DNA of 64,000 nucleotides from Carallia brachiata. Its lineage: Eukaryota > Streptophyta > Magnoliopsida > Malpighiales > Rhizophoraceae. The notes beneath the pieces were generated by a model, which saw only the letters and a list, made by a program, of their open reading frames with translations, made no database searches and was not told where the DNA came from. The stretch is taken from assembly GCA_021464245.1 (NCBI GenBank), contig JADCRB010000025.1, positions 2,142,193 through 2,206,192 of the forward strand. The letters are read 5' to 3'. Shown here in pieces: positions 1 to 64,000 of this stretch. The position numbers and the translations under genes are program-made. Position 1 is the first letter of the stretch. Each line of letters opens with the position of its first letter.

Positions 1-980
1 AATTTATTTATATTTTTAAGTTAAGTGCGCTCCAAGGCCGCACAGGAGTTATAGCTTAATTCACCGCTAGTGAAGGTAAAGAGAGGTCGAGGAGATTTCC
101 TCGTGGCATAATGTAATACTGTTACTTGACATTTTTATAATAAGTATAATTAAAGATATAAAATTTATAAAATATAAAAAATAATTAATTAATTTAATAA
201 TTTTATTTTAAAATTTAATTTATTTTTATTATTCAACAATTTAAATATACGGTCTCTTAATTTTATGCGTAACATTATACTATTCTCTTTTACGGCAGGC
301 TTTCGTGCACATGATATAACGTTTTCTGACTAGCTGAAAAAGTGAAATGGTTGGTATAAATGATACGTATGCAAGCTGACGTCATTCCCTATTAAGAAAG
401 CATTTCTCTTTTTTTTTTTTTTTTTAAATTTATGTTAAACTTGTTCGTTTGTCAAATTATTGAACTAACGTCCCTTCCTAGGTAGAGGTTCGGAAATATC
501 AACAAGCGAAAATTAAAACAAAAAACCCAAAGAAAGTCAGAAAGACAGTCAATATCAATATTTTTTTTTTATCTAAATTTTCCAGTATTTAATTTATTAT
601 TGGTTAATTTGATTGACTTGAGTCGGACCTAAAGGGCGGTAAATGTCTCTCAGTAAGTATTTAACGCGACTGCATTTCAAGACTCAAGACTTTTAATTAA
701 CCGAATTCAAACTTTTATCATATAACTAACGTCTCTTGATCAATATTATTATTATTATTATTAATTATTACATTTGATATTTATTGCACTTGTCAACTAT
801 TCAAAAAAGGACCTCCATATTCTTTCAAAACATACCTTTTAGATATCCGAAATGTTTTTTTTTTGACATCCGAAATTGACCGTATGTTCGGATAGAAAAA
901 GGCAACTAGAAAGTGGAGCAAAAAATAAAAAGAAAAATTATTCACAATATTTGTTGTCATTTAGTGCTAAGCACTATTGG
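1..980. other. AT-rich intergenic DNA, no gene seen
   Basis: The stretch has several poly-T and poly-A runs and stop codons in every frame. I see no coding motif, RNA gene or convincing promoter in it. Confidence 0.6.
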
Positions 981-1207
981 TGTGTTTGGTTTGAAAATTT
1001 TTGATTAAAAAAATAATTAAAAAATTTTATTATTATGTATTATTTTTCTACAATTTTTCATCAATTCAAATAACAAACTTTTACTTTTTCTCTCATAAAT
1101 TATTTTATTATTTTTTTATTATTTTATTTCTCACAATTTTCTTATCAATTTAAACAATTTTATTTTTTTAATTTTCTTTCTAACAACTTTCTGACAATCC
1201 AAACATA
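981..1207. mobile_element. MITE-like element with short terminal inverted repeats
   Basis: The left end reads TGTGTTTGGTTTGA and the right end, reverse-complemented, reads TATGTTTGGATT, giving an imperfect terminal inverted repeat. The interior is AT-rich and contains several loosely repeated CAATTT/AAACAA blocks, typical of short non-autonomous DNA transposons. No clear target-site duplication is visible, so the family (hAT or PIF/Harbinger type) cannot be assigned. Confidence 0.4.
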
Positions 1208-1501
1208 AGATTCGCAAGTTATGAATTCTAGTGTTGTCAAAATGAATGATAGGTTAAACTTACGTTCTCTTGATGTTAATTATACGGTAACTATTTTAAT
1301 TCTTCACCTCCCATGACAGTATGATCCCCTTTATGGGAACTGTTGGACACCACCAATTTTTCTTACTTTTTTTGACAAAAAATTGAAAAATTTTCTCCTT
1401 ATATTTAGAAAGAAGTGGTGTGACAGAGGAGAAACAAAATAATTTATTAGTATTTCAATTTTGTTCTTATACTAAAATTGAGGAGTATTAAATGAAAAGA
1501 G

Positions 1502-1717
1502 TTAGTAACCATTATATAACCAGTCCAGTGCACCAATTGATATAACTGCACCAATTAATGTAATGAAGTGACCTGGACAGGCATTAAGTCGAACCTGGGA
1601 TGCTGGGAACTGGAATTGCAGCCTCCTCTTTGCAAGATGCCTCTTTACGCTCCCCAGGACAAAGCGGCTGAGGGTGAGGTTGAGATCAGGTGCAAACTCC
1701 AATTTCATGGCTGTCAA
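1502..1717 (-). other. Coding-like ORF of unknown nature (71 codons)
   Basis: This short minus-strand reading frame stands out because it is much richer in G+C than its AT-rich surroundings and encodes a plausible mixed sequence, with a basic middle (VKRHLAKRR) and a hydrophobic C-terminal stretch (ITLIGAVISIGALDWL). I do not recognise a family. It may be the remnant of a terminal exon or a chance ORF in a gene fragment. No neighbouring exon was found. Confidence 0.2.
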
Positions 1718-4700
1718 TTAAATGGGTAAACTCCAACATTAAAAAAAAATAACTTTTTGTTATTAAGAGTTTCATTAGGTAATAAGCATAATAACAATAA
1801 TTATTGTCACCTTCAAAATTAAAATTTGATACTTTTAAATTAAAAATTTTTAGTCTAAAACTACTGAAACTTTTTCTTGCTCTCATAACAAGGGGGGTCA
1901 GCAGTCACCATTTTTTTCCCTCGTTTTTCTACATAAAAAAAATTATATGGTGACTTCTAAGTATCGGCATTTTTATTTTTTCACAATCGTGCTAGAGGTT
2001 TCTGCCATTTTTTTTTATTTTTCAGTCAATCTCTCCTTTAGAAATCAATTTATTCCTTTAAAAATATACAATTTTTATCATTTTGAGGATTAAGATTGAT
2101 AATTTTAAATAATCATAGACTATTTAATTATATGTTTGAAAACATATTTTATCAAAAAATATTAAAATTTTCAAGATTATCTTTCTTAAAGTTGTCTACA
2201 TAGTATTTGGTGGTTTGGTAGACAATCAAAACAAGAAATCGTGAAGATCTCTAAAATTAAATTGAAATTAAGGGCACGCCCTCGAGAAGATTATAAAGTT
2301 TAGAGTTCCATCTATTTAACTTTTTATTCTCACTATCTTTCTCTAAACAACATGATTTCTTGTTTAGAGTCTAAACAACATTAAATTTCCATCTATTTAA
2401 CTTTTTATTGTCAATAGCTTTCTCTAAGTTCAAATGAATTTAAGTAACCCGAGGTGGTCTCAATTTATTAAAACCTAATTGTTCTCTTTTTCTTTTCCTT
2501 TTTTTTTTTTTTCCAGTTGTAGATGATTGCGATTTGTGAAAGGATTGGATTGTTGGGTTTTGCAGTCTATCCTGACGGCAAAGTATTGTTGGTCTGGGTT
2601 AGATTTTTATTCAACCTAATCCGAGTGGCCCAAACCCATTTACGGGGAATATGCCTTGGGATAGATTGGAATCACCAAGTCTGCTTGAATCTCTAATTCC
2701 AATACCAGCATAAGCTAAGCACAAATTCCTAAATGCTCTTTTGTTTCATTTTAAATTAAAGATATGAACTTGACTTTCATTAAAAAAAAAAAAAAAAACC
2801 TACGTACATTAAGTTCCAACAACTTGATGGGAATTTAAATTTTACCCCGTTATACATCAAAAAAAAAAAAAAAAGTTGCAGGTTAACCGCTTCAATCTTG
2901 GCGCATATATTTTCTAGGAGCATGGGGGAAAAGAAATGAGTTGTATGTTTAACGTGCTAAAATATTATCATACAAGCTATATATGTTTTCTTGTTGGGAT
3001 TGGCTTGATGTGCAAACATGATTTTAGATGAGAGAAATGTCTTTACTACGGAAGAGAAGCTTTGTGCGTGTGTCTAGTTATAGACGGATCCAGTCAAGTC
3101 GTGGGGAGATAATCGGCCCCTAACTTTTATTTTCTATTATTTTCTCGAGTTTACATTATTATCAGTAGTACAGTGGCAAGGGTACTTCGCCGCCCACTGC
3201 CTCTCCCACGCTGGTTCGAGACTTCTGATGTGAGGGTAAACAATTGTACATTCTTGTGTTTTTTTTCTTTTTATTATTGTACTTGTGCTTTTATTTTTTT
3301 TCAAATGCCTGCTTTTTTTTTTTTTTGGTTGGCAAAACTTCCTTCCTTCTTTCTTCTGTACCAGAACTACGGTTTCACTTTTTTGAGATAGTATGCGAAT
3401 TACTTTTTTATTTTTTTTTAAATGCATCTTTTTGAATTTTAGAATTTCTAATTTTACTTTCCAAAATTAATTTATTAAATATGGGAACCTTGTGCAGTTG
3501 TCTTTTTACTTTCATTTCATTTACTCTCAAAATTATTTGAATAAATTTTTTTATTTTTATACTGTTTTTTAAGAAATATTTTATCTTTTAATGAAATAAA
3601 TTGTTACCAATGGATATTAAAAAAGATAAAAAATCTAAAAACACACCATATCCAAACATGTATTTATTTACAAAATTAACTTTAATTTTATCTGCTACAA
3701 CAATTATCTTAAAAAATATTTTTTTTCTACAATAAATATCATAATAAATTTATTGCACAATCACATGAGAGATAAATGACTAAATAATTTAATTATTACT
3801 TTATAAAAAAATATTTGATTATACAAAAAAAAAAGATAGTTTTAAAACATTAAAACTCACAGAATAATAATGATAGTTAATATTTTTCATCTTATAAATT
3901 AATTTTATTATTGTAACTATGTATATAAAATTTGCCCCCTTAACAATTTTTTTTGGATCCGTCATTGTGTCTAGTTATTTATGCATGAATTTAACAATTT
4001 GTTGCCTATAAAATTTATAGAAGGATCAAGGATGCTAATTATGGTTTCCATGAGTTTCATTTTTTCTCAATATTGTAAAATTTTAAACATTTTTTTTAGA
4101 TTAACTGTTAGACTGCAGCCCCACAAAGAAAATGGTTTAGCTAGTTTATATCTCATTTACTAATTGCTGCAAAAACTAAATAAGATGGACAGCTCTTCGA
4201 CTTCTCATATCCGATTATGTATCATATGATTTTCAGCTTTTTTGACCGGCGATGATGCTAAAGCCATTGTGTGGACATTCATGACTGCAACTCTACGGTC
4301 GAGCAAATTAAAGTAGACAAGCGGCCCATGATACAAGCTTGATGCTTAAAGTTGGCGGTCATCTTGTGGTTCTTATCCAATTGCCGTGGATGGACATGCA
4401 ACTCCTGCACTGGTCTTTGTACGCGCTTATGACTGGGCATGTTCTCATGGTTTAAGGCCAACGATATGCACACCTATAAAATGAGGCCTACGTTGAGGTA
4501 ATTGAAAATAGTATCTTTAGTTGGAGAGACTGGAGTTCAAATTCAGTGTCTTCTTCGCCCCCTCTTGCATATGATACTCAGATAGTAGAGTTGATCATTG
4601 AATATAAAAATTTGGTGGTAAATCGGTATATCTACACACTTGACTATAATTCTAATTATCATAGCTTGTGTCCCTCCTACAAATAAAGGCAATAATTTGT

Positions 4701-5390
4701 GTTAATAATGCTCTTTAAGTTCCAAATTCAAAAATCATCATGGTGGAGTGTGGAAAAGGCCACACGGTCTTAGATAGCAGATCTTCTTTATGAAAAAATT
4801 TGAATCAGAATGTTAATAAGTGAACTCCCACTTGAGCCCTACTGGACAATAACCAACATTCTTACAATATCCTTTTTTTTATCAGTTCCAACAAAAAACT
4901 AGTTGAGTTAGATTTGAAATGGATAATCTCTTGGTGGTCATGTTGTTGACACTAATGTGTTTGGTTTAATGCGAAATGATCTCTAGCACTTTCTGTTGTA
5001 AGGACTAATATGAAATTCGACGTGGAAAAGATTGACAAGAGGAAAAGATTCGTTAAGATACGAGTGAATTATATGATAGACAGAATTCTCACATCAAAAA
5101 GAAATCCCGAATACAAATTAAAATACATAGTCGTGTAAATAAACCCTCAAGTTTAGACTTATAGGGTTTAGTGCTATCCAACACGATTGGATTGATTGCT
5201 ATTTGGTCTTTTAATACCAAAACTATTGATAATATATGATGCAAATAATAAATGAAGTGATATTATTCCATCCGTTGGCCACAAAATATCATGTGGTCGA
5301 TGGCTATTTTCATTATATGAATATTGAAGTTTAGGGAGACATTTTATTCGTTTAAACATTTGGATTACAATGTGTTTAATATTGATAATT
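1718..5390. other. Gene-poor intergenic DNA
   Basis: The stretch is AT-rich with long homopolymer runs (for example near 2495, 2785, 2860 and 3315). ORFs such as those around 3137-3435 come from T-rich tracts and encode low-complexity Phe or Lys. A patch richer in G+C at about 4240-4480 has no recognisable coding content. I find no gene, tRNA or intact transposon. Confidence 0.5.
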
Positions 5391-5449
5391 AGTACTCTAT
5401 AGACATTAGTTAAGATGGTGTTTCAAGATGCCATCAAGATGGTGTTTGA

Positions 5450-6120
5450 TTTTTTGGGTGCTATGTTTTGCTTGTTAACTTTCAACAATAGTCTTATAAT
5501 TAAGTGTTTGGTAAAATTTTTTGTGTTGTTGTTAAATTCTACCTTTTTTTTTTTTTGACTTTTAAACAATAGCAACATATTGAAAAGTAACTAAGGGTTA
5601 CTTTTTAATATTAGAAACAATTTATATAAATTAAGTTACTCTTAAAAAAATATTCATAATACTTTTTTTTTTCCACATGAGTTAGATTTTTATCTCTATT
5701 TCATGAATATTTATATAAATACAACATTTTCCTTTTAACAACAACTATAAATTAGTATTCTTTTTATTAACGCTAACACTTATAAAAAAATATCTCAAAT
5801 ATTATATTTTTTTGGTAGCTAGTAAATATTAATAATATTTTTAAAAAGTTTAAAATTAAGTAAAGAATGTCTCAATATTATCTATAGAATATATATTTTG
5901 AAAATAAAAAATAATAAAAAAAATAATTATTAATATGATTTATTAATATAAATTAAATGTCTAAATTAATATTTTCATTATTCAACAAGTAACAAGAAGT
6001 ACAAAATTATCTGTATACTTTATTTATTTTTTTAGCAATCAACAACTTGAACAGTAATCAAAAATCGATAGTAACAATAAATAAGAGTAATATTAACGGT
6101 AAACTAGAGTAACAAACAGG
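5450..6120. mobile_element. Possible MITE, AT-rich with weak terminal inverted repeats
   Basis: The left end GGTGTTTGAT and the right end, read on the other strand (CCTGTTTGTT), are loosely similar, and the interior is very AT-rich with GTTGTT/AACAAC blocks in opposite orientation near the two ends. A short direct duplication (AAGATGGTGTTT) sits just left of the element. No target duplication is clear, so this is tentative. Confidence 0.3.
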
Positions 6121-6896
6121 CCTTATGCTTCTTTATATGTATATTGATTTCTTTTCGCTTGAAAATAGAATACCTTTTCATTTAATTATGTGTTTCATAA
6201 TTATGTGGAGCTAGGATAATGGCTGCCGTTGCTTTGATACCGTGAAATCAAGTGGTAAACTGATAACTTGTGCGATGACATAAAAAAATAGCACAAAAGT
6301 AGAAGTGATGGATGCCCACAGTCGAAATGCATTAAGAAACAAAAAGTGTTCAAGTGAAATGAACGTATCCAGTCCAGTGATTTGTTTAATAAATAAAGTG
6401 TCTTATTTTGACCAAAAAACAATTGTCATATTGTGAGGAAAGTTCTTCGACTCCAAGGTTCCCCACGAGCAGCCGACTTTGACTATCTAGTTCAATTGTC
6501 GGTTTGTCTGTATAAGGCTGTATTCCTACTAGATTTGAGCTGACACACGGGTGCTGCCCTGACGTTGACAAGACTAGTAATTGAAATGAATTTAAAACCG
6601 TAAAACGTCACTATTATACAGCCAAATAATTTACAGTAAAAATAAAATATAAAATTAATTTAATAATTTTTTAATTTAATATATTTTTATAATTTAATAA
6701 TTTAAATTTTTATATATTAATTTCATACTTATTATTATATATTTAAATAATTTTCTTTTATAAAAAAGATAAAAAAAATAAGAATTAGAGGCGACATTGA
6801 GACGGTGGAGCCCACAAACAGTGGAAACACATATGTGACACGTACGTCTTAGTTTTATATCATTTTTTTTTTTTGGGTTTTTTTTGGTCCTTTTTC

Positions 6897-7395
6897 GGGA
6901 TAAATATTTTTTTAATTCTAAATTTTTAGATTTTTTTATATTTAAATTCTAAATTTTTTTGACATTTCATTTGAGTTCTAAATTTTTTAATTTTCTACCA
7001 AATCAGTCCATCTATTTAACAAAAGTGATCAATCTATTAAAAAATAATTTTAACTTTACAAAAAATTATTTAAAAAAAATTAAATATATGAATTGAATGT
7101 CTTTTTTATAAAAAATATGCATGTTGCCTATTTAATTCATATATTTTTTGATTAAAAAAATATTTAATATACATATTTTGTTGATGAAAAAAATATTTAA
7201 CTCATGTATTTAATATTTTTTAAATGATTTTTATTAAATTAAACTCACTTATTAATAGATTGACTACTTTTCGTAACTTAAAGGACTGACATATTAAAAA
7301 ATTAAAAGATTTAGAACTCAAATAAAATATTAAAAAAATTTAAAATTCAAATATAAAAAAATTTAAAGGTTTAGAATTCTAAAAATACTTATCCC
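6897..7395. mobile_element. MITE with long terminal inverted repeats
   Basis: The sequence starts GGGATAAATATTTTT and its other end reverse-complements to GGGATAAGTATTTTT. The similarity between the two arms continues inward for well over 100 bp: blocks like AATTCTAAA, GAGTTCTAAA and a CAGTCC motif recur in inverted order. This foldback architecture is typical of Mutator-like MITEs. A target duplication is not obvious. A related foldback element lies at 43861-44334. Confidence 0.6.
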
Positions 7396-7779
7396 TTAAA
7401 ATCGACATGCGAGGAATTTGGCGGCAGCGGACAGTTCAGGTGGGATTCGGGTAGGACTGTTTTTAAATCAGTTTATTGCATTTTGGGAGTATTTTTAGGA
7501 GAAAAATTAAATAGTAATATTTATTAATTAGTAATGATATAATAATAAAATGGTATAAATTATTTAATAATTAAAATTTAAAATAAAATAAATAATAATT
7601 AAATATCGTTAAATCAATTATGTTACTATTTTTTTATTACTTAAACTTAAACTACATAATAAAACATTTTTTCTATTAATTCATTAAATTTTGAGCTACA
7701 TAACCAATAATAGCCCTATATATTTCCATAAAATTTATACCTTCTATTTAAGATTACAACTTAGAAATTCAAATAAAAA

Positions 7780-8180
7780 TTTAAATTCTTAGCCACGAGA
7801 AAATTTTAGTTCAGTCAAGTTTTTAATATTTCAGTTTCTGAATTCTTAGAGTTTCAAGTTTATTAAATTTTGAGTTATTTGAAATTTGGGTATTTTAAAT
7901 TCCGAGTCATTGGATTTGATGTTAATGAGTCTCAGTCCATTGGGTATTAAGTTCATTGAATGTCAAATATATTAAAATTTGAATTTCAAATTTTACAAAT
8001 TCAATTTATTTAAGTTTTATGCTTTGTCACATTGCTGGTCAATTGGATTGAAGTTATTTCAATTTTGAAATGGAGGTTTCAAGTCATTAACTTTTATTTT
8101 TTTTTTAGTCAATACAGCTTAGGTTAAAACGGTTTTAAGATTGGTTAATTCGAATTATTCGCATCGAATTAACTTTTGTA
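7780..8180. repeat. Degenerate repeats of the TTTGAGTTATTTG type
   Basis: Short phrases such as TTTCAAGTT, TTTTGAGTTATTTG and GAGTCATTGG recur here. The same phrases build the subterminal parts of the larger hAT-like element at 21260-22805, so this is probably a decayed relative. Ends and target duplications are not recognisable. Confidence 0.3.
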
Positions 8181-9318
8181 ACGAGATCACATGTGCAATT
8201 GCTCTTCCTCCTTCTTAAGGATTATTTTGCCACGTCTTCTATAATTTTAATTTGGCACTAGGAATTTTTAAATTTTTATTGTTTCTCTGTTTTTTTTTCA
8301 ATTTTTAAGTTATAATTTTAAGCAGCATTTCAATTTAGACAAGGTATACTTATATTTTTGTTTATAATTATTGACTAAGATAACATGTAAGAAAACATTA
8401 CTTCGATCAAAAAAAAATCAAGAGAACACCTACTGTTTTTTTAAGGTGTTGTTAATTTTATTTTTGTTTTGTGTGAGTAAAAATTACTTACAATTTAATA
8501 CCATATAATTTATTTTTTTATTTTTTTATTTTAAATAAACTCTACTCATTATATAGTGTACGATTATAAATAAATTATATTAAAAAAAATATAAATTAAA
8601 TTAGAAATCTTCTTTCTGTTTTTCCCTACACCGGCAACTGCATTCGCCAACAACCGAGGACAACGAAAGCTATCCAAATCATACGAACATCAGGGGACAC
8701 CCCACCCCTCACACACCAGAAGCCCCTCAAGGGGACTGACCTTGCATCATACCTGGAAGACCCTAAGTGGTGGCATAAGATAATAACAATAATTTGCCTC
8801 AGTAAGGTGTCAGGTCGAAGCTCGTGTTTCCCCAATATAACACTAATCTGCCCCCGTCTGATGTAGGGGCAGAAAGAGTCATCGTGACTAGACTACAAAA
8901 CCCTATGTAGACTACAATGGGATTGAGAACCAACTCGTCAGTTTTCACAACACCTTTGCATAACAACTAGTGACAAGGCTAATTATTGTTCCAAAGTTTC
9001 TTAATTTTTTTTATTCTTGATCTTTACACTGCATTCATGAAAGTTTTCAAGAACAATAGAGAACAACCAAGTAGATATCAGACAATCGAAATTAATTCTA
9101 TACCTTATAAACATATGATGCTAAATTAGATTTTAAATGAAATATTCATGTACATTTTTGTTCTGCTTATAGTGCATGAAGTATAGAACTCTCAAGTTCG
9201 TTGCTACCACAAGGCGTTGGTGTAAGTTATGGATATTCTTGAAAGAAATTAGCAATATGATGAAAAATATCTCTTTATTGTCTCTGAATTTGAGTTGGCA
9301 AATTTTAATAATAATTAG
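8181..9318. other. Unclassified intergenic DNA with a GC-richer patch
   Basis: Positions about 8625-8990 are clearly richer in G+C than the surroundings and contain a 69-codon minus-strand ORF (8626-8835). I recognise no protein family in any frame. The patch might be a fragment of an old retroelement LTR, but no terminal motif supports that. The rest is AT-rich. Confidence 0.3.
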
Positions 9319-9435
9319 ACTTGGTACATTGAAAATGGATATGCCAGTCCTATGCATAATAACTTAGGACTCTTTAAAGAGCTAGATGCAAGCATTAAAG
9401 CTCACATCAAGTTTACAAATGGTGTTATAGTTTAA
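9319..9435 (+). pseudogene. Copia retrotransposon protease relic
   Basis: The frame starting TWYIENG and continuing through LFKELDASIKAHIKF and TNGVIV matches the plant Ty1/copia protease start, normally W-x-I-D-S-G-C followed by H-M and L-F-x-x-L-D. The catalytic D-S-G is replaced by E-N-G here and the frame stops at 9433-9435, so the fragment is dead. Nothing convincing of integrase or reverse transcriptase follows in frame. Family resemblance is from motif recognition only. Confidence 0.5.
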
Positions 9436-10405
9436 TTTGAGGAGAATAATTTCTCTTAAAACTAACAAAAGCATTTTAATCTCCTTGCAGTTGACAATAG
9501 TTGTAAGTTTGTGATGGATAAATTGGTGAGACATCCAAACATCTTAGCATGTTAAGTCACCCTGGAGAGAACTATATTCTTCAGTACTCTAATGATGATA
9601 TCCTAAAAGCACCTGGCTTAGTGAACCTCAATGCAAAGGTGGTAGTTCAAAGAAGACCCTGGACTACAATGTCACTCTGTGTAATTAATATTTTTTAGCA
9701 CGATAGAACTTCAAATAGGAATTCGTAGTCTTAAACCCCCTATGCAACACTTGTCTGTAAAATCTTAAGTCTTTTATCCAAGTCCAGGCGTATGTGCATT
9801 GTTGACAAATTTCCTATTGGAAAATTCTTAGAAGGCAAATTGACAGAAAATATTTTTATATTACATGTAAAATATTTTATATTATGTAAATAATATTTTA
9901 TACAATATGTAAAGGATGTACAATGAAATAATAGAAAATCGTAAAAATCTCTTGTTATGTTGTATAAAAAGTTATCGACATGGTATAAGACACTTTGTGT
10001 GCCCAGATAGTTGTTCTCTTTACCATATTGGCATTTGATTATCCTTTGCAACTCTAAATTCTTCAAATTTGAGCTCCAACTTGAGAGCGCTTATAAATCA
10101 ATGTAATTGGATGGCATAGTATAGACTAGCCCATTTTCTCCTTTATAGTGCATACATATTTATATATCTATCATTTTAGGCAATTTTAAATACTTCCAAT
10201 GACAAGCTTTACCTTCACTTTAAGTGATTTTAAGCACCTCCAATTATGACTATCGCTCAACTATTGTTCTCTCACAACCGTTTCTCCAGAAAAAAATTCT
10301 TTAGGATATATTTGCTTACACTATTTTCTTCTTTCAAAAAGAAAAAATTTTCTTTGCATATGAGACAAGGTACCCGCCCTTTAAGTTTGCATATAAGAGT
10401 CTCAT

Positions 10406-11065
10406 ATGTGCAGCACAGACACGGACACGGTGAAACAGACGCTATCTGATACAGATACGACAATACGATGACCTTAAAAAAAAAAAGGACACAGTGTCCA
10501 TGTACGCCGAAACAGACACAACACTACGCGAACACTACAATACAAGAACCTTAAAAAATTAAGACACGAACACAACTATAAACAACAGTATAAATTTCAT
10601 TCAACTTAAAAACACTCCTAAACATATTTATATAATTACAACATCATGAGTTCAAACAAAAATGCAAATAAAGCAAAAATACAACAAGAGTAGGATACTA
10701 GTCTTTCTCTTTCTCTTCATATAACATGTTGCTCTTTCTCTCCATCTAACCCGCAAAAATACAACATAGGTATTTCAACTTTGTCACTAGCCAGTGGTCG
10801 GTGGTCGCTGGGTTGGGTGGGCAGTGATTGAAGAATGAAGGCCAAAGGAATTAAACATTACAAAAATACTTAGACCTGTCCATAGAATGTTGAACTTTTT
10901 TAATTTTTGTGTTTGACACGCGCGCTCGATTTCTTTCTAAAAAAAGTTTTTGGTAGACACATTTAGGTGAGTCCAACACGTGTTTGAGATGTGTTGAGTG
11001 CGTGTCTGTGTCTAACACGTGTCCAACACACTCCACGTTCTCCAAATGACATGTCCGTGCTTTGT
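10406..11065. mobile_element. Mutator-like MITE with 9-10 bp target duplication
   Basis: The element begins ATGTGCAGCACAGACACGG, and its right end reverse-complements to ACAAAGCACGGACATGTC, an imperfect terminal inverted repeat rich in GACACGG motifs that recur subterminally. It is flanked by AGAGTCTCAT (10396-10405) and AGAGTCTTAT (11066-11075), a 10-bp direct repeat with one mismatch. The length of the duplication suggests a Mutator-like origin. No transposase coding is visible, so it is non-autonomous. ORFs inside it are incidental. Confidence 0.6.
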
Positions 11066-11621
11066 AGAGTCTTATGATCAAGAGACCATGGAAAAAAAAA
11101 AGAAAAAAAAATGTGGGGGTTTGGTACCATCAAAAGAGAGAAAGAAAAGTGGCGGAATTGGTCACATATTTGGTCTAATTTTGAGGTTAAATTTTCTTGC
11201 ATTTTAGTATGTTGTTATTGACAGAAACTTTAATTTGACTAGTATATTGATAAACTTGTTCATCTCCAAAAAACAAGTTCTCGCATAATCTATTTTTAAG
11301 AAATCATTTCTTTTGTGATTCCTAGCAACTGATGAGAATTTTGTTAGCCAAGAATTTGTTATTCTTGAGGAAAAAAATTGTTGTGCAGGTTGCTAGATTG
11401 TCTTGAGAGAAACTCAGTTATATCCTCATAATTTTTATAGTAGAAGTTTAACTAGACTTCAGTCCTATAGTTTTTCCCACACACTTAAAGTTTTCTATGT
11501 TAATTTGGGTGTGTGATCTTGTTGTTAAAATTATTATTTTGTTGCCATCTATATGTATTTGATTGTTCAAAGAGAGAAAAGCATAAACCTATGAGATATG
11601 TTCGCTGCAGTCTCATAACAA

Positions 11622-11633
11622 TAGTATCCGAGC
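11622..11633 (+). other. Degenerate Copia primer-binding site
   Basis: TAGTATCCGAGC matches the standard plant initiator-tRNA-Met primer-binding site TGGTATCAGAGC at 10 of 12 positions. It sits about 36 bases before a gag-like ATG, the usual Copia arrangement, and therefore marks the inner edge of a decayed 5' LTR whose outer limit I cannot place. Confidence 0.5.
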
Positions 11634-11668
11634 AGGTTGCTGGATTTGTGAATTCTTTTGTAATCAAG

Positions 11669-13000
11669 ATGGATGATAATGTCAATAGCAGTGATTCAAT
11701 TGACTTCCTTAAATTATTCCATATATAAGATGTGTACTATTACAAAAATATTTTTGTTTTGTTTGGGAATCTAGTAGTCAAGCCAACTAATGTAAAGGAA
11801 GATGATTGGCATAAGATGAATCAAAAGTTTGTTGCTTTGATCGGACAGTGGATGGATCTCGTTGTCATTCTTCATCTAGCCAATGATACCGAGGCTTACA
11901 CCATTTTACCAAAGCTTGAGGCCTTTATAAGTGTAAAAATGAACAGAACAAGGTGTTGATGATTGAAAGATTGATCAATCAAAGCCATCAAGATGAGATC
12001 AGTTTAATCAAGTATTTGAACATCTTCTAGCAGACTATCAATAAGATAGCCATGATAAAGCTAACTTTAGAACAAGAGGTGCAAGCACTAATTTTATTGA
12101 AATCCTTGCTAGAGAGTTAGGTTCCATTTGTGACATTATTCCGTGTTCCTGTTCTAGAAAGAAAAATTACCATAGCTATTAGTCTACTTAACGGGGAGGG
12201 TAGATGAAAAGAGCAGGATCTATTCAAATTTGAGGTTAAGGATTTGGTTAAGGAAAGAAGGGGGAGAGTAGAAGAAGAAATTCACACGAAATGGATGATG
12301 TGTAATCTTTTTGTGATGACAAAGGCAGAGATAGAGGAAGATCTACTGGCTAGTCAAAGTCCCGAATGAACATGATTTACCACTTAATGATGACAATTAT
12401 AAAAACAATAGCTTCAATAGAGGCACATGGAAGCTTAGTAGGGACCCATTTTTACCACTAAAAGGAAAGAAAATAAATGCTCTCTACAAGACCTAAGTGA
12501 AAGGCAAATCAAATGCAATTGCTTCTATATAGTTTTAATATAAAACACTCAGCCATTTGAGTGAGAAATCCCTCTAAATTGTCCTCACGAAACAAATCCT
12601 TCTAGGCATGATATGTATGCAACTTAAGGCTTTCACTTTTGCTTATCTAAGAAAATACTTAGGGTGAGTTTTCAGAAGTTCATTCTTTTTAAGAAAGTGT
12701 GGTATCCTTGCCATGAGCTTGTATCTCAAACGGCATTAGTAGTATGTCAGTAAGTGAGAAGTTAAAGGTTCGAACTTTCGACCTCCTCAACTATTTCTCC
12801 TCCTCCAACCAGTTGGTTTAGGTCTAAGAAAGCTCAAAAAAAAAAAAAAAAAAAAAAGAAAAGGATGGTGCCCTTGATTTAGTCCATACCGATGTATGTT
12901 GTATGCCTAAAAAGAGTTATGGTGGTGCTTCTTATTTTATGAAATTTGTTGATGACCGTTCTAGAAAAGTCTGGGTTTTCTTGTTACAAAACAGAAAGAT
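11669..13000 (+). pseudogene. Decayed Ty1/copia element: gag and integrase remains
   Basis: Starting at the ATG at 11669, broken frames read like a Copia gag polyprotein: DDWHKMNQKFVALIGQWMD (about 11800-11860), then LMIERLINQSHQDEISLIKY and LLKSLLES in the gag helical region. After an interruption the integrase start is recognisable as LDLVHTDVC (about 12874), followed by FVDDRSRKVWVFLL. Several stop codons and frameshifts interrupt the frame, and reverse transcriptase and RNase H are missing, so this is a truncated dead copy. A SINE is inserted between the gag and integrase parts (12701-12857). Confidence 0.6.
12701..12857 (+). mobile_element. tRNA-derived SINE inserted in the Copia relic
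   Basis: The element has an RNA polymerase III A-box-like segment (TATCTCAAACGG, 12722-12733), a B box (GGTTCGAACTT, 12767-12777) and ends in a poly-A run (about 12836-12857). Copia coding sequence lies on both sides: VSFQKFILFKK before it and KDGALDLVHTDVC after it. The flanks AAGAAAGTG and AAGAAAAGG look like a slightly diverged target duplication. This is the typical structure of a plant tRNA-derived SINE. Confidence 0.65.
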
Positions 13001-13777
13001 GCAAATATTAATCCTTTAATGCAAAGGCCCAATAAATAAGTGTTGTCCAAGACACAAGAAAAAAAAAGAAGCATAAGTTGGTTTGAAAGAAACCAATCTG
13101 TCTCATAAAGCCTGTTTAAATTATAATTATAAAAGTAACTCACGGTGCAATTAAGGCATATTTTATCATCTTTGTGTCCAAATAAGAAGAAATTTATTCT
13201 TTCAAGTAATTGTCGCTTTTAGTTTCGTTCTAGAAGTCAAAGTCTCGTAGAATAAAAAGGAAGGAAACTTAGGCTTTGAGGAGAATAATTCAAAAAGTCG
13301 TTTCGAGACAGAGAAGACGGCTATAAAGGCATCAACGAAGAGTGTAAGAAGGAGAAGTTCTACAACTTAAAGCATGATTTCAAGAGTTTTCTTCTCTTTT
13401 CTTTTTTTTCTATGAACAAATTTATTTTCTAGGATTATTTTGATATAATTTGTTACTTTGATGATTCAATTCTATTTCAATTGACTTTCGTTATTCATAT
13501 TACGAATTTATTATTGATCTTAATCTCTTTGAATAACTAGTTACTATTTAATTGATTTGTGATTAAGGAAGAGTAAATTTCTCATTTAGATTGAAGCAAT
13601 AATCTACATAGAAATACAGCTTGGGACAGAAGCTATAATTTGATCTGTATGGATTCAATTGAATAGCCACAAAACTTAACAAAACAATTAAGGTTTATTA
13701 TTGTTATTAAAAAATAAAATAATAGACTTTGATTAATATATTTAGTAAATATTGGGAAAGTCTATCAAAAAAATTAA
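13001..13777. other. Intergenic DNA, no gene seen
   Basis: The stretch is AT-rich and all frames are broken. It may include further remains of the Copia element upstream, but I recognise no reverse transcriptase or LTR motif. Confidence 0.4.
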
Positions 13778-14900
13778 GGTTAAATGTACCAAACCCCCTT
13801 ATTGTTTTTTTCTTTTGTATCCAACCTCCTGTGGTTTCAATTTCCATTATGAAGTACCTGTGGTTTGTAAATTTGGCAATCAAAATCCCTTCTCCATCAA
13901 CATTAACGATTTCTATTTTTTATTATTGAGAATAATTTCTAAACAAAAACATAAGATTTCATCTTATCCTTTTATCTCCCACATCTATGGCTCGGTGCTT
14001 TATATTCTATATTAATCGGCGGCACTGCCATGAAGGCTTATTTAACAAAACGATCAACTCTCAACCATCCCAACAAATCCACCATGTAATTCTTCTTTTC
14101 ACATCTCTGGATTTCCTAATCTGTAAACCAAAAAAGTTTCAGGCCCCTAACTAATTAGTGAAGCACAACAGAAAATATTGGGTACACAAAATAGTACACA
14201 AACAAAATGCCATCTTCCATTTCAAAGCTTTTTAATAACATGTATTGATAGACAAAAAGCAATATACTGCATAAAGAGGCCTACTGGTATGAGAAGACAA
14301 CTTCTAAATTTTACTACCCACATCAAAACTCGCTGCAACTAGTCTTCTCAACAAAAAAAAAAAAAAAAAACTAGTATAGTATACTGACAATAACAAGCCT
14401 GCAGCTAGTCCTACTAGATTTGAACAGAAAAAACTACATAAAGATCTGGGAGCAGTATACCTTCGTTGGAAGCCATTATTACTGGGAGCACTGACGGACG
14501 CCTGGGCTTCACGGGATGAGAAGTTTTATGATTTTATTTGACACCTGGGCTTCGTGGAATGAGCAATCAACAGATCTGCTTGTCGTCTTTTGAAGGGAAA
14601 GCAACTTAAAAAGAAACAAAGAAGAAGAAAGGATGTAATTTCATCAAGGATTTAGGTTTCCCTTAGAGCGAAAGAGAGGGCGAGAGGGAGTATCAAAAGA
14701 GTCGATTGTAGAAAATCACAAAACATAAAATGAAATTTTATGGTTTTATTTGACACCTTGTAAAATTGACGGAGAGGGAGTTTGATTGCCAAATGTAAAA
14801 ACCACAAGCCTTTCATAATGAAAAACAAAACCACAGGGGAGTTGGATGCAAAGGAGAGAAACTATAGAGAAATTTTAGGGGGGTCTGGTGCATTTAATCC
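13778..14900. mobile_element. Mutator-like MITE with long inverted repeats
   Basis: The left end GGTTAAATGTACCAAACCCC matches the reverse complement of the right end (GGATTAAATGCACCAGACCC). The similarity extends through the blocks GTATCCAACCTCCTGTGGTTT on the left and its inverted counterpart at about 14830-14860 on the right, giving arms of more than 100 bp. Flanking 9-mers AAAAATTAA (13769-13777) and AAAAATTTA (14901-14909) match at 8 of 9 positions, the usual Mutator target-duplication length. No transposase is encoded. ORFs in the arms are shadows. Confidence 0.65.
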
Positions 14901-15589
14901 AAAAATTTAGGATTCTTCAGTCACGAGATAAATAATTAAAAGTGATTGTTATTGCATTGGAATTGGTTCGAAAGGTACAAGTAAAGAAATACCCTAAGCT
15001 AGTTTTATATTGGTTAAATTCTTATTAGTTTATAATTTATAAGTTGTTTTCTATGTCTTTTATTTCGGTTAAATTCTTAGATTTTAATAAACTTTTTCTT
15101 GAGTTTAAATAACAATAGAGGAAAGAAAATTTTAGTATTTAGTAAATAATTCTCAAGACAACGATACTCTACCCATCATGGTATTACTTGAGTAATTTTG
15201 TGTACTTACAAATTTTGTTATCATGGTCTCTCTCAATAAAAACGGAAAATAAACTGCTCACTCTTGGTTAACAAAATCAACGATGCCCTTTACCTAAATG
15301 GGGCATGCCACAACCAGTCAATCGGAAATTCAATAGTTTTTTGTTACCCCATTAAGCAATTTAATGAATTTCAATTTTTTTAATTCCTCGTTTACGGAAA
15401 TATGAATCCATATCGCCTAATTAATTCCTTAAAGACCTTGGAGAATTTCTACTGAACCACTGGTTAAATCGTCGTAACTTCCTTCTTTATTGTCCATTTT
15501 TCTTATTGATCTGATCTCATACAAACTTTGTCTCCATCTTCTTTGTGACCCTTCAGATTCCAAGACAAATAACGTACATTTTTTTATAA

Positions 15590-15720
15590 TTTGGTCATTT
15601 GCTTGTAAAGAGTCGTATAAACTAAACGTAGTTGTACCCAGTACTTGCGTCCGTCGCATGGCACTGTTTGCTTCGCTTTAGAAAAACCGACGAAGGAAAT
15701 AGAAAAGGTTTCTAAGGTAT
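15590..15720 (+). repeat. Relic of the MAPKKK 3' flank
   Basis: The segment contains AAACGTAGTTGTACCCAGTA followed by CGAAGGAAATAGAAAAGGTTT. The same ordered blocks occur at about 18800-18950 downstream of the old kinase pseudogene, and the first block recurs at 25600 and 38620 downstream of kinase copies A and B. This suggests a further, nearly erased member of the tandem array whose kinase part is lost. Confidence 0.45.
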
Positions 15721-16214
15721 TAGATGGTTTGCAATAGATACGATGACGAAGGAAAATGCCCCTCTTTTGCTGTGGTATAGAGTTGCAGTTGGTTTTGATG
15801 TTGATTTTCTCATAGTTCGAGGTTCCATACTATTGGATTGGGTTGCCCTATTAGTTAAAATATTATGCATTTCAACAAAATAGGTATGTGAATTTTAACT
15901 ATATTTTATTCATTTTCAAAAATTTTTACTTTTGCTTAGTTCTAATTGATTTTTATATTTACTTGTTAAATGGATGAGTTCTCTCACTCTCTTTAATTCT
16001 TCGTTTTTTCTTCTTGATACTTATTATAAATGTTATTTGCTTTAATGTAATTTTTATGATATTTGTGTTGCATAATTTGTGAAATAGTTTTATAATAATT
16101 TTTCAAAAAGTTAATAACAACTAGAACTAAATCTGCTGATAGCATGAGTTAAAATCAATTAATAATTATCTTGACGAGGCAATTATCGTCGTTATCTTTT
16201 GTTGGTTGACCAAT

Positions 16215-17048
16215 CAGCTCGTTGCACCTTAACACAAAGTCCTACTTTCATCAGGCAACATTTTATTTCGGGAGATTGTGCACAGATCTTGTCTATACCT
16301 GTGTCTCTTAGGGGAGTGGAGGATCGACTTAGTTGGCATTATGATTGGGGGGTGTGTACTCGGTGAAAAGTGCGTATCAATTGGCCAGAACTCTTTCTTC
16401 TATTCCCAATGGTGCATCAACGTCTTCCTCTTCAGCTTTGGGGGGGTGGAAGTCAATCTGGGGGCTCCGAGTACCAAATAAAATCAAACACTTTATGTGG
16501 AGGGCTAGTCAAGGCTTCCCTCCCATCTTTACTGCCCTTTCCCAACAAGGAGTTCCACTTGATACTCAATGCCCCAGGTGTGGTATGACTTGTGAAACAA
16601 CGGTACATGCTCTCTTGCAATGCCCTTAGGTTGAAAGAATATGGTTTATGAGCCCCCTAGGCTTGAGGGCTAAGGATATGAGAATTGCAGATTTTTTCTA
16701 ATGGTTTTGCTCTGTGTCAGATGGTGGTAAAGCTGTTGGTTTGGAGTGGATCGCCATGTTCTCACAGGCAATATGACGTGCCCGTAATCTTCTGGTTGTG
16801 GAACACAAGGAGACACCTCCCACTATGGTGCTTGACATGGCTGTTTCTCTTCTAAATGACTATAAGCAGGCGAATGAGGGGGCTACAAATCCAAAGCCAC
16901 CACGCCAAAAGGAAGTCTGGAGGCCACCGGAGGAAGGTTAGTTTAAAGCAAACACGGATGCAGCATTGTTGAGTGGACATACGAGATTGGGAGTGGTGAT
17001 AAGGGATCATGTGGGTGAGGCACGGCTAGTCTTTATGGAGAAATCTGT
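16215..17048 (+). pseudogene. LINE (non-LTR retrotransposon) ORF2 3' relic: zinc-binding and RNase H-like parts
   Basis: Broken frames encode the C-terminal part of a plant LINE ORF2. A VYSVKSAYQLA motif lies near 16350. The reverse-transcriptase zinc-binding domain follows, with VPNKIKHFMWRASQGFPP and the metal ligands C-P-R-C-G plus H-A-L-L-Q-C-P (about 16470-16626). A plant RNase H-like segment is seen as FKANTDAALL and LGVVIRD (about 16940-17010). Stops at 16627 and later, plus frameshifts, show it is dead. It ends abruptly at 17048, where kinase sequence begins. Confidence 0.7.
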
Positions 17049-17810
17049 TTGCTGTAAAATCAGTAATTATGGAGAAATCTTGGTCGCTTAAGGTTGAAAA
17101 AGAAGTTCTTTGCAAACTCACACCAAATCCTCATGTAGTACGGCGTTATGGCGATGAGATAACCCAGACTAAATGTGGCAAGATGATATACGATGTTCTG
17201 TTTTTTTTTTTTTTTTAGTATTGTTCTGCTACGAGCTTGAATGATGAAATCATTTTTTGTGGTGATGCATTGAATGAATCAGACGTCAAGCTTTGGACTC
17301 GAGACATTGTTTGAGCACTAGATCATATCCATTCAAGTGGATATGTTCATTGCGATATTAAGCCCTCCAATATATTGCTTAAACTTGGTGCACAAGATGG
17401 GAGTAGAAGCTATGTGGCCAAAATTGCAGACTTTGGTTTGGCGAAATCGTTGACTGAAGAGCAAAAGGGTGGCGATGTTTTAAGGGGTACATATCTGCAT
17501 ATGTCACCTGAATTAATTAAAGATAAGAAAACTGAATGTCCCGTAGATATATAGGCACTTGGTTGTACAGTTTTAAAAATGGTGAGTGGTCAGCCAGCAT
17601 GGAAGCATTCTGATAGCAAAAATCTTTTGCAAATTATTGGTTATAGCGATGAATTGCCGTAGATACCTGGCAACATATCGGAGAATGCCAAGGATGTTTT
17701 GGGAAAGTGTCTTGATAGGGATGCTACTCGTAGGTGGTCTGCTAAAAAGTTGCTGCAACACCCTTTTATTGCTGGAGATCTACGGGGAAAGAAAGCCTGA
17801 TTAGAGAGCT
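17049..17810 (+). pseudogene. MAPKKK pseudogene, oldest copy of the array
   Basis: From TTTGCTGTAAAATCAG the sequence follows the intact kinase at 23592 onward. Recognisable parts are the catalytic loop [14 protein letters not shown], the activation segment [10 protein letters not shown], the MSPEL motif, a DI*ALGCTVLKM helix and RRWSAKKLLQHPFIAGD at the end. The N-terminal third, including the glycine-rich loop, is missing, replaced by LINE sequence. There are several in-frame stops (for example in the helix after the activation segment and after DELP) and a poly-T insertion near 17200. It cannot make a kinase. Divergence from the other copies is clearly greater than among copies A to C. Confidence 0.85.
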
Positions 17811-18950
17811 AATTAATAGTGATCAACAACAGGGATGGTTGATTTGAGACCGGAAGAAGTCGCATAAGGAGCAACAGTTGTTGAGGCATTAAAAAAGGAA
17901 ATTTTTATCTTTACTTTATTTTTTAAGCGAATATAATTTAGTAAATTATCTTATACTACATAATAAGTAGAGTTTATTTAAATAAAAAAATTAAAAATAA
18001 TATTTAAATAGTATTAAATCATAAATTAATTTTACTTAAAAAAGAGTAAAATTAACAAGTACCTTAAAAAAGAGTTTTCAAAATACGTTTCGTATCAAAC
18101 GTAACCGGTTATGTTTTATTCCATTTGTATGAATTTGTATTGCAAAACCGAAGATGTCATCCACTTAATGTTATAGCATGGATTTAGCTTCATTCCAAAT
18201 AATTTATCAGGTTAAATGCATTTAATTTAGCCTGTTCTGTTTTAAATTTTTGGAGTTTCAATTTACATTGCGAGACCCATGTTCTCTAATTTTAGCAATT
18301 GGATTTCATTAATTTTAAGACTAATTTCTAATTGCAAAACAAAATTAATAAAATTCAAATATTACGGGATTCAATTTTTTTCACTGTAACAAAATTTAGA
18401 AATGATAATAAAAAATTCATAAAAATAGGAAAAAATAATGATGATAGCTCAAAAAATTGAATATCATAATATTTAGATGAAATCATAATGAAAAGTTTTA
18501 ACTGTCAAAACCATAGTGTAAATTAAAACTACAAAAAGATAAAGTACAAAAGAATAAATAAAACTCAGTTGGACGCATTCAACCCCAAAGTATCAATTAT
18601 CTTTGCTGATATGGATCAGAGCTCTACCAAGTGATGACATTTTTGAGCCACATTTTGGTTGATATCATCTTATCATATACAAACTACAAAGTTCTAATTA
18701 TTGTTAAATTCAAACTTAACATGTATCAGAAACCTAGTTTTTTTTTTTTTTTTTTAAGTTGTGCCTCTAGCATGTTATAAAATTGCATTGTCATATAAAA
18801 TAAATGCAGTTGTGCCCAGTGCGCTGCAAACTCTAGTCACCATGTCAATTATAATTTTGCTGGAGGCTAAGGCGGAAGACACCTACTTGCGCCTGCTGAG
18901 TGACACTACTTGCTCAGCTTTATGAAGGAATCGATGAAAGAAATAGAAAA
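17811..18950 (+). repeat. 3' flank of the old kinase pseudogene, shared with the array
   Basis: Downstream sequence parallels 24780-25660. Shared blocks include TTCCATTTGTATGAATTT, GCCTCTAGCATGTTATAAA and the CCCAGTG block. An AT-rich insertion of about 180 bp at 17890-18070 interrupts the homology. No gene is present. Confidence 0.6.
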
Positions 18951-20195
18951 GGTGTCAGACGAAATTCCTGGAAAATAATTAATTTTTTTCCAACTGCCCT
19001 GGCCCGTACTTTTTGACATTTTTGTAGTTTTTGCCTGCATTTCTCCTTGGACGGACAGCCCTTTTTAATTTCATTTGGGCATCAATACTTGATTTCGACT
19101 TTCCTTTTTTTATTTTTTATTTTTATTTTTATTTATTTTTACTTTTTTTAGGGATTACTTTTACTCTTTTCTTTCTTCTGTTATAAAATGAAATCTTAGT
19201 ATCATCAAATAAGTTGATTCTATTTAAAATAAAAAAATAAAATAAATAAATTTGAGTACAGTAGATTGTGTGTTTATATTCAAAAGAAATAAGTAAAATT
19301 AATAAACATTATAGTCTTTATTTAATAAAATATACAAGATAACGATTATGTGTGTGAACAACATATATATAAATACAAAATAATTTTATATAATATAAAA
19401 TATTTTTTATGAAATTTAAGATATTTTATACAATAAAGAAGATTTTATCGTAATTTTATACTATTATTTATATTATATTATATATATATATATATATATA
19501 TGTAGCTTTATGAAGAAAAGAGGTGATTGTTTGAGAATACCAGATAGAGAAAATAGTAGAGACTATGTGGAGAAAATAGCAGAGACTATGTGAGAGCAGA
19601 CTACCTTAATCTGATCAAAGTCAGATTTTGACACCAAACACAGAGACACTAAGACAGTTGAGCACAGAGGGTGGGCTTAAGATTCAGAGTGCAGCATAAC
19701 TATGTTCGTTGCACTGTGTATATAGAAGAAAGAAAAAAAGAAAATGCAGAAAAAAAGAAGCTGGAAAACAAGAATTTCTCTCTCTCTCTCTCTCTCTCTC
19801 TGACTAGATAACGTTAACTTCCTGTACTTTGCAAATAACTGGTTTTACCCAGGACCCATAGCTCTTTCTCAGAAAAAAAGGAAAAAAAAAAAAAAAAAGA
19901 TAAAACAAGAACAAAAGACCAATAAACTCACCACTAGTCGTCTCTAAAATTGTTGAATACGTGAATTTGTTGTGTTCGTAAAATGTTCACACGGTCAAAC
20001 TCAAGCTAATTTTACTGAGAATCAATAACTTATCAGTATTAAATTTATCTCTAAAATTATGAAATTCAACTGCAATCAGAATTAATTAATTCGGTGTGGT
20101 TCGTCTTCTCACAAAGAATGCGGAACTAGAGCAAAAACCGCAAAGTCCAATCAAAATATTCAATTTGATTTTATTAATAAATCAATTAGGACATT
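18951..20195. other. Intergenic DNA with microsatellites
   Basis: This is AT-rich DNA containing a (TA)n run at 19476-19501 and a (TC)n run at 19777-19801. I see no coding region. Confidence 0.5.
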
Positions 20196-20717
20196 TAGAG
20201 GTGTCAAAAAATCGGGTTGAGTCAGGTTCGAATTGGGCCGTTTCTGGTTTGGATCATTTTCAGTTGGATTACTTCAGATCACGTTATATTGGATTTGGAT
20301 TTACGTTAGATTGTTTCAGATTTGAGTTGAATTCAGATCGAATTCGCGTTGAATTCGCACTGAACCATTATTTTTTTAAGTTATTTTTTACTAAAATAAA
20401 ACATTTCAATTAAATTTAAAACTCATTTATATAATGAATTAAACGTTTAAATTTAATTTTTACGTCATATATATCTATATTTTACGAAAATTGTACTAAT
20501 TAATACTTTAAAAAAATAAATTAAAGGTAAAAGTCAAAAAAAATTTCACTATTTTGTCATTTTCTTAATTTAACAGGTGATTCGGATCCAACCCAAAATT
20601 TTCGGGTCATTTTCGGGTTGGGTCACTTTTAGATTCGAATTAAAAAATCAGATTCTTGACTCAATTTTTTTAGATGAATTCAAATAAGTTATCGAATCGA
20701 ATTATTTTTTGACATTT
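20196..20717. mobile_element. Decayed hAT-like MITE
   Basis: The left end is TAGAGGTGTCAAAAAATCGGG and the right end reverse-complements to TATAAATGTCAAAAA, close to the termini of the well-defined element at 41333-41952. Subterminal TCGGGTT/AACCCGA-type repeats (CATTTTCGGGTTGGGTCAC near 20605) support the relationship. The flanking bases show no convincing 8-bp duplication, so it is an old copy. The 105-codon ORF at 20096-20413 runs across its border and is not a gene. Confidence 0.45.
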
Positions 20718-21259
20718 ATATTCTGTCACTCTCAACCTGTTTGTCTTTTCTTCTTGATATTTATTGTATTATAAATGTTATTTTTTTGGTACGATTACAA
20801 ACGCTGTTTGCTTTACCGCAATTTTTTAAAAATGACTGGAAATGCAAACGTCGACTTTGAACATGCACCAAGCATGGTCCTATTACCCATTCGAAATAGT
20901 TCTTAGAACGTTCAACCATTTTTAACGGGAAATTTAAACTCTTAAATAAAACATACAATTTTTTTATCACGTATGTTGTTATGGTTACCGCATTTATAGG
21001 GTCAATCTAAGCGCCCGTGCTCATTCTTTTTCCCACAGGGAAAGGACAGGGCAAATGTTATATATATAGATATAATAACATTTTTTTTCCAAATGATTTA
21101 CGATGATAAAGATTAGGCATTTGCCCTTGCAATATATGTAACTAAGATATAATATACTCATTACACGAATTTTATATGTATGTGAATAATTGTTAACATA
21201 AATTGAATAAAGTTTAATGTATGTTAGATTTAAATTGAAAAACTTTTTAGGCATGCAAG
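20718..21259. other. Intergenic DNA, no gene seen
   Basis: A short block at 20740-20830 (TCTTCTTGATATTTATTG and TGTTTGCTTTA) resembles 16005-16050, again hinting at shared ancestry with the DNA upstream of the LINE. All frames are broken. Confidence 0.4.
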
Positions 21260-22805
21260 TAGAAGTGACAAACAGGCGGGTTAGATAGGTTTCAGGTTAA
21301 ATTATTCGAATTTTAGGTTATTCAAGTTTTGAGTTATTTGGATTTTAGATTATTCGAGTTTTGAGTCATTCGGGTCTCGGTTTCATCAGGTTTTAGGTCC
21401 ATTGAATTCATCAGGTTTCAAGCGTTTTAAGTCTCAGGTATTTCAAGTTACTTTTGGTTTCGAGTTTGATTCGGACGAATCTCAGGTTAATCTATTGCAT
21501 CATTTTTAACTTTTTATTAGACTAAAAAATTAAATTTGCATATTTTATCATAATGTTTAAAAAATCAATTAAAATGTAAATAATTTAAATTTTAATTATT
21601 TAAAAATATCAAATGATATAATCTACCTAATAATATTTATAGTTAATATAATATACATTTAATTAGTAGGAAACACATTATAATTAGATGTATATTATAG
21701 CATTTTACTTGCATTGAAATTTTTAAGTATCATGTTATAGTAACTACTAATTACAAACAATATGCTATTGACAAAATATTAATTAAAATTATGATAAAAT
21801 AATTTAATTTTAAAATTATCTATTTTAAAAGAACAATAGATATATAGTGCGTGTGTTTTCTATTTTCTCTTTTTTTTTTCATTTTTAAAATTAGATTACA
21901 TTTCGTAATCACAATTCATAAGATCATATATGTGTGTGTGTGTGTGTGTTTTATTTTCTCATTTTTTCATTTTTAAAATTTGGTTACATTTGGTAATCAC
22001 AATTCATAAGATCAATAAATTTAAAATTTTTTATTAATTACTACAATGACTAGATTATTATAGTCATAAAAAATATATATAATTATTTTCAAAATTTGTA
22101 TTATCTAAAAATTTCATGAGAATTGAATAATTTTGGGTTTATTTATGGTTCATTCACTTTATTACTTAAAAATATTTATATAAAAAGGAATTTATTTCAT
22201 GTTAGTTATATGACAATTATTTTTCTTTCATTTTTTTAAGGTTTCTCTATAATGAAAAATTAATTTTCTTTTACTTAATTTTTTTAACAATTTAACAACA
22301 TTTATTGAAATTAAAACTTTTTATATTTTTCTTTATCTTTATTTTTTTTTCTATTTGATATAGAGTTATCTCGAAAGTTAACTACATGAAGAATATATAA
22401 GCTCTATGAAATTTAATCAACTAAAAAATTAAAATTGAATAGTTGATATTTGATATATTTAAATAAAAAAATCTTATAATTATATAATAATCCAAATATT
22501 TAGAAAATAATTAAAAAAATAATTATTATTTGAAATAAAAGTAAATCAAATAAAAAATTAATTAAAATTATGAATCATGTTAAATCAAATTTATTCGAAT
22601 TATTATGAATTTCGTGTTTTACGGGTTCAGGTTGTTCAAATTTCAAGTTATTTGGGTTTTAGATTTTTCAGGTTTTGGGTTGTTTCAGTTTTAAATTCCT
22701 CAAGTTATGAGTTATTGATTTTTTAGTCAAAATAAATCAGATCGAGTCGAGTTTCAGACATACTGAATCAAATGATTCAGATTAGATTAGTTTTTGTCAC
22801 CTCTA
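21260..22805. mobile_element. hAT-like non-autonomous element, about 1.5 kb
   Basis: The terminal inverted repeats are TAGAAGTGACAAA on the left and TAGAGGTGACAAA (reverse complement) on the right, fitting the YARNG start of hAT termini. Subterminal regions are built of repeated TTCGAGTTTTGAGTTATT-like phrases. Flanking octamers CATGCAAG and CATATAAT match at 5 of 8 positions. The middle is AT-rich and shows no transposase. It also contains a tandem duplication of about 92 bp (21856-22014) with a (TG)n run at 21930-21949. Confidence 0.5.
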
Positions 22806-22974
22806 CATATAATTGTGAGAATACGATTTATATACAATAATTTAAACTGTTAAATTATAAGGTATATATTTAATTTAAAAAATAAAAAATAAATACATTA
22901 TTAAACTATTGAATTAAATTTGTATATGATCTATGTCTCACGAGGAGTGTGAAAAAACAAAAGATATTAATCAA

Positions 22975-23261
22975 ACAAGGGAATCCTTTGCCGTGTAAGA
23001 ATCCATTGTGAATTTGCAACGAGCGAAACCGCTGCTTGAAAAGGAGTCGGTCTTAGTACCAACGACAAAAGGGTAAGGCACAGTCAGAACAAGAAACATT
23101 CGCGTCTTTGAAGAGCCCCAAGTTGGAAGCATATCTCTCTCAGGTTCTGGGTCGTTCGCCTTCGGATTTTCGACGCTGCAAATTCAGCATAGACTGTCGT
23201 TCTCTGTCTCTCTTTTAAACAGGTTTTTGGTGTCATCTTTCGTCTGGTAATCGCAACAACA
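22975..23261 (+). promoter_or_regulatory. 5' leader and promoter-proximal region of kinase copy A
   Basis: This segment is conserved almost base for base upstream of all three young kinase copies (compare 36004-36290 and 45058-45338), while further upstream similarity fades into AT-rich spacer. It contains GGTAATCGCAACAACA directly before the ATG, giving an A-rich plant-like start context. I see no clear TATA box. A transcription start cannot be placed from sequence alone. Confidence 0.4.
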
Positions 23262-24323
23262 ATGGCAGCCGATGTAATTGTAATCTCTTCATCATCATCC
23301 TCATCCTACTCTCCTCTGTTTCCAAAAGGACAAAAGCGCGGGCCCCTTTGGCATAAGATGATGAAGGCTCGGAAGAAGATTCAAAAAAGCCGTAGCAATG
23401 CCGCTGTGATCAAAGGACACAGAGGTTGTGCTGGAAAGGGCTGCACTGTTTGTTTAGAAAGCTCCAATGGCACTTGTTGGGTTAGAGTATCACGGCTTGG
23501 AGAAGGAGGTTTTGGTACTGTTTTCTTGGCAAAAAGAAGGTCACAGTCACTCGTCAATCATCGAGAATACAACAATAATCTTCCGAATATGTTTGCTGTA
23601 AAATCAGCAACTATGGAGAATTCTATGTCGCTAAAGTTCGAAAAAGAAGTTCTTTGCAAACTTACTGCTAGTCCCCATGTTGTAAGGTGTTATGGGGATG
23701 AGATTACAGAGACTATAGTAGGGGAGAAGATATACAACCTTCTTTTGGAGTATTGTTCTGGTTTGAGCCTGCATCATCAAATAAATGTTTGTGGTCGCGG
23801 TGGATTGCCCGAGTCGAACGTCAAGCTCTACACACGAGACATTGTTCGAGGACTAGAGTATATCCATTCAAGTGGATATGTTCATTGCGACATCAAGCCC
23901 TGCAATATATTGCTTGTACCAGCTGGTACCCAGGATAGGAGTGTAGGTTTTGTGGCTAAAATCGCGGACTTTGGTTTGGCAAAATCGTTGCTTGAAGAGC
24001 AAAAGGGTGATGATAATTTAAGAGGTACATATCTGTATATGTCACCTGAATTGGTTAGAGAAAAGAAACTTGAACGTCCTGTAGATATATGGGCACTTGG
24101 CTGTACAGTTTTAGAGATGATGAGTGGGAAGCCAGCATGGAAGCGTTCTGATAGAACTGATCTTTTGCAAATTATTGGTTATAGTAACAAATTGCCGCGG
24201 ATGCCTAGCAACATACCAGAGAATTGTAAGGATTTCTTGGGTAAGTGTCTTGATAGGAATGCTACTCGTAGGTGGTCTGCTAAAAAGTTGCTGGAACACC
24301 CTTTTATTGCTGGAGATCCGTAG
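23262..24323 (+). CDS. MAPKKK15-21-type protein kinase, intact (copy A)
   Basis: The single-exon ORF encodes 353 residues of a Ser/Thr protein kinase most like the plant MAPKKK15-21 (MEKK-type) group, which phosphorylates MAP kinase kinases, often in abscisic-acid and stress signalling. Seen directly: a Ser-rich N-terminus, a basic stretch (about 30-54), then the glycine loop G-E-G-G-F-G (80-85), the ATP-anchoring lysine in FAVKS (K114), the catalytic loop H-C-D-I-K-P-C-N (208-215), DFG (236-238), the activation-segment end M-S-P-E (260-263), the DIWALGCTV helix and RRWSAKKLLEHPF near the end. HCD instead of HRD is normal in this subgroup, and all catalytic residues are present. The N-terminal extension of about 75 residues before the kinase domain is longer than in classical members and holds C-x4-C-x2-C (56-64). 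The start was chosen because the ATG and leader are conserved in three copies. Family assignment is firm; the exact orthologue is not. Confidence 0.9.
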   Translation: MAADVIVISSSSSSSYSPLFPKGQKRGPLWHKMMKARKKIQKSRSNAAVIKGHRGCAGKGCTVCLESSNGTCWVRVSRLGEGGFGTVFLAKRRSQSLVNHREYNNNLPNMFAVKSATMENSMSLKFEKEVLCKLTASPHVVRCYGDEITETIVGEKIYNLLLEYCSGLSLHHQINVCGRGGLPESNVKLYTRDIVRGLEYIHSSGYVHCDIKPCNILLVPAGTQDRSVGFVAKIADFGLAKSLLEEQKGDDNLRGTYLYMSPELVREKKLERPVDIWALGCTVLEMMSGKPAWKRSDRTDLLQIIGYSNKLPRMPSNIPENCKDFLGKCLDRNATRRWSAKKLLEHPFIAGDP

Positions 24324-24900
24324 GAAAGAAAGTCTGATAGAAGAGTTAAAGGTGATCGGCAATGAAACTATACGTTTGCGGATAGCGCTCGGTGTAAAGT
24401 GCAGATGAAGGGGGTTGGTGGCTAAATCTTAGCATTAAGGAAAGACTCATTCCTGTGTTGAAGGCAAATTGTTGATCGTCAAAGAAGATCAACAAACAAA
24501 ATCATGCTCATTTTCAATGCTCCAATATATCGCGTAGGTGGAAGCAAGGGCTGCAAATTTACGAGGACACAGATTTGGGAAATGTTTGCAAAATCTGGAC
24601 TCCAGGCACATAGTTCTGTTGTCATCAGTAAGAATTGACTTCACCCTGTTGAAGGCTATTTATGAAGCTTGGCTTGGTTTTCCGAGTTAGTCTCAGAAGA
24701 TTTTCAGCAGTAAAGGGGCAATACGGCTGGTTGATTTGGGACCGGAAGAAGCAGAAGGTGCAACAGTTGTTGAGGCATTTGCATAGAAGTTTTCAAAATA
24801 TGTCAATCAAAAGTAACGAGTTATGTTTTTTCCATTTGTATGAATTTTCACGGCAAAGCCGAAGATGTCATGGGCTTAATGTCATAGCATGGATTTAGCT
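24324..24900 (+). pseudogene. Decayed coding-like tail after kinase copy A
   Basis: Downstream of the kinase stop, frames still read like protein in pieces: a segment ending KAIYEAWLGFPS, then GAIRLVDLGPEEAEGATVVEA. The same tail follows copies B and C, and copy C keeps a longer version. It may be the former 3' part of the ancestral gene or of a neighbouring one, now non-coding or 3'UTR. I do not recognise a domain. Confidence 0.35.
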
Positions 24901-26560
24901 TCATTCCAAATGATTTATCAAGTTTATTGCATTTAATCTTCTGTGGTTTAGCCTACTCTGTTTTACATTTTTTGAGTTTCAATTTACACCCATTTTCTCT
25001 AATTTTAGCAATTTGAATTCATTAATTTTAAGACCACTTTCTAATTGTAAAAAATATAACAATAACAATCATAATGATAATAATATTCCAATATGATGAA
25101 AAAATTAATAAAATTCAAATATGACGAAAATTTTATGAGATTCAAATTTTCTAAATATAAAAAAAATTTTAAGAAAAAAAGAATAATAAAAAATTTCAGA
25201 AAAATAAGAAAAAATGATCATGATAGCCAAAAAAATTGAATATCATAATATTTGGAAGAACTCGTGATGGAAAGTTTTAACTGTCAAAACCATAGTGTAA
25301 ATCAAAACTACAAAAAGATATAATACAAAAGAATAAATATAGAAAAAAAGTTAGATGTACTCAATCCCAAAATAACAATTATCTTTGTTCATATGGTTCA
25401 GTGTTTTACTTGGTGAAGACATTTTTGAGCGACATTTTGGTTGATTTCATCCCATCATTTACAAAGTTCTAATTAGTTCTAATTATTGCCAAAGCCAAAC
25501 TTAACATGCATAAGTAACCTAGGTTTTTCCTTTTTTTTTTTCTTTTTTTCTTAAAGTTGTGCCTCTAGCATGTTATAAACTTGCATCGTCATATAAAATA
25601 AACGTAGTTGTATCCAGTGGTCTACAAGCTCTAGTCACTATATCAATTATAACTAGTTTTTTTCCGGTGCTATGCGCGGACTTGATTTTGTTAAAAAACA
25701 TTTACTTATTGTAACGAAATAACAGACATATTCTCTTAAATAACACGTAAAATATATTTAAAAATAAAAACAATTTAAACATGTTACTCATGCTAAAAAA
25801 TTGTATTGAGATTAGTACTATTTATAGTCTCTCATGAAGATTAGTCAACTCAATTTGAAGATAATGCTCATATTATACAATGAATTTGAAAAGTTTTTAA
25901 TTATCATCTGATGTAATAATTTGGTGATTACTCGATATATTTCTTTTAGTCGTGACCCAATTTCGAGTTCCAGCGACTGTACGCAGAAGCAATGCCCTCC
26001 TTGAGCATACCAAGTTGCACCATACTCGCCCAGCTGGTTCAAGACTCGGTAATAGTTATAGTTTACTTGGAGGAGGCTTACAGGAGGCCCTCTCGAACCC
26101 ATTAGTACTTAGGTGGAGAATCCCTATTTGTAAGAAGAGTTGAATAAGGCATATATACAGAAGTTATTTTAGTCTTGACTTAAAAATCTGATAATTGACA
26201 TACCCGCAATGAATTTTTTTTTTTTGGCTTTTAAATAAAAAAACAAAAGTTTTTAAACTATAAACATGGAAATTCTACAAAAAAAAAAAAAAACACAGAG
26301 AGAAACGGTAGGGATTAACTCAGAAACAATAACTTTGATTATGACCTTTCATTACGATTTTTCGATCGGCCTATGCATCAAGAATAATAATTGGCTCTTC
26401 TACATTGCAAATTTTCGAAATACTCTTTCCTTACAGTTTGCTGAACATGCTCCAAAAGGCAATATGTTTGTCTTGAACCTTTGAAGCTATTAATGGTTTC
26501 CAAAGGCAGTACACTGTAGGCATCGGATCAAATTATGCCTAACAAATGCGTGTGGTGTGA
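24901..26560. other. Duplicated 3' flank of kinase copy A, no gene
   Basis: This AT-rich DNA is matched in unit B at about 37920-39580, including poly-T runs and GCCTCTAGCATGTTATAAAC. The patch at 25950-26110 is GC-richer and more diverged between units than its surroundings. ORFs here are not conserved as proteins. Confidence 0.5.
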
Positions 26561-26566
26561 AGAGAG

Positions 26567-27384
26567 ATGGTGAAAATTAAACCTGCATGTTTAATGCCCA
26601 AAGGAGGAAACAGCATCCACATAATTGTCATCAAGGAACTAACCATGATCACACTGTCTATCGGCAAGCTTTCATATGTCACAAGCGCGCAGTTGCCAAT
26701 TGCTTCATATAACGTAATTCATTTGTTAGCACCTTACAATTTTCTTTCCATGGCATTCCATGGCCTTTTGAAGTTGTTGCTGGCTTAAGCTAAGGCGTCT
26801 CACTTTATCAGGATCCACTTTACAAATTATTCTAATCCACCTTTAGGCTTCCCAGCATGAATAGCAATTAAACATTTATACCCTGAAGCTAAAATTTGCT
26901 GTGACTTTGTATCTCTTTGATCAAGATCTTCCTTATCATCGTCATCCCCAAGCAATTCCTCCTGCTACAGGAAGGTGAGTCAGGAAGAAAAAATGGAAAA
27001 GCATGATGGGCTAAAATTGCCATGATCTTCTTCACACACCTTTTCATCATGTAAAATGCTGCCTTTAATCTCGGAGACCTCGCTGCCTCAAGGCTTTCTG
27101 TCAACTGCATTCCTCTTTTGTGAATCCTCTTTCTCCATAATTTCCTTGGCTTCAAGATATTCTTTTGGTGGCTTGGTTGATATGATTATGCATTTCTTCA
27201 AATAGTCTGAGGAGGGAAGTTCTATAAGCATTCTGAACCAGGAGCAAACAGGATGTCTCCAAATGTTTGTGTGATAGATTTGCATTTGAAAATTCAGTTG
27301 ATCATTGGTTCTGAATGAGGCAGAATGTGGGAGATTTTTTACGTATTTTCGACATACTTTCACTGAAATGTTGCATGTATACAT
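26567..27384 (-). pseudogene. Unidentified coding-like segment (unit A copy)
   Basis: Minus-strand frames have coding-like stretches, for example ISTKPPKEYLEAKEIMEKE (about 27130-27190) and KVLTNELRYMKQLATA (about 26700-26745). They are interrupted by stops and frame changes, and could be exons of a decayed gene. Sequence is nearly identical in unit B (39587-40404). I do not recognise the family and see no complete gene. Confidence 0.25.
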
Positions 27385-27712
27385 ATCTCCTGTAGCTCTC
27401 CCTATCTCTATGAGTCTTTGGCTTCCTACTAGCCTTTTTTATCCTGAATATCTGGAGTAAGATGATATTCTAAAGTTATAAAACAGCAAAGAACAAATCT
27501 TTAGACAGGTAGTTGGAGTTCGGAAGTGATGCGTCTAAAGGCAAAGTAAAATATCTCACATGGAAAGTAAGTGGAAAGAGCAAGTAAGATTTAAATAAGG
27601 CCAAATGACCCATAATCCAGGCCAATTGGTTTTGGATAACAAATAGAGTTAATCGCTCTTTTGTGTTGTTGCTTGCTCTCGTATTCGTGAAGTGAGAAGT
27701 CAACTCTAAAGC

Positions 27713-28330
27713 CTAACGTCTCGATATACAAAAGCCGAGCTCGAGTATTCCGCACTGAGATTGTGAGAGCACGTATTTCACATGGCTAAAAATATGTGCA
27801 AGATTGCTTTCCTCTGTATTGAAACGGTCAACTCCAGACTGGAAAAATAGACACGATGTCTCATATGCTAGCATTAAAATAATGAAAACCAAATGTAACA
27901 AAAAGCAACTACTAAAAACATTTTGCTTTCTCACAAATGGATCCAAGTACCCATCTAACAAGATTGAAACTTGGTGTCTGCTGAAATTGTAAATGAACAA
28001 AGGAAAATAATTTTGTTCAGTTCCTGAATCAATTACCAACACAACACCACCATCTATATCAATCCTTTTTTGGCCTACACTTACACCTTCAAGGGTTAGA
28101 GAATAATGTCCATATAAATCTTCAAATGGGGTCGACCAGCCTTCAACTGCCAATTGATTGAAACTATATGAAAGCCAAATGTTGCCAATGCAATATCTAT
28201 TGCCAAGTTTATGATACATAGATATCTTCCGGGCTCCAAGTCCCAATATTCCATCAATTTTCTTGCCACAGTCATCGTTATGGCCTAACAAAATCTGGGC
28301 ATGACAGTAACTGATAATAGTAGAGATACT
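27713..28330 (-). pseudogene. Nepenthesin/CDR1-like aspartic protease fragment (unit A)
   Basis: The minus-strand frame encodes part of a plant A1-family aspartic protease. Visible are KKIDGILGLGARK, HKLGNRYCIGNI, a YSFNQLAVEGWSTPFEDLYG block, GHYSLTLEGVSVGQKRIDID and the second catalytic-site motif VIDSGT. These correspond to the middle and start of the C-terminal lobe in the secreted CDR1/At2g35615-type proteases. The first catalytic Asp, the signal peptide and prodomain, and a recognisable C-terminus are all missing, and residues after VRKQ no longer resemble the family. It is therefore a partial, non-functional copy. Confidence 0.7.
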
Positions 28331-28342
28331 ACAGCAAATCAA

Positions 28343-29372
28343 AATAATAACTAATTAGGCAGCCTAATAGTGACTGCCAATGATACTAATTATAAAGCAA
28401 GTCACTTTGCTGTCCTCGGCGCACAGCAGTCACGAGGAGGCATTGTACATCTTAAAACAAAAACCTTGATTCACAGAACGTGTGAGAAAAGAAATTAAAA
28501 TGTCAGAAAAATGGTAAGGAGAAAGGCGCTATTCGGAAATCTTATAAAACCTTGATTCTATTGATATGAACGCTATTGTTCATAAAACTAAGAGATCTCC
28601 ATTTACCAGTGATCACTAACCTAATCAGAATGCTTCCCCGCCTCAAACTGCAAAGGCTTAGAATGTTAAGCGCATATATATATATATTTCTTTTTCCAGC
28701 TAGATAAAAAAAAAACAACAATAGTTTGGGTATTAATGAGCAGATGTAGCATCACCACATTATGTTTTACTAAAATAAAAAAAGCAACCCAGCCAACTAA
28801 TTTGAATCGAATATTGCATTCTTGGTTGAGGTCAATTCAATGGTTTGGTTCCATCTGACAAAAACTAAACTAAACAGAGTGGTGGCGTCACCATGTCCAA
28901 TTACGTTAGTGGCTCAAGCTTTCATAAACCAACAAACTTCATCCTAAAAAAAAAAAAATGGCTTACTAGCCATATTAGACAAATTTATCGTCATCGTTAG
29001 ATCAATTTGCTATTAAGAAACTCTCGAAATCCTTCCTCTATTGAAACAACTTCAACGGTTCTGCTTACATTTTCATGGATCCTACAATCTATCACCACAA
29101 AATTATCAATCAAAAGCAAGCAGAATCTTCAAAGAAACGCAGCAGACAAAAAGAATTTTTTTAAAAAAATATATAAAAACAGATTACACACATACCCCAA
29201 AATGGACTCTGCTTTATAGCTTAGATTTTACAAAATCACAGATTTCTGCATTGGCGGTTTGCGAAATACACGGATAAAAAATAAATAAATAAATAAAACG
29301 AAAGAGAGAGATAGGTGACTCAAGCTTTTCTTTCGATACAATTGATAGAGATAAGCAGCAGTTGCGCCTGTG
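28343..29372. other. Duplicated spacer between protease fragment and retrotransposon
   Basis: This stretch is matched at 41961-43023 in unit B with few differences. It contains poly-A and (TA)n runs. ORFs around 29007-29277 are preserved between units only because the DNA is recently duplicated. I see no gene. Confidence 0.5.
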
Positions 29373-29377
29373 GGTTG
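29373..29377. other. Target-site duplication, left (GGTTG)
   Basis: GGTTG directly precedes the left LTR. The same five bases follow the right LTR and occur once at the empty site in unit B. Confidence 0.9.
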
Positions 29378-30365
29378 TGTGAAGCTGTAAATTTCGAGCC
29401 TGTAACAGTTAGACTCAAAAAATACAGAAACAAATTACAATAAAAAAATTGTAAAATAAAAAGAAATTTATGTGGGGTCGATCTTTGGGTAGATCCTCCG
29501 ATTAATGCTCCTGTGTAATTTAGTCAAAGGCCATGAAGGCTTAATCTTGACCGAGAGATGGTGAATTTCCACAGCGTGAACTTGAACTATAGGAAATGGA
29601 TCCCACTGAGGGCCGAGCTTGATCTCAAGTGGATTAGTTGAACTCCGGTGAGGGCCGTAGGAGGCTTGATCCCACTCGGACTGATGGACTTCGGTGAGGG
29701 CCGTAGGAGGCTTGATCCCACTCGGACTGGATGGACCGGTGAGGGCCGTAGGAGGCTTGATCCCACTCGGATTGGATGGACTTCGGTGAGGGCCGTAGGA
29801 GGCTTGATCCCACTCGAACTGGATGGACTTCGGTGAGGGCCGTAGGAGGCTTGATCCCACTCGAATTGATTGGACTCCGGTGAGGGCCGTAGGAGGCTTG
29901 ATCCCACTCGGATATTTAATATCTTGGGTTTTTGATCTAGCGGATCCAACTTAGTGGCAGCTAGAGAGCATACACCCAAAATATTTAGAGAGAGAAAGGA
30001 AGAGATGCAAAGCTTTAGAAGATGAATGATTTGCTTTGCTTGGGATGGTTTGAAAGGCTTTGAGGGGATCCCTATTTATAGGGTTTTGGGGGAGGATGGA
30101 TGCCAAAATTGTATGACTTGGATCATACATGGCAAGGGCCCTCTTTGGTGGTTGAATTTTGACATTTTGCAATCAAATGGAAATTAAAATTTCCATATGA
30201 TTCATCATGAGTAGGATCCTACAAGGCAAGGACCCTCTTTGGTGGTTGAATTTTGACATTTTGCATGGTCATCAACCAAATGGAAATCATCATTTTCATA
30301 TGCATGCACTTGTTGCTTTCATGTAGGGCATGCATTGATTTTTTTTTTTTTTTTTGGTGTTTACA
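29378..30365 (-). repeat. 3' LTR of the element (left in the window)
   Basis: It runs from TGTGAAGCTG to GGTGTTTACA. By eye it differs from the other LTR at only about three substitutions and four or five short indels plus poly-T length. It holds six units of a 47-bp tandem repeat (29642-29911) and a two-copy repeat of about 85 bp (30127-30300). On the minus strand a TATAAATA box lies at 30073-30080. Confidence 0.9.
29642..29911. repeat. 47-bp tandem repeat, six units, in the left LTR
   Basis: Each unit contains GGTGAGGGCCGTAGGAGGCT followed by TGATCCCACTCG and a variable linker. The same six units in the same order of variants occur in the right LTR. Reading frames through the array give repetitive SSLLRPSP-type peptides and are not evidence of a protein. 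Confidence 0.9.
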
Positions 30366-30380
30366 AATGCCCCCACTTCA
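30366..30380 (-). other. Polypurine tract next to the 3' LTR
   Basis: On the minus strand the bases read TGAAGTGGGGGCATT immediately before the LTR start TGTAAACACC. This is the expected place for the plus-strand primer of a minus-oriented LTR element. Confidence 0.65.
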
Positions 30381-31323
30381 AGGGTCGGTAAGGAAGAATT
30401 TTACCGTAATGATCCGAACCGAGTCTTGAAGTCCAGTTTGAAACTTGAGATGTCTTAATGAACGTTGAATGTTGGAGTCTTCTATCTTTGACCATGCCTG
30501 CTGTTGTTGGATCGCAATAGGAATCCGATACGATCTTGAGAAGGTTAGCAGCCCAGCCAATATAAAAATTGAAGTCTTGGCTCCAGGTGCGTTCGAGCTT
30601 CCATAGCCCGCAAAGGATTTTTTATATCTCTTAAAGTTCCAGAGCTCTGGTGAGGATGATCCAGTAGGCAAAGAACTTGAACCTCCCCAAGAGGAAGGCC
30701 CAGGACCTTGGAACTTCAAGACCGGCTCACAGAGAGACTGACTGTAGTGATGATTTCCAAGTCTGCTTCGACGTAAGGAGAGTAGTTGGAACTTCCCTGT
30801 ACGTCGCTGCATCCAAAGAAAGATTAGGATAATTGCAGCTTCTCATCCCTCTGTGGTAGATGTGAACTAAGGAGAGTAGTTGGAACTCCATGACACCGAT
30901 GGCGTTGGAGACTGAGTTTCGAGGATCCCTCGAAGAAGACTACTCCCTCTTTTCTTAGCTCGTGCGCCTCCAACTTCTTGATCGAAGAACTTCCTGAGAC
31001 AAGTGCAGAGACTAGCCATTTTTTTTTTTTGAGAAAGAAGAGCTGAGGGGTGAATATTACAACTCGGGCATGCAGGATATATATACAAATAATAAAGAGT
31101 TTTTTTTTTTTTTTTTTGAAAAGTCAAAAAAAAAGGTATGCAGAATCGGGTAGGGCCATCCACGTCCCTTTCCTGCATAAGAGACAAAAGAGGCAGCGGC
31201 TGACGCGTGTCACGAAAGTCGTTACCGTGTGTGGCAGAAGTCGTTGCCGTGTGCTGCGGAAGTCGTTGCCGCGTGCTGCGGAAGTCGTTGCAGAAGTCGT
31301 TGCACCTTATCTTGTCGGCCGTC
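30381..31323 (-). other. Internal region 3' of the WOX ORF, no recognised protein
   Basis: Two minus-strand ORFs (30378-30812, 144 codons; 30867-31355, 162 codons) lie here. Neither shows gag, pol or a known domain. A phrase GGAGAGTAGTTGGAACT occurs twice (about 30777 and 30872). A 22-bp repeat (CGGAAGTCGTTGC type) covers 31204-31304. The ORFs could be part of the 3' untranslated region of the WOX transcript. Confidence 0.4.
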
Positions 31324-31935
31324 CTAGCGGGGCCCGAGGCGCAGCTCCAAGTCAAGCTCGACCTCGTCTGGTGGGCCGATGATGTTGACGTCGCTTTCCG
31401 GCTGGTTGATGCTGCCGGAATATTCTGGAAAGAGAGGCAAAATTTCGCCGGAATGACTCCTGTGTGCTAGAAAAATTCCTCCTAGACTTAAGTATCTAGG
31501 AGGGATGAACCCTTGGCTGACTCCGTGAAACCACCAGGACCAGTATGTATGCTCCCATATGCTACGGCTTTGATGAACGTACCGTGGAGAGACCATTGCA
31601 GTGGTAGAACTTGGGCCGGCTTCATTTGAGGGTGAAGCTGTACTGGTGAGATCTACTATAGGAACAACAGGCTGTGCTTTGGAAATACCATCTCTCAGCG
31701 CCACTGTTTCCCTATGTCTCCGATTCTGGAACCAAAAATATACATTTTTTCCTTCGACTGCCCCTAGCGGGCGAAGTCGTGAGACAAGTTGGAGAATCTG
31801 TGTAGAGTTAGGGACAATACCTCCATCGTTGTAGAAGACTTCCTCCAAAATTTGCAGTTGTGCCATGGTCGGTTGCCACCTTGTGCGAGGTGACCTTTCT
31901 TCTCCTTTGTCTTGAGGTTCTGCAACTGGTTCCAT
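31324..31935 (-). CDS. WUSCHEL-related homeobox (WOX)-like protein inside the LTR element
   Basis: The intact intronless ORF encodes 203 residues. A WUS-type homeodomain spans about residues 17-77: it opens TRWQPTMAQLQILEEVF and ends with EGKNVYFWFQNRRHRE, the characteristic recognition helix of WOX proteins. A WUS-box-like motif E-I-L-P-L-F-P-E lies at 164-171, and an EAR repression motif L-D-L-E-L-R-L at 194-200, three residues from the end. HD, WUS box and EAR in this order are the architecture of the WUS clade, nuclear transcription factors that repress target genes and maintain stem cells; here they are compressed into a short protein. The start ATG at 31933-31935 has a good context (AAAGATGG), and no upstream ATG occurs before the in-frame stop. 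Absence of introns fits capture through an RNA copy. It lies on the sense strand of the element, so the LTR promoter could drive it. Function is inferred; the domain call is firm. Confidence 0.85.
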   Translation of the reverse strand: MEPVAEPQDKGEERSPRTRWQPTMAQLQILEEVFYNDGGIVPNSTQILQLVSRLRPLGAVEGKNVYFWFQNRRHRETVALRDGISKAQPVVPIVDLTSTASPSNEAGPSSTTAMVSPRYVHQSRSIWEHTYWSWWFHGVSQGFIPPRYLSLGGIFLAHRSHSGEILPLFPEYSGSINQPESDVNIIGPPDEVELDLELRLGPR

Positions 31936-32050
31936 CTTTCTTGCGGCAGAGGAGCAAAGGTCTTGGTATGTGGTGAAGATCGGTTGAGACTGATGCTGAC
32001 TTTCAGAATCAAACCCTCCGTCGGTTTTATATTTTTGGGCCGTTCACAGT

Positions 32051-32256
32051 TTATACTCATGCGGGCCAGGAGTATGTTGAACTGTAGTGTCGCCTTTTAT
32101 ACTCGTGCGAGGCAGGAGTGTTGAACTATGATGTCGCCTTTTTTACTCGTGCGAGGCAGGAGTGTTGAACTGTGACGTCGCCTTTTATACTCGTGCGAGG
32201 CAGGAGTGTTGAACTGTGATGTCGCCTTTTATACTCGTGCGAGGCAGGAGTGTTGT
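32051..32256. repeat. 44-bp tandem repeat upstream of the WOX ORF
   Basis: About four and a half units with the core TTATACTCGTGCGAGGCAGG and GTTGAACTGTGATGTCGCC follow each other with few differences. In element orientation they lie in the leader between the primer-binding site and the WOX start. No coding is suggested. Confidence 0.85.
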
Positions 32257-32475
32257 GTTGAACTGCTGAGCTGTTGAGCTGGCGAGCTGGTGAGCTGTTA
32301 AGCTGATGAGTTGTTAAGCTGCTTGGCTGCTGAGCTGCTGAGCTGTTTGGCTGCTGAGCTGCTGAGCTAGTGAGCTGTTGAGCTGCTGAGTTGTTTGGTG
32401 AGCTGCTGAGCTGTTTGAGTTGGTGAGCTGCTGAGCTGTTGAGCTGGTGAGCTGTTTGGTGAGCTGTTGAGCTGT
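32257..32475. repeat. GAGCTG(C/G/T)T-type short tandem repeats
   Basis: The phrase GAGCTG recurs at a spacing of about 9 bases (CTGAGCTGTTGAGCTGG and variants) over more than 200 bp. It is followed by looser GGATTTGGGTTTTGAG-like repeats to about 32780. No protein is convincing. Confidence 0.8.
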
Positions 32476-32813
32476 TGACTTGAGTTTTGATTCAGGGTCT
32501 AGGCTTTGCCCCCGAATCTGGATTTAGGCTATGAGTTGGAACTTGGATTTGGGTTTTGAGCCCGAGTTTAGATTTGGTGAATTTGGGCTTTGGGCTAGGG
32601 TTTGAGTTTAGGCTTTTTGGGCCTGGATTTGAATTTGGGCTTTAGGCCCGAGTTTGAATTTGGATTTGGATTTTGAACTAAAATTTGGGTTCGGACTTGG
32701 ATTTTGCCCCCGAATTTGGATTTGTTGGGTTTTGAATCGGGGTTTGAGATCTGCCCCCGAATCTAGATTTGGATTTTGTGGAAGGGTTCTGAACTTGCAC
32801 ATAAGTTTCAGAC

Positions 32814-32965
32814 ATTTTCTTTTCTTTTTTTTTTCTTTTTTTTTGGCTTTTTTTTTTCGTGCTTTTTTTTTTTGCACTTTTTTTTTTTTGCTTTTTTTTT
32901 GTTTGCACTTTTTATTTCCTTTTTTTTTTCTTTTTTTTTTGTCTTTTTTTTGTTTTTTTTTTTTT
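32814..32965. repeat. Polypyrimidine tract (polypurine on the sense strand of the element)
   Basis: About 150 bases are almost pure T with scattered C and G on the plus strand. ORFs across it encode only Lys or Phe runs and are artefacts of composition. Confidence 0.8.
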
Positions 32966-33378
32966 ACACAGTAAATTTTAGAAGTTTACCATTTGACCGA
33001 ACCAGGTCGGGATGCGTTGACAGCATGCAAGCGTAATTGACGTAGGCTTCTAAACCAGGTATAGCCCGTCCCAGTTGGAAGTGAGCTTGTCGCAGAATCG
33101 GTGTTTGTGTCGCTCTACTGGTCCAGTTGGATGAAAACTTTGTCCATGCACGAGTTTGCGAACCTACGTACTCAAGTAGGATGATTAATGCAGGCGATTG
33201 AACAGTCGTCCTTTTACTGGTGGCGATAGTCTTGTTCGTCTTTAGTGTCACCGATACGCCGGATTCCTGCCCTCTAGAGTTGTGTTGGTGTTGGCCATTT
33301 CACGGCCCATAGGCCATGAAATGGCCGTTGTGCTACCAACTTTTTTTTTCTAAGGAGCAAAAGATGGGAGGTAGAGTT

Positions 33379-33396
33379 GTCCCACCGAGCGTGCCA
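33379..33396 (-). other. Primer-binding site of the LTR element
   Basis: On the minus strand, five bases after the LTR end, the sequence reads TGGCACGCTCGGTGGGAC. It starts with TGG, complementary to the CCA end of a tRNA, and the rest fits a tRNA 3' arm. An arginine tRNA is my guess from the pattern; the tRNA was not verified. Confidence 0.7.
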
Positions 33397-33401
33397 AAAA
33401 T

Positions 33402-34390
33402 TGTGAAGCTGTAAATTTCGAGCCTGTAACAGTTAGACTCAAAAAATACAGAAACAAATTACAATAAAAAAATTGTAAAATAAAAAGAAATTTATGTGGG
33501 GTCGATCTCTAGGTAGATCCTCCGATTAATGCTCCTGTGTAATTTAGTCAAAGGCCATGAAGGCTTAATCTTGACCGAGAGATGGTGAATTTCCACAGCG
33601 TGAACTTGAACTATAGGAAATGGATCCCACTGAGGGCCGAGACTTGATCTCAAGTGGATTAGTTGAACTCCGGTGAGGGCCGTAGGAGGCTTGATCCCAC
33701 TCGGACTGTATGGACTTCGGTGAGGGCCGTAGGAGGCTTGATCCCACTCGGACTGGATGGACGTCGGTGAGGGCCGTAGGAGGCTTGATCCCACTCGGAT
33801 TGGATGGACTTCGGTGAGGGCCGTAGGAGGCTTGATCCCACTCGAACTGGATGGACTTCGGTGAGGGCCGTAGGAGGCTTGATCCCACTCGAATTGATTG
33901 GACTCCGGTGAGGCCGTAGGAGGCTTGATCCCACTCGGATATTTAATATCTTGGGTTTTTGATCTAGCGGATCCAACTTAGTGGCAGCTAGAGAGCATAC
34001 ACCCAAAATATTTAGAGAGAGAAAGGAAGAGATGCAAAGCTTTAGAAGATGAATGATTTGCTTTGCTTGGGATGGTTTGAAAGGCTTTGAGGGGATCCCT
34101 ATTTATAGGGTTTTGGGGGAGGATGGATGCCAAAATTGTATGACTTGGATCATACATGGCAAGGGCCCTCTTTGGTGGTTGAATTTTGACATTTTGCAAT
34201 CAAATGGAAATTAAAATTTCCATATGATTCATCATGAGTAGGATCCTACAAGGCAAGGACCCTCTTTGGTGGTTGAATTTTGACATTTTGCATAGTCATC
34301 AACCAAATGGAAATCATCATTTTCATATGCATGCACTTGTTGCTTTCATGTAGGGCATGCATTGATTTTTTTTTTTTTTTGGTGTTTACA
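33402..34390 (-). repeat. 5' LTR of the element (right in the window)
   Basis: The LTR has the same ends and internal arrays as the left LTR, including six 47-bp units (33665-33939). In the sense direction transcription would start in this LTR and run leftward toward the WOX ORF. The leader from the primer site to the WOX ATG is about 1.4 kb. Confidence 0.9.
34100..34107 (-). promoter_or_regulatory. TATA box of the 5' LTR
   Basis: TATAAATA followed by GGG lies on the minus strand within CCCTATAAATAGGGATCC. It is a near-ideal plant TATA box, about 290 bases inside the LTR, in the orientation needed to transcribe the internal WOX ORF. Confidence 0.65.
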
Positions 34391-34395
34391 GGTTG
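34391..34395. other. Target-site duplication, right (GGTTG)
   Basis: GGTTG directly follows the LTR end TTTACA and continues into CTCCTCTGACC, as at the empty site at 43024. Confidence 0.9.
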
Positions 34396-35990
34396 CTCCT
34401 CTGACCTCAGACGATGAGTGAAATCTTGGAGTTAGGGAGATTGTAAAAGGAAGTAAGGATTGGTGGCAGACGATTGTAACGATTTTGGGTTCAGGAGTGT
34501 TTGATTTAATTTTTAGTGAGTGTACATTATCTTATTTAATAAAAAGGAAAAAAAAGATATTTAATTAATGTTTTGTTAGATTTTATTGTTTTTGATTATT
34601 ATTGTTATCATTAATTGTTGATTATTATTATTATTTATTGTTGTTATTGATATGTAAAATAAAAATATGGTATTTGGTTTAATTAAGAGTAATTATTGCT
34701 AATTAAATAATAAATAAATTTTTTTTGATATTTTATTTTTATTTTAGTATAATAATTAATTTTTTTAATTTTAATTAATATAAATTAGTTTTATAAAAAT
34801 ATATCTTATTTACTATAAATAAGAATTTATTAAATATATGATATGAATTTCAACTTAAATTTATATTAAATATAATTATTTTTATAAATATTATTTTTAC
34901 TATGTAAATTAGTATGTTTAAAAAAAATATTACTTTTATTGTGTACATTAGTAGTTTTACAATAAAAATAAAAAAAACAAGAAATGGTAAATTATTATTT
35001 ATTAATAAAATAATGTTATTTTATTATTTATTACTTTACTGTTTATGTAGAAAAAAATTTAAAAAAACGTAACAAGCACATTGTACAAGCACCGCACAAT
35101 GCAGAAAAAGTTGATTGGTCTCTCCTCACCGCGCGTTGTGCATGCATCGTCACCACCTGACATGTGGTGCGCTGTTGTAGTTCTCAGGACAATTTGGTGA
35201 GTTTCTTTTTATCAACTGATGAAAATAAAAAATAATTTAAAATTATTCTATTTGAGGTAAACAGTACCCTAACACCTAAATAAAAAATTTAACGAAACAC
35301 CCACTAAACTTTTACTTTACTTTTTAAGTTGTCCTTTACTTCAAATAGTAGTTAAAAAATAAGCTTTAATTATTTTTTTAGATGCAACAACTGATGATAA
35401 TATTTTTCTTAACTAAATTACTCTCAATAATAATAATTTAGTTTATTCATATGTTTTCCTTTTTGTATATTTTTGTTTTAATTTTTTACATGATTAACCG
35501 TATGACTAATTGTAATGAATTTGAAACTGCATAGTATCTTTAATCCTCAAACATAGTATCTTTAATCCTCAACATTTTTATTTTATTTGAATTTATCTAC
35601 CTTTTTTTTCTTTCCTTGAATTTTTTAAAAAAAAATTATAAAAGGTAATAAAGAAATTGGGTTAAAAAATTAAATATTTTTTAAAAAAATAGAATTTCAT
35701 ATTTTTTTCTTTTATTTTTTCTTTTGTTTTAACAAAAAGTTTTATAGTAAGTTTCTAAAATAAAAATATAATATATTAAATAGTTATTTTACTATTTTAA
35801 TAACAACTAATTGCTGTTAGTTTAACAAAACATTTAATTTAAGTATAGTGTCTACGTAATAACTTAAATCGTTAGATCAAAAAATATGTGTTTAATTTAA
35901 AAAATAAAAAATAAATTAACAATTAAATACTGTTAAATTAAATTTATGCATCATGCATATCGGAGTAAAAATGACAAAAAAAAAACAAAA
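34396..35990. other. AT-rich spacer of unit A, no gene
   Basis: The spacer is very AT-rich and is matched by 43029-45045 in unit B, apart from a MITE and small differences there. I see no coding region in it. Confidence 0.6.
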
Positions 35991-36290
35991 GATATTAATA
36001 AAAACAAAGGGAATCCTTTGCCGTGTAGGAATCCATTGTGAATTTGCAACGAACTAAACCGCTTTTTGAAAAGGAGTACGTCTTAGTACCAACGACAAAA
36101 GGGAAAGGCAGAGTCAGAATAAGAAACATTCTCGTCTTTGAAGAGCCCCAAGTTGGAAGCATATCTCTCTCAGGTTTTTGGTCGTTCGCCTTCGGATTTC
36201 GACGCTGCAAATTCAGCATACACTGTTGTTCTCTGTCTCTCTTTTAAACAGGTTTTTGGTGTCATCTTTCGTCTGGTAATCGCAACAACA

Positions 36291-37348
36291 ATGGCAGCCG
36301 ATGTAATTGTAATCTCTTCATCATCATCCTCATCCTACTCTCCTCTGTTTCCAAAAGGGCAAAAACGCGGGCCCCTTTGGCATAAGATGATGAAGGCTCG
36401 GAAGAAGATTCAAAAAAGCCGTAGCAATGCCGCTGTGATCAAAGGACACAGAGGTTGTGCTGGAAAGGGCTGCACTGTTTGTTTAGAAAGCTCCAATGGC
36501 ACTTGTTGGGTTAGAGTATCACGGCTTGGAGAAGGAGGTTTTGGTACTGTTTTCTTGGCGAAAAGAAGGTCACTGTCACTCGTCAATCATCGAGAATACA
36601 ACAATAATCTTCCGAATATGTTTGCTGTAAAATCAGCAACTATGGAGAATTCTATGTCGCTAAAGTTCGAAAAAGAAGTTCTTTGCAAACTCACTGCTAG
36701 TCCCCATGTTGTAAGGTGTTATGGCGATGAGATTACAGAGACTATAGTAGGGGAGAAGATATACAACTTCTTTTGGAGTATTGTTCTGGTTTGAGCCTGC
36801 ATCATCAAATAAATGTTTGTGGTCGCGGTGGATTGCCCGAGTCGAACGTCAAGCTACACACGAGACATTGTTCGAGGACTAGAGTATATCCATTCAAGTG
36901 GATATGTTCATTGCGACATCAAGCCCTGCAATATATTGCTTGTACCAGCTGGTACCCAGGATAGGAGTGTAGGTTTTGTGGCTAAAATCGCGGACTTTGG
37001 TTTGGCAAAATCGTTGCTTGAAGAGCAAAAGGGTGATGATAATTTAAGAGGTACATATCTGTATATGTCACCTGAATTGGTTAGAGAAAAGAAACTTGAA
37101 CGTCCTGTAGATATATGGGCACTTGGCTGTACAGTTTTAGAGATGATGAGTGGGAAGCCAGCATGGAAGCGTTCTGATAGAACTGATCTTTTGCAAATTA
37201 TTGGTTATAGTACAAATTGCCGCGGATGCCTAGCAACATACCAGAGAATTGTAAGGATTTCTTGGGTAAGTGTCTTGATAGGAATGCTACTCGTAGGTGG
37301 TCTGCTAAAAAGTTGCTGGAACACCCTTTTATTGCTGGAGATCCGTAG
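36291..37348 (+). pseudogene. MAPKKK copy B, frameshifted
   Basis: Translation follows copy A closely from the ATG through the glycine loop, the FAVKS lysine and the CYGDEI region. A one-base deletion near 36767 (AACTTC against AACCTTC) then ends the frame about 160 codons in. A two-base deletion near 36855 restores the frame through HCDIKPCN, DFG and MSPEL, and a further one-base deletion near 37211 breaks the last 40 codons. If the deletions are real, no functional kinase results; if they are consensus errors, this is a second intact gene nearly identical to copy A. One substitution (SQS to SLS near residue 95) is shared with copy C. Confidence 0.8.
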
Positions 37349-39586
37349 GAAAAGAAAGTCTGATAGAAGAGTTAAAGGTGATCGGCAATGAAACTATACG
37401 TTTGCGGATAGCGCTCGGTGTAAAGTGCAGATGAAGGGGGTTGATGGCTAAATCTTAGCATTAAGGAAAGACTCATTCCTGTGTTGAAGGCAAATTGTTG
37501 ATCGTCAAAGAAGATCAACAAACAAAATCATGCTCATTTTCAATGCTCCAATATATCGCGTAGGTGGAAGCAAGGGCTGCAAATTTACGAGGACACAGAT
37601 TTGGGAAATGTTTGCAAAATCTGGACTCCAGCTAGTTCTGTTGTCATCAGTAAGACTTGGCTTCACCCTGTTGAAGGCTATTTATGAAGCTTGGCTTGGT
37701 TTTCCGAGTTAGTCTCAGAAGATTTTCAGCAGTAAAGGGGCAATACGGCTGGTTGATTTGGGACCGGAAGAAGCAGAAGGTGCAACAGTTGTTGAGGCAT
37801 TTGCATAGAAGTTTTCAAAATATGTCAATCAAAAGTAACGAGTTATGTTTTTTCCATTTGTATGAATTTTCACGGCAAAGCCGAAGATGTCATGGGCTTA
37901 ATGTCATAGCATGGATTTAGCTTCATTCCAAATGATTTATCAAGTTTATTGCATTTAATCTTCTGTGGTTTAGCCTACTCTGTTTTACATTTTTTGAGTT
38001 TCAATTTACACCCATTTTCTCTAATTTTAGCAATTTGAATTCATTAATTTTAAGACCACTTTCTAATTGTAAAAAATATAACAATAACAATCATAATGAT
38101 AATAATATTCCAATATGATGAAAAAATTAATAAAATTCAAATATGACGAAAAATTTATGAGATTCAAAATTTCTAAGTATAACAAAATTTTTAAGAAAAA
38201 AAGAATAATAAAAAATTTCAGAAAAATAAGAAAAAATGATCATGATAGCCAAAAAAATTGAATATCATAATATTTGGAAGAACTCGTGATGGAAAGTTTT
38301 AACTGTCAAAACCATAGTGTAAATCAAAACTACAAAAAGATATAATACAAAAGAATAAATATAGAAAAAAAGTTAGATGTACTCAATCCCAAAATAACAA
38401 TTATCTTTGTTCATATGGTTCAGTGTTTTACTTGGTGAAGACATTTTTGAGCGACATTTTGGTTGATTTCATCTCATCATTTACAAAGTTCTAATTAGTT
38501 CTAATTATTGTCAAAGCCAAACTTAACATGCATAAGTAACCTAGGTTTTTCCTTTTTTTTTTCTTTTTTTCTTAAAGTTGTGCCTCTAGCATGTTATAAA
38601 CTTGCATCGTCATATAAAATAAACGTAGTTGTATCCAGTAGTCTACAAGCTCTAGTCACTATATCAATTATAACTAGTTTTTTTCCGGTGCTATGCGCGG
38701 ACTTGATTTTGTTAAAAAACATTTACTTATTGTAACGAAATAACAGACATATTCTCTTAAATAACACGTAAAATATATTAAAAAATAAAAACAATTTAAA
38801 CATGTTACTCATGCTAAAAAATTGTATTGAGATTTGTACTATTTATAGTCTCTCGTGAAGATTAGTCAACTCAATTTGAAGATAATGCTCATATTATACA
38901 ATGAATTTGAAAAGTTTTTAACTACCATCTGATATGATAATTTGGTTGTTATTCGATATATATCTTTTAGTCGTGACTCGATTTCAAGTTCTAGCGACTG
39001 TACGCAGAACCAATGCCCTCTTTAAGCATACTGAGTTGCACCATACTCGCCCAGCTGGTTCAAGACTCGGTAATAGTTGTAGTCTACTTGGAGGAGGCTT
39101 ATAGGAGGCCCTCTTGACCTCATTAGTACTTAGGTGGAAAGTCCATATTTATAAGAAAAGTTGAATAAGATATACATATAGGAATTATTTCGGTCTTGAT
39201 CCAAGAATTTGATAATTGATATACCCGTGATGAATTTTTTTTTTTTTGTGTTACAAAAAAAAAAGAAAAGTTTTTAAACTATAAACATGGAAATTCTACA
39301 AAAAAAAAAAAAAAGGAGAGAGAAACGGTAGGGATTAACTCAGAAACAATAACTTTGATTATGACCTTTCATTACGATTTTTCGATCGGCCTATGCATCA
39401 AGAATAATAATTGGCTCTTCTACATTGCAAATTTTCGAAATACTCTTTCCTTACAGTTTGCTGAACATGCTCCAAAAGGCAATATGTTTGTCTTGAACCT
39501 TTGAAGCTATTAATGGTTTCCAAAGGCAGTACACTGTAGGCATCGGATCAAATTATGCCTAACAAATGCGTGTGGTGTGAAGAGAG
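37349..39586 (+). repeat. 3' tail and flank of kinase copy B
   Basis: Near-identical to 24324-26566. The coding-like tail ending KAIYEAWLGFPS is also present here (to 37712), as is the stretch corresponding to 24662-24898 (37684-37920). The part at about 38940-39180 is more diverged from unit A than its surroundings. Confidence 0.6.
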
Positions 39587-40404
39587 ATGGTGAAAATTAA
39601 ACCTGCATGTTTAATGCCCAAAGGAGGAAACAGCATCCACATAATTGTCATCAAGGAACTAACCATGATCACACTGTCTATCGGCAAGCTTTCATATGTC
39701 ACAAGCGCGCAGTTGCCAATTGCTTCATATAACGTAATTCATTTGTTAGCACCTTACAATTTTCTTTCCATGGCATTCCATGGCCTTTTGAAGTTGTTGC
39801 TGGCTTAAGCTAAGGCGTCTCACTTTATCAGGATCCACTTTACAAATTCGTCTAATCCACCTTTAGGCTTCCCAGCATGAATAGCAATTAAACATTTATA
39901 CCCTGAAGCTAAAATTTGCTGTGACTTTGTATCTCTTTGATCAAGATCTTCCTTATCATCGTCATCCCCAAGCAATTCCTCCTGCTACAGGAAGGTGAGT
40001 CAGGAAGAAAAAATGGAAAAGCATGATGGGCTAAAATTGCCATGATCTTCTTCACACACCTTTTCATCATGTAAAATGCTGCCTTTAATCTCGGAGACCT
40101 CGCTGCCTCAAGGCTTTCTGTCAACTGCATTCCTCTTTTGTGAATCCTCTTTCTCCATAATTTCCTTGGCTTCAAGATATTCTTTTGGTGGCTTGGTTGA
40201 TATGATTATGCATTTCTTCAAATAGTCTGAGGAGGGAAGTTCTATAAGCATTCTGAACCAGGAGCAAACAGGATGTCTCCAAATGTTTGTGTGATAGATT
40301 TGCATTTGAAAATTCAGTTGATCATTGGTTCTGAATGAGGCAGAATGTGGGAGATTTTTTACGTATTTTCGACATACTTTCACTGAAATGTTGCATGTAT
40401 ACAT
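39587..40404 (-). pseudogene. Unidentified coding-like segment (unit B copy)
   Basis: Nearly identical to 26567-27384, with the same interrupted minus-strand frames. Identity reflects recent duplication rather than selection. The family is not recognised. Confidence 0.25.
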
Positions 40405-40603
40405 ATCTCCTGTAGCTCTCCCTATCTCTATGAGTCTGTGGCTTCCTACTAGCCTTTTTTATCCTGAATATCTGGAGTAAGATGATCTTCTAAAGTTATA
40501 AAACAGCAAAGAACAAATCTTTAGACAGGTAGTTGGAGTTCGGAAGTGATGCGTCTAAAGGCAAAGTAAAATATCTCACATGGAAAGTAAGCGGAAAGAG
40601 CAA

Positions 40604-41330
40604 GTAAGATTTAAATAAGGCCAAATGACCCATAATCTAGGCCAATTGGTTTTGGATAACAAGTAGAGTTAATCGCTCTTTTGTGTTGTTGCTTGCTCTC
40701 GTATTCGTGAAGTGAGAAGTCAACTCTAAAGCCTGACGTTTCAATATACAGAAGCCGAGCTCGTGTATTCCGCACTGAGATTGTGAGAGCACGTATTCCA
40801 CATGCGCTAAAAATATGTGCAAGATTGCTTTCCTCAGTATTGAAACGATCAACTCCAGACTGGAAAAATAGACATGATGTCTCATATGCTAGCATTAAAA
40901 TTATGAAAACCAAATGTAACAAAAAGCAACTACTAAAAACATTTTGCTTTCTCACAAATGGATCCAAGTACCCATCTAGCAAGATTGAAACTTGGTGTCT
41001 GCTGAAATTGTAAATGAACAAAGGAAAATAATTTTGTTCGGTTCCTGAATCAATTACCAACACAACACCACCATCTATATCAATCCTTTTTCGGCCTACA
41101 CTTACACCTTCAAGGGTTAGAGAATAATGTCCATATAAATTTTCAAATGGGGTCGACTAGCCTTCAACTGCCAATTGATTGAAACTATATGAACGCCAAA
41201 TGTTGCCAATGCAATATCTATTGCCAAGTTTATGATCCATAGATATCTTCCGGGCTCCAAGTCCCAATATTCCATCAATTTTCTTGCCACAGTCATCGTT
41301 ATGGCCTAACAAAATCTGGGCATGACAGTA
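40604..41330 (-). pseudogene. Nepenthesin/CDR1-like aspartic protease fragment (unit B)
   Basis: Same fragment as at 27713-28330, with KKIDGILGLGARK, GNRYCIGNI, the LTLEGVSVG block and VIDSGT. It carries an additional nonsense change: the codon before STPFE is TAG here and TGG in unit A (near 41157). A hAT-like MITE is inserted immediately upstream (41333). Catalytic site 1, the signal peptide and the C-terminus are missing, so it is non-functional. Confidence 0.7.
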
Positions 41331-41332
41331 AC
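41325..41332. other. Target-site duplication of the hAT-like MITE, left
   Basis: ACAGTAAC here is repeated at 41953-41960. Unit A has a single copy in CATGACAGTAACTGATAATA. Confidence 0.85.
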
Positions 41333-41952
41333 TATAGGTGTCAAAACGGGTCATCGGGTTGGGTTCGGGTTGGGTCACTTCGGGTTCGGGACACTTCGGG
41401 TCGGGTTACTTACGAGTCAAGTTATCTTCGGGTTATTTTGGGTTGGGTCACTTCGGGTTCGAGTCGGATTCGAGTCAACTCACGGGTTGGCCACGTCATC
41501 AAAAATGATGACGTGACATTTTTTATTAAAAATTTTAAAAATTTAAAAATTTCAAAAATTTTACAAAAAATTCTTAAAAATCAAAGAAAATCATATGATT
41601 GAAAAATAATTGAAAATTTTTCTTTTAAAATATTTTAAAAAATTAAAATAAAATTTAAAACTGTATAAAAAAATTTCAAAATATTCTAAAAAAATTTATA
41701 ATTAAGATTTATATTGAAAATAATATAATATATACTTTTTATAATATAAAATATGCTAAATTTTTTCATTTTATTTTTTTGTTCCCTTAAGAAAAAAAAA
41801 AGTTCGGGTCAAACGGGTTGGGTCGGGTTTGACCCAAAGATTTTCGGGTCATTCGGATTCGGGTTATTTCGGGTTATGTTATCCTTCGGATCGTATTTTT
41901 GCGGGCGGGTTCAGGTCAACCCATCGGGTCGGGTCAGATTTTGACACCCCTA
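41333..41952. mobile_element. hAT-like MITE, 620 bp, with 8-bp target duplication and empty site
   Basis: Ends are TATAGGTGTCAAAA and, reverse-complemented, TAGGGGTGTCAAAA (12 of 14 match). An exact 8-bp duplication ACAGTAAC flanks the element, and unit A preserves the uninterrupted site near 28312. Subterminal regions consist of clustered TTCGGGT and GGGTCGGGT motifs on both sides, likely transposase-binding repeats, around an AT-rich middle. No transposase is encoded. Relatives lie at 20196-20717 and 21260-22805. Confidence 0.85.
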
Positions 41953-41960
41953 ACAGTAAC

Positions 41961-43023
41961 TGATAATAGTAGAGATACTACAGCAAATCAAAATAATAAC
42001 TAATTAGGCAGCCTAATAGTGACTGCCACTGATACTAATCATAAAGCAAGTCACTTTGCTGTCCTCGGCGCACAGCAGTCACAAGGAGGCATTGTACATC
42101 TTAAAACAAAAACCTTGATTCACAGAACGTGTGAGAAAAGAAATTAAAATGTCAGAAAAATGGTAAGGAGAAAAGCGCTATTCGGAAATCTTATAAAACC
42201 TTGATTCTATTGTATTGATATGAACGATATTGTTCATAAAACTAAGAGATCTCCATTTACCAGTGATCACTAACCTAATCAGAATGCTTCCCCGCCTAAA
42301 ACTGCAAAGGGTTAGAATGTTAAGCGCATGCATATATATATATATATCCAGCTAGATAAGAAAAAACAACAATAGTTTGGGTATTAATGAGCAGATGTAG
42401 CATCACCACATTATGTTTTACTGAAAGAAAAAAAGAAACCCAGCCAACTAATTTGAATCGAATATTGCATTCTTGGTTGAGGTCAATTCAATGGTTTGGT
42501 TCCATCTGACAAAAACTAAACTAAACAGAGTGGTGGCCTCACCATGTCCAATTACGTTAGTGGCTCAAGCTTTCATAAACCAACAAACTTCATCCTAAAA
42601 AAAAAAAAAAGGCTTACTAGCCATATTAGACAAATTTATCGTCATCGTTAGATCAATTTGCTATTAAGAAACTCTAGAAATCCTTCCTCTATTGAAACAA
42701 CTTCAATGGTTGTGCTTACATTTTCATGGATCCTACAATCTATCACCACAAAATTATCAATCAAAAGCAAGCAGAATCTTCAAAGAAACGCAGCAGACAA
42801 AAAGAATTTTTTTAAAAAAATATATAAAAACAGATTACACACATTCCCCAAAATGGACTCTGCTTTATAGCTTAGATTTTACAAAATCACAGATTTCTGC
42901 ATTGGCGGTTTGCGAAATACACGGATAAAAAATAAATAAATAAATAAAACGAAAGAGAGAGATAGGTGACTCAAGCTTTTCTTTCGATACAATTGATAGA
43001 GATAAGCAGCAGTTGCGCCTGTG
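41961..43023. other. Spacer of unit B up to the empty LTR-element site
   Basis: Matches 28313-29372. It contains a (TA)n run near 42340 and no gene. It ends at the uninterrupted GGTTG (43024-43028) where unit A carries the LTR retrotransposon. Confidence 0.5.
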
Positions 43024-43860
43024 GGTTGCTCCTCTGACCTCAGACGACAAGTGAAATCTTGGGAGTTAGGGAGATTGTAAAAGGAGGTAAGGATTGGTGA
43101 ACTCAAAGGATTGGTGGCAGACGATTGTAACGATTTTGGTTCAGGAGTGTTTGATTTAATTTTTATTAAGTGTACACATATCTTATTTTTTTACAAAAAA
43201 AAGATATTTAATTAACGTTTTATTTAATTTTATTGTTTTTTATTATTATTGTTATTATTATTGTTGATTATTATTATTATTAATTGTTATTATTGATATG
43301 TAAAATAAAAATATGATATTTGGTTTAATTAAGAGTAATTATTACTAATTAAACAATAAATAGAAAATTGTTGACATTTTATTTTTATTTTAGTATAATA
43401 ATTAATTTTTTTATCTTTAATTAATATAAATTAATTTTATAAAAATATATCTTATTTATTATAAATAAGAATTTATTAAATATATGACATGAATTTCAAG
43501 TTAAATTTATAATAAATATAAATATTTTTATAAATATTATTTTTACTATATAAATTAGTAAGTTTAAAAAAAATATTACTTTTATTGTGTACATTATTAG
43601 TTTTACTAAAAAAATAAAAAAAAAAACAAGAAAAGGTAAATTATTATTTATTAATAAAATATTATTATTTTATTATTTATTACTTTACTGCTTATGTAGA
43701 AAAAAATTTAAAAAAACGTAACAAGCACATTGTAGAAGCACCGCACAATGCAGAAAAAGTTGATTGGTCTCTCCTCACCGCGCGTTGTGCATGCATCGTC
43801 ACCACCTGACATGGTGGTGCGCTGTTGTAGTTCTCAGGACAATTTGGTGAGCTTCTTCTT

Positions 43861-44334
43861 AGAATATATACTTATTGAGCTCTAAATCTTTATATTTTTT
43901 TTATTTAAGTGTTAAATTTTTTTAGATTTTATTTTAATTTTAAATTTTTTAATTTTACTCTAAATTAATTTTTTCGTTAGTCAAACTGTTAAAAATTATT
44001 GTTAACTAACAGAAATTTTTTTTAAAAAATAAAATACATCATTTTAATTCACCAATTAACAGAAATATATTGTGTAATCTTAAAAAATTAAAAAAACTTA
44101 AAATCTCAACTTATATGTTACTATTTGAGAGTAAAATACAAGTATTTAATAACAAAAAAATTTAAATAATATATTTTATCTTTTTAAAAAAATTTCTATT
44201 AGTCAACAGTAATTTTTAACGGTTTGACTAGGAGAAAGACTGATTTATAGTAAAATCAAAAGGTTTAGAACTGTAATGAAATCTCAAAAAATTTAAAATT
44301 TAAAGGTTTAATACTAAATAAATGTATATCTCAT
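43861..44334. mobile_element. Foldback MITE, 474 bp, specific to unit B
   Basis: The element is flanked by TTCTTCTT (43853-43860 and 44335-44342) and is absent from unit A at about 35205. The ends AGAATATATACTTATTGAG and (reverse complement) ATGAGATATACATTTATTTAG are similar. The arms are inverted over roughly 200 bp, including a TTAACAGTTTGACTA-like block in each. The arms resemble the MITE at 6897-7395. Confidence 0.7.
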
Positions 44335-45338
44335 TTCTTCTTTATCAACTGATGAAAATAAAAAGTCAAGCACCCACTAAACTTTTACTTTACTTTTTAA
44401 GTTGTCCTTTACTCCAAATAGTAGTTAAAAAATAAGCTTTAATTATTTTTTTAGATGCAACAACAGATGATAATATTTTTCTTAACTAAATTACTCTCAA
44501 TAACAATAATTTAGTTTATTCATATGTTTTCTTTTTTGTATATTTTTGTTCTAATTTTTTACATGATTAACCGTATGAGTAATTGTAATAAATTTGAAAC
44601 TGCATACTATCTTTAATCCTCAACATTTTTATTTTATTTGAATTTATCTACCTTTTTTTCCTTTCCTTGAATTTTTTTTTTAAAAAATTGTAAAAGGTAA
44701 TAAAGAAATTGGGTTAAAAAATTAAATATTTTTTAAAAAATAGAATTTCATTTTTTTTCCTTTTATTTTTTCTTTTGTTTTAATAAAAAGTTTTATAGTA
44801 AATTTCTAAAACAAAAACATAATATATTAAATAGTTATTTTACTATTTTAATAGCAATTAATCATTATTAGTTTAACAAAACATTTAATTTAGTCATAGT
44901 GTATATGTAATAATTTAAACCGTTAGATCATAAAATATGTGTTTAATTTAAAAAATAAAAATTAAATTAACAATTAAATACTGTTAAATTAAATTTACGC
45001 ATGATGCATATTTGAGTAAAAATGACCAAAAAAAAAAACAAAAGATATTAATAAAAACAAAGGGAATCCTTTGCCGTGTAGGAATCCATTGTGAATTTGC
45101 AACGAACTAAACCGCTTTTTGAAAAGGAGTACGTCTTAGTACCAACGACAAAAGGGAAAGGCAGAGTCAGAATAAGAAACATTCTCGTCTTTGAAGAGCC
45201 CCAAGTTGGAAGCATATCTCTCTCAGGTTTTTGGTCGTTCGCCTTCGGATTTCGACGCTGCAAATTCAGCATACACTGTTGTTCTCTGTCTCTCTTTAAA
45301 CAGTTTTTGTCATCTTTCGTCTGGTAATCGCAACAACA

Positions 45339-46391
45339 ATGGCAGCCGATGTAATTGTAATCTCTTCATCATCATCCTCATCCTACTCTCCTCTGTTTCC
45401 AAAAGGGCAAAAACGCGGGCCCCTTTGGCATAAGATGATGAAGGCTCGGAAGAAGATTCAAAAAAGTCGTAGCAATGCCGCTGTGATCAAAGGACACAGA
45501 GGTTGTGCTGGAAAGGGCTGCACTGTTTGTTTAGAAAGCTCCAATGGCACTTGTTGGGTTAGAGTATCACGGCTTGGAGAGGGAGGTTTTGGTACTGTTT
45601 TCTTGGCGAAAAGAAGGTCACTGTCACTCGTCAATCATCGAGAATACAACAATAATCTTCCGAATATGTTTGCTGTAAAATCAGCAACTGTGGAGAATTC
45701 TATGTCGCTAAAGTTCGAAAAAGAAGTTCTTTGCAAACTCACTGCTAGTCCCCATGTTGTAGGTGTTATGGCGATGAGATTACAGAGACTATAGTAGGGG
45801 AGAAGATATACAATCTTCTTTTGGAGTATTGTTCTGGTTTGAGCCTGCATCATCAAATAAATGTTTGTGGTAGTGGTGGATTGCCCGATTCGAACGTCAA
45901 GCTCTACACACGAGACATTGTTCGAGGACTAGAGTATATCCATTCAAGTGGATATGTTCATTGCGACATCAAGCCCTGCAACATATTGCTTGTACCAGCT
46001 GGTACCCCCGATAGGAGTGGAGGTTTTGTGGCTAAAATCGCGGACTTTGGTTTGGCAAAATCTGAAGAGCAAAAGGTGATGATAATTTAAGGGGTACATA
46101 TTTGTATATGTCACCCGAATTGTTAGAGATAAGAAACTTGAACGTCCCGTAGATATATGGGCGCTTGGTTGTACAGTTTTAGAGATGATGAGTGGGAAGC
46201 CAGCATGGGAGCGTTCTGATAGAAATGATCTTTTGCAAATTATTGGTTACAGTGATAAATTGCCGCGGATGCCTAGCAACATATCAGAGAATTGCAAGGA
46301 TTTCTTGGGGAAGTGTCTTGATAGGAATGCTACTCGTAGGTGGTCTGCTAAAAAGTTGCTGGAACACCCTTTTATTGCTGGAGATCCATAG
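45339..46391 (+). pseudogene. MAPKKK copy C, frameshifted
   Basis: The frame matches copy A from MAADVIVIS through KLTASPHVV. A one-base deletion near 45761 (TGTAGG against TGTAAGG) shifts it. Further one-base deletions near 46075 (AAAAGG against AAAAGGG) and 46119 (TTGTTAG against TTGGTTAG) follow, together with an in-frame six-base loss after LAKS. The original frame is regained only for the last 90 codons (MMSGKPAW to FIAGDP). Conserved catalytic motifs HCDIKPCN and DFG are intact in sequence but out of frame. It is either a pseudogene or a gene obscured by deletion errors. It has more substitutions relative to A and B than they have to each other. Confidence 0.8.
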
Positions 46392-46970
46392 GAAAAGAAA
46401 GTCTGATAGAAGAGTTAAAGGTGACCGGCAATGAAACTACACGTTTACGATAGCGTTCAGAGTAAAGTGCAGATGAAGGGGGTTGATGGCTAAATCTTAG
46501 CATAAAGGAAAGACTCATTCCTGTGTTAAGGCAAATTGCTGATCATCAAAGAAGATGGTGGTGGCTCATTCTTGTGGTAAAGAAAAGTTTAATTTTTGGT
46601 ATGAAGAACTTTGTGACAATTGGAGATCAACAAACAAAATCATGTTCATCTTCAGTGCTACATTGTAACATGCAGGAGGAAGAAGGGACTGCTGGTTGGT
46701 GAAAGAAGTGAAAAAGGGCACAAATTTGGGACACGTTTGCAAAATCTAGACTCCTGTTAAGTTCTGTACTTCTATTGCCACGAGTAAGACTTACCCCGAT
46801 CCATCCGTCGAAAGGGTATTTATGAAGCTTGAAAGTCTCAGATTTCCAGCAGAAGGGGCTACAAGCCTGGTTGATTTGAGACCAGAAGAAGTCAGTAACT
46901 CAGTTGTTTTTGATCCAGCAGCAACAATTGTTGAAGCTTTTAGTTGCTTAGTTAATAATTGAGTTGAAGT
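46392..46970 (+). pseudogene. Extended coding-like tail after kinase copy C
   Basis: The tail retains 66 bases missing from copies A and B and reads KEKFNFWYEELCDNWRSTNK, then SVERVFMKLESLRFPAEGA, SLVDLRPEEV and a piece ending VEAFSCLVNN before a stop at about 46961. Stops interrupt the parts. This looks like the decayed end of a once longer protein or a separate gene, and copy C preserves it best. No domain is recognised. Confidence 0.35.
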
Positions 46971-49900
46971 AATCAGCCTTTACAAAGTGAAGCTTGAGGA
47001 AGTTTTAGAGCAAAGGACAAATTTGAGACTTGCTAATCGCAGACAAGTAGTGCAGGACAGCATTTAATGTATTTTCCTGGGCTTGTTGCTTGAAGTTAGA
47101 AATGTAAATGCTACTGTTGTACTGAAATATTATGAATGAATGAAAATCACAAGAAGTCCTCCAGCAATTACAATTTTCTTTTCTTTCTTCTATTATTCCA
47201 TCTCTCTTTTTTTTTTTTTTTTCAGAATTAGACCAATCAGAACGGGAGAGAATTAACACGAATCACAGAACTGACGGCCAAACCGGCAAAAAGGTTCCTC
47301 ACAGACTTGTACCATTAAATTGGCAACATAGTGCCTAATTACAAAGAAAAGGCTGCTTTGGCGAAAACAGTGATAATACTAAAAAGTAGTAAAAGAATGG
47401 CATCAGGTACCTCCTTCCCACTGAGTTATCCAGAAATCCAGCCTCTATGGGAAATGAAATAATTTTGGAAGAAAATGAACTCAACCACATGCATTAGGTT
47501 CCAAATTGTGGGTAAGCTGCATTCTTTCCTTCCCAAGATCCACTTTTTAACAGTAAAGAAAGTTCTGAACTATTTGCCAAACTTTTAAGAAAGCTATATG
47601 ACAATTTTGTAGAAGGGATGCAATAGAGAATGATGTTTGGAAAAAATAGACATGTCTAGAACATAGAATAAACCAGAAATGTGTATCTGAACTGCAAACT
47701 GAGATTTGTAACAGATGTTTATGCACTAAAGTCCAGTGCTTTTCATTTGCAAACAACAATAAGACACCTCTATTTTACATCACGCAATCCACAAGTTTAG
47801 GTTTATAATATTGAAAATGGAAGAATCGCTCCATCCAAATTACAGGTAACTCAAGAATAAAGAAACACGAATTCCGAATTCAATTATAGTGTCATGAAGA
47901 CATATCTCAATTGCTGCCAACACCAGAGGTGCCCAAGGGAAGATCCACCACTGGGGGCAGAATGAACCTTGGTTGAAGGTCGATCCTACAGCCAGCCAGA
48001 GATTTGCTCAATCATCAATAATGGCCTCCAGGGAAAAAAAAAAAAAAATTCTTATGATAAAAGGAACATAACACAGCATATAACAGAAACAATATATTGT
48101 GTGGCTTAAATGTGTCTCAGAAATTCTCGAAGTGTCACAAGGAAGACAATATAAAATGCAGTAGATGGACTGGACATGAGTTTTTCAACTTCATTTATAC
48201 AGTTCTCTTTTCAGAAGGAGAGCAGCAGATGGTCATTTTTGGGAACTTGAAGAAGTCCTAGAAATGCAGAATTATCTCTATATCTCATATGACATCATCT
48301 TCTACCATCAAACATCCTGCCACTAGTAATATAAACACTAAATAGCACAATAGAGAGGCCAGATAATGAAAGCCAAAAGTATTGGCTTGCTTCCTTTTGA
48401 GTCTCCTTGTATGTCTGCATTTATCAAATTTAAAAAAAGCCGCATGTCATGTGCACGAAAAGCTGAATAATTATTTTGTTATTATATTTATTAAATAATA
48501 TTTATTCTATCCTTCACTTTTTTCTTCACCTTCACTATTTAATTAACTGAGAAAAAAAAAACAGCCTCTTATTTTAACTTAATTAGTGCTCCTATTTTTA
48601 CTATTTAAGAATATTAGAAATCAGAAATTGAAACCATTTTTTAGTCTTCCCAAGATTAATTAGAACATGTTAATTAATAAGTTAACAAACATTAGCTTAA
48701 ATTAAAATTGTAGAAATGAAGAGTTAGAAGATGTAGGTCTATCATCTTGAAATAATAATTCAATAATTGATCACTATAAAACAAAAAGAAATCCAAATAA
48801 CCTAAAAACAAAAAATTCAAAATAAGCTAAAAAGAAAGAAGAAATGTGTCATATGATTATATATGACTTTAAATCTCAATTTTAGTTTTAAAGGTGTTTG
48901 CGAATAAAATGGAAAGATTTTAAGGGATATTTTTGTGTATAATTAATCTTTGAGATAGCTTTTCAAAATTTTAATCTATATACAAACCTTTCAAATCAAA
49001 CATTCGATTGCGGGTTGGTTATTATGGTTTGGTATTTTATGTAGAACTTTTTCCTAGCATTGTAATGCTTAAAAACCTAATACTCTTAATCAATTATTCA
49101 CTAATAATTATCCCTACTCTTGTATAGTTGCTGGTTGTTGGATTCTTTATTGTTTACATGATATATATCATTTTATTATTATCTTAAAAATAATCTTATT
49201 AAATTCAAAAAAAAATTTCTTTTATTAATTTGGGCCAAATGATACTCGAACTATATAAGTGCTGCCCTTTATAAAATGCAGCCTCCAACTTGATGACCAG
49301 TCAATGGATGCAACGTGGCTAGCGAATTCGAGTTTTTACGATTTGCTCGGGGAAATCAGCGAGAGAGCAATGCATACTAAACTCACGGCTCTGGATATGT
49401 TATGTTTCGCGACAACTCGGGACACGTGAAGCGTGTTCCTTAGTGATCGGGCAAGCTTTCATTCACAGGCATGTAACTATAGCTCGAAAGGATGATTTTA
49501 ACTGCACGTGCTGTAATTCTCGAGAGCCAATCAGAGGCAGAATCGCACTGAAATGGGTAACGGACCCACCCAAGCGGAGCGACAGAGCACTGAGCTGCGA
49601 GCACCAGTGCGTTGGATCTCCAAAGCTAAAGGCCCGTGGTTGATGACAGTTGCTATTTAAATTGTTTTTAAGTGAATTTTATTTGAAATTTAGTTAAAAT
49701 GTATGTTAAAAAATATTTTAACTTTTTTATAAAATTTTATAAAAATATATCGTCAAATTATTCTCAAATTCACACTGATTGGTTACTCGACGGCTACTTT
49801 TTTGAAAAAAAAGTGTAAAGTGTGGAGATAATGCACAAGAGTCCGAACAAAGGCAAAGAAATGTTAGACTCTACGTAATTTAAAAAAAAAGGGATTAACA

Positions 49901-50617
49901 AATTATATATTTCTAACACGTGCCTTTAAGCACGTTTATAAAAAAGATTGCGTTATTTCACCATGACATAACTAAGAGGATTAATAAAAGTTGAGTATTG
50001 CTATTGCGCAAGAAATTCTTGGAGTTTAGGAAGGAACAAGAAAGTTAATTGTTTTCTTTATGAAAGGTTAAAATACTCTTCTTTTGCGAATAAATTAGTC
50101 ATAAGTAATAATATTATACTAAAGTATTTATTAGTAATTAATTTTTAAAAAATTAAAATTTAAGTAGCATTTAATATTATTTTAAATATACTTATTAGTA
50201 CCTTAAATCTTAATTTTCCAAAAAAAAAGAGAAAGGAAAAGGAAACTGTAGGTAGTTTTTTTTTTTATTTTAATAACGTTATTTGTGTAATCTCGTAATC
50301 TTTTGTTTGTGTGCAAAAGTGTTTTTCATAAAAGTTGTCAAGCCATACCAAATAGTCTTACATTTAATTATATTAAATACCTTAATGAAGAGATTCGAAC
50401 CATAATCATATAGTAAAAATAATTCCTACATCAAAAGAATCGGTGGCAAGTTTTTATTTTTGCCTCTTTATATAATTAAAAAGGGGAATGAATTGAGAAT
50501 CTGATGATTTTGTTTGAAATTTTATTTTAATATGTATCTAAAAAGTAATTAAATGTTAACTTTTTAAATTATATTGATAAAAAAAGGTAAAAAAATAAAA
50601 TATACTTTATTATTTTA

Positions 50618-50662
<45 letters not shown>

Positions 50663-51300
50663 CAAAACAATTAACAATTAATTATTTTTTTAATACATGT
50701 CTCTAAGCACAATTTCCCTACTCCAAAACTTTTCCTATTAAGAAAAATTGGCCAAAATCTTAAATTGGTACCAATATTTAAGTTAAAGTTTAATTATAGA
50801 TACAATGTTTTATTTTAATAAAATTGATTCGAAACGTTTTGGTTAAGATTCAATTATGGACATAACATAAAATCGATCTAAGTTTTTATATAGAATAATT
50901 CAGTACTTTTCTATTATTTGACTGTTTAATTTATTAAGAAATATATCATATTAGACAATCTCCTTATAAGATACAATGTTATTAAAAATGTAATATAAAG
51001 AGGTGTTTAACAATAATGTATTTATTGATAAATTAAACGGTTAAGAATAAAAAAATATTGACTTATTTTTTAATAATGAAAAATTTTGGAACTAATTTTA
51101 CAAAAGAAACATTGTATTTTTAATTAAATTTTAATTAAAATGTTAAAAATCGATTTATAAAAAAAAAAATGTCTATAGTAAATCTTAATTCAAATATTAT
51201 ACACCAATTTTAGCATAAGAAATTCAATTGTCTCTCTCTCTCTCTCTCCAAATGTCGACTAGTATATATAAGAATAAACGAAAAAGAAAGACAGGCAAAG
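46971..51300. other. Intergenic DNA with a GC-richer island
   Basis: No certain gene is visible. At about 47910-47995 all three minus-strand frames are open, one ending RFILPPVVDLPLGTSGVGSN before a stop, possibly a last exon, but I cannot confirm it. A GC-richer stretch at 49260-49650 holds two CACGTG G-box cores (49423-49428, 49505-49510) and may be promoter-like. A (TA)n run lies at 50621-50658. Confidence 0.4.
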
Positions 51301-51559
51301 TCAGCGTGAGGGAAAGGAGCGGGAAGAAAACCCAAGTTTCGGTTCACTTCCAATGGCAGTTAGAGTTTTCTTTTGATCTTTGAAGGCCAATCTTTGGCTA
51401 TTGATGAAAGTTATCCTTCTCTGTCTCTCTCTCTCTCTCTCTCTCTACCTATCTCCCTGTCAAATGAAACCCTAATTTAACGTCATAGGTAATTATCAGT
51501 CTCGAATTCAATCTCGAAGATTTTGTGTTTGGAAGATAAATTATAGACGAGTTGATACT
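51231..51559 (+). promoter_or_regulatory. Promoter/leader region of the PP4R3 fragment
   Basis: Two (TC)n runs (51231-51248, 51424-51446) flank a stretch around 51290-51400 that leads into the ATG at 51560. CT-rich runs of this kind are common in plant core promoters and 5' leaders. A TATATATA-like sequence at about 51263 could serve as TATA box. Confidence 0.4.
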
Positions 51560-51604
51560 ATGGGCGCAAAGGAGAAATCACAAGGCAACTGAAATTCTAT
51601 GCAG
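51560..51604 (+). pseudogene. PP4R3 (SMEK) coding exon 1 with premature stop
   Basis: The exon encodes MGAKEKSQGN, a TGA stop (51590-51592), then NSMQ, and ends at a canonical GTTAGT splice donor (51605). Plant PP4R3 proteins, regulatory subunits of protein phosphatase 4, start with a very similar MGA..EKSQ..NSMQ sequence joined to RVKVY. The stop replaces what should be a Ser codon by one base change (TCA to TGA). An internal ATG (51599-51601) could restart translation just before the conserved domain. Confidence 0.6.
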
Positions 51605-52856
51605 GTTAGTCCATCTGTCTATGTTGCTGTGTGTTTATGCCCTAGAATTGGACTTCCATTGAGTTTTTGGTTTCGGAGAGCCACTTCACTTCTTGATTTC
51701 GGTTTTGGATTAATTAGACGTGAATTCCTTTTCGGAGGAGTTGAAAATATTTTGTTAGGGTTCTTTTACTTTGCCGTGTTTTGTTTTTTAATTCATTTGG
51801 TCATTCTTGGTTCTACTACTAGTTTCGGTTTGCCTTTTTTAATTTTGTAATGCAATTTAATGCTAGAATATTGTTTTTGTTGGATTTTAGTTGGGGTAGG
51901 CGATTCTGAACTCCGTGCCACTGCGGAAGCTGGCAGGTCCTTAATGTCGTTGTTTTAGGGATTTATTTTAGCTTTGGAGTTGGTTGTTAAGTAAGCCTCC
52001 CTGCACTTTTAATATTTTAAATTTTCGATTGTAATAAAAATATGTTAGAAATAGAATTTCGTACTGTTTATGCAGTTAATTGTTTAGTACAAGTACCATA
52101 TTTCCTGGAGAATGCAAGTGACTAATTATTTATTATGCATAGAAAGTTGTTCAATTTATTATTATGAAAAACTTAGGTCCTAGCCAAGGATTATGATCTA
52201 CTGTGGGCCAAGTTGGGGGGAACTGTACTGTATCTTGAAATATTAAGGCTTGAATTTTGAAGATTGGCATGCCTTGTTGGTGTTCAAAGCCAGTACTGTG
52301 CTTCTTTTGAAGCTTAGATTTCTTATGTCATGGTTTGAGTGGATGCGTTAGTTATGTCGTGTGGTTTAGTGCATGCAATAGGTATAACATGGAGTTCGGT
52401 ACCGTATACGTGTTTGTTTATGCTTTAATAGTTTATTTTGTTTGTACAGATTACCTGCATGGCTTTGATGATGAAAGTTTGTATGTATGGTGGAAAAGTT
52501 TGCATCTGTGTTGCATGCTTAAATGTGGTGATCATGGACATTTTCTTCTGTATATAATTGTTATATTTATTATTTTTGTTTCATGTGTTTGCTGTTTCAT
52601 TTTGCGTTCATCTATTTCCAACATCGTGTTCTGCCCTGCATTGATTTCTATTTATGAGTTCTTGCTAGTTGAAATGGAACTATGTGAGGAGTGAGAACTG
52701 TACTGCCTTTTTTTTTGTTTCCTCTTTTATTCCCTAATTGGAGTTAGAATGTTATAGTTCACTGTATGACTGGTATGACTTGCCCATTAAAGTGTTTTCC
52801 TTCCTTTTCTGCCCCCCTCCCCCCACCCCCCACCCCCAACCCTAAATAAAAAGCAG

Positions 52857-52937
52857 CGAGTGAAGGTGTACTGTCTGAATGATAATGGAAAATGGGATGA
52901 CCAAGGCACAGGTCATGTTGCAGTTGACTATCTGGAG
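52857..52937 (+). pseudogene. PP4R3 (SMEK) coding exon 2, start of the EVH1/PH-like domain
   Basis: Between an AAGCAG acceptor and a GTCTGT donor, 27 codons read RVKVYCLNDNGKWDDQGTG followed by HVAVDYLE. This is the highly conserved beginning of the N-terminal EVH1/PH-like domain of PP4R3/SMEK proteins, which recruits substrates for phosphatase 4. The next expected exon (RSEDLGLFVID-like) is not found downstream, nor are the SMEK repeats. Only the promoter-proximal end of the gene is present, so this is a truncated duplicate, or 5' sequence now serving another transcript. Confidence 0.75.
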
Positions 52938-53461
52938 GTCTGTTCAATTCTTGGACCTTTCAGTTTAATCTATACAAATGAGTTATCCAAATTAGTTTAT
53001 ATTGGAATTGGTAGCTTTATGACATCCTATATCTTAGAATTGGTATGTTTACACAGAAAACCCTCTTACTTACTAACTAGTGCGAAGCCTTCTAGTTTCT
53101 TCTTCTCTTTCTTCCAATCTTTAACTTTTATTACAGGATTTTAACTTTTTTTTTTTTTTTTTCTTTCAAGACATAAGAGTCTTTCAATTAAATCAAATTA
53201 TTGCAGAATCAATTTCAATAGTTTATCGCTTGTGATTTGTTAAAGCAAGCAAGCAATGAATATAGCACTAATTATGTAGCCTGAGAGAGGGATTACTTAA
53301 CTTGTATTTCTCGTTCTTTTTTTTTTTTTGTTTTTTGATTTGCAGATCGACATGGGTTACTTGTATTGTACTTATAATAAGTAAAGAGCAAAAGCAAAAG
53401 AGAGATACAGCTCAGATACCCAGCAAAGGAAAAAAGGCAATTTAAGCATTCCAGACAGTTA

Positions 53462-53493
<32 letters not shown>

Positions 53494-55622
53494 ATTTTAT
53501 ATACACTTACACAAATACATCAATGTATAATTTTGCTGTCTGAATTCCTGGTCGTGTTCTAAGGTATTTGGCTGTTTCTTCTTTATCTCTTCTCTATTTC
53601 TCTCACACTCTCTTTCTTAAGGATTTTCTATTTGTATTTTTACTGTTGTCGTTTTCTTTGTGGATAATGTTGAGATTCTGATTTATGGTTTATTTTCTGC
53701 ATCTGTTCCTATGGAAGAAGCTTAGCTGAGATAGTTCCAAGTTAGGGTCCCTTTATTTCTGCGTAGGCCCACCAGCAGCTAAGACACTGGTGAGCTGGGC
53801 AGCAAAAAACTTGGTGACTGGATTCTTTATTCAATTTTCATGAATTATTTTTTAAAATTTTTTTTTGATAACCCATATGGATACATGTGTGAAATTTTCT
53901 GTTTTTGTGTGATGTCAGGTGAAATGTGAACTTTGGTTTTGGTTCTCATATTAGTTTATGCGTTCTTGTTGTTTTTGTACAAATTTCAGTTTGAGATTTG
54001 GCTCAAAGGTGTTTGATGTGTGGTGCATGGCTCTCTGGTGCTGTTATGTTCAAAAGGTTCATTGGTGACTCTTGTGGGCTTGTGATCACTCGGAACCATT
54101 TTGCAAAATGCTAATTTGGTGTTATGATGAATCGAGCTTCTTTGTTTGGTTTCTGCATATTAAACATGTCAGGGGTGCGCCTGATTTCAATCTGGCATAA
54201 TAAAGGCTGCTTTTGAGGAGCAATTTCTTGGTATATATGTTAAAAGCCTTGGGCTTTGTCAGTCAGTCTCCAATGTGACCACTTTGTGCAAGACTGGTTT
54301 TTAAGGATATGCTTGCATTCAATTTTCCCTTCTAGCAAGCCACTAATTGGATATTAACTGGAACGGCCTTCTGTAATATTTATCTATGTTTTTTGCTTGC
54401 GTGTATTAAGATTTGTGCGAACTGGAAGGGCTAGTTGCCTTCATTAACTGTCTGTATTCAAGCTGTATCTTGGATTAGGTGGTGATACAACTGAATAAAC
54501 TCATAGGTACCAATTGACATGCAATGCAATGGCTATTGGAATGGTTTTCAGAGTGATCTGAATTGTCTATGATTGTCAGCTTAGACACAGCACAATATAT
54601 ATATTTTTTTTAAATGTGGAGAAACAGAGAATTGTGATTTACGGTTCTAACCACAATCAATTTGATAGTTGAGTTTGTTTTGCGCATTATGAGGCCTTCC
54701 ACAGAGTTTCCCATGAATAATTTTACTAGTTCTTTAAATGCATAGAACCATTTTGAAATCTTTTCTTTCTTTTTTATTTTAGACGTCAATGGTTTTGTTT
54801 ACTTGCCAAGATGGAGTGTCCTGGTTGGCATAAGACCAAACTAGGTGCATGATACTTGAATTGTTGGGTGTTCTATTTGCTTTTCCTGGGAAAGAAAGCA
54901 GCTTGTTTGAAAGGTCGTTATAGTGTGCATGGGGCTTGGCATAATTGATTTACTATTGTTTTGTGTATTTCATTTGAGACACACTTGCGTGCAGAAAGGT
55001 GAAATTGATTTCTGAATCCCTGTGGCATTACAATAGTTTAAAGAATGGTGGGATGATTGTGTCAGTGAATGTGAGCTGTGATGAACGTGAGGGTTCACCC
55101 TCGTAGAAACAATTTGAATCTGCACGAACATTTTATCCTGTTCTGAGATTCCAGTACTGTCATTTCAAAATATGCTGTCCTTAATGTAAACGTCGGATAA
55201 TACCATATCAACAGGAATTCTCAATAGATTGTTATAAACCATTTTTTAGTGTCTTTTGGGTTTTGTGCAAGAGTTAGACGATTGATGGACAAATACTTCG
55301 CAGGCATATCAATGCTACATACCCCTCTTGCTCATACTATGCCAATGCTACATACCCTGTGATGGTAAACTATTTATGAAGTTTTCTATGTCCTTGCAGT
55401 GCGTAATCCCTGTGACAGCTAGCCTGCGCTTAATTTATGATTGCAGATTTTTCATTGATATATTAAAGATTTAGAAACGGAAAATAACAAAATTTCTCCT
55501 GTCATATGTCAATTGTAGGGGCCCCTTTTGTTTTGTTTAGAGATTTATTCTGTTATACCAAGATTTCAATGCACTAGATAAGGGATTAGGGCATGATAAT
55601 TGATCTGTGGTTTTGCTTTCAG
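52938..55622 (+). other. Intron-like DNA between PP4R3 exon 2 and the PORR gene
   Basis: The DNA is T-rich, as plant introns are, and contains a (TG)n run at 53467-53493. No further PP4R3 exon is recognised. It ends in TTTTGCTTTCAG, a strong splice acceptor directly before the PORR coding exon, so at least part of it is probably an intron of the PORR transcript. Confidence 0.5.
55088..55345. repeat. Repeat upstream of the PORR gene, intact form
   Basis: The part at 55088-55245 (with AACATTTTATCCTGTTCTGAG and CAACAGGAATTCTCAATAGA) recurs at 57230-57385. The part at 55240-55345 (with AAACCATTTTTTAGTGTC and GATGGACAAATACTTC) recurs at 58479-58580. In the downstream copy the two halves are about 1.1 kb apart. 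Confidence 0.7.
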
Positions 55623-55632
55623 GAAAGGAAGT

Positions 55633-56893
55633 ATGGTTTTCCAGTTATTGTTGAGAAGGATCCGAGGATCTAGATTTTTCTGTGGATGCCAACAAGGATT
55701 CAATTACCAGCAAAAGTTCAGTTTGGTGAATGTGAAGCTAAAGTGGGTGAAAGATAGGGCATTGGATGCTGTGGTTGTGGTCAGGGAGACCTTAAAGCAG
55801 CTTGCACCCTTGTTTCTTTAATCTTTTGTTCTCCCTCACGTTGCCTTCCCATATACAGCTTAACCAAGCATCGTGGACAGCTGGGTCTACCCATTGATCT
55901 AAAGCTATCAACATTTATTCGAAAATATCCTACTGTTTTCCACGAGTCTAACATTCTTGATAGTGGTGGAACTCGTGTTCCATGCTTCCAGTTGACTGCT
56001 AAAGCTTTAAGTCTTCATCAAGAAGAACTCCTTATTCTTGAGAAGAACCGAAAGGACTCTATCGAGAGGCTCTGCAAACTACTTATGCTTACAAGAGATA
56101 GAACTCTTCCATTACAAACCATCGACCAGCTAAAATGGGACATGGGATTGCCGCACAATTATTATGATTCCTTACTTCCTCATCATCGGGACATTTTTTC
56201 TTCTGTTTGCCTCCCTGATAATCGTGTTGGCTTAAAATTACAAGTTTGGGATGATCGCCTTGCTATCTCCCAATTGGAGAAGGATGCTTCTCTCCAGCAA
56301 AGTGGCTCCTTAGCATTTCCAATTGGATTCACGAGAGGTTTTGGTTTGAAGAAGAAATGCATGGAGTGGCTAGAAGAGTGGCAGAGTCTCCCTTATACTT
56401 CACCTTACGCTGATTCCTCACATTTAGATCCACGCACAGACGTATCTGAGAAGAGAATTGTTGGAATTTTTCATGAGCTTCTCCACCTTACTGTAGAGAA
56501 GAAAACTGAACGCAAGAATGTGAGCAATCTTCGCAGACCATTTTCACTTCCTCAAAAGTTTACCAAGGTCTTTGAGCGCCATCCTGGCATTTTTTATATC
56601 TCCAAGATGTGCGACACCCAACTGTTGTTCTTAGAGAAGCATATGATCACCATCAACTCTTGCGAAAACACCCTCTTGTTGATATTAGAGAAAAATATGC
56701 CAGCATGATGAGAAGAGGTCTTCTAGATAGAAGTAGGGGCTTGTACAAGAAAACGATTGGTTCTTGTCCAGAAGAGGACCCTTTCAAGGCCACTCAGGTT
56801 GAATGTAATGAAAATAGAACTCGTGAAGAAGACTCAGACTGTGGTCTACTTTTTGAGAGTAAAACAGACAAATCCGTGCATAATTTATGTTGA
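55633..56893 (+). pseudogene. PORR-domain organelle RNA-splicing factor, two frameshifts
   Basis: The single coding exon of about 420 codons encodes a PORR (plant organelle RNA recognition, formerly DUF860) protein of the WTF/RPD1 family; these bind group II introns in plastids or mitochondria. The N-terminus is basic and targeting-like (MVFQLLLRRIRGSRFF), followed by LKWVKDRALDAVVVVRE, GQLGLPIDLKLSTFIRKYP, RLCKLLMLTRDRTLPLQ, AFPIGFTRGFG, SPYADSSHLDPRTDVSEKRI, QKFTKVFERHPGIFYISK and KYASMMRRGLLDRSRGLYKK, all conserved family blocks in order. One base is missing near 55788 (GAGACCTT for expected GAGAACCTT), and one near 56619 (CCCAACTG for expected CCCAAACTG). Except for these two sites no stop interrupts about 1.26 kb, and conservation is high. 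The ATG follows a splice acceptor at 55621-55622, as expected for a 5'UTR intron. Either a very young pseudogene or a functional gene with two consensus errors. Confidence 0.8.
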
Positions 56894-58151
56894 ACTATGC
56901 ATATGCATATCACTTGAACTTCAGCAGGCATATTACCATCCAACTTCTGTGTGACCTAGTTCATGGTCTCGATGTCAGCAGGTCTTGTGCCTTGTTCATT
57001 TGTCTATTCAATCTCTGCTAATTATATTTTGATGTTAATATGATTCACAATCCTAATTTTGTGCATATGAATGTCAAACCAACATGCTATCATTTGCTGT
57101 GAATATCTTATGGAAAAGTGAAGAATAGTAGTAATTATTGTGGAACTAGGGATCTTTTGCCTGTGTCCATCACCACTATGGAGAGAGGAGGGGGGCGGGG
57201 TGGGGTGGGGTAGTGAGTGTAGTTGTCATGAGGTTACCCTCATCAAAACAATTGAATTTGCATGAACATTTTATCCTATTTTGAGGTTCAGTACTGTCAT
57301 TTCAAAAGGATGTTGTCCTTTATATAAACGACTGATAATACCATATCAACAGGAATTCTCAATAGATTGTTATATTGATTGTGAACACTTGGTTTTGCTT
57401 ATCTTTCTTAACTTTTTTCAGATTTTGGTGTGCCACTTTTGTCCTTGATTGTTGTTTAAAGATGGGTATCTGGTTTAAAATTTGGGAGCTTCTTTGTCCA
57501 TTCTAATGGAGCGTTGACCCATTATATCTGTCAGTGCAGGGATAAATCAAAATCTTGGAGGAAATTGATAAATGATAGCCAAAATCTTTTACTTCTTACA
57601 TTGGTCAACTTATAATTAATAGTGTTTTGTATACTAAATCAGTTAAAGGAGCTTACAATTTACAAAATTGCTACACGCATGCACATATGTATGATTAATT
57701 CTTGAAGGTATGTGCCTGATTTTGATCATCCAACACAGAGCTACATTATGTAAGTTGATTGACCATGAGGCTTTGATGCGGATTAATTCTTTTTTTTTGT
57801 TGACTGAATCAAATGTGCACAAAGGAGGGAAGTGGTAAAAGTTAAAGAGGCAAAAGTAATACATGTTTTTTTTTTCCTTTTTTGATTAATGGGTTTAGGA
57901 TATTGATGTCAGTGTTCTTTTGCTGTAAAGTTTTGTGTGATCTTGGATTACTCTCTGTGATTATCAAGATCAGAATATGTAAGATTAATCATCTTTCATG
58001 TGAAAGCTTTATTTCTGCTGTAAGGGTGACCTTATTCAGTGCTATACACAAATCCCAAATCATTGCTTGTTATAGATGATGTGTTCCTGCATTAATAGGG
58101 GCACCTAAATTTTTTTTCTTTCGTCTCAATTAATTTTTTTCTTTCTTTCAG
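56894..58151. other. 3' flank of the PORR gene, no coding region certain
   Basis: Contains the first half of the dispersed repeat (57230-57385) and a G-rich tract at 57190-57213. The rest is T-rich and intron- or UTR-like. Confidence 0.4.
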
Positions 58152-58233
58152 GGGTGCAGTTGGTGTCAATGTTGGCAGCCCCCTGGTCAAGCTGTCGGGA
58201 GAAGATAATCTGCAGAAAAAGCCGTCAAGCCTG
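58152..58233 (+). other. Exon-like island with splice sites
   Basis: Between a polypyrimidine-AG acceptor (58150-58151) and GTAAAA, 82 bases read openly as GVNVGSPLVKLSGEDNLQKK followed by PSSL. The composition is clearly less AT-rich than the flanks. It could be a 3' exon of the PP4R3 remnant or of an alternative PORR transcript. I do not recognise the peptide. Confidence 0.3.
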
Positions 58234-60021
58234 GTAAAAAAGTTTTCATTGTTATTTCACTTATTTATTGGCTAAGCTTCATGAAACAAATTCATGAGCA
58301 TGACGGATTATCCTCCAACATGCATTTTTTTGCCTATTTTCGACAATCCATTGTCTAAGAACATAAAAAAAAATTGCCACCATGCTTGTATAAAATTGAT
58401 GTATATTCAATCGGGTTTACTTGCTGTCTAAAATTGCCTTGCTGCACGAGAGGTTGGAGATTGCATTGGTGCTTCGGTAAACCATTTTTTAGTATCTTTT
58501 GGGTTGTACAAGAGTTGACGGTTGATGGCCAAATACTTCTTAGGCATGCCAATGCTACGTACTCCTTTTGCTCAACTATGCTAGCCTGGACTGCAGAGTG
58601 GAACTCTTCCCTGATCTAGGAGGCGGTAAGATTGCTATGAGTTTCTGGTTCATGATGCTGAACAGTTTGAAATGCTTTAAGACAACTTTCTAGATATTGC
58701 TTTTGAACCTTGCCTTGGTATTTTTCATGTTGTCGGCTACTAGACCAATTACATCTTCTGACTAATAATCATGGTATAACCAGAAAATTTAGTCCTAAAC
58801 TTCTCTAATTTTATTTGAACTGTTAAATATATCCTAAGAGGTAAATTGTATGAAAAATTAGTTCTAAACTTTTCTAATGAACATTGGATAACCAGAAGGT
58901 TTAATTATCTTTGACAAACTGTGGGGTATTATTTCTATTTTTGAATTTTTTTTTATAAAGTGTATTAAATTTTATGTAATCAAAAATCTAAAATGCATTT
59001 AATTCTAGTACCTTTGGGGTATGTAATAAATCGTAATATAAAAAATATATAATTTTTTTCCAAAAAAAAAAAGAAAAAGTGCAACTTGGTTGTGTTTGAT
59101 TACATTCTAAGCATATCTAAAGTTTTAATTGATGCATTTTGTGAGCGGTCAAATTGATCTCTCGTTGAAATGTGGACATTAACAATGTACCTATTTAAAA
59201 TTGAGATCGAACTGTAACAGCATTCGCTAAACGTGGATTTATTAAAGAAAAACGAAATTTATATATACACGTTTCACACCGACAAACATAAAGAGAGGCA
59301 AATGTCACAACTCACAACCCAGTCACATAGACTTATCGAAAAAAAGAAGGAAAGTTTCTTGTTCGTATTAGATATAAAATACGAAAGTATATTACCATCC
59401 TTATGGTCTGAAACTTAAAAAATTTCATTCTCACAGATGCTAAGTGGATTCAGTTAGTGAAAAATTAAAACACACATAATATTATTAAAAAATTTAAAAA
59501 ATATTTTATAAGCTAAAATTCAAGAGAAACATATGCTGATACATACAATAAAGATTGATCATAGTATGGATTAATTTTTTACATGTGCACAAGTAAAAAT
59601 AAGAAATAAATTAAAAAATAAGAGAAATCAAAGATTAATATTTTCCCTCTTTTGATGTTCCGTAGAAAGTCAACTCGAAGTAACTTTGATCTTAATTTTA
59701 TAAATGAAAGGTCTTATGGACAAAGACAAAAGCTAATAACATTATACATTCAGATCTTATGCATTATAGAAAGTGATCAAAATGTTCAGGCCAAACTTTG
59801 TTAATATGATATAATCTTGTGGGGAAGCAATATGATACGAACAATTGTATACAAATTCAAGGCTCTCACATGCCACAAGTACCTACTACAACCCAAGGAA
59901 GTTGATGGATATAAAAAACACGCAAGGGATTTATCAGAAAGAATAGAATGCAAGAGAATAAAGCATTATTGCCATGTCTTAAGCTTCTAATAGGAACACG
60001 CCATTGACACTACCTAAAGTG
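58234..60021. other. Intergenic DNA
   Basis: Contains the second half of the dispersed repeat (58479-58580). The rest is AT-rich with broken frames, and I see no gene. Confidence 0.5.
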
Positions 60022-60350
60022 TTAATCACCTCTCTTTGCCTCCTTTTTGTACCCTTCATCTCCTTTTAGCCACAAGTCCGCAAACTCACAATTCTTCCAT
60101 GCCTCAAACCAAATCCCTCCATGGGTATAATGTATGGCTTTAGGGAATGTGGATACATCACCATCAACGAACTTGTTACACCCTCGAGAAAATTCCACCC
60201 AAATGGGATTGATCTAATTTCTTCATTCTCAAGTCACTAAAACCTGCGAAGAAAAGTACTAGTTTGTGTATTCACAACTTCAGCTGTCAACACCTTATTC
60301 TTTAGATGCCCACAATTAATTGTACAATGCCAACGAAGATCAATTCTTCC
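60022..60350 (-). pseudogene. C-terminal fragment of an unrecognised protein-coding gene
   Basis: On the minus strand, frames read WHCTINCGHLKNKVLTAEVV and VNTQTSTFLRRF. After an apparent frame change they read FVDGDVSTFPKAIHYTHGGI, then WFEAWKNCEFADLWLKGDEG and KKEAKRGD, ending at a TAA (60022-60024). The sequence has strong coding character (low stop density, rich in W, H and C) and a natural C-terminus, but frames change near 60150-60190 and no upstream exons are seen. I do not recognise the family, although the aromatic-rich HGGIWFEAW motif looks enzyme-like. Probably a pseudogene fragment. Confidence 0.4.
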
Positions 60351-61290
60351 TTTGATAAACAGTCTACAAAAATGTTAGCAAAAATATCTAAACAACACAT
60401 AGACGTACCTTCACAAAAGGGTATAAAGTGGTTAACTTCATTAATTAGCAAAGCAAACAACAGTTAACAAAAATATCATCCCAATTTCCACTGACGTTAA
60501 TAATTTAAAATTTTCAACATCATTGTAAAATAAAATAGAAAAATTGCCCACAAATTAATTTGGCCAATGCAAAATTAAAAAGTTCTATGACTTCTTCACC
60601 AAAATTGTTATTACCTCATACCATTCTTTTTTACATGTTGTGGAGGACACAATATTGAAGACGAAAAACTTTCCTATTTGCTTTAGTTTTTCAAATTTTT
60701 TGTAATCATCTCTTTGCCTTTTTTGGTTTTTATAGTCTTCACAATCCTGAAAAAAAGCAACTCATTAAATCAAAATTGTGAATTAGGGAAGACACAAGGA
60801 TGAATATAAGAGGGTATAACAATGAAGAACAAAAACTTTCCTATTGGCAATGACGCTAAGAAGTATATTATCTTTTCTAAATTAAGAAACAAAATTGGAA
60901 AAAAAAAAAAAGAATAGATAGATGAAAGAAGGTGGTAGAGATGCAGTGAAAGCTAAGAAAGCTAAGATACATAGATGTTCAGAGGAAGCATATCGGTGCT
61001 TGTTGATTAGAGGTAATGAGATAGGAAATGGGAGAGTAAGACGAAAAATTTGTAGGAGAAAATTGATTTAATGAGAAGTTATTAATTTTATTAAATGATA
61101 ATTTGATTGTTAAGATTTAGGAGGAAGTTTCTCAAAATTAAATGGAAGATTAAATAGGAAGTATAAAATTTAATGTGAAGAAATGACGTTCCAGGGTAAT
61201 AGGAAATTGGAACGAAAATTAAATAGGAAGTTTGAACAAATACATTTTGATGAAATGACGTTTAAGAAATTAAATACGATGAAATGATTC
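60351..61290. other. AT-rich intergenic DNA
   Basis: All frames are broken. A short phrase AAAAACTTTCCTATT occurs twice (60665 and 60833). No gene is seen. Confidence 0.5.
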
Positions 61291-61472
61291 TACATTAAGG
61301 AGGAAAATAAAGAATTAAATATGTAATTTGTATGCATGCATCTAAATCATCTACAACAAGGAGGGAACTAAAGAATTAAACATGTAACTTTTGTGCACGC
61401 ATCTAAATCATCTACTATAAGGAGGAAACTAATGAATTAAATATTTAATTTATGTGCATGCACCTAAAATTA
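61291..61472. repeat. 61-bp tandem repeat, three units
   Basis: Units contain AAGGAGG(G/A)AACTAA, GAATTAAA and TGCATGCATCTAAATCATC, with about 10% differences between copies. No coding is seen. Confidence 0.75.
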
Positions 61473-62079
61473 AGAGTAACAATGAGAGAAAATTGACCGA
61501 CGTAAAATAAATTATTCCAAATAAAAATATATTTTAAAAATAAGTGTGAGGCATTTATAATAAAGCTAGAATTATGAGGAAGCTGTCGTAATAGATAGAT
61601 ATGTGATAAATCTTGTAAATTACTAAGATAACAAGATAATATAAATGGGCAATGGAACAATATCGACAACAAAAGTTCTCATAATTGTAAATTGATCAAA
61701 ACGTACAATAATTGTTCAAAAGCATAATATTTATGTCATATTTATGCTATATTATTTTTGAAAAGCAATAATTTTTTTTACACAAAAGTAATTACTATGT
61801 TATATTTATATTATATTATTGTACAAAAGAATAAAACTAGCCACACCACTAGCCACACCACTTGCGCCCAATTGATCATATTGTTTATGTAATTATTAGT
61901 TTAATCAATAAAAGTCACAATTCTTCTAGCATAATTCCTTATAGAGTAACAACATTTGGGCCATGATGTTGATAACAATTAATTAAACAAATTCATCAAA
62001 AAAACAATCGATTAAACAAAAAAATAATTTGGAAGTAATTTTTTTCTACTTTTTACTTTTCAAGAAAAAAAAAGATGAA
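61473..62079. other. Upstream intergenic DNA of the CYP78A gene
   Basis: AT-rich, with no coding region or recognisable transposon. A direct repeat CTAGCCACACCA occurs twice in succession near 61848-61861. Confidence 0.5.
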
Positions 62080-62217
62080 ATTTAAGAATTCTTTTTTTTT
62101 TTTTTTTCTTATTATAAAAAAAAGTGAGTTGGTTAATCTATTTGAGGAATTTAAGAATTCTTTTTTTTTTTGTTTTCTTATTATAAAAAAAGTGAGTTGG
62201 TTAATCTATTTGAGGAA
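62080..62217. repeat. Tandem duplication of about 69 bp in the CYP78A promoter
   Basis: Two copies of a block start at TTTAAGAATTC, pass through a poly-T run and TTATTATAAAAAAAGTGAGT and end GGTTAATCTATTTGAGGA. They lie 80-220 bases upstream of the TATA box and could affect promoter spacing. Confidence 0.8.
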
Positions 62218-62299
62218 TTTTTTTAGGCAAATTAAATAAAAAGAAAGATTTGAATTTCTTTCTTTTTAACAAAAGCTACATTCACATGCCCCAACTCCC

Positions 62300-62307
62300 T
62301 ATATATA
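62300..62307 (+). promoter_or_regulatory. TATA box of the CYP78A gene
   Basis: TATATATAA after CTCCC, followed by CTCCCCAATCC, lies about 155 bases before the CYP78A ATG. A CT-rich leader (62355-62395) follows, as is common in plant 5'UTRs. Confidence 0.6.
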
Positions 62308-62460
62308 ACTCCCCAATCCTCTAAGGTTAATCATCAACTTCAAAGAAAATTCTTCTTGTCTCTCTCTCCCACTCCTTCTCTCCCACTCTCTCCAGTTTTC
62401 ATTTTCCATTTTTTTTTTTCCTCAACTACTCATAAGTCCATCATTTCAAAGATCTGTGAC

Positions 62461-63467
62461 ATGTCTTCAGAACTTTGCTTTGAGTTCTTTCCCATGATTT
62501 TCCAAACTGTCTCTTCACCATTTTCCTCTTTGGAGTTTGTTCTTGGCCTTCTTCTCTTTGTTTCTATTTTCTCTTTTTGGTTAGCTCCAGGTGGCCTTGC
62601 ATGGGCTCTATCCAAAACCCGGTTCAGGGTCCAGAGTACAACAGCCATTCCTGGCCCTTCCGGATGGCCTTTGCTTGGCATGGTCTTAGCTTTCACTGGT
62701 TCTCTAACTCACAGAGTTCTTGCAAGGACATGCGAGCATGTCAAAGGAAAGGCCTTGATGGCGTTTTCTGTTGGATTCACCCGTTTCATTATCTCCAGCC
62801 ATCCTGAAACTGCTAAGGAAATTTTGAACAGTTCAGCTTTTGCTAATAGACCCATTAAGGAATCAGCTTATGAGCTCTTGTTCCATAGAGCAATGGGTTT
62901 TGCTCCTTATGGTGAGTACTGGAGGAATTTAAGAAGAATCTCAGCCACCCATTTGTTTAGCCCTAAAAGACTGGCTTCCTTTGGGGAGTTCAGGAGAGAG
63001 ATAGGGCTTAGTATGGCGCTGAGATAAAGGGTCTTGCGGGGATAAATAACGGTGAGGTTGAGGTAAAGAAAGTGTTGCATTTTGGGTCACTCAACAATAT
63101 CATGATGAGTGTGTTTGGTAGAAAATATGATTTTGGTGACAAAAGAAATCCTGATGGTGGGTGTGAGCTTGAGAGTTTGGTGAGTGAAGGGTACGATTTG
63201 CTGGGGATTTTCAACTGGAGCGATCACTTTCCAGTCCTGGGATTGTTGGATCTACAGGGAGTGAGAAAGAGGTGCAAGAAATTAGTGGCTAAAGTGAATG
63301 TTTTTGTGGGGAATATCATAGAAGAGCACAGGTCCAAGAGATTGATTGAGAATGAAAGAGAGATACTTGGGACTAGCGATGAGAATTCCAAAGATTTTGT
63401 TGATGTGTTGCTTGACTTGGAGGAGGAGAACAAGCTCAGTGACTCTGATATGATTGCTGTTTTATGG
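62461..63467 (+). CDS. CYP78A cytochrome P450, exon 1 (one apparent frameshift)
   Basis: The first of the two exons usual for CYP78A, microsomal P450s (KLUH family) that act non-cell-autonomously to promote organ and seed growth; substrate unknown. Seen: an N-terminal membrane anchor (about residues 22-45, LEFVLGLLLFVSIFSFWLAP), then GGLAWALS, the proline hinge IPGPSGWPLLGM, FSVGFTRFIISSHPETAKEI, FANRPIKESAYELLFHRAMG, FAPYGEYWRNLRRISATHLF and SPKRL, all typical of CYP78A. A single base is missing near 63017, after GLSM, where the frame shifts. Downstream the correct frame resumes with EVEVKKVLHFGSLNNIMMSV, FGRKYDFGDKRNPDGG, FNWSDHFPVLGLLDLQGVRK and DMIAVLW, ending at a GTATTA donor (63468), the conserved intron position before the oxygen-binding helix. 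Heme-binding exon 2 lies outside the window. The start MSSEL was chosen over upstream in-frame codons because family members start shortly before the anchor. Confidence 0.85.
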
Positions 63468-64000
63468 GTATTATTCATTTCTTGTCTTATTTCTCCTTTA
63501 AATATATATATGATTGCTGTTTGTTGATATATGTGCTTGTTAAAAAAAAGATGATCCCATCAAAACATACACCTGGTTTTACAATTTGCAAGTAGTTCCC
63601 ATTCGTTTGGAAATATTAAAAAAAAAAAGCATTCAAATGTTAATAAAAGTCTTATGGATTATTATTAGTCTTCCTTTGTATCGATCTTGATGTTAGTTAT
63701 TCATGAAGTCCAGAATCTAATTTTTTTTAATTATTGGAAGACAAACAGCCAAAAAAAAAAAACTGATGATCAATACAGAGTGTAAAGATGTTTTAAAAAA
63801 GTAATTAAATGTATTGTCTGTTTATCTCTTGTTTTGGGTGGAATCTCAAATTCTTTCCATATCTAATCTTCAGAGTGGTATGAATGTGGAATTCTTGTAA
63901 TGTAATTATATAGATTCCAAATCGTCGAGAACAATACTTAAGCCATTTTTTTTCCTTGTTTATGATAGACAGATGCCATATTTATTTATTTATTTATTTA
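63468..64000 (+). other. Start of the single CYP78A intron
   Basis: T-rich DNA following the GTATTA donor, with poly-A runs and a terminal (TTTA)n at 63979-64000. No exon 2 motif (for example the EMIFRGTDT-like I-helix) is found before the window ends. Confidence 0.6.

Follow-up and report, generated by a model that had tools for sequence, protein, structure and literature searches.

The window analysed here, a 64,000-nucleotide stretch of Carallia brachiata DNA, harbors an LTR retrotransposon of 5013 bp (positions 29378-34390) bordered on both sides by the target site duplication GGTTG (left copy 29373-29377, right copy 34391-34395). The 5' LTR (989 bp, 33402-34390, minus strand) begins with TG, ends with CA and is 98.99% identical over 992 aligned columns to the 3' LTR (988 bp, 29378-30365, minus strand), the differences consisting of three transitions in 985 columns (0.3% divergence) and seven gap columns. 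The polypurine tract AAGTGGGGGCATT (30366-30378, minus strand) adjoins the 3' LTR, and a primer binding site (PBS)-like sequence, TGGCACGCTCGGTGGGAC (33379-33396, minus strand), lies 5 nt past the 5' LTR; because the former stands before the left LTR and the latter after the right LTR, the minus strand is the sense strand of the element, and the open reading frame described below is in sense. The PBS-like sequence starts with TGG at the expected place and is a candidate primer binding site, and the junction of polypurine tract and LTR (AAGTGGGGGCATT followed by TGTAAACA) is also present in L059, the sole pol-bearing copy inspected. Each LTR contains tandem repeats of 47 bp in about six copies (29617-29913 and 33667-33939). 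The original prediction of an LTR element with intact ends, a target duplication and near-identical LTRs is borne out, and an exact empty site accompanies these features: a tandem duplicate (41953-43861) carries a single GGTTG at 43024-43028, so the insertion is younger than the segment duplication. If between 7e-9 and 1.3e-8 substitutions accumulate per site each year, the LTR divergence gives an insertion age of roughly 0.1-0.2 million years.

The surrounding DNA includes a tandem array of protein-kinase segments (22836-28316, 35858-41336, 44368-46556 and 17042-18854) that are 97%, 95% and about 81% alike, with an intact 353-aa frame in the kinase copy at 23262-24323 and split or truncated copies at 36138 and 45339. 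One duplicate contains a 616-bp insertion (41337-41952) with a 9-bp flanking repeat, ACAGTAACT, and inverted ends, TAGGTGTCAAAA and TTTTGACACCCCTA; it is missing at the matching place near 28304-28316 and looks like a small DNA transposon. Imperfect palindromes of about 510, 400 and 105 bp (6891-7401, 43904-44304 and 50588-50692, respectively) are possibly foldback elements, and a piece of a PORR-domain gene (55992-56708) and a cytochrome P450 gene (62356-63527), presumably CYP78A-like, show that the locus is genic plant DNA.

Pfam searches of the six frames of the element's internal region, with stops replaced by X, identified neither gag nor pol, as originally proposed, and the sole domain above the cutoff was a homeodomain. 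This domain belongs to an ORF of 203 codons on the minus strand (31324-31935), identified by ORF calling and homology, which starts with ATG and continues in a single uninterrupted frame, in agreement with the open sense-strand frame first described; the plus-strand frame across the same interval contains stops. Its length is weak evidence of coding, as 14 of 1000 Markov sequences generated from a model of the internal region reach 203 aa. The ORF is preceded by a leader characteristic of the short element type (31936-33401, minus strand) and followed by a domain-free stretch of 958 nt up to the 3' LTR (30366-31323, minus strand) that is common to the pol-bearing type described below and 85-99% identical in 20 fetched copies. 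A retrocopy nested in the element with a poly(A) tail and its own target duplication was considered and rejected; an A18 run begins at 31117 on the sense strand, but a search upstream found nothing of at least 6 nt that repeats the sequence following this run. A TRP28-type antisense ORF was also sought in the internal region of the short element, with no Pfam match on either strand, and a scan of viral and prokaryote contigs with the ORF and an LTR pattern returned no relatives.

The homeodomain occupies residues 17-76 of the predicted protein (31708-31887, minus strand; Pfam PF00046, E=2.6e-9) and matches two structures in the PDB, WUSCHEL (E=6.7e-16, 29/63 identical) and STENOFOLIA (WOX1; E=1.2e-13, 30/64 identical), with no further distinct chain sequence at E<=10. 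The alignment with WUS is ungapped and that with STF requires one gap in the first loop, giving the element homeodomain a WUS-like loop length. WUS is likewise the best-scoring of nine WOX homeodomains, with identity about equal for WUS, STF and WOX3. Beyond the homeodomain are a WUS-box-like ILPLFP, in which LPLFP spans residues 166-170 (31426-31440, minus strand), and an EAR-type LDLELRL at residues 194-200 (31336-31356, minus strand), both recognized by motif match. The consensus sequences of these motifs are TLxLFP and LxLxL, respectively (PMC4901127, PMC13362244), and corepressor recruitment is a known activity of both (PMC4901127). The hallmarks thus stand in the WUS order that had been claimed for them: when residues 79-203 were shuffled, both motif types appeared in the right order in only 6 of 100,000 sequences, with LxLxL alone in 5.8% and LxLFP alone in 0.3%. 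Among 19 aligned ORFs chosen for their readable frames, LxLFP, the C-terminal LxLxL and WFQN of the homeodomain are each present in all 19, and 11 have the canonical TLxLFP. A Pfam EAR match at residues 149-161 (E=0.017) fell under the cutoff and was disregarded, the NCBIfam collection gave no match to the protein, and an AlphaFold model computed without an alignment was uninformative (mean pLDDT 36.5).

The recognition helix reads NRRHRE or NRRSRKK in element proteins versus NHKARER in host WUS, and the DNA specificity of the element homeodomain may differ from that of host WUS. The NRR of helix 3 resembles non-modern homeodomains, and EAR motifs are reported in other homeodomain classes (PMC4901127), which lends some color to an assignment to another homeobox class, such as HD-ZIP, KNOX or BEL, in which LPLFP and LxLxL arose by chance. 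Against such an assignment are the restriction of PDB matches at E<=10 to WUS and STF, the EGKNV sequence, the WUS-type loop, the rarity of the two ordered C-terminal motifs and a position on the modern-WOX side of a tree built from WOX rows only, and we give it almost no credence.

We searched the host assembly directly (337.5 Mb, 164 contigs). With the ORF protein as query, the best 150 of 2306 loose candidates were scored, and 137 of these 150 are free of inside stops; one group is 90-100% identical to the window ORF, another 81-85%, and at least 11 places among the matches listed have 100% identity and the top score. A second ORF variant again returned at least 150 places (best 150 of 2316). 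Among the best 150 of 1395 matches to the WUS homeodomain, nine are host modern-clade places with 66-84% identity to Arabidopsis WUS and 141 others show 52-58% identity; all 21 of the latter that were fetched (L038-L058) match the element ORF. When the ORF and WUS-homeodomain searches are pooled with one further search, at least 304 distinct places with an ORF or homeodomain are counted across 91 contigs, a total in which some of 43 places contributed by the further search may be host genes. The ORF is thus carried by many copies, one of the checks suggested for it at the outset, and LTR pairs are visible around several near-identical copies.

To which kind of element does the ORF belong? Of 49 element loci examined, L001 and L009 coincide and L006 corresponds to the window element itself, leaving 48 distinct loci drawn from the best-scoring matches, so that the proportions below are not genome-wide. 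In 33 of the 48, the ORF is preceded by an integrase encoded on the same strand; the short-type leader is present in 14, including the window element, and a single locus (L040) has neither leader nor integrase. Four of the 20 fetched 7-kb copies (L009, L013, L026 and L027) have the window's leader and LTR, and the other 16 have in common with it only the final ~138 nt of the leader, the ORF, the sequence that follows the ORF and a related LTR end. One locus is all N over its first part (L023:1-2320), and its upstream region was therefore judged in part only. Ten flanking ORFs were searched with Pfam, and eight, from eight pol-type copies, contain pieces of RVT_1, RNase H, RVT_3, Integrase_H2C2 or rve; nothing was found in one ORF of L012 and one downstream ORF of L026. 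An 818-aa ORF of L028 contains, in order, RVT_1 (its end only, under the cutoff), RT_RNaseH, RVT_3, Integrase_H2C2 and rve, corresponding to the reverse transcriptase-RNase H-integrase order of Ty3/Gypsy elements, and RVT_1 is above the cutoff in flanking ORFs of L020 and L015. RVT_3 follows RT_RNaseH in L028, L016, L020 and L024, with E values from 5e-24 to 5e-25. The Tat/Retand side of plant Gypsy elements is marked by an additional RNase H of archaeal type, placed after the first RNase H and ahead of integrase, and by this domain order the pol-bearing relatives would fall within the Tat/Retand-type lineage.

Because integrase precedes the ORF on the same strand in pol-type copies, the ORF occupies the position of retroviral env, in sense. 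The same arrangement emerges when the integrase is used as the query: around the best 98 of 3684 candidates, 29 of them stop-free, a listed ORF lies within 2.6 kb downstream in 34 cases versus upstream in one, and nine additional places have an ORF downstream, bringing the number to 43 of 98. At six further integrase places (C1, C114, C128, C3, C91 and C8), inspected by eye among the first listed, the integrase is followed by the TATA module described below. In the upstream stretch of L059, the sole one searched, no gag domain was recognized, and the sequence past the LTR end of this copy contains no PBS-like site. L028 and L059, which share contig C17 and orientation, were considered as a tandem with one common LTR, an arrangement dropped because the sequence past the L059 LTR end is unlike an element start.

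Comparison of copies (L010-L028, L042 and L051 versus the window) reveals mosaics of two ORF variants across residues of about 35-150, with near-identical ends; their third helices read VYFWFQNRRHRET and FYWFQNRRSRKK. The mosaics suggest template switching between subfamilies. Length varies near residue 181 through short Asp-rich repeats (DA, DI, DVDV etc.) ahead of the EAR motif, as compared in L015-L020, L024-L026, L028, L042 and L051 versus the window.

The relationship of the element ORFs to host WOX genes was assessed in a tree of 27 homeodomain rows. All 13 element rows group in a single clade (96/92), on the same side as modern WOX; a 93/89 split divides this side from one intermediate-type host gene and a pair of host WOX13-like genes. 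No host row falls within the element clade, whose stem measures 0.87 changes per column. The tree contains WOX rows only, with an unsettled bootstrap and flagged long branches. The original assignment agrees with all three comparisons, as the PDB matches, the nine-WOX scores and the tree fit the homeodomain to WOX, best to WUS, and the WUS-type loop length points to WUS as a candidate sister. We also considered that a single copy might be identical to a host WOX exon; no near-identical exon was found among the host matches, and the nine host modern-clade homeodomains fall outside the element clade. A recent one-off transduction of a host WOX transcript by this single short element, to which the uninterrupted ORF in a young insertion would be suited, is refuted by the copy number and the homeodomain tree; with hundreds of places, integrase upstream in most inspected loci and an element clade deeply diverged from the host WOX genes identified, we regard it as exceedingly improbable. 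What stands of the proposed gene transduction is a WUS-type gene inside an LTR element; what falls, given the 33 of 48 loci with integrase upstream, is its capture by the short element of the window.

The host genes also bear on the route of capture. In the host WUS gene L029, the homeodomain frame stops before ETLPLFP...LELSLN, which is encoded ~1.2 kb downstream in another open frame, and in L032, L033, L035, L036 and L037 the WUS-box motif is in another frame or past the end of the homeodomain frame; the same frame scan gave no readable pair of homeodomain and WUS box in L030, L031 and L034. An intron between homeodomain and WUS box is therefore likely in six of the nine host genes. Because the element ORF joins a homeodomain and a WUS box that are split in these six, its organization suggests capture via spliced RNA. 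Several host WOX genes are paired, as after whole-genome duplication, namely L029/L030, L031/L032, L035/L037 and L060/L061, which we take to be WUS, WOX1/STF-like, WOX4-like and WOX13-like, respectively. Among known elements, Bs1 captured exons only, and capture of spliced RNA is reported for Bs1 and TRIM cases (PMC4717578).

We next consider whether the ORF is maintained. The intactness of the single copy in the window was dropped as an argument for selection because the insertion is young, and the analysis rests on comparisons between copies. These were found by protein similarity, a procedure that favours intact, similar ORFs and biases dN/dS downwards. By the Nei-Gojobori method, 19 ORFs (171 pairs) have a median dN/dS of 0.42 in the 139 pairs with dS >0.05, and pooled pN/pS comes to 0.33 for the homeodomain, 0.66 for the central part and 0.54 for the C-terminal part. 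Individual pairs that include the window ORF give dN/dS values between 0.30 and 1.36, the highest being that of L018 on 11 differences; L020, with 0.98, has a short patch of altered residues. Substitutions were also counted along the branches of a tree of 33 sequences, with expectations per mutation type and 5000 neutral draws, a count that mosaic copies weaken. On internal branches, omega is 0.41 in the homeodomain (16 of 5000 neutral draws as low), 1.11 in the part that follows and 0.79 over the full ORF (426 of 5000 as low); on terminal branches the corresponding values are 0.51, 0.79 and 0.70. Of 165 changes on internal branches, one is to a stop, versus 14 of 320 changes on terminal branches. 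The homeodomain is under purifying selection, with omega about 0.4, and constraint is detected there only. The dN/dS comparison between copies that was suggested at the outset thus gives a ratio below 1 in the homeodomain, with selection undetected in the rest of the ORF.

These values also bear on the possibility that the ORF is a passenger, a WUS-like sequence captured and amplified without benefit and intact since its copies are young and similarity-picked. The near-neutral internal-branch omega outside the homeodomain, the modest value for the whole ORF, the 0.3% LTR divergence, the many places at full identity and the ascertainment by protein similarity are all consistent with this account. 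The constraint on the homeodomain is not, as it is evident both on internal branches and in pN/pS across variants at dS of about 0.2-0.28; nor are the retention of LxLFP and LxLxL in every aligned ORF, the survival of the homeodomain along a long common stem, and the retention of the ORF by the short type, which in the window is without gag and pol. We therefore consider a passenger unlikely, and the ORF is best read as an accessory gene that a Gypsy family has carried for a long time.

An accessory gene of this kind may possess its own promoter. The window element has a TATA box in its LTR (TATAAAT, 34101-34107, minus strand), as originally noted, and the view that this box is aimed at the ORF requires amendment by an internal double-TATA module that accompanies the gene. 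This 38-nt module, GAGTATAAACTGTGAACGGCCCAAAAATATAAAACCGA (32021-32058, minus strand), is a putative ORF promoter located 86-123 nt upstream of the ATG; it occurs at 830 genome places at <=3 mismatches, and a reversed control occurs at 0. Beside it is a TATA-bearing tandem array of 44 bp in 4.6 copies (32050-32255, minus strand), with TATAAAAGG at 32233, 32189 and 32101. Among 28 chosen rows (the window and 27 loci), TATAAAA is present at about -96 in all 28, a second TATAAA near -120 in 27, and the last 110 nt before the ATG are free of ATG in 27; a transcript of the window element started in the LTR would carry nine upstream ATGs in the leader. Divergence between copies in the TATA stretch is 0.030 versus a median of 0.064 for 44-nt windows, and an exceptionally conserved promoter is unsupported at that strength, since the stretch is not among the lowest-divergence windows. 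Taken together, these features support, short of proof, a role of the 38-nt module as the internal promoter of the ORF. A separate search for enrichment of WUS-type sites in the LTR found no excess (1 versus 0.63 expected).

Intact ORFs accompanied by TATA modules at many loci might also be expected if the plant had domesticated some element copies as regulators, with selection acting via the host. No single conserved locus stood out, however, and the many near-identical copies, several with LTR pairs, resemble ongoing transposition; between-copy constraint is moreover what element-level selection would be expected to produce. We judge a host-serving role very improbable.

The reading that we favour, and hold to be probable, is that a WUS-clade gene was captured once by a Ty3/Gypsy ancestor and kept as a sense accessory gene encoding a mobile WUS-like repressor. 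A single capture, probably of a spliced WUS-like mRNA, would have occurred in the ancestor of a Ty3/Gypsy family with two RNase H domains, and the gene would have been retained in sense, downstream of integrase and ahead of the 3' LTR. On this reading, the window element is a young, non-autonomous 5.0-kb derivative without gag and pol that retained the gene. Transcription from the short internal double-TATA promoter, from the LTR or from both would yield a small nuclear protein, whose homeodomain may bind WUS-type or shifted sites and whose WUS-box and EAR motifs may recruit TOPLESS-type corepressors. The likeliest benefit to the element would be a means of controlling transcription, its own or the host's, in the meristem cells from which the germ line arises.

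Capture of host genes by plant LTR elements, and the presence of extra ORFs of unassigned role within them, are already on record. The additional ORFs of the plant Gypsy elements Retand, Grande and RIRE2 are described, as here, between pol and the 3' LTR, with DNA binding suspected, in non-chromovirus Gypsy elements with tandem repeats in the same region and with relatives missing some domains (PMC11963269, PMC7264820). Those with known domains (TRP28 and others) are reported as antisense (PMC11963269, PMC7264820), in contrast to the present ORF, which is in sense, encodes a recognizable host-type transcription factor and has its own TATA module. Orchid Gypsy elements are likewise described with a host-derived extra ORF that diverged after capture, although the gene is an ALKBH5-type RNA demethylase and not a developmental homeobox repressor; the same orchid survey reports that other plant LTR elements contain a B3 transcription-factor domain, and the term 'homeo' is absent from its main text (PMC9289625). 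Host gene sequence is similarly reported inside maize Bs1 and LTR elements of rice and sorghum, with 672 LTR-captured genes in rice and 1343 in sorghum; the captured segments of Bs1, unlike the present ORF, are not full-length, and 'homeobox' is absent from the main text of the rice and sorghum paper (PMC13317346, PMC3726574). Modern-clade WOX proteins and WUS are described with the same succession of homeodomain, WUS box (TLxLFP, for which the window ORF has ILPLFP) and EAR motif and, for WUS, the same homeodomain length (PMC4901127, PMC13362244, PMC8557698), whereas the element version is mobile, multi-copy and encoded in a single frame, with an altered recognition helix and no host WOX row in its clade. 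A search of open-licence PMC literature by title and start of abstract found no WUS or WOX gene inside a retrotransposon, which is not proof of absence.

A bolder proposal, which we offer tentatively and consider possible without favouring it, is that the family's third gene, a WUS-derived repressor with its own promoter, mimics a stem-cell master regulator; by reprogramming or marking the stem cells of the meristem, it would allow new insertions to enter the germ line. The short derivatives lacking gag and pol would then act as mobile cassettes of a regulatory gene and spread WUS-like genes by the hundred, in greater number than the host's own WOX genes. Surveys of the WOX family in this plant, as well as its WUS-based expression or ChIP data, may confound host genes with hundreds of element-borne ones. 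If our interpretation is true, a sense homeobox gene under constraint in a Gypsy family and its short derivatives would resemble the regulatory or oncogene-like genes of retroviruses, and whether a retrotransposon steers the meristem becomes a directly testable question.
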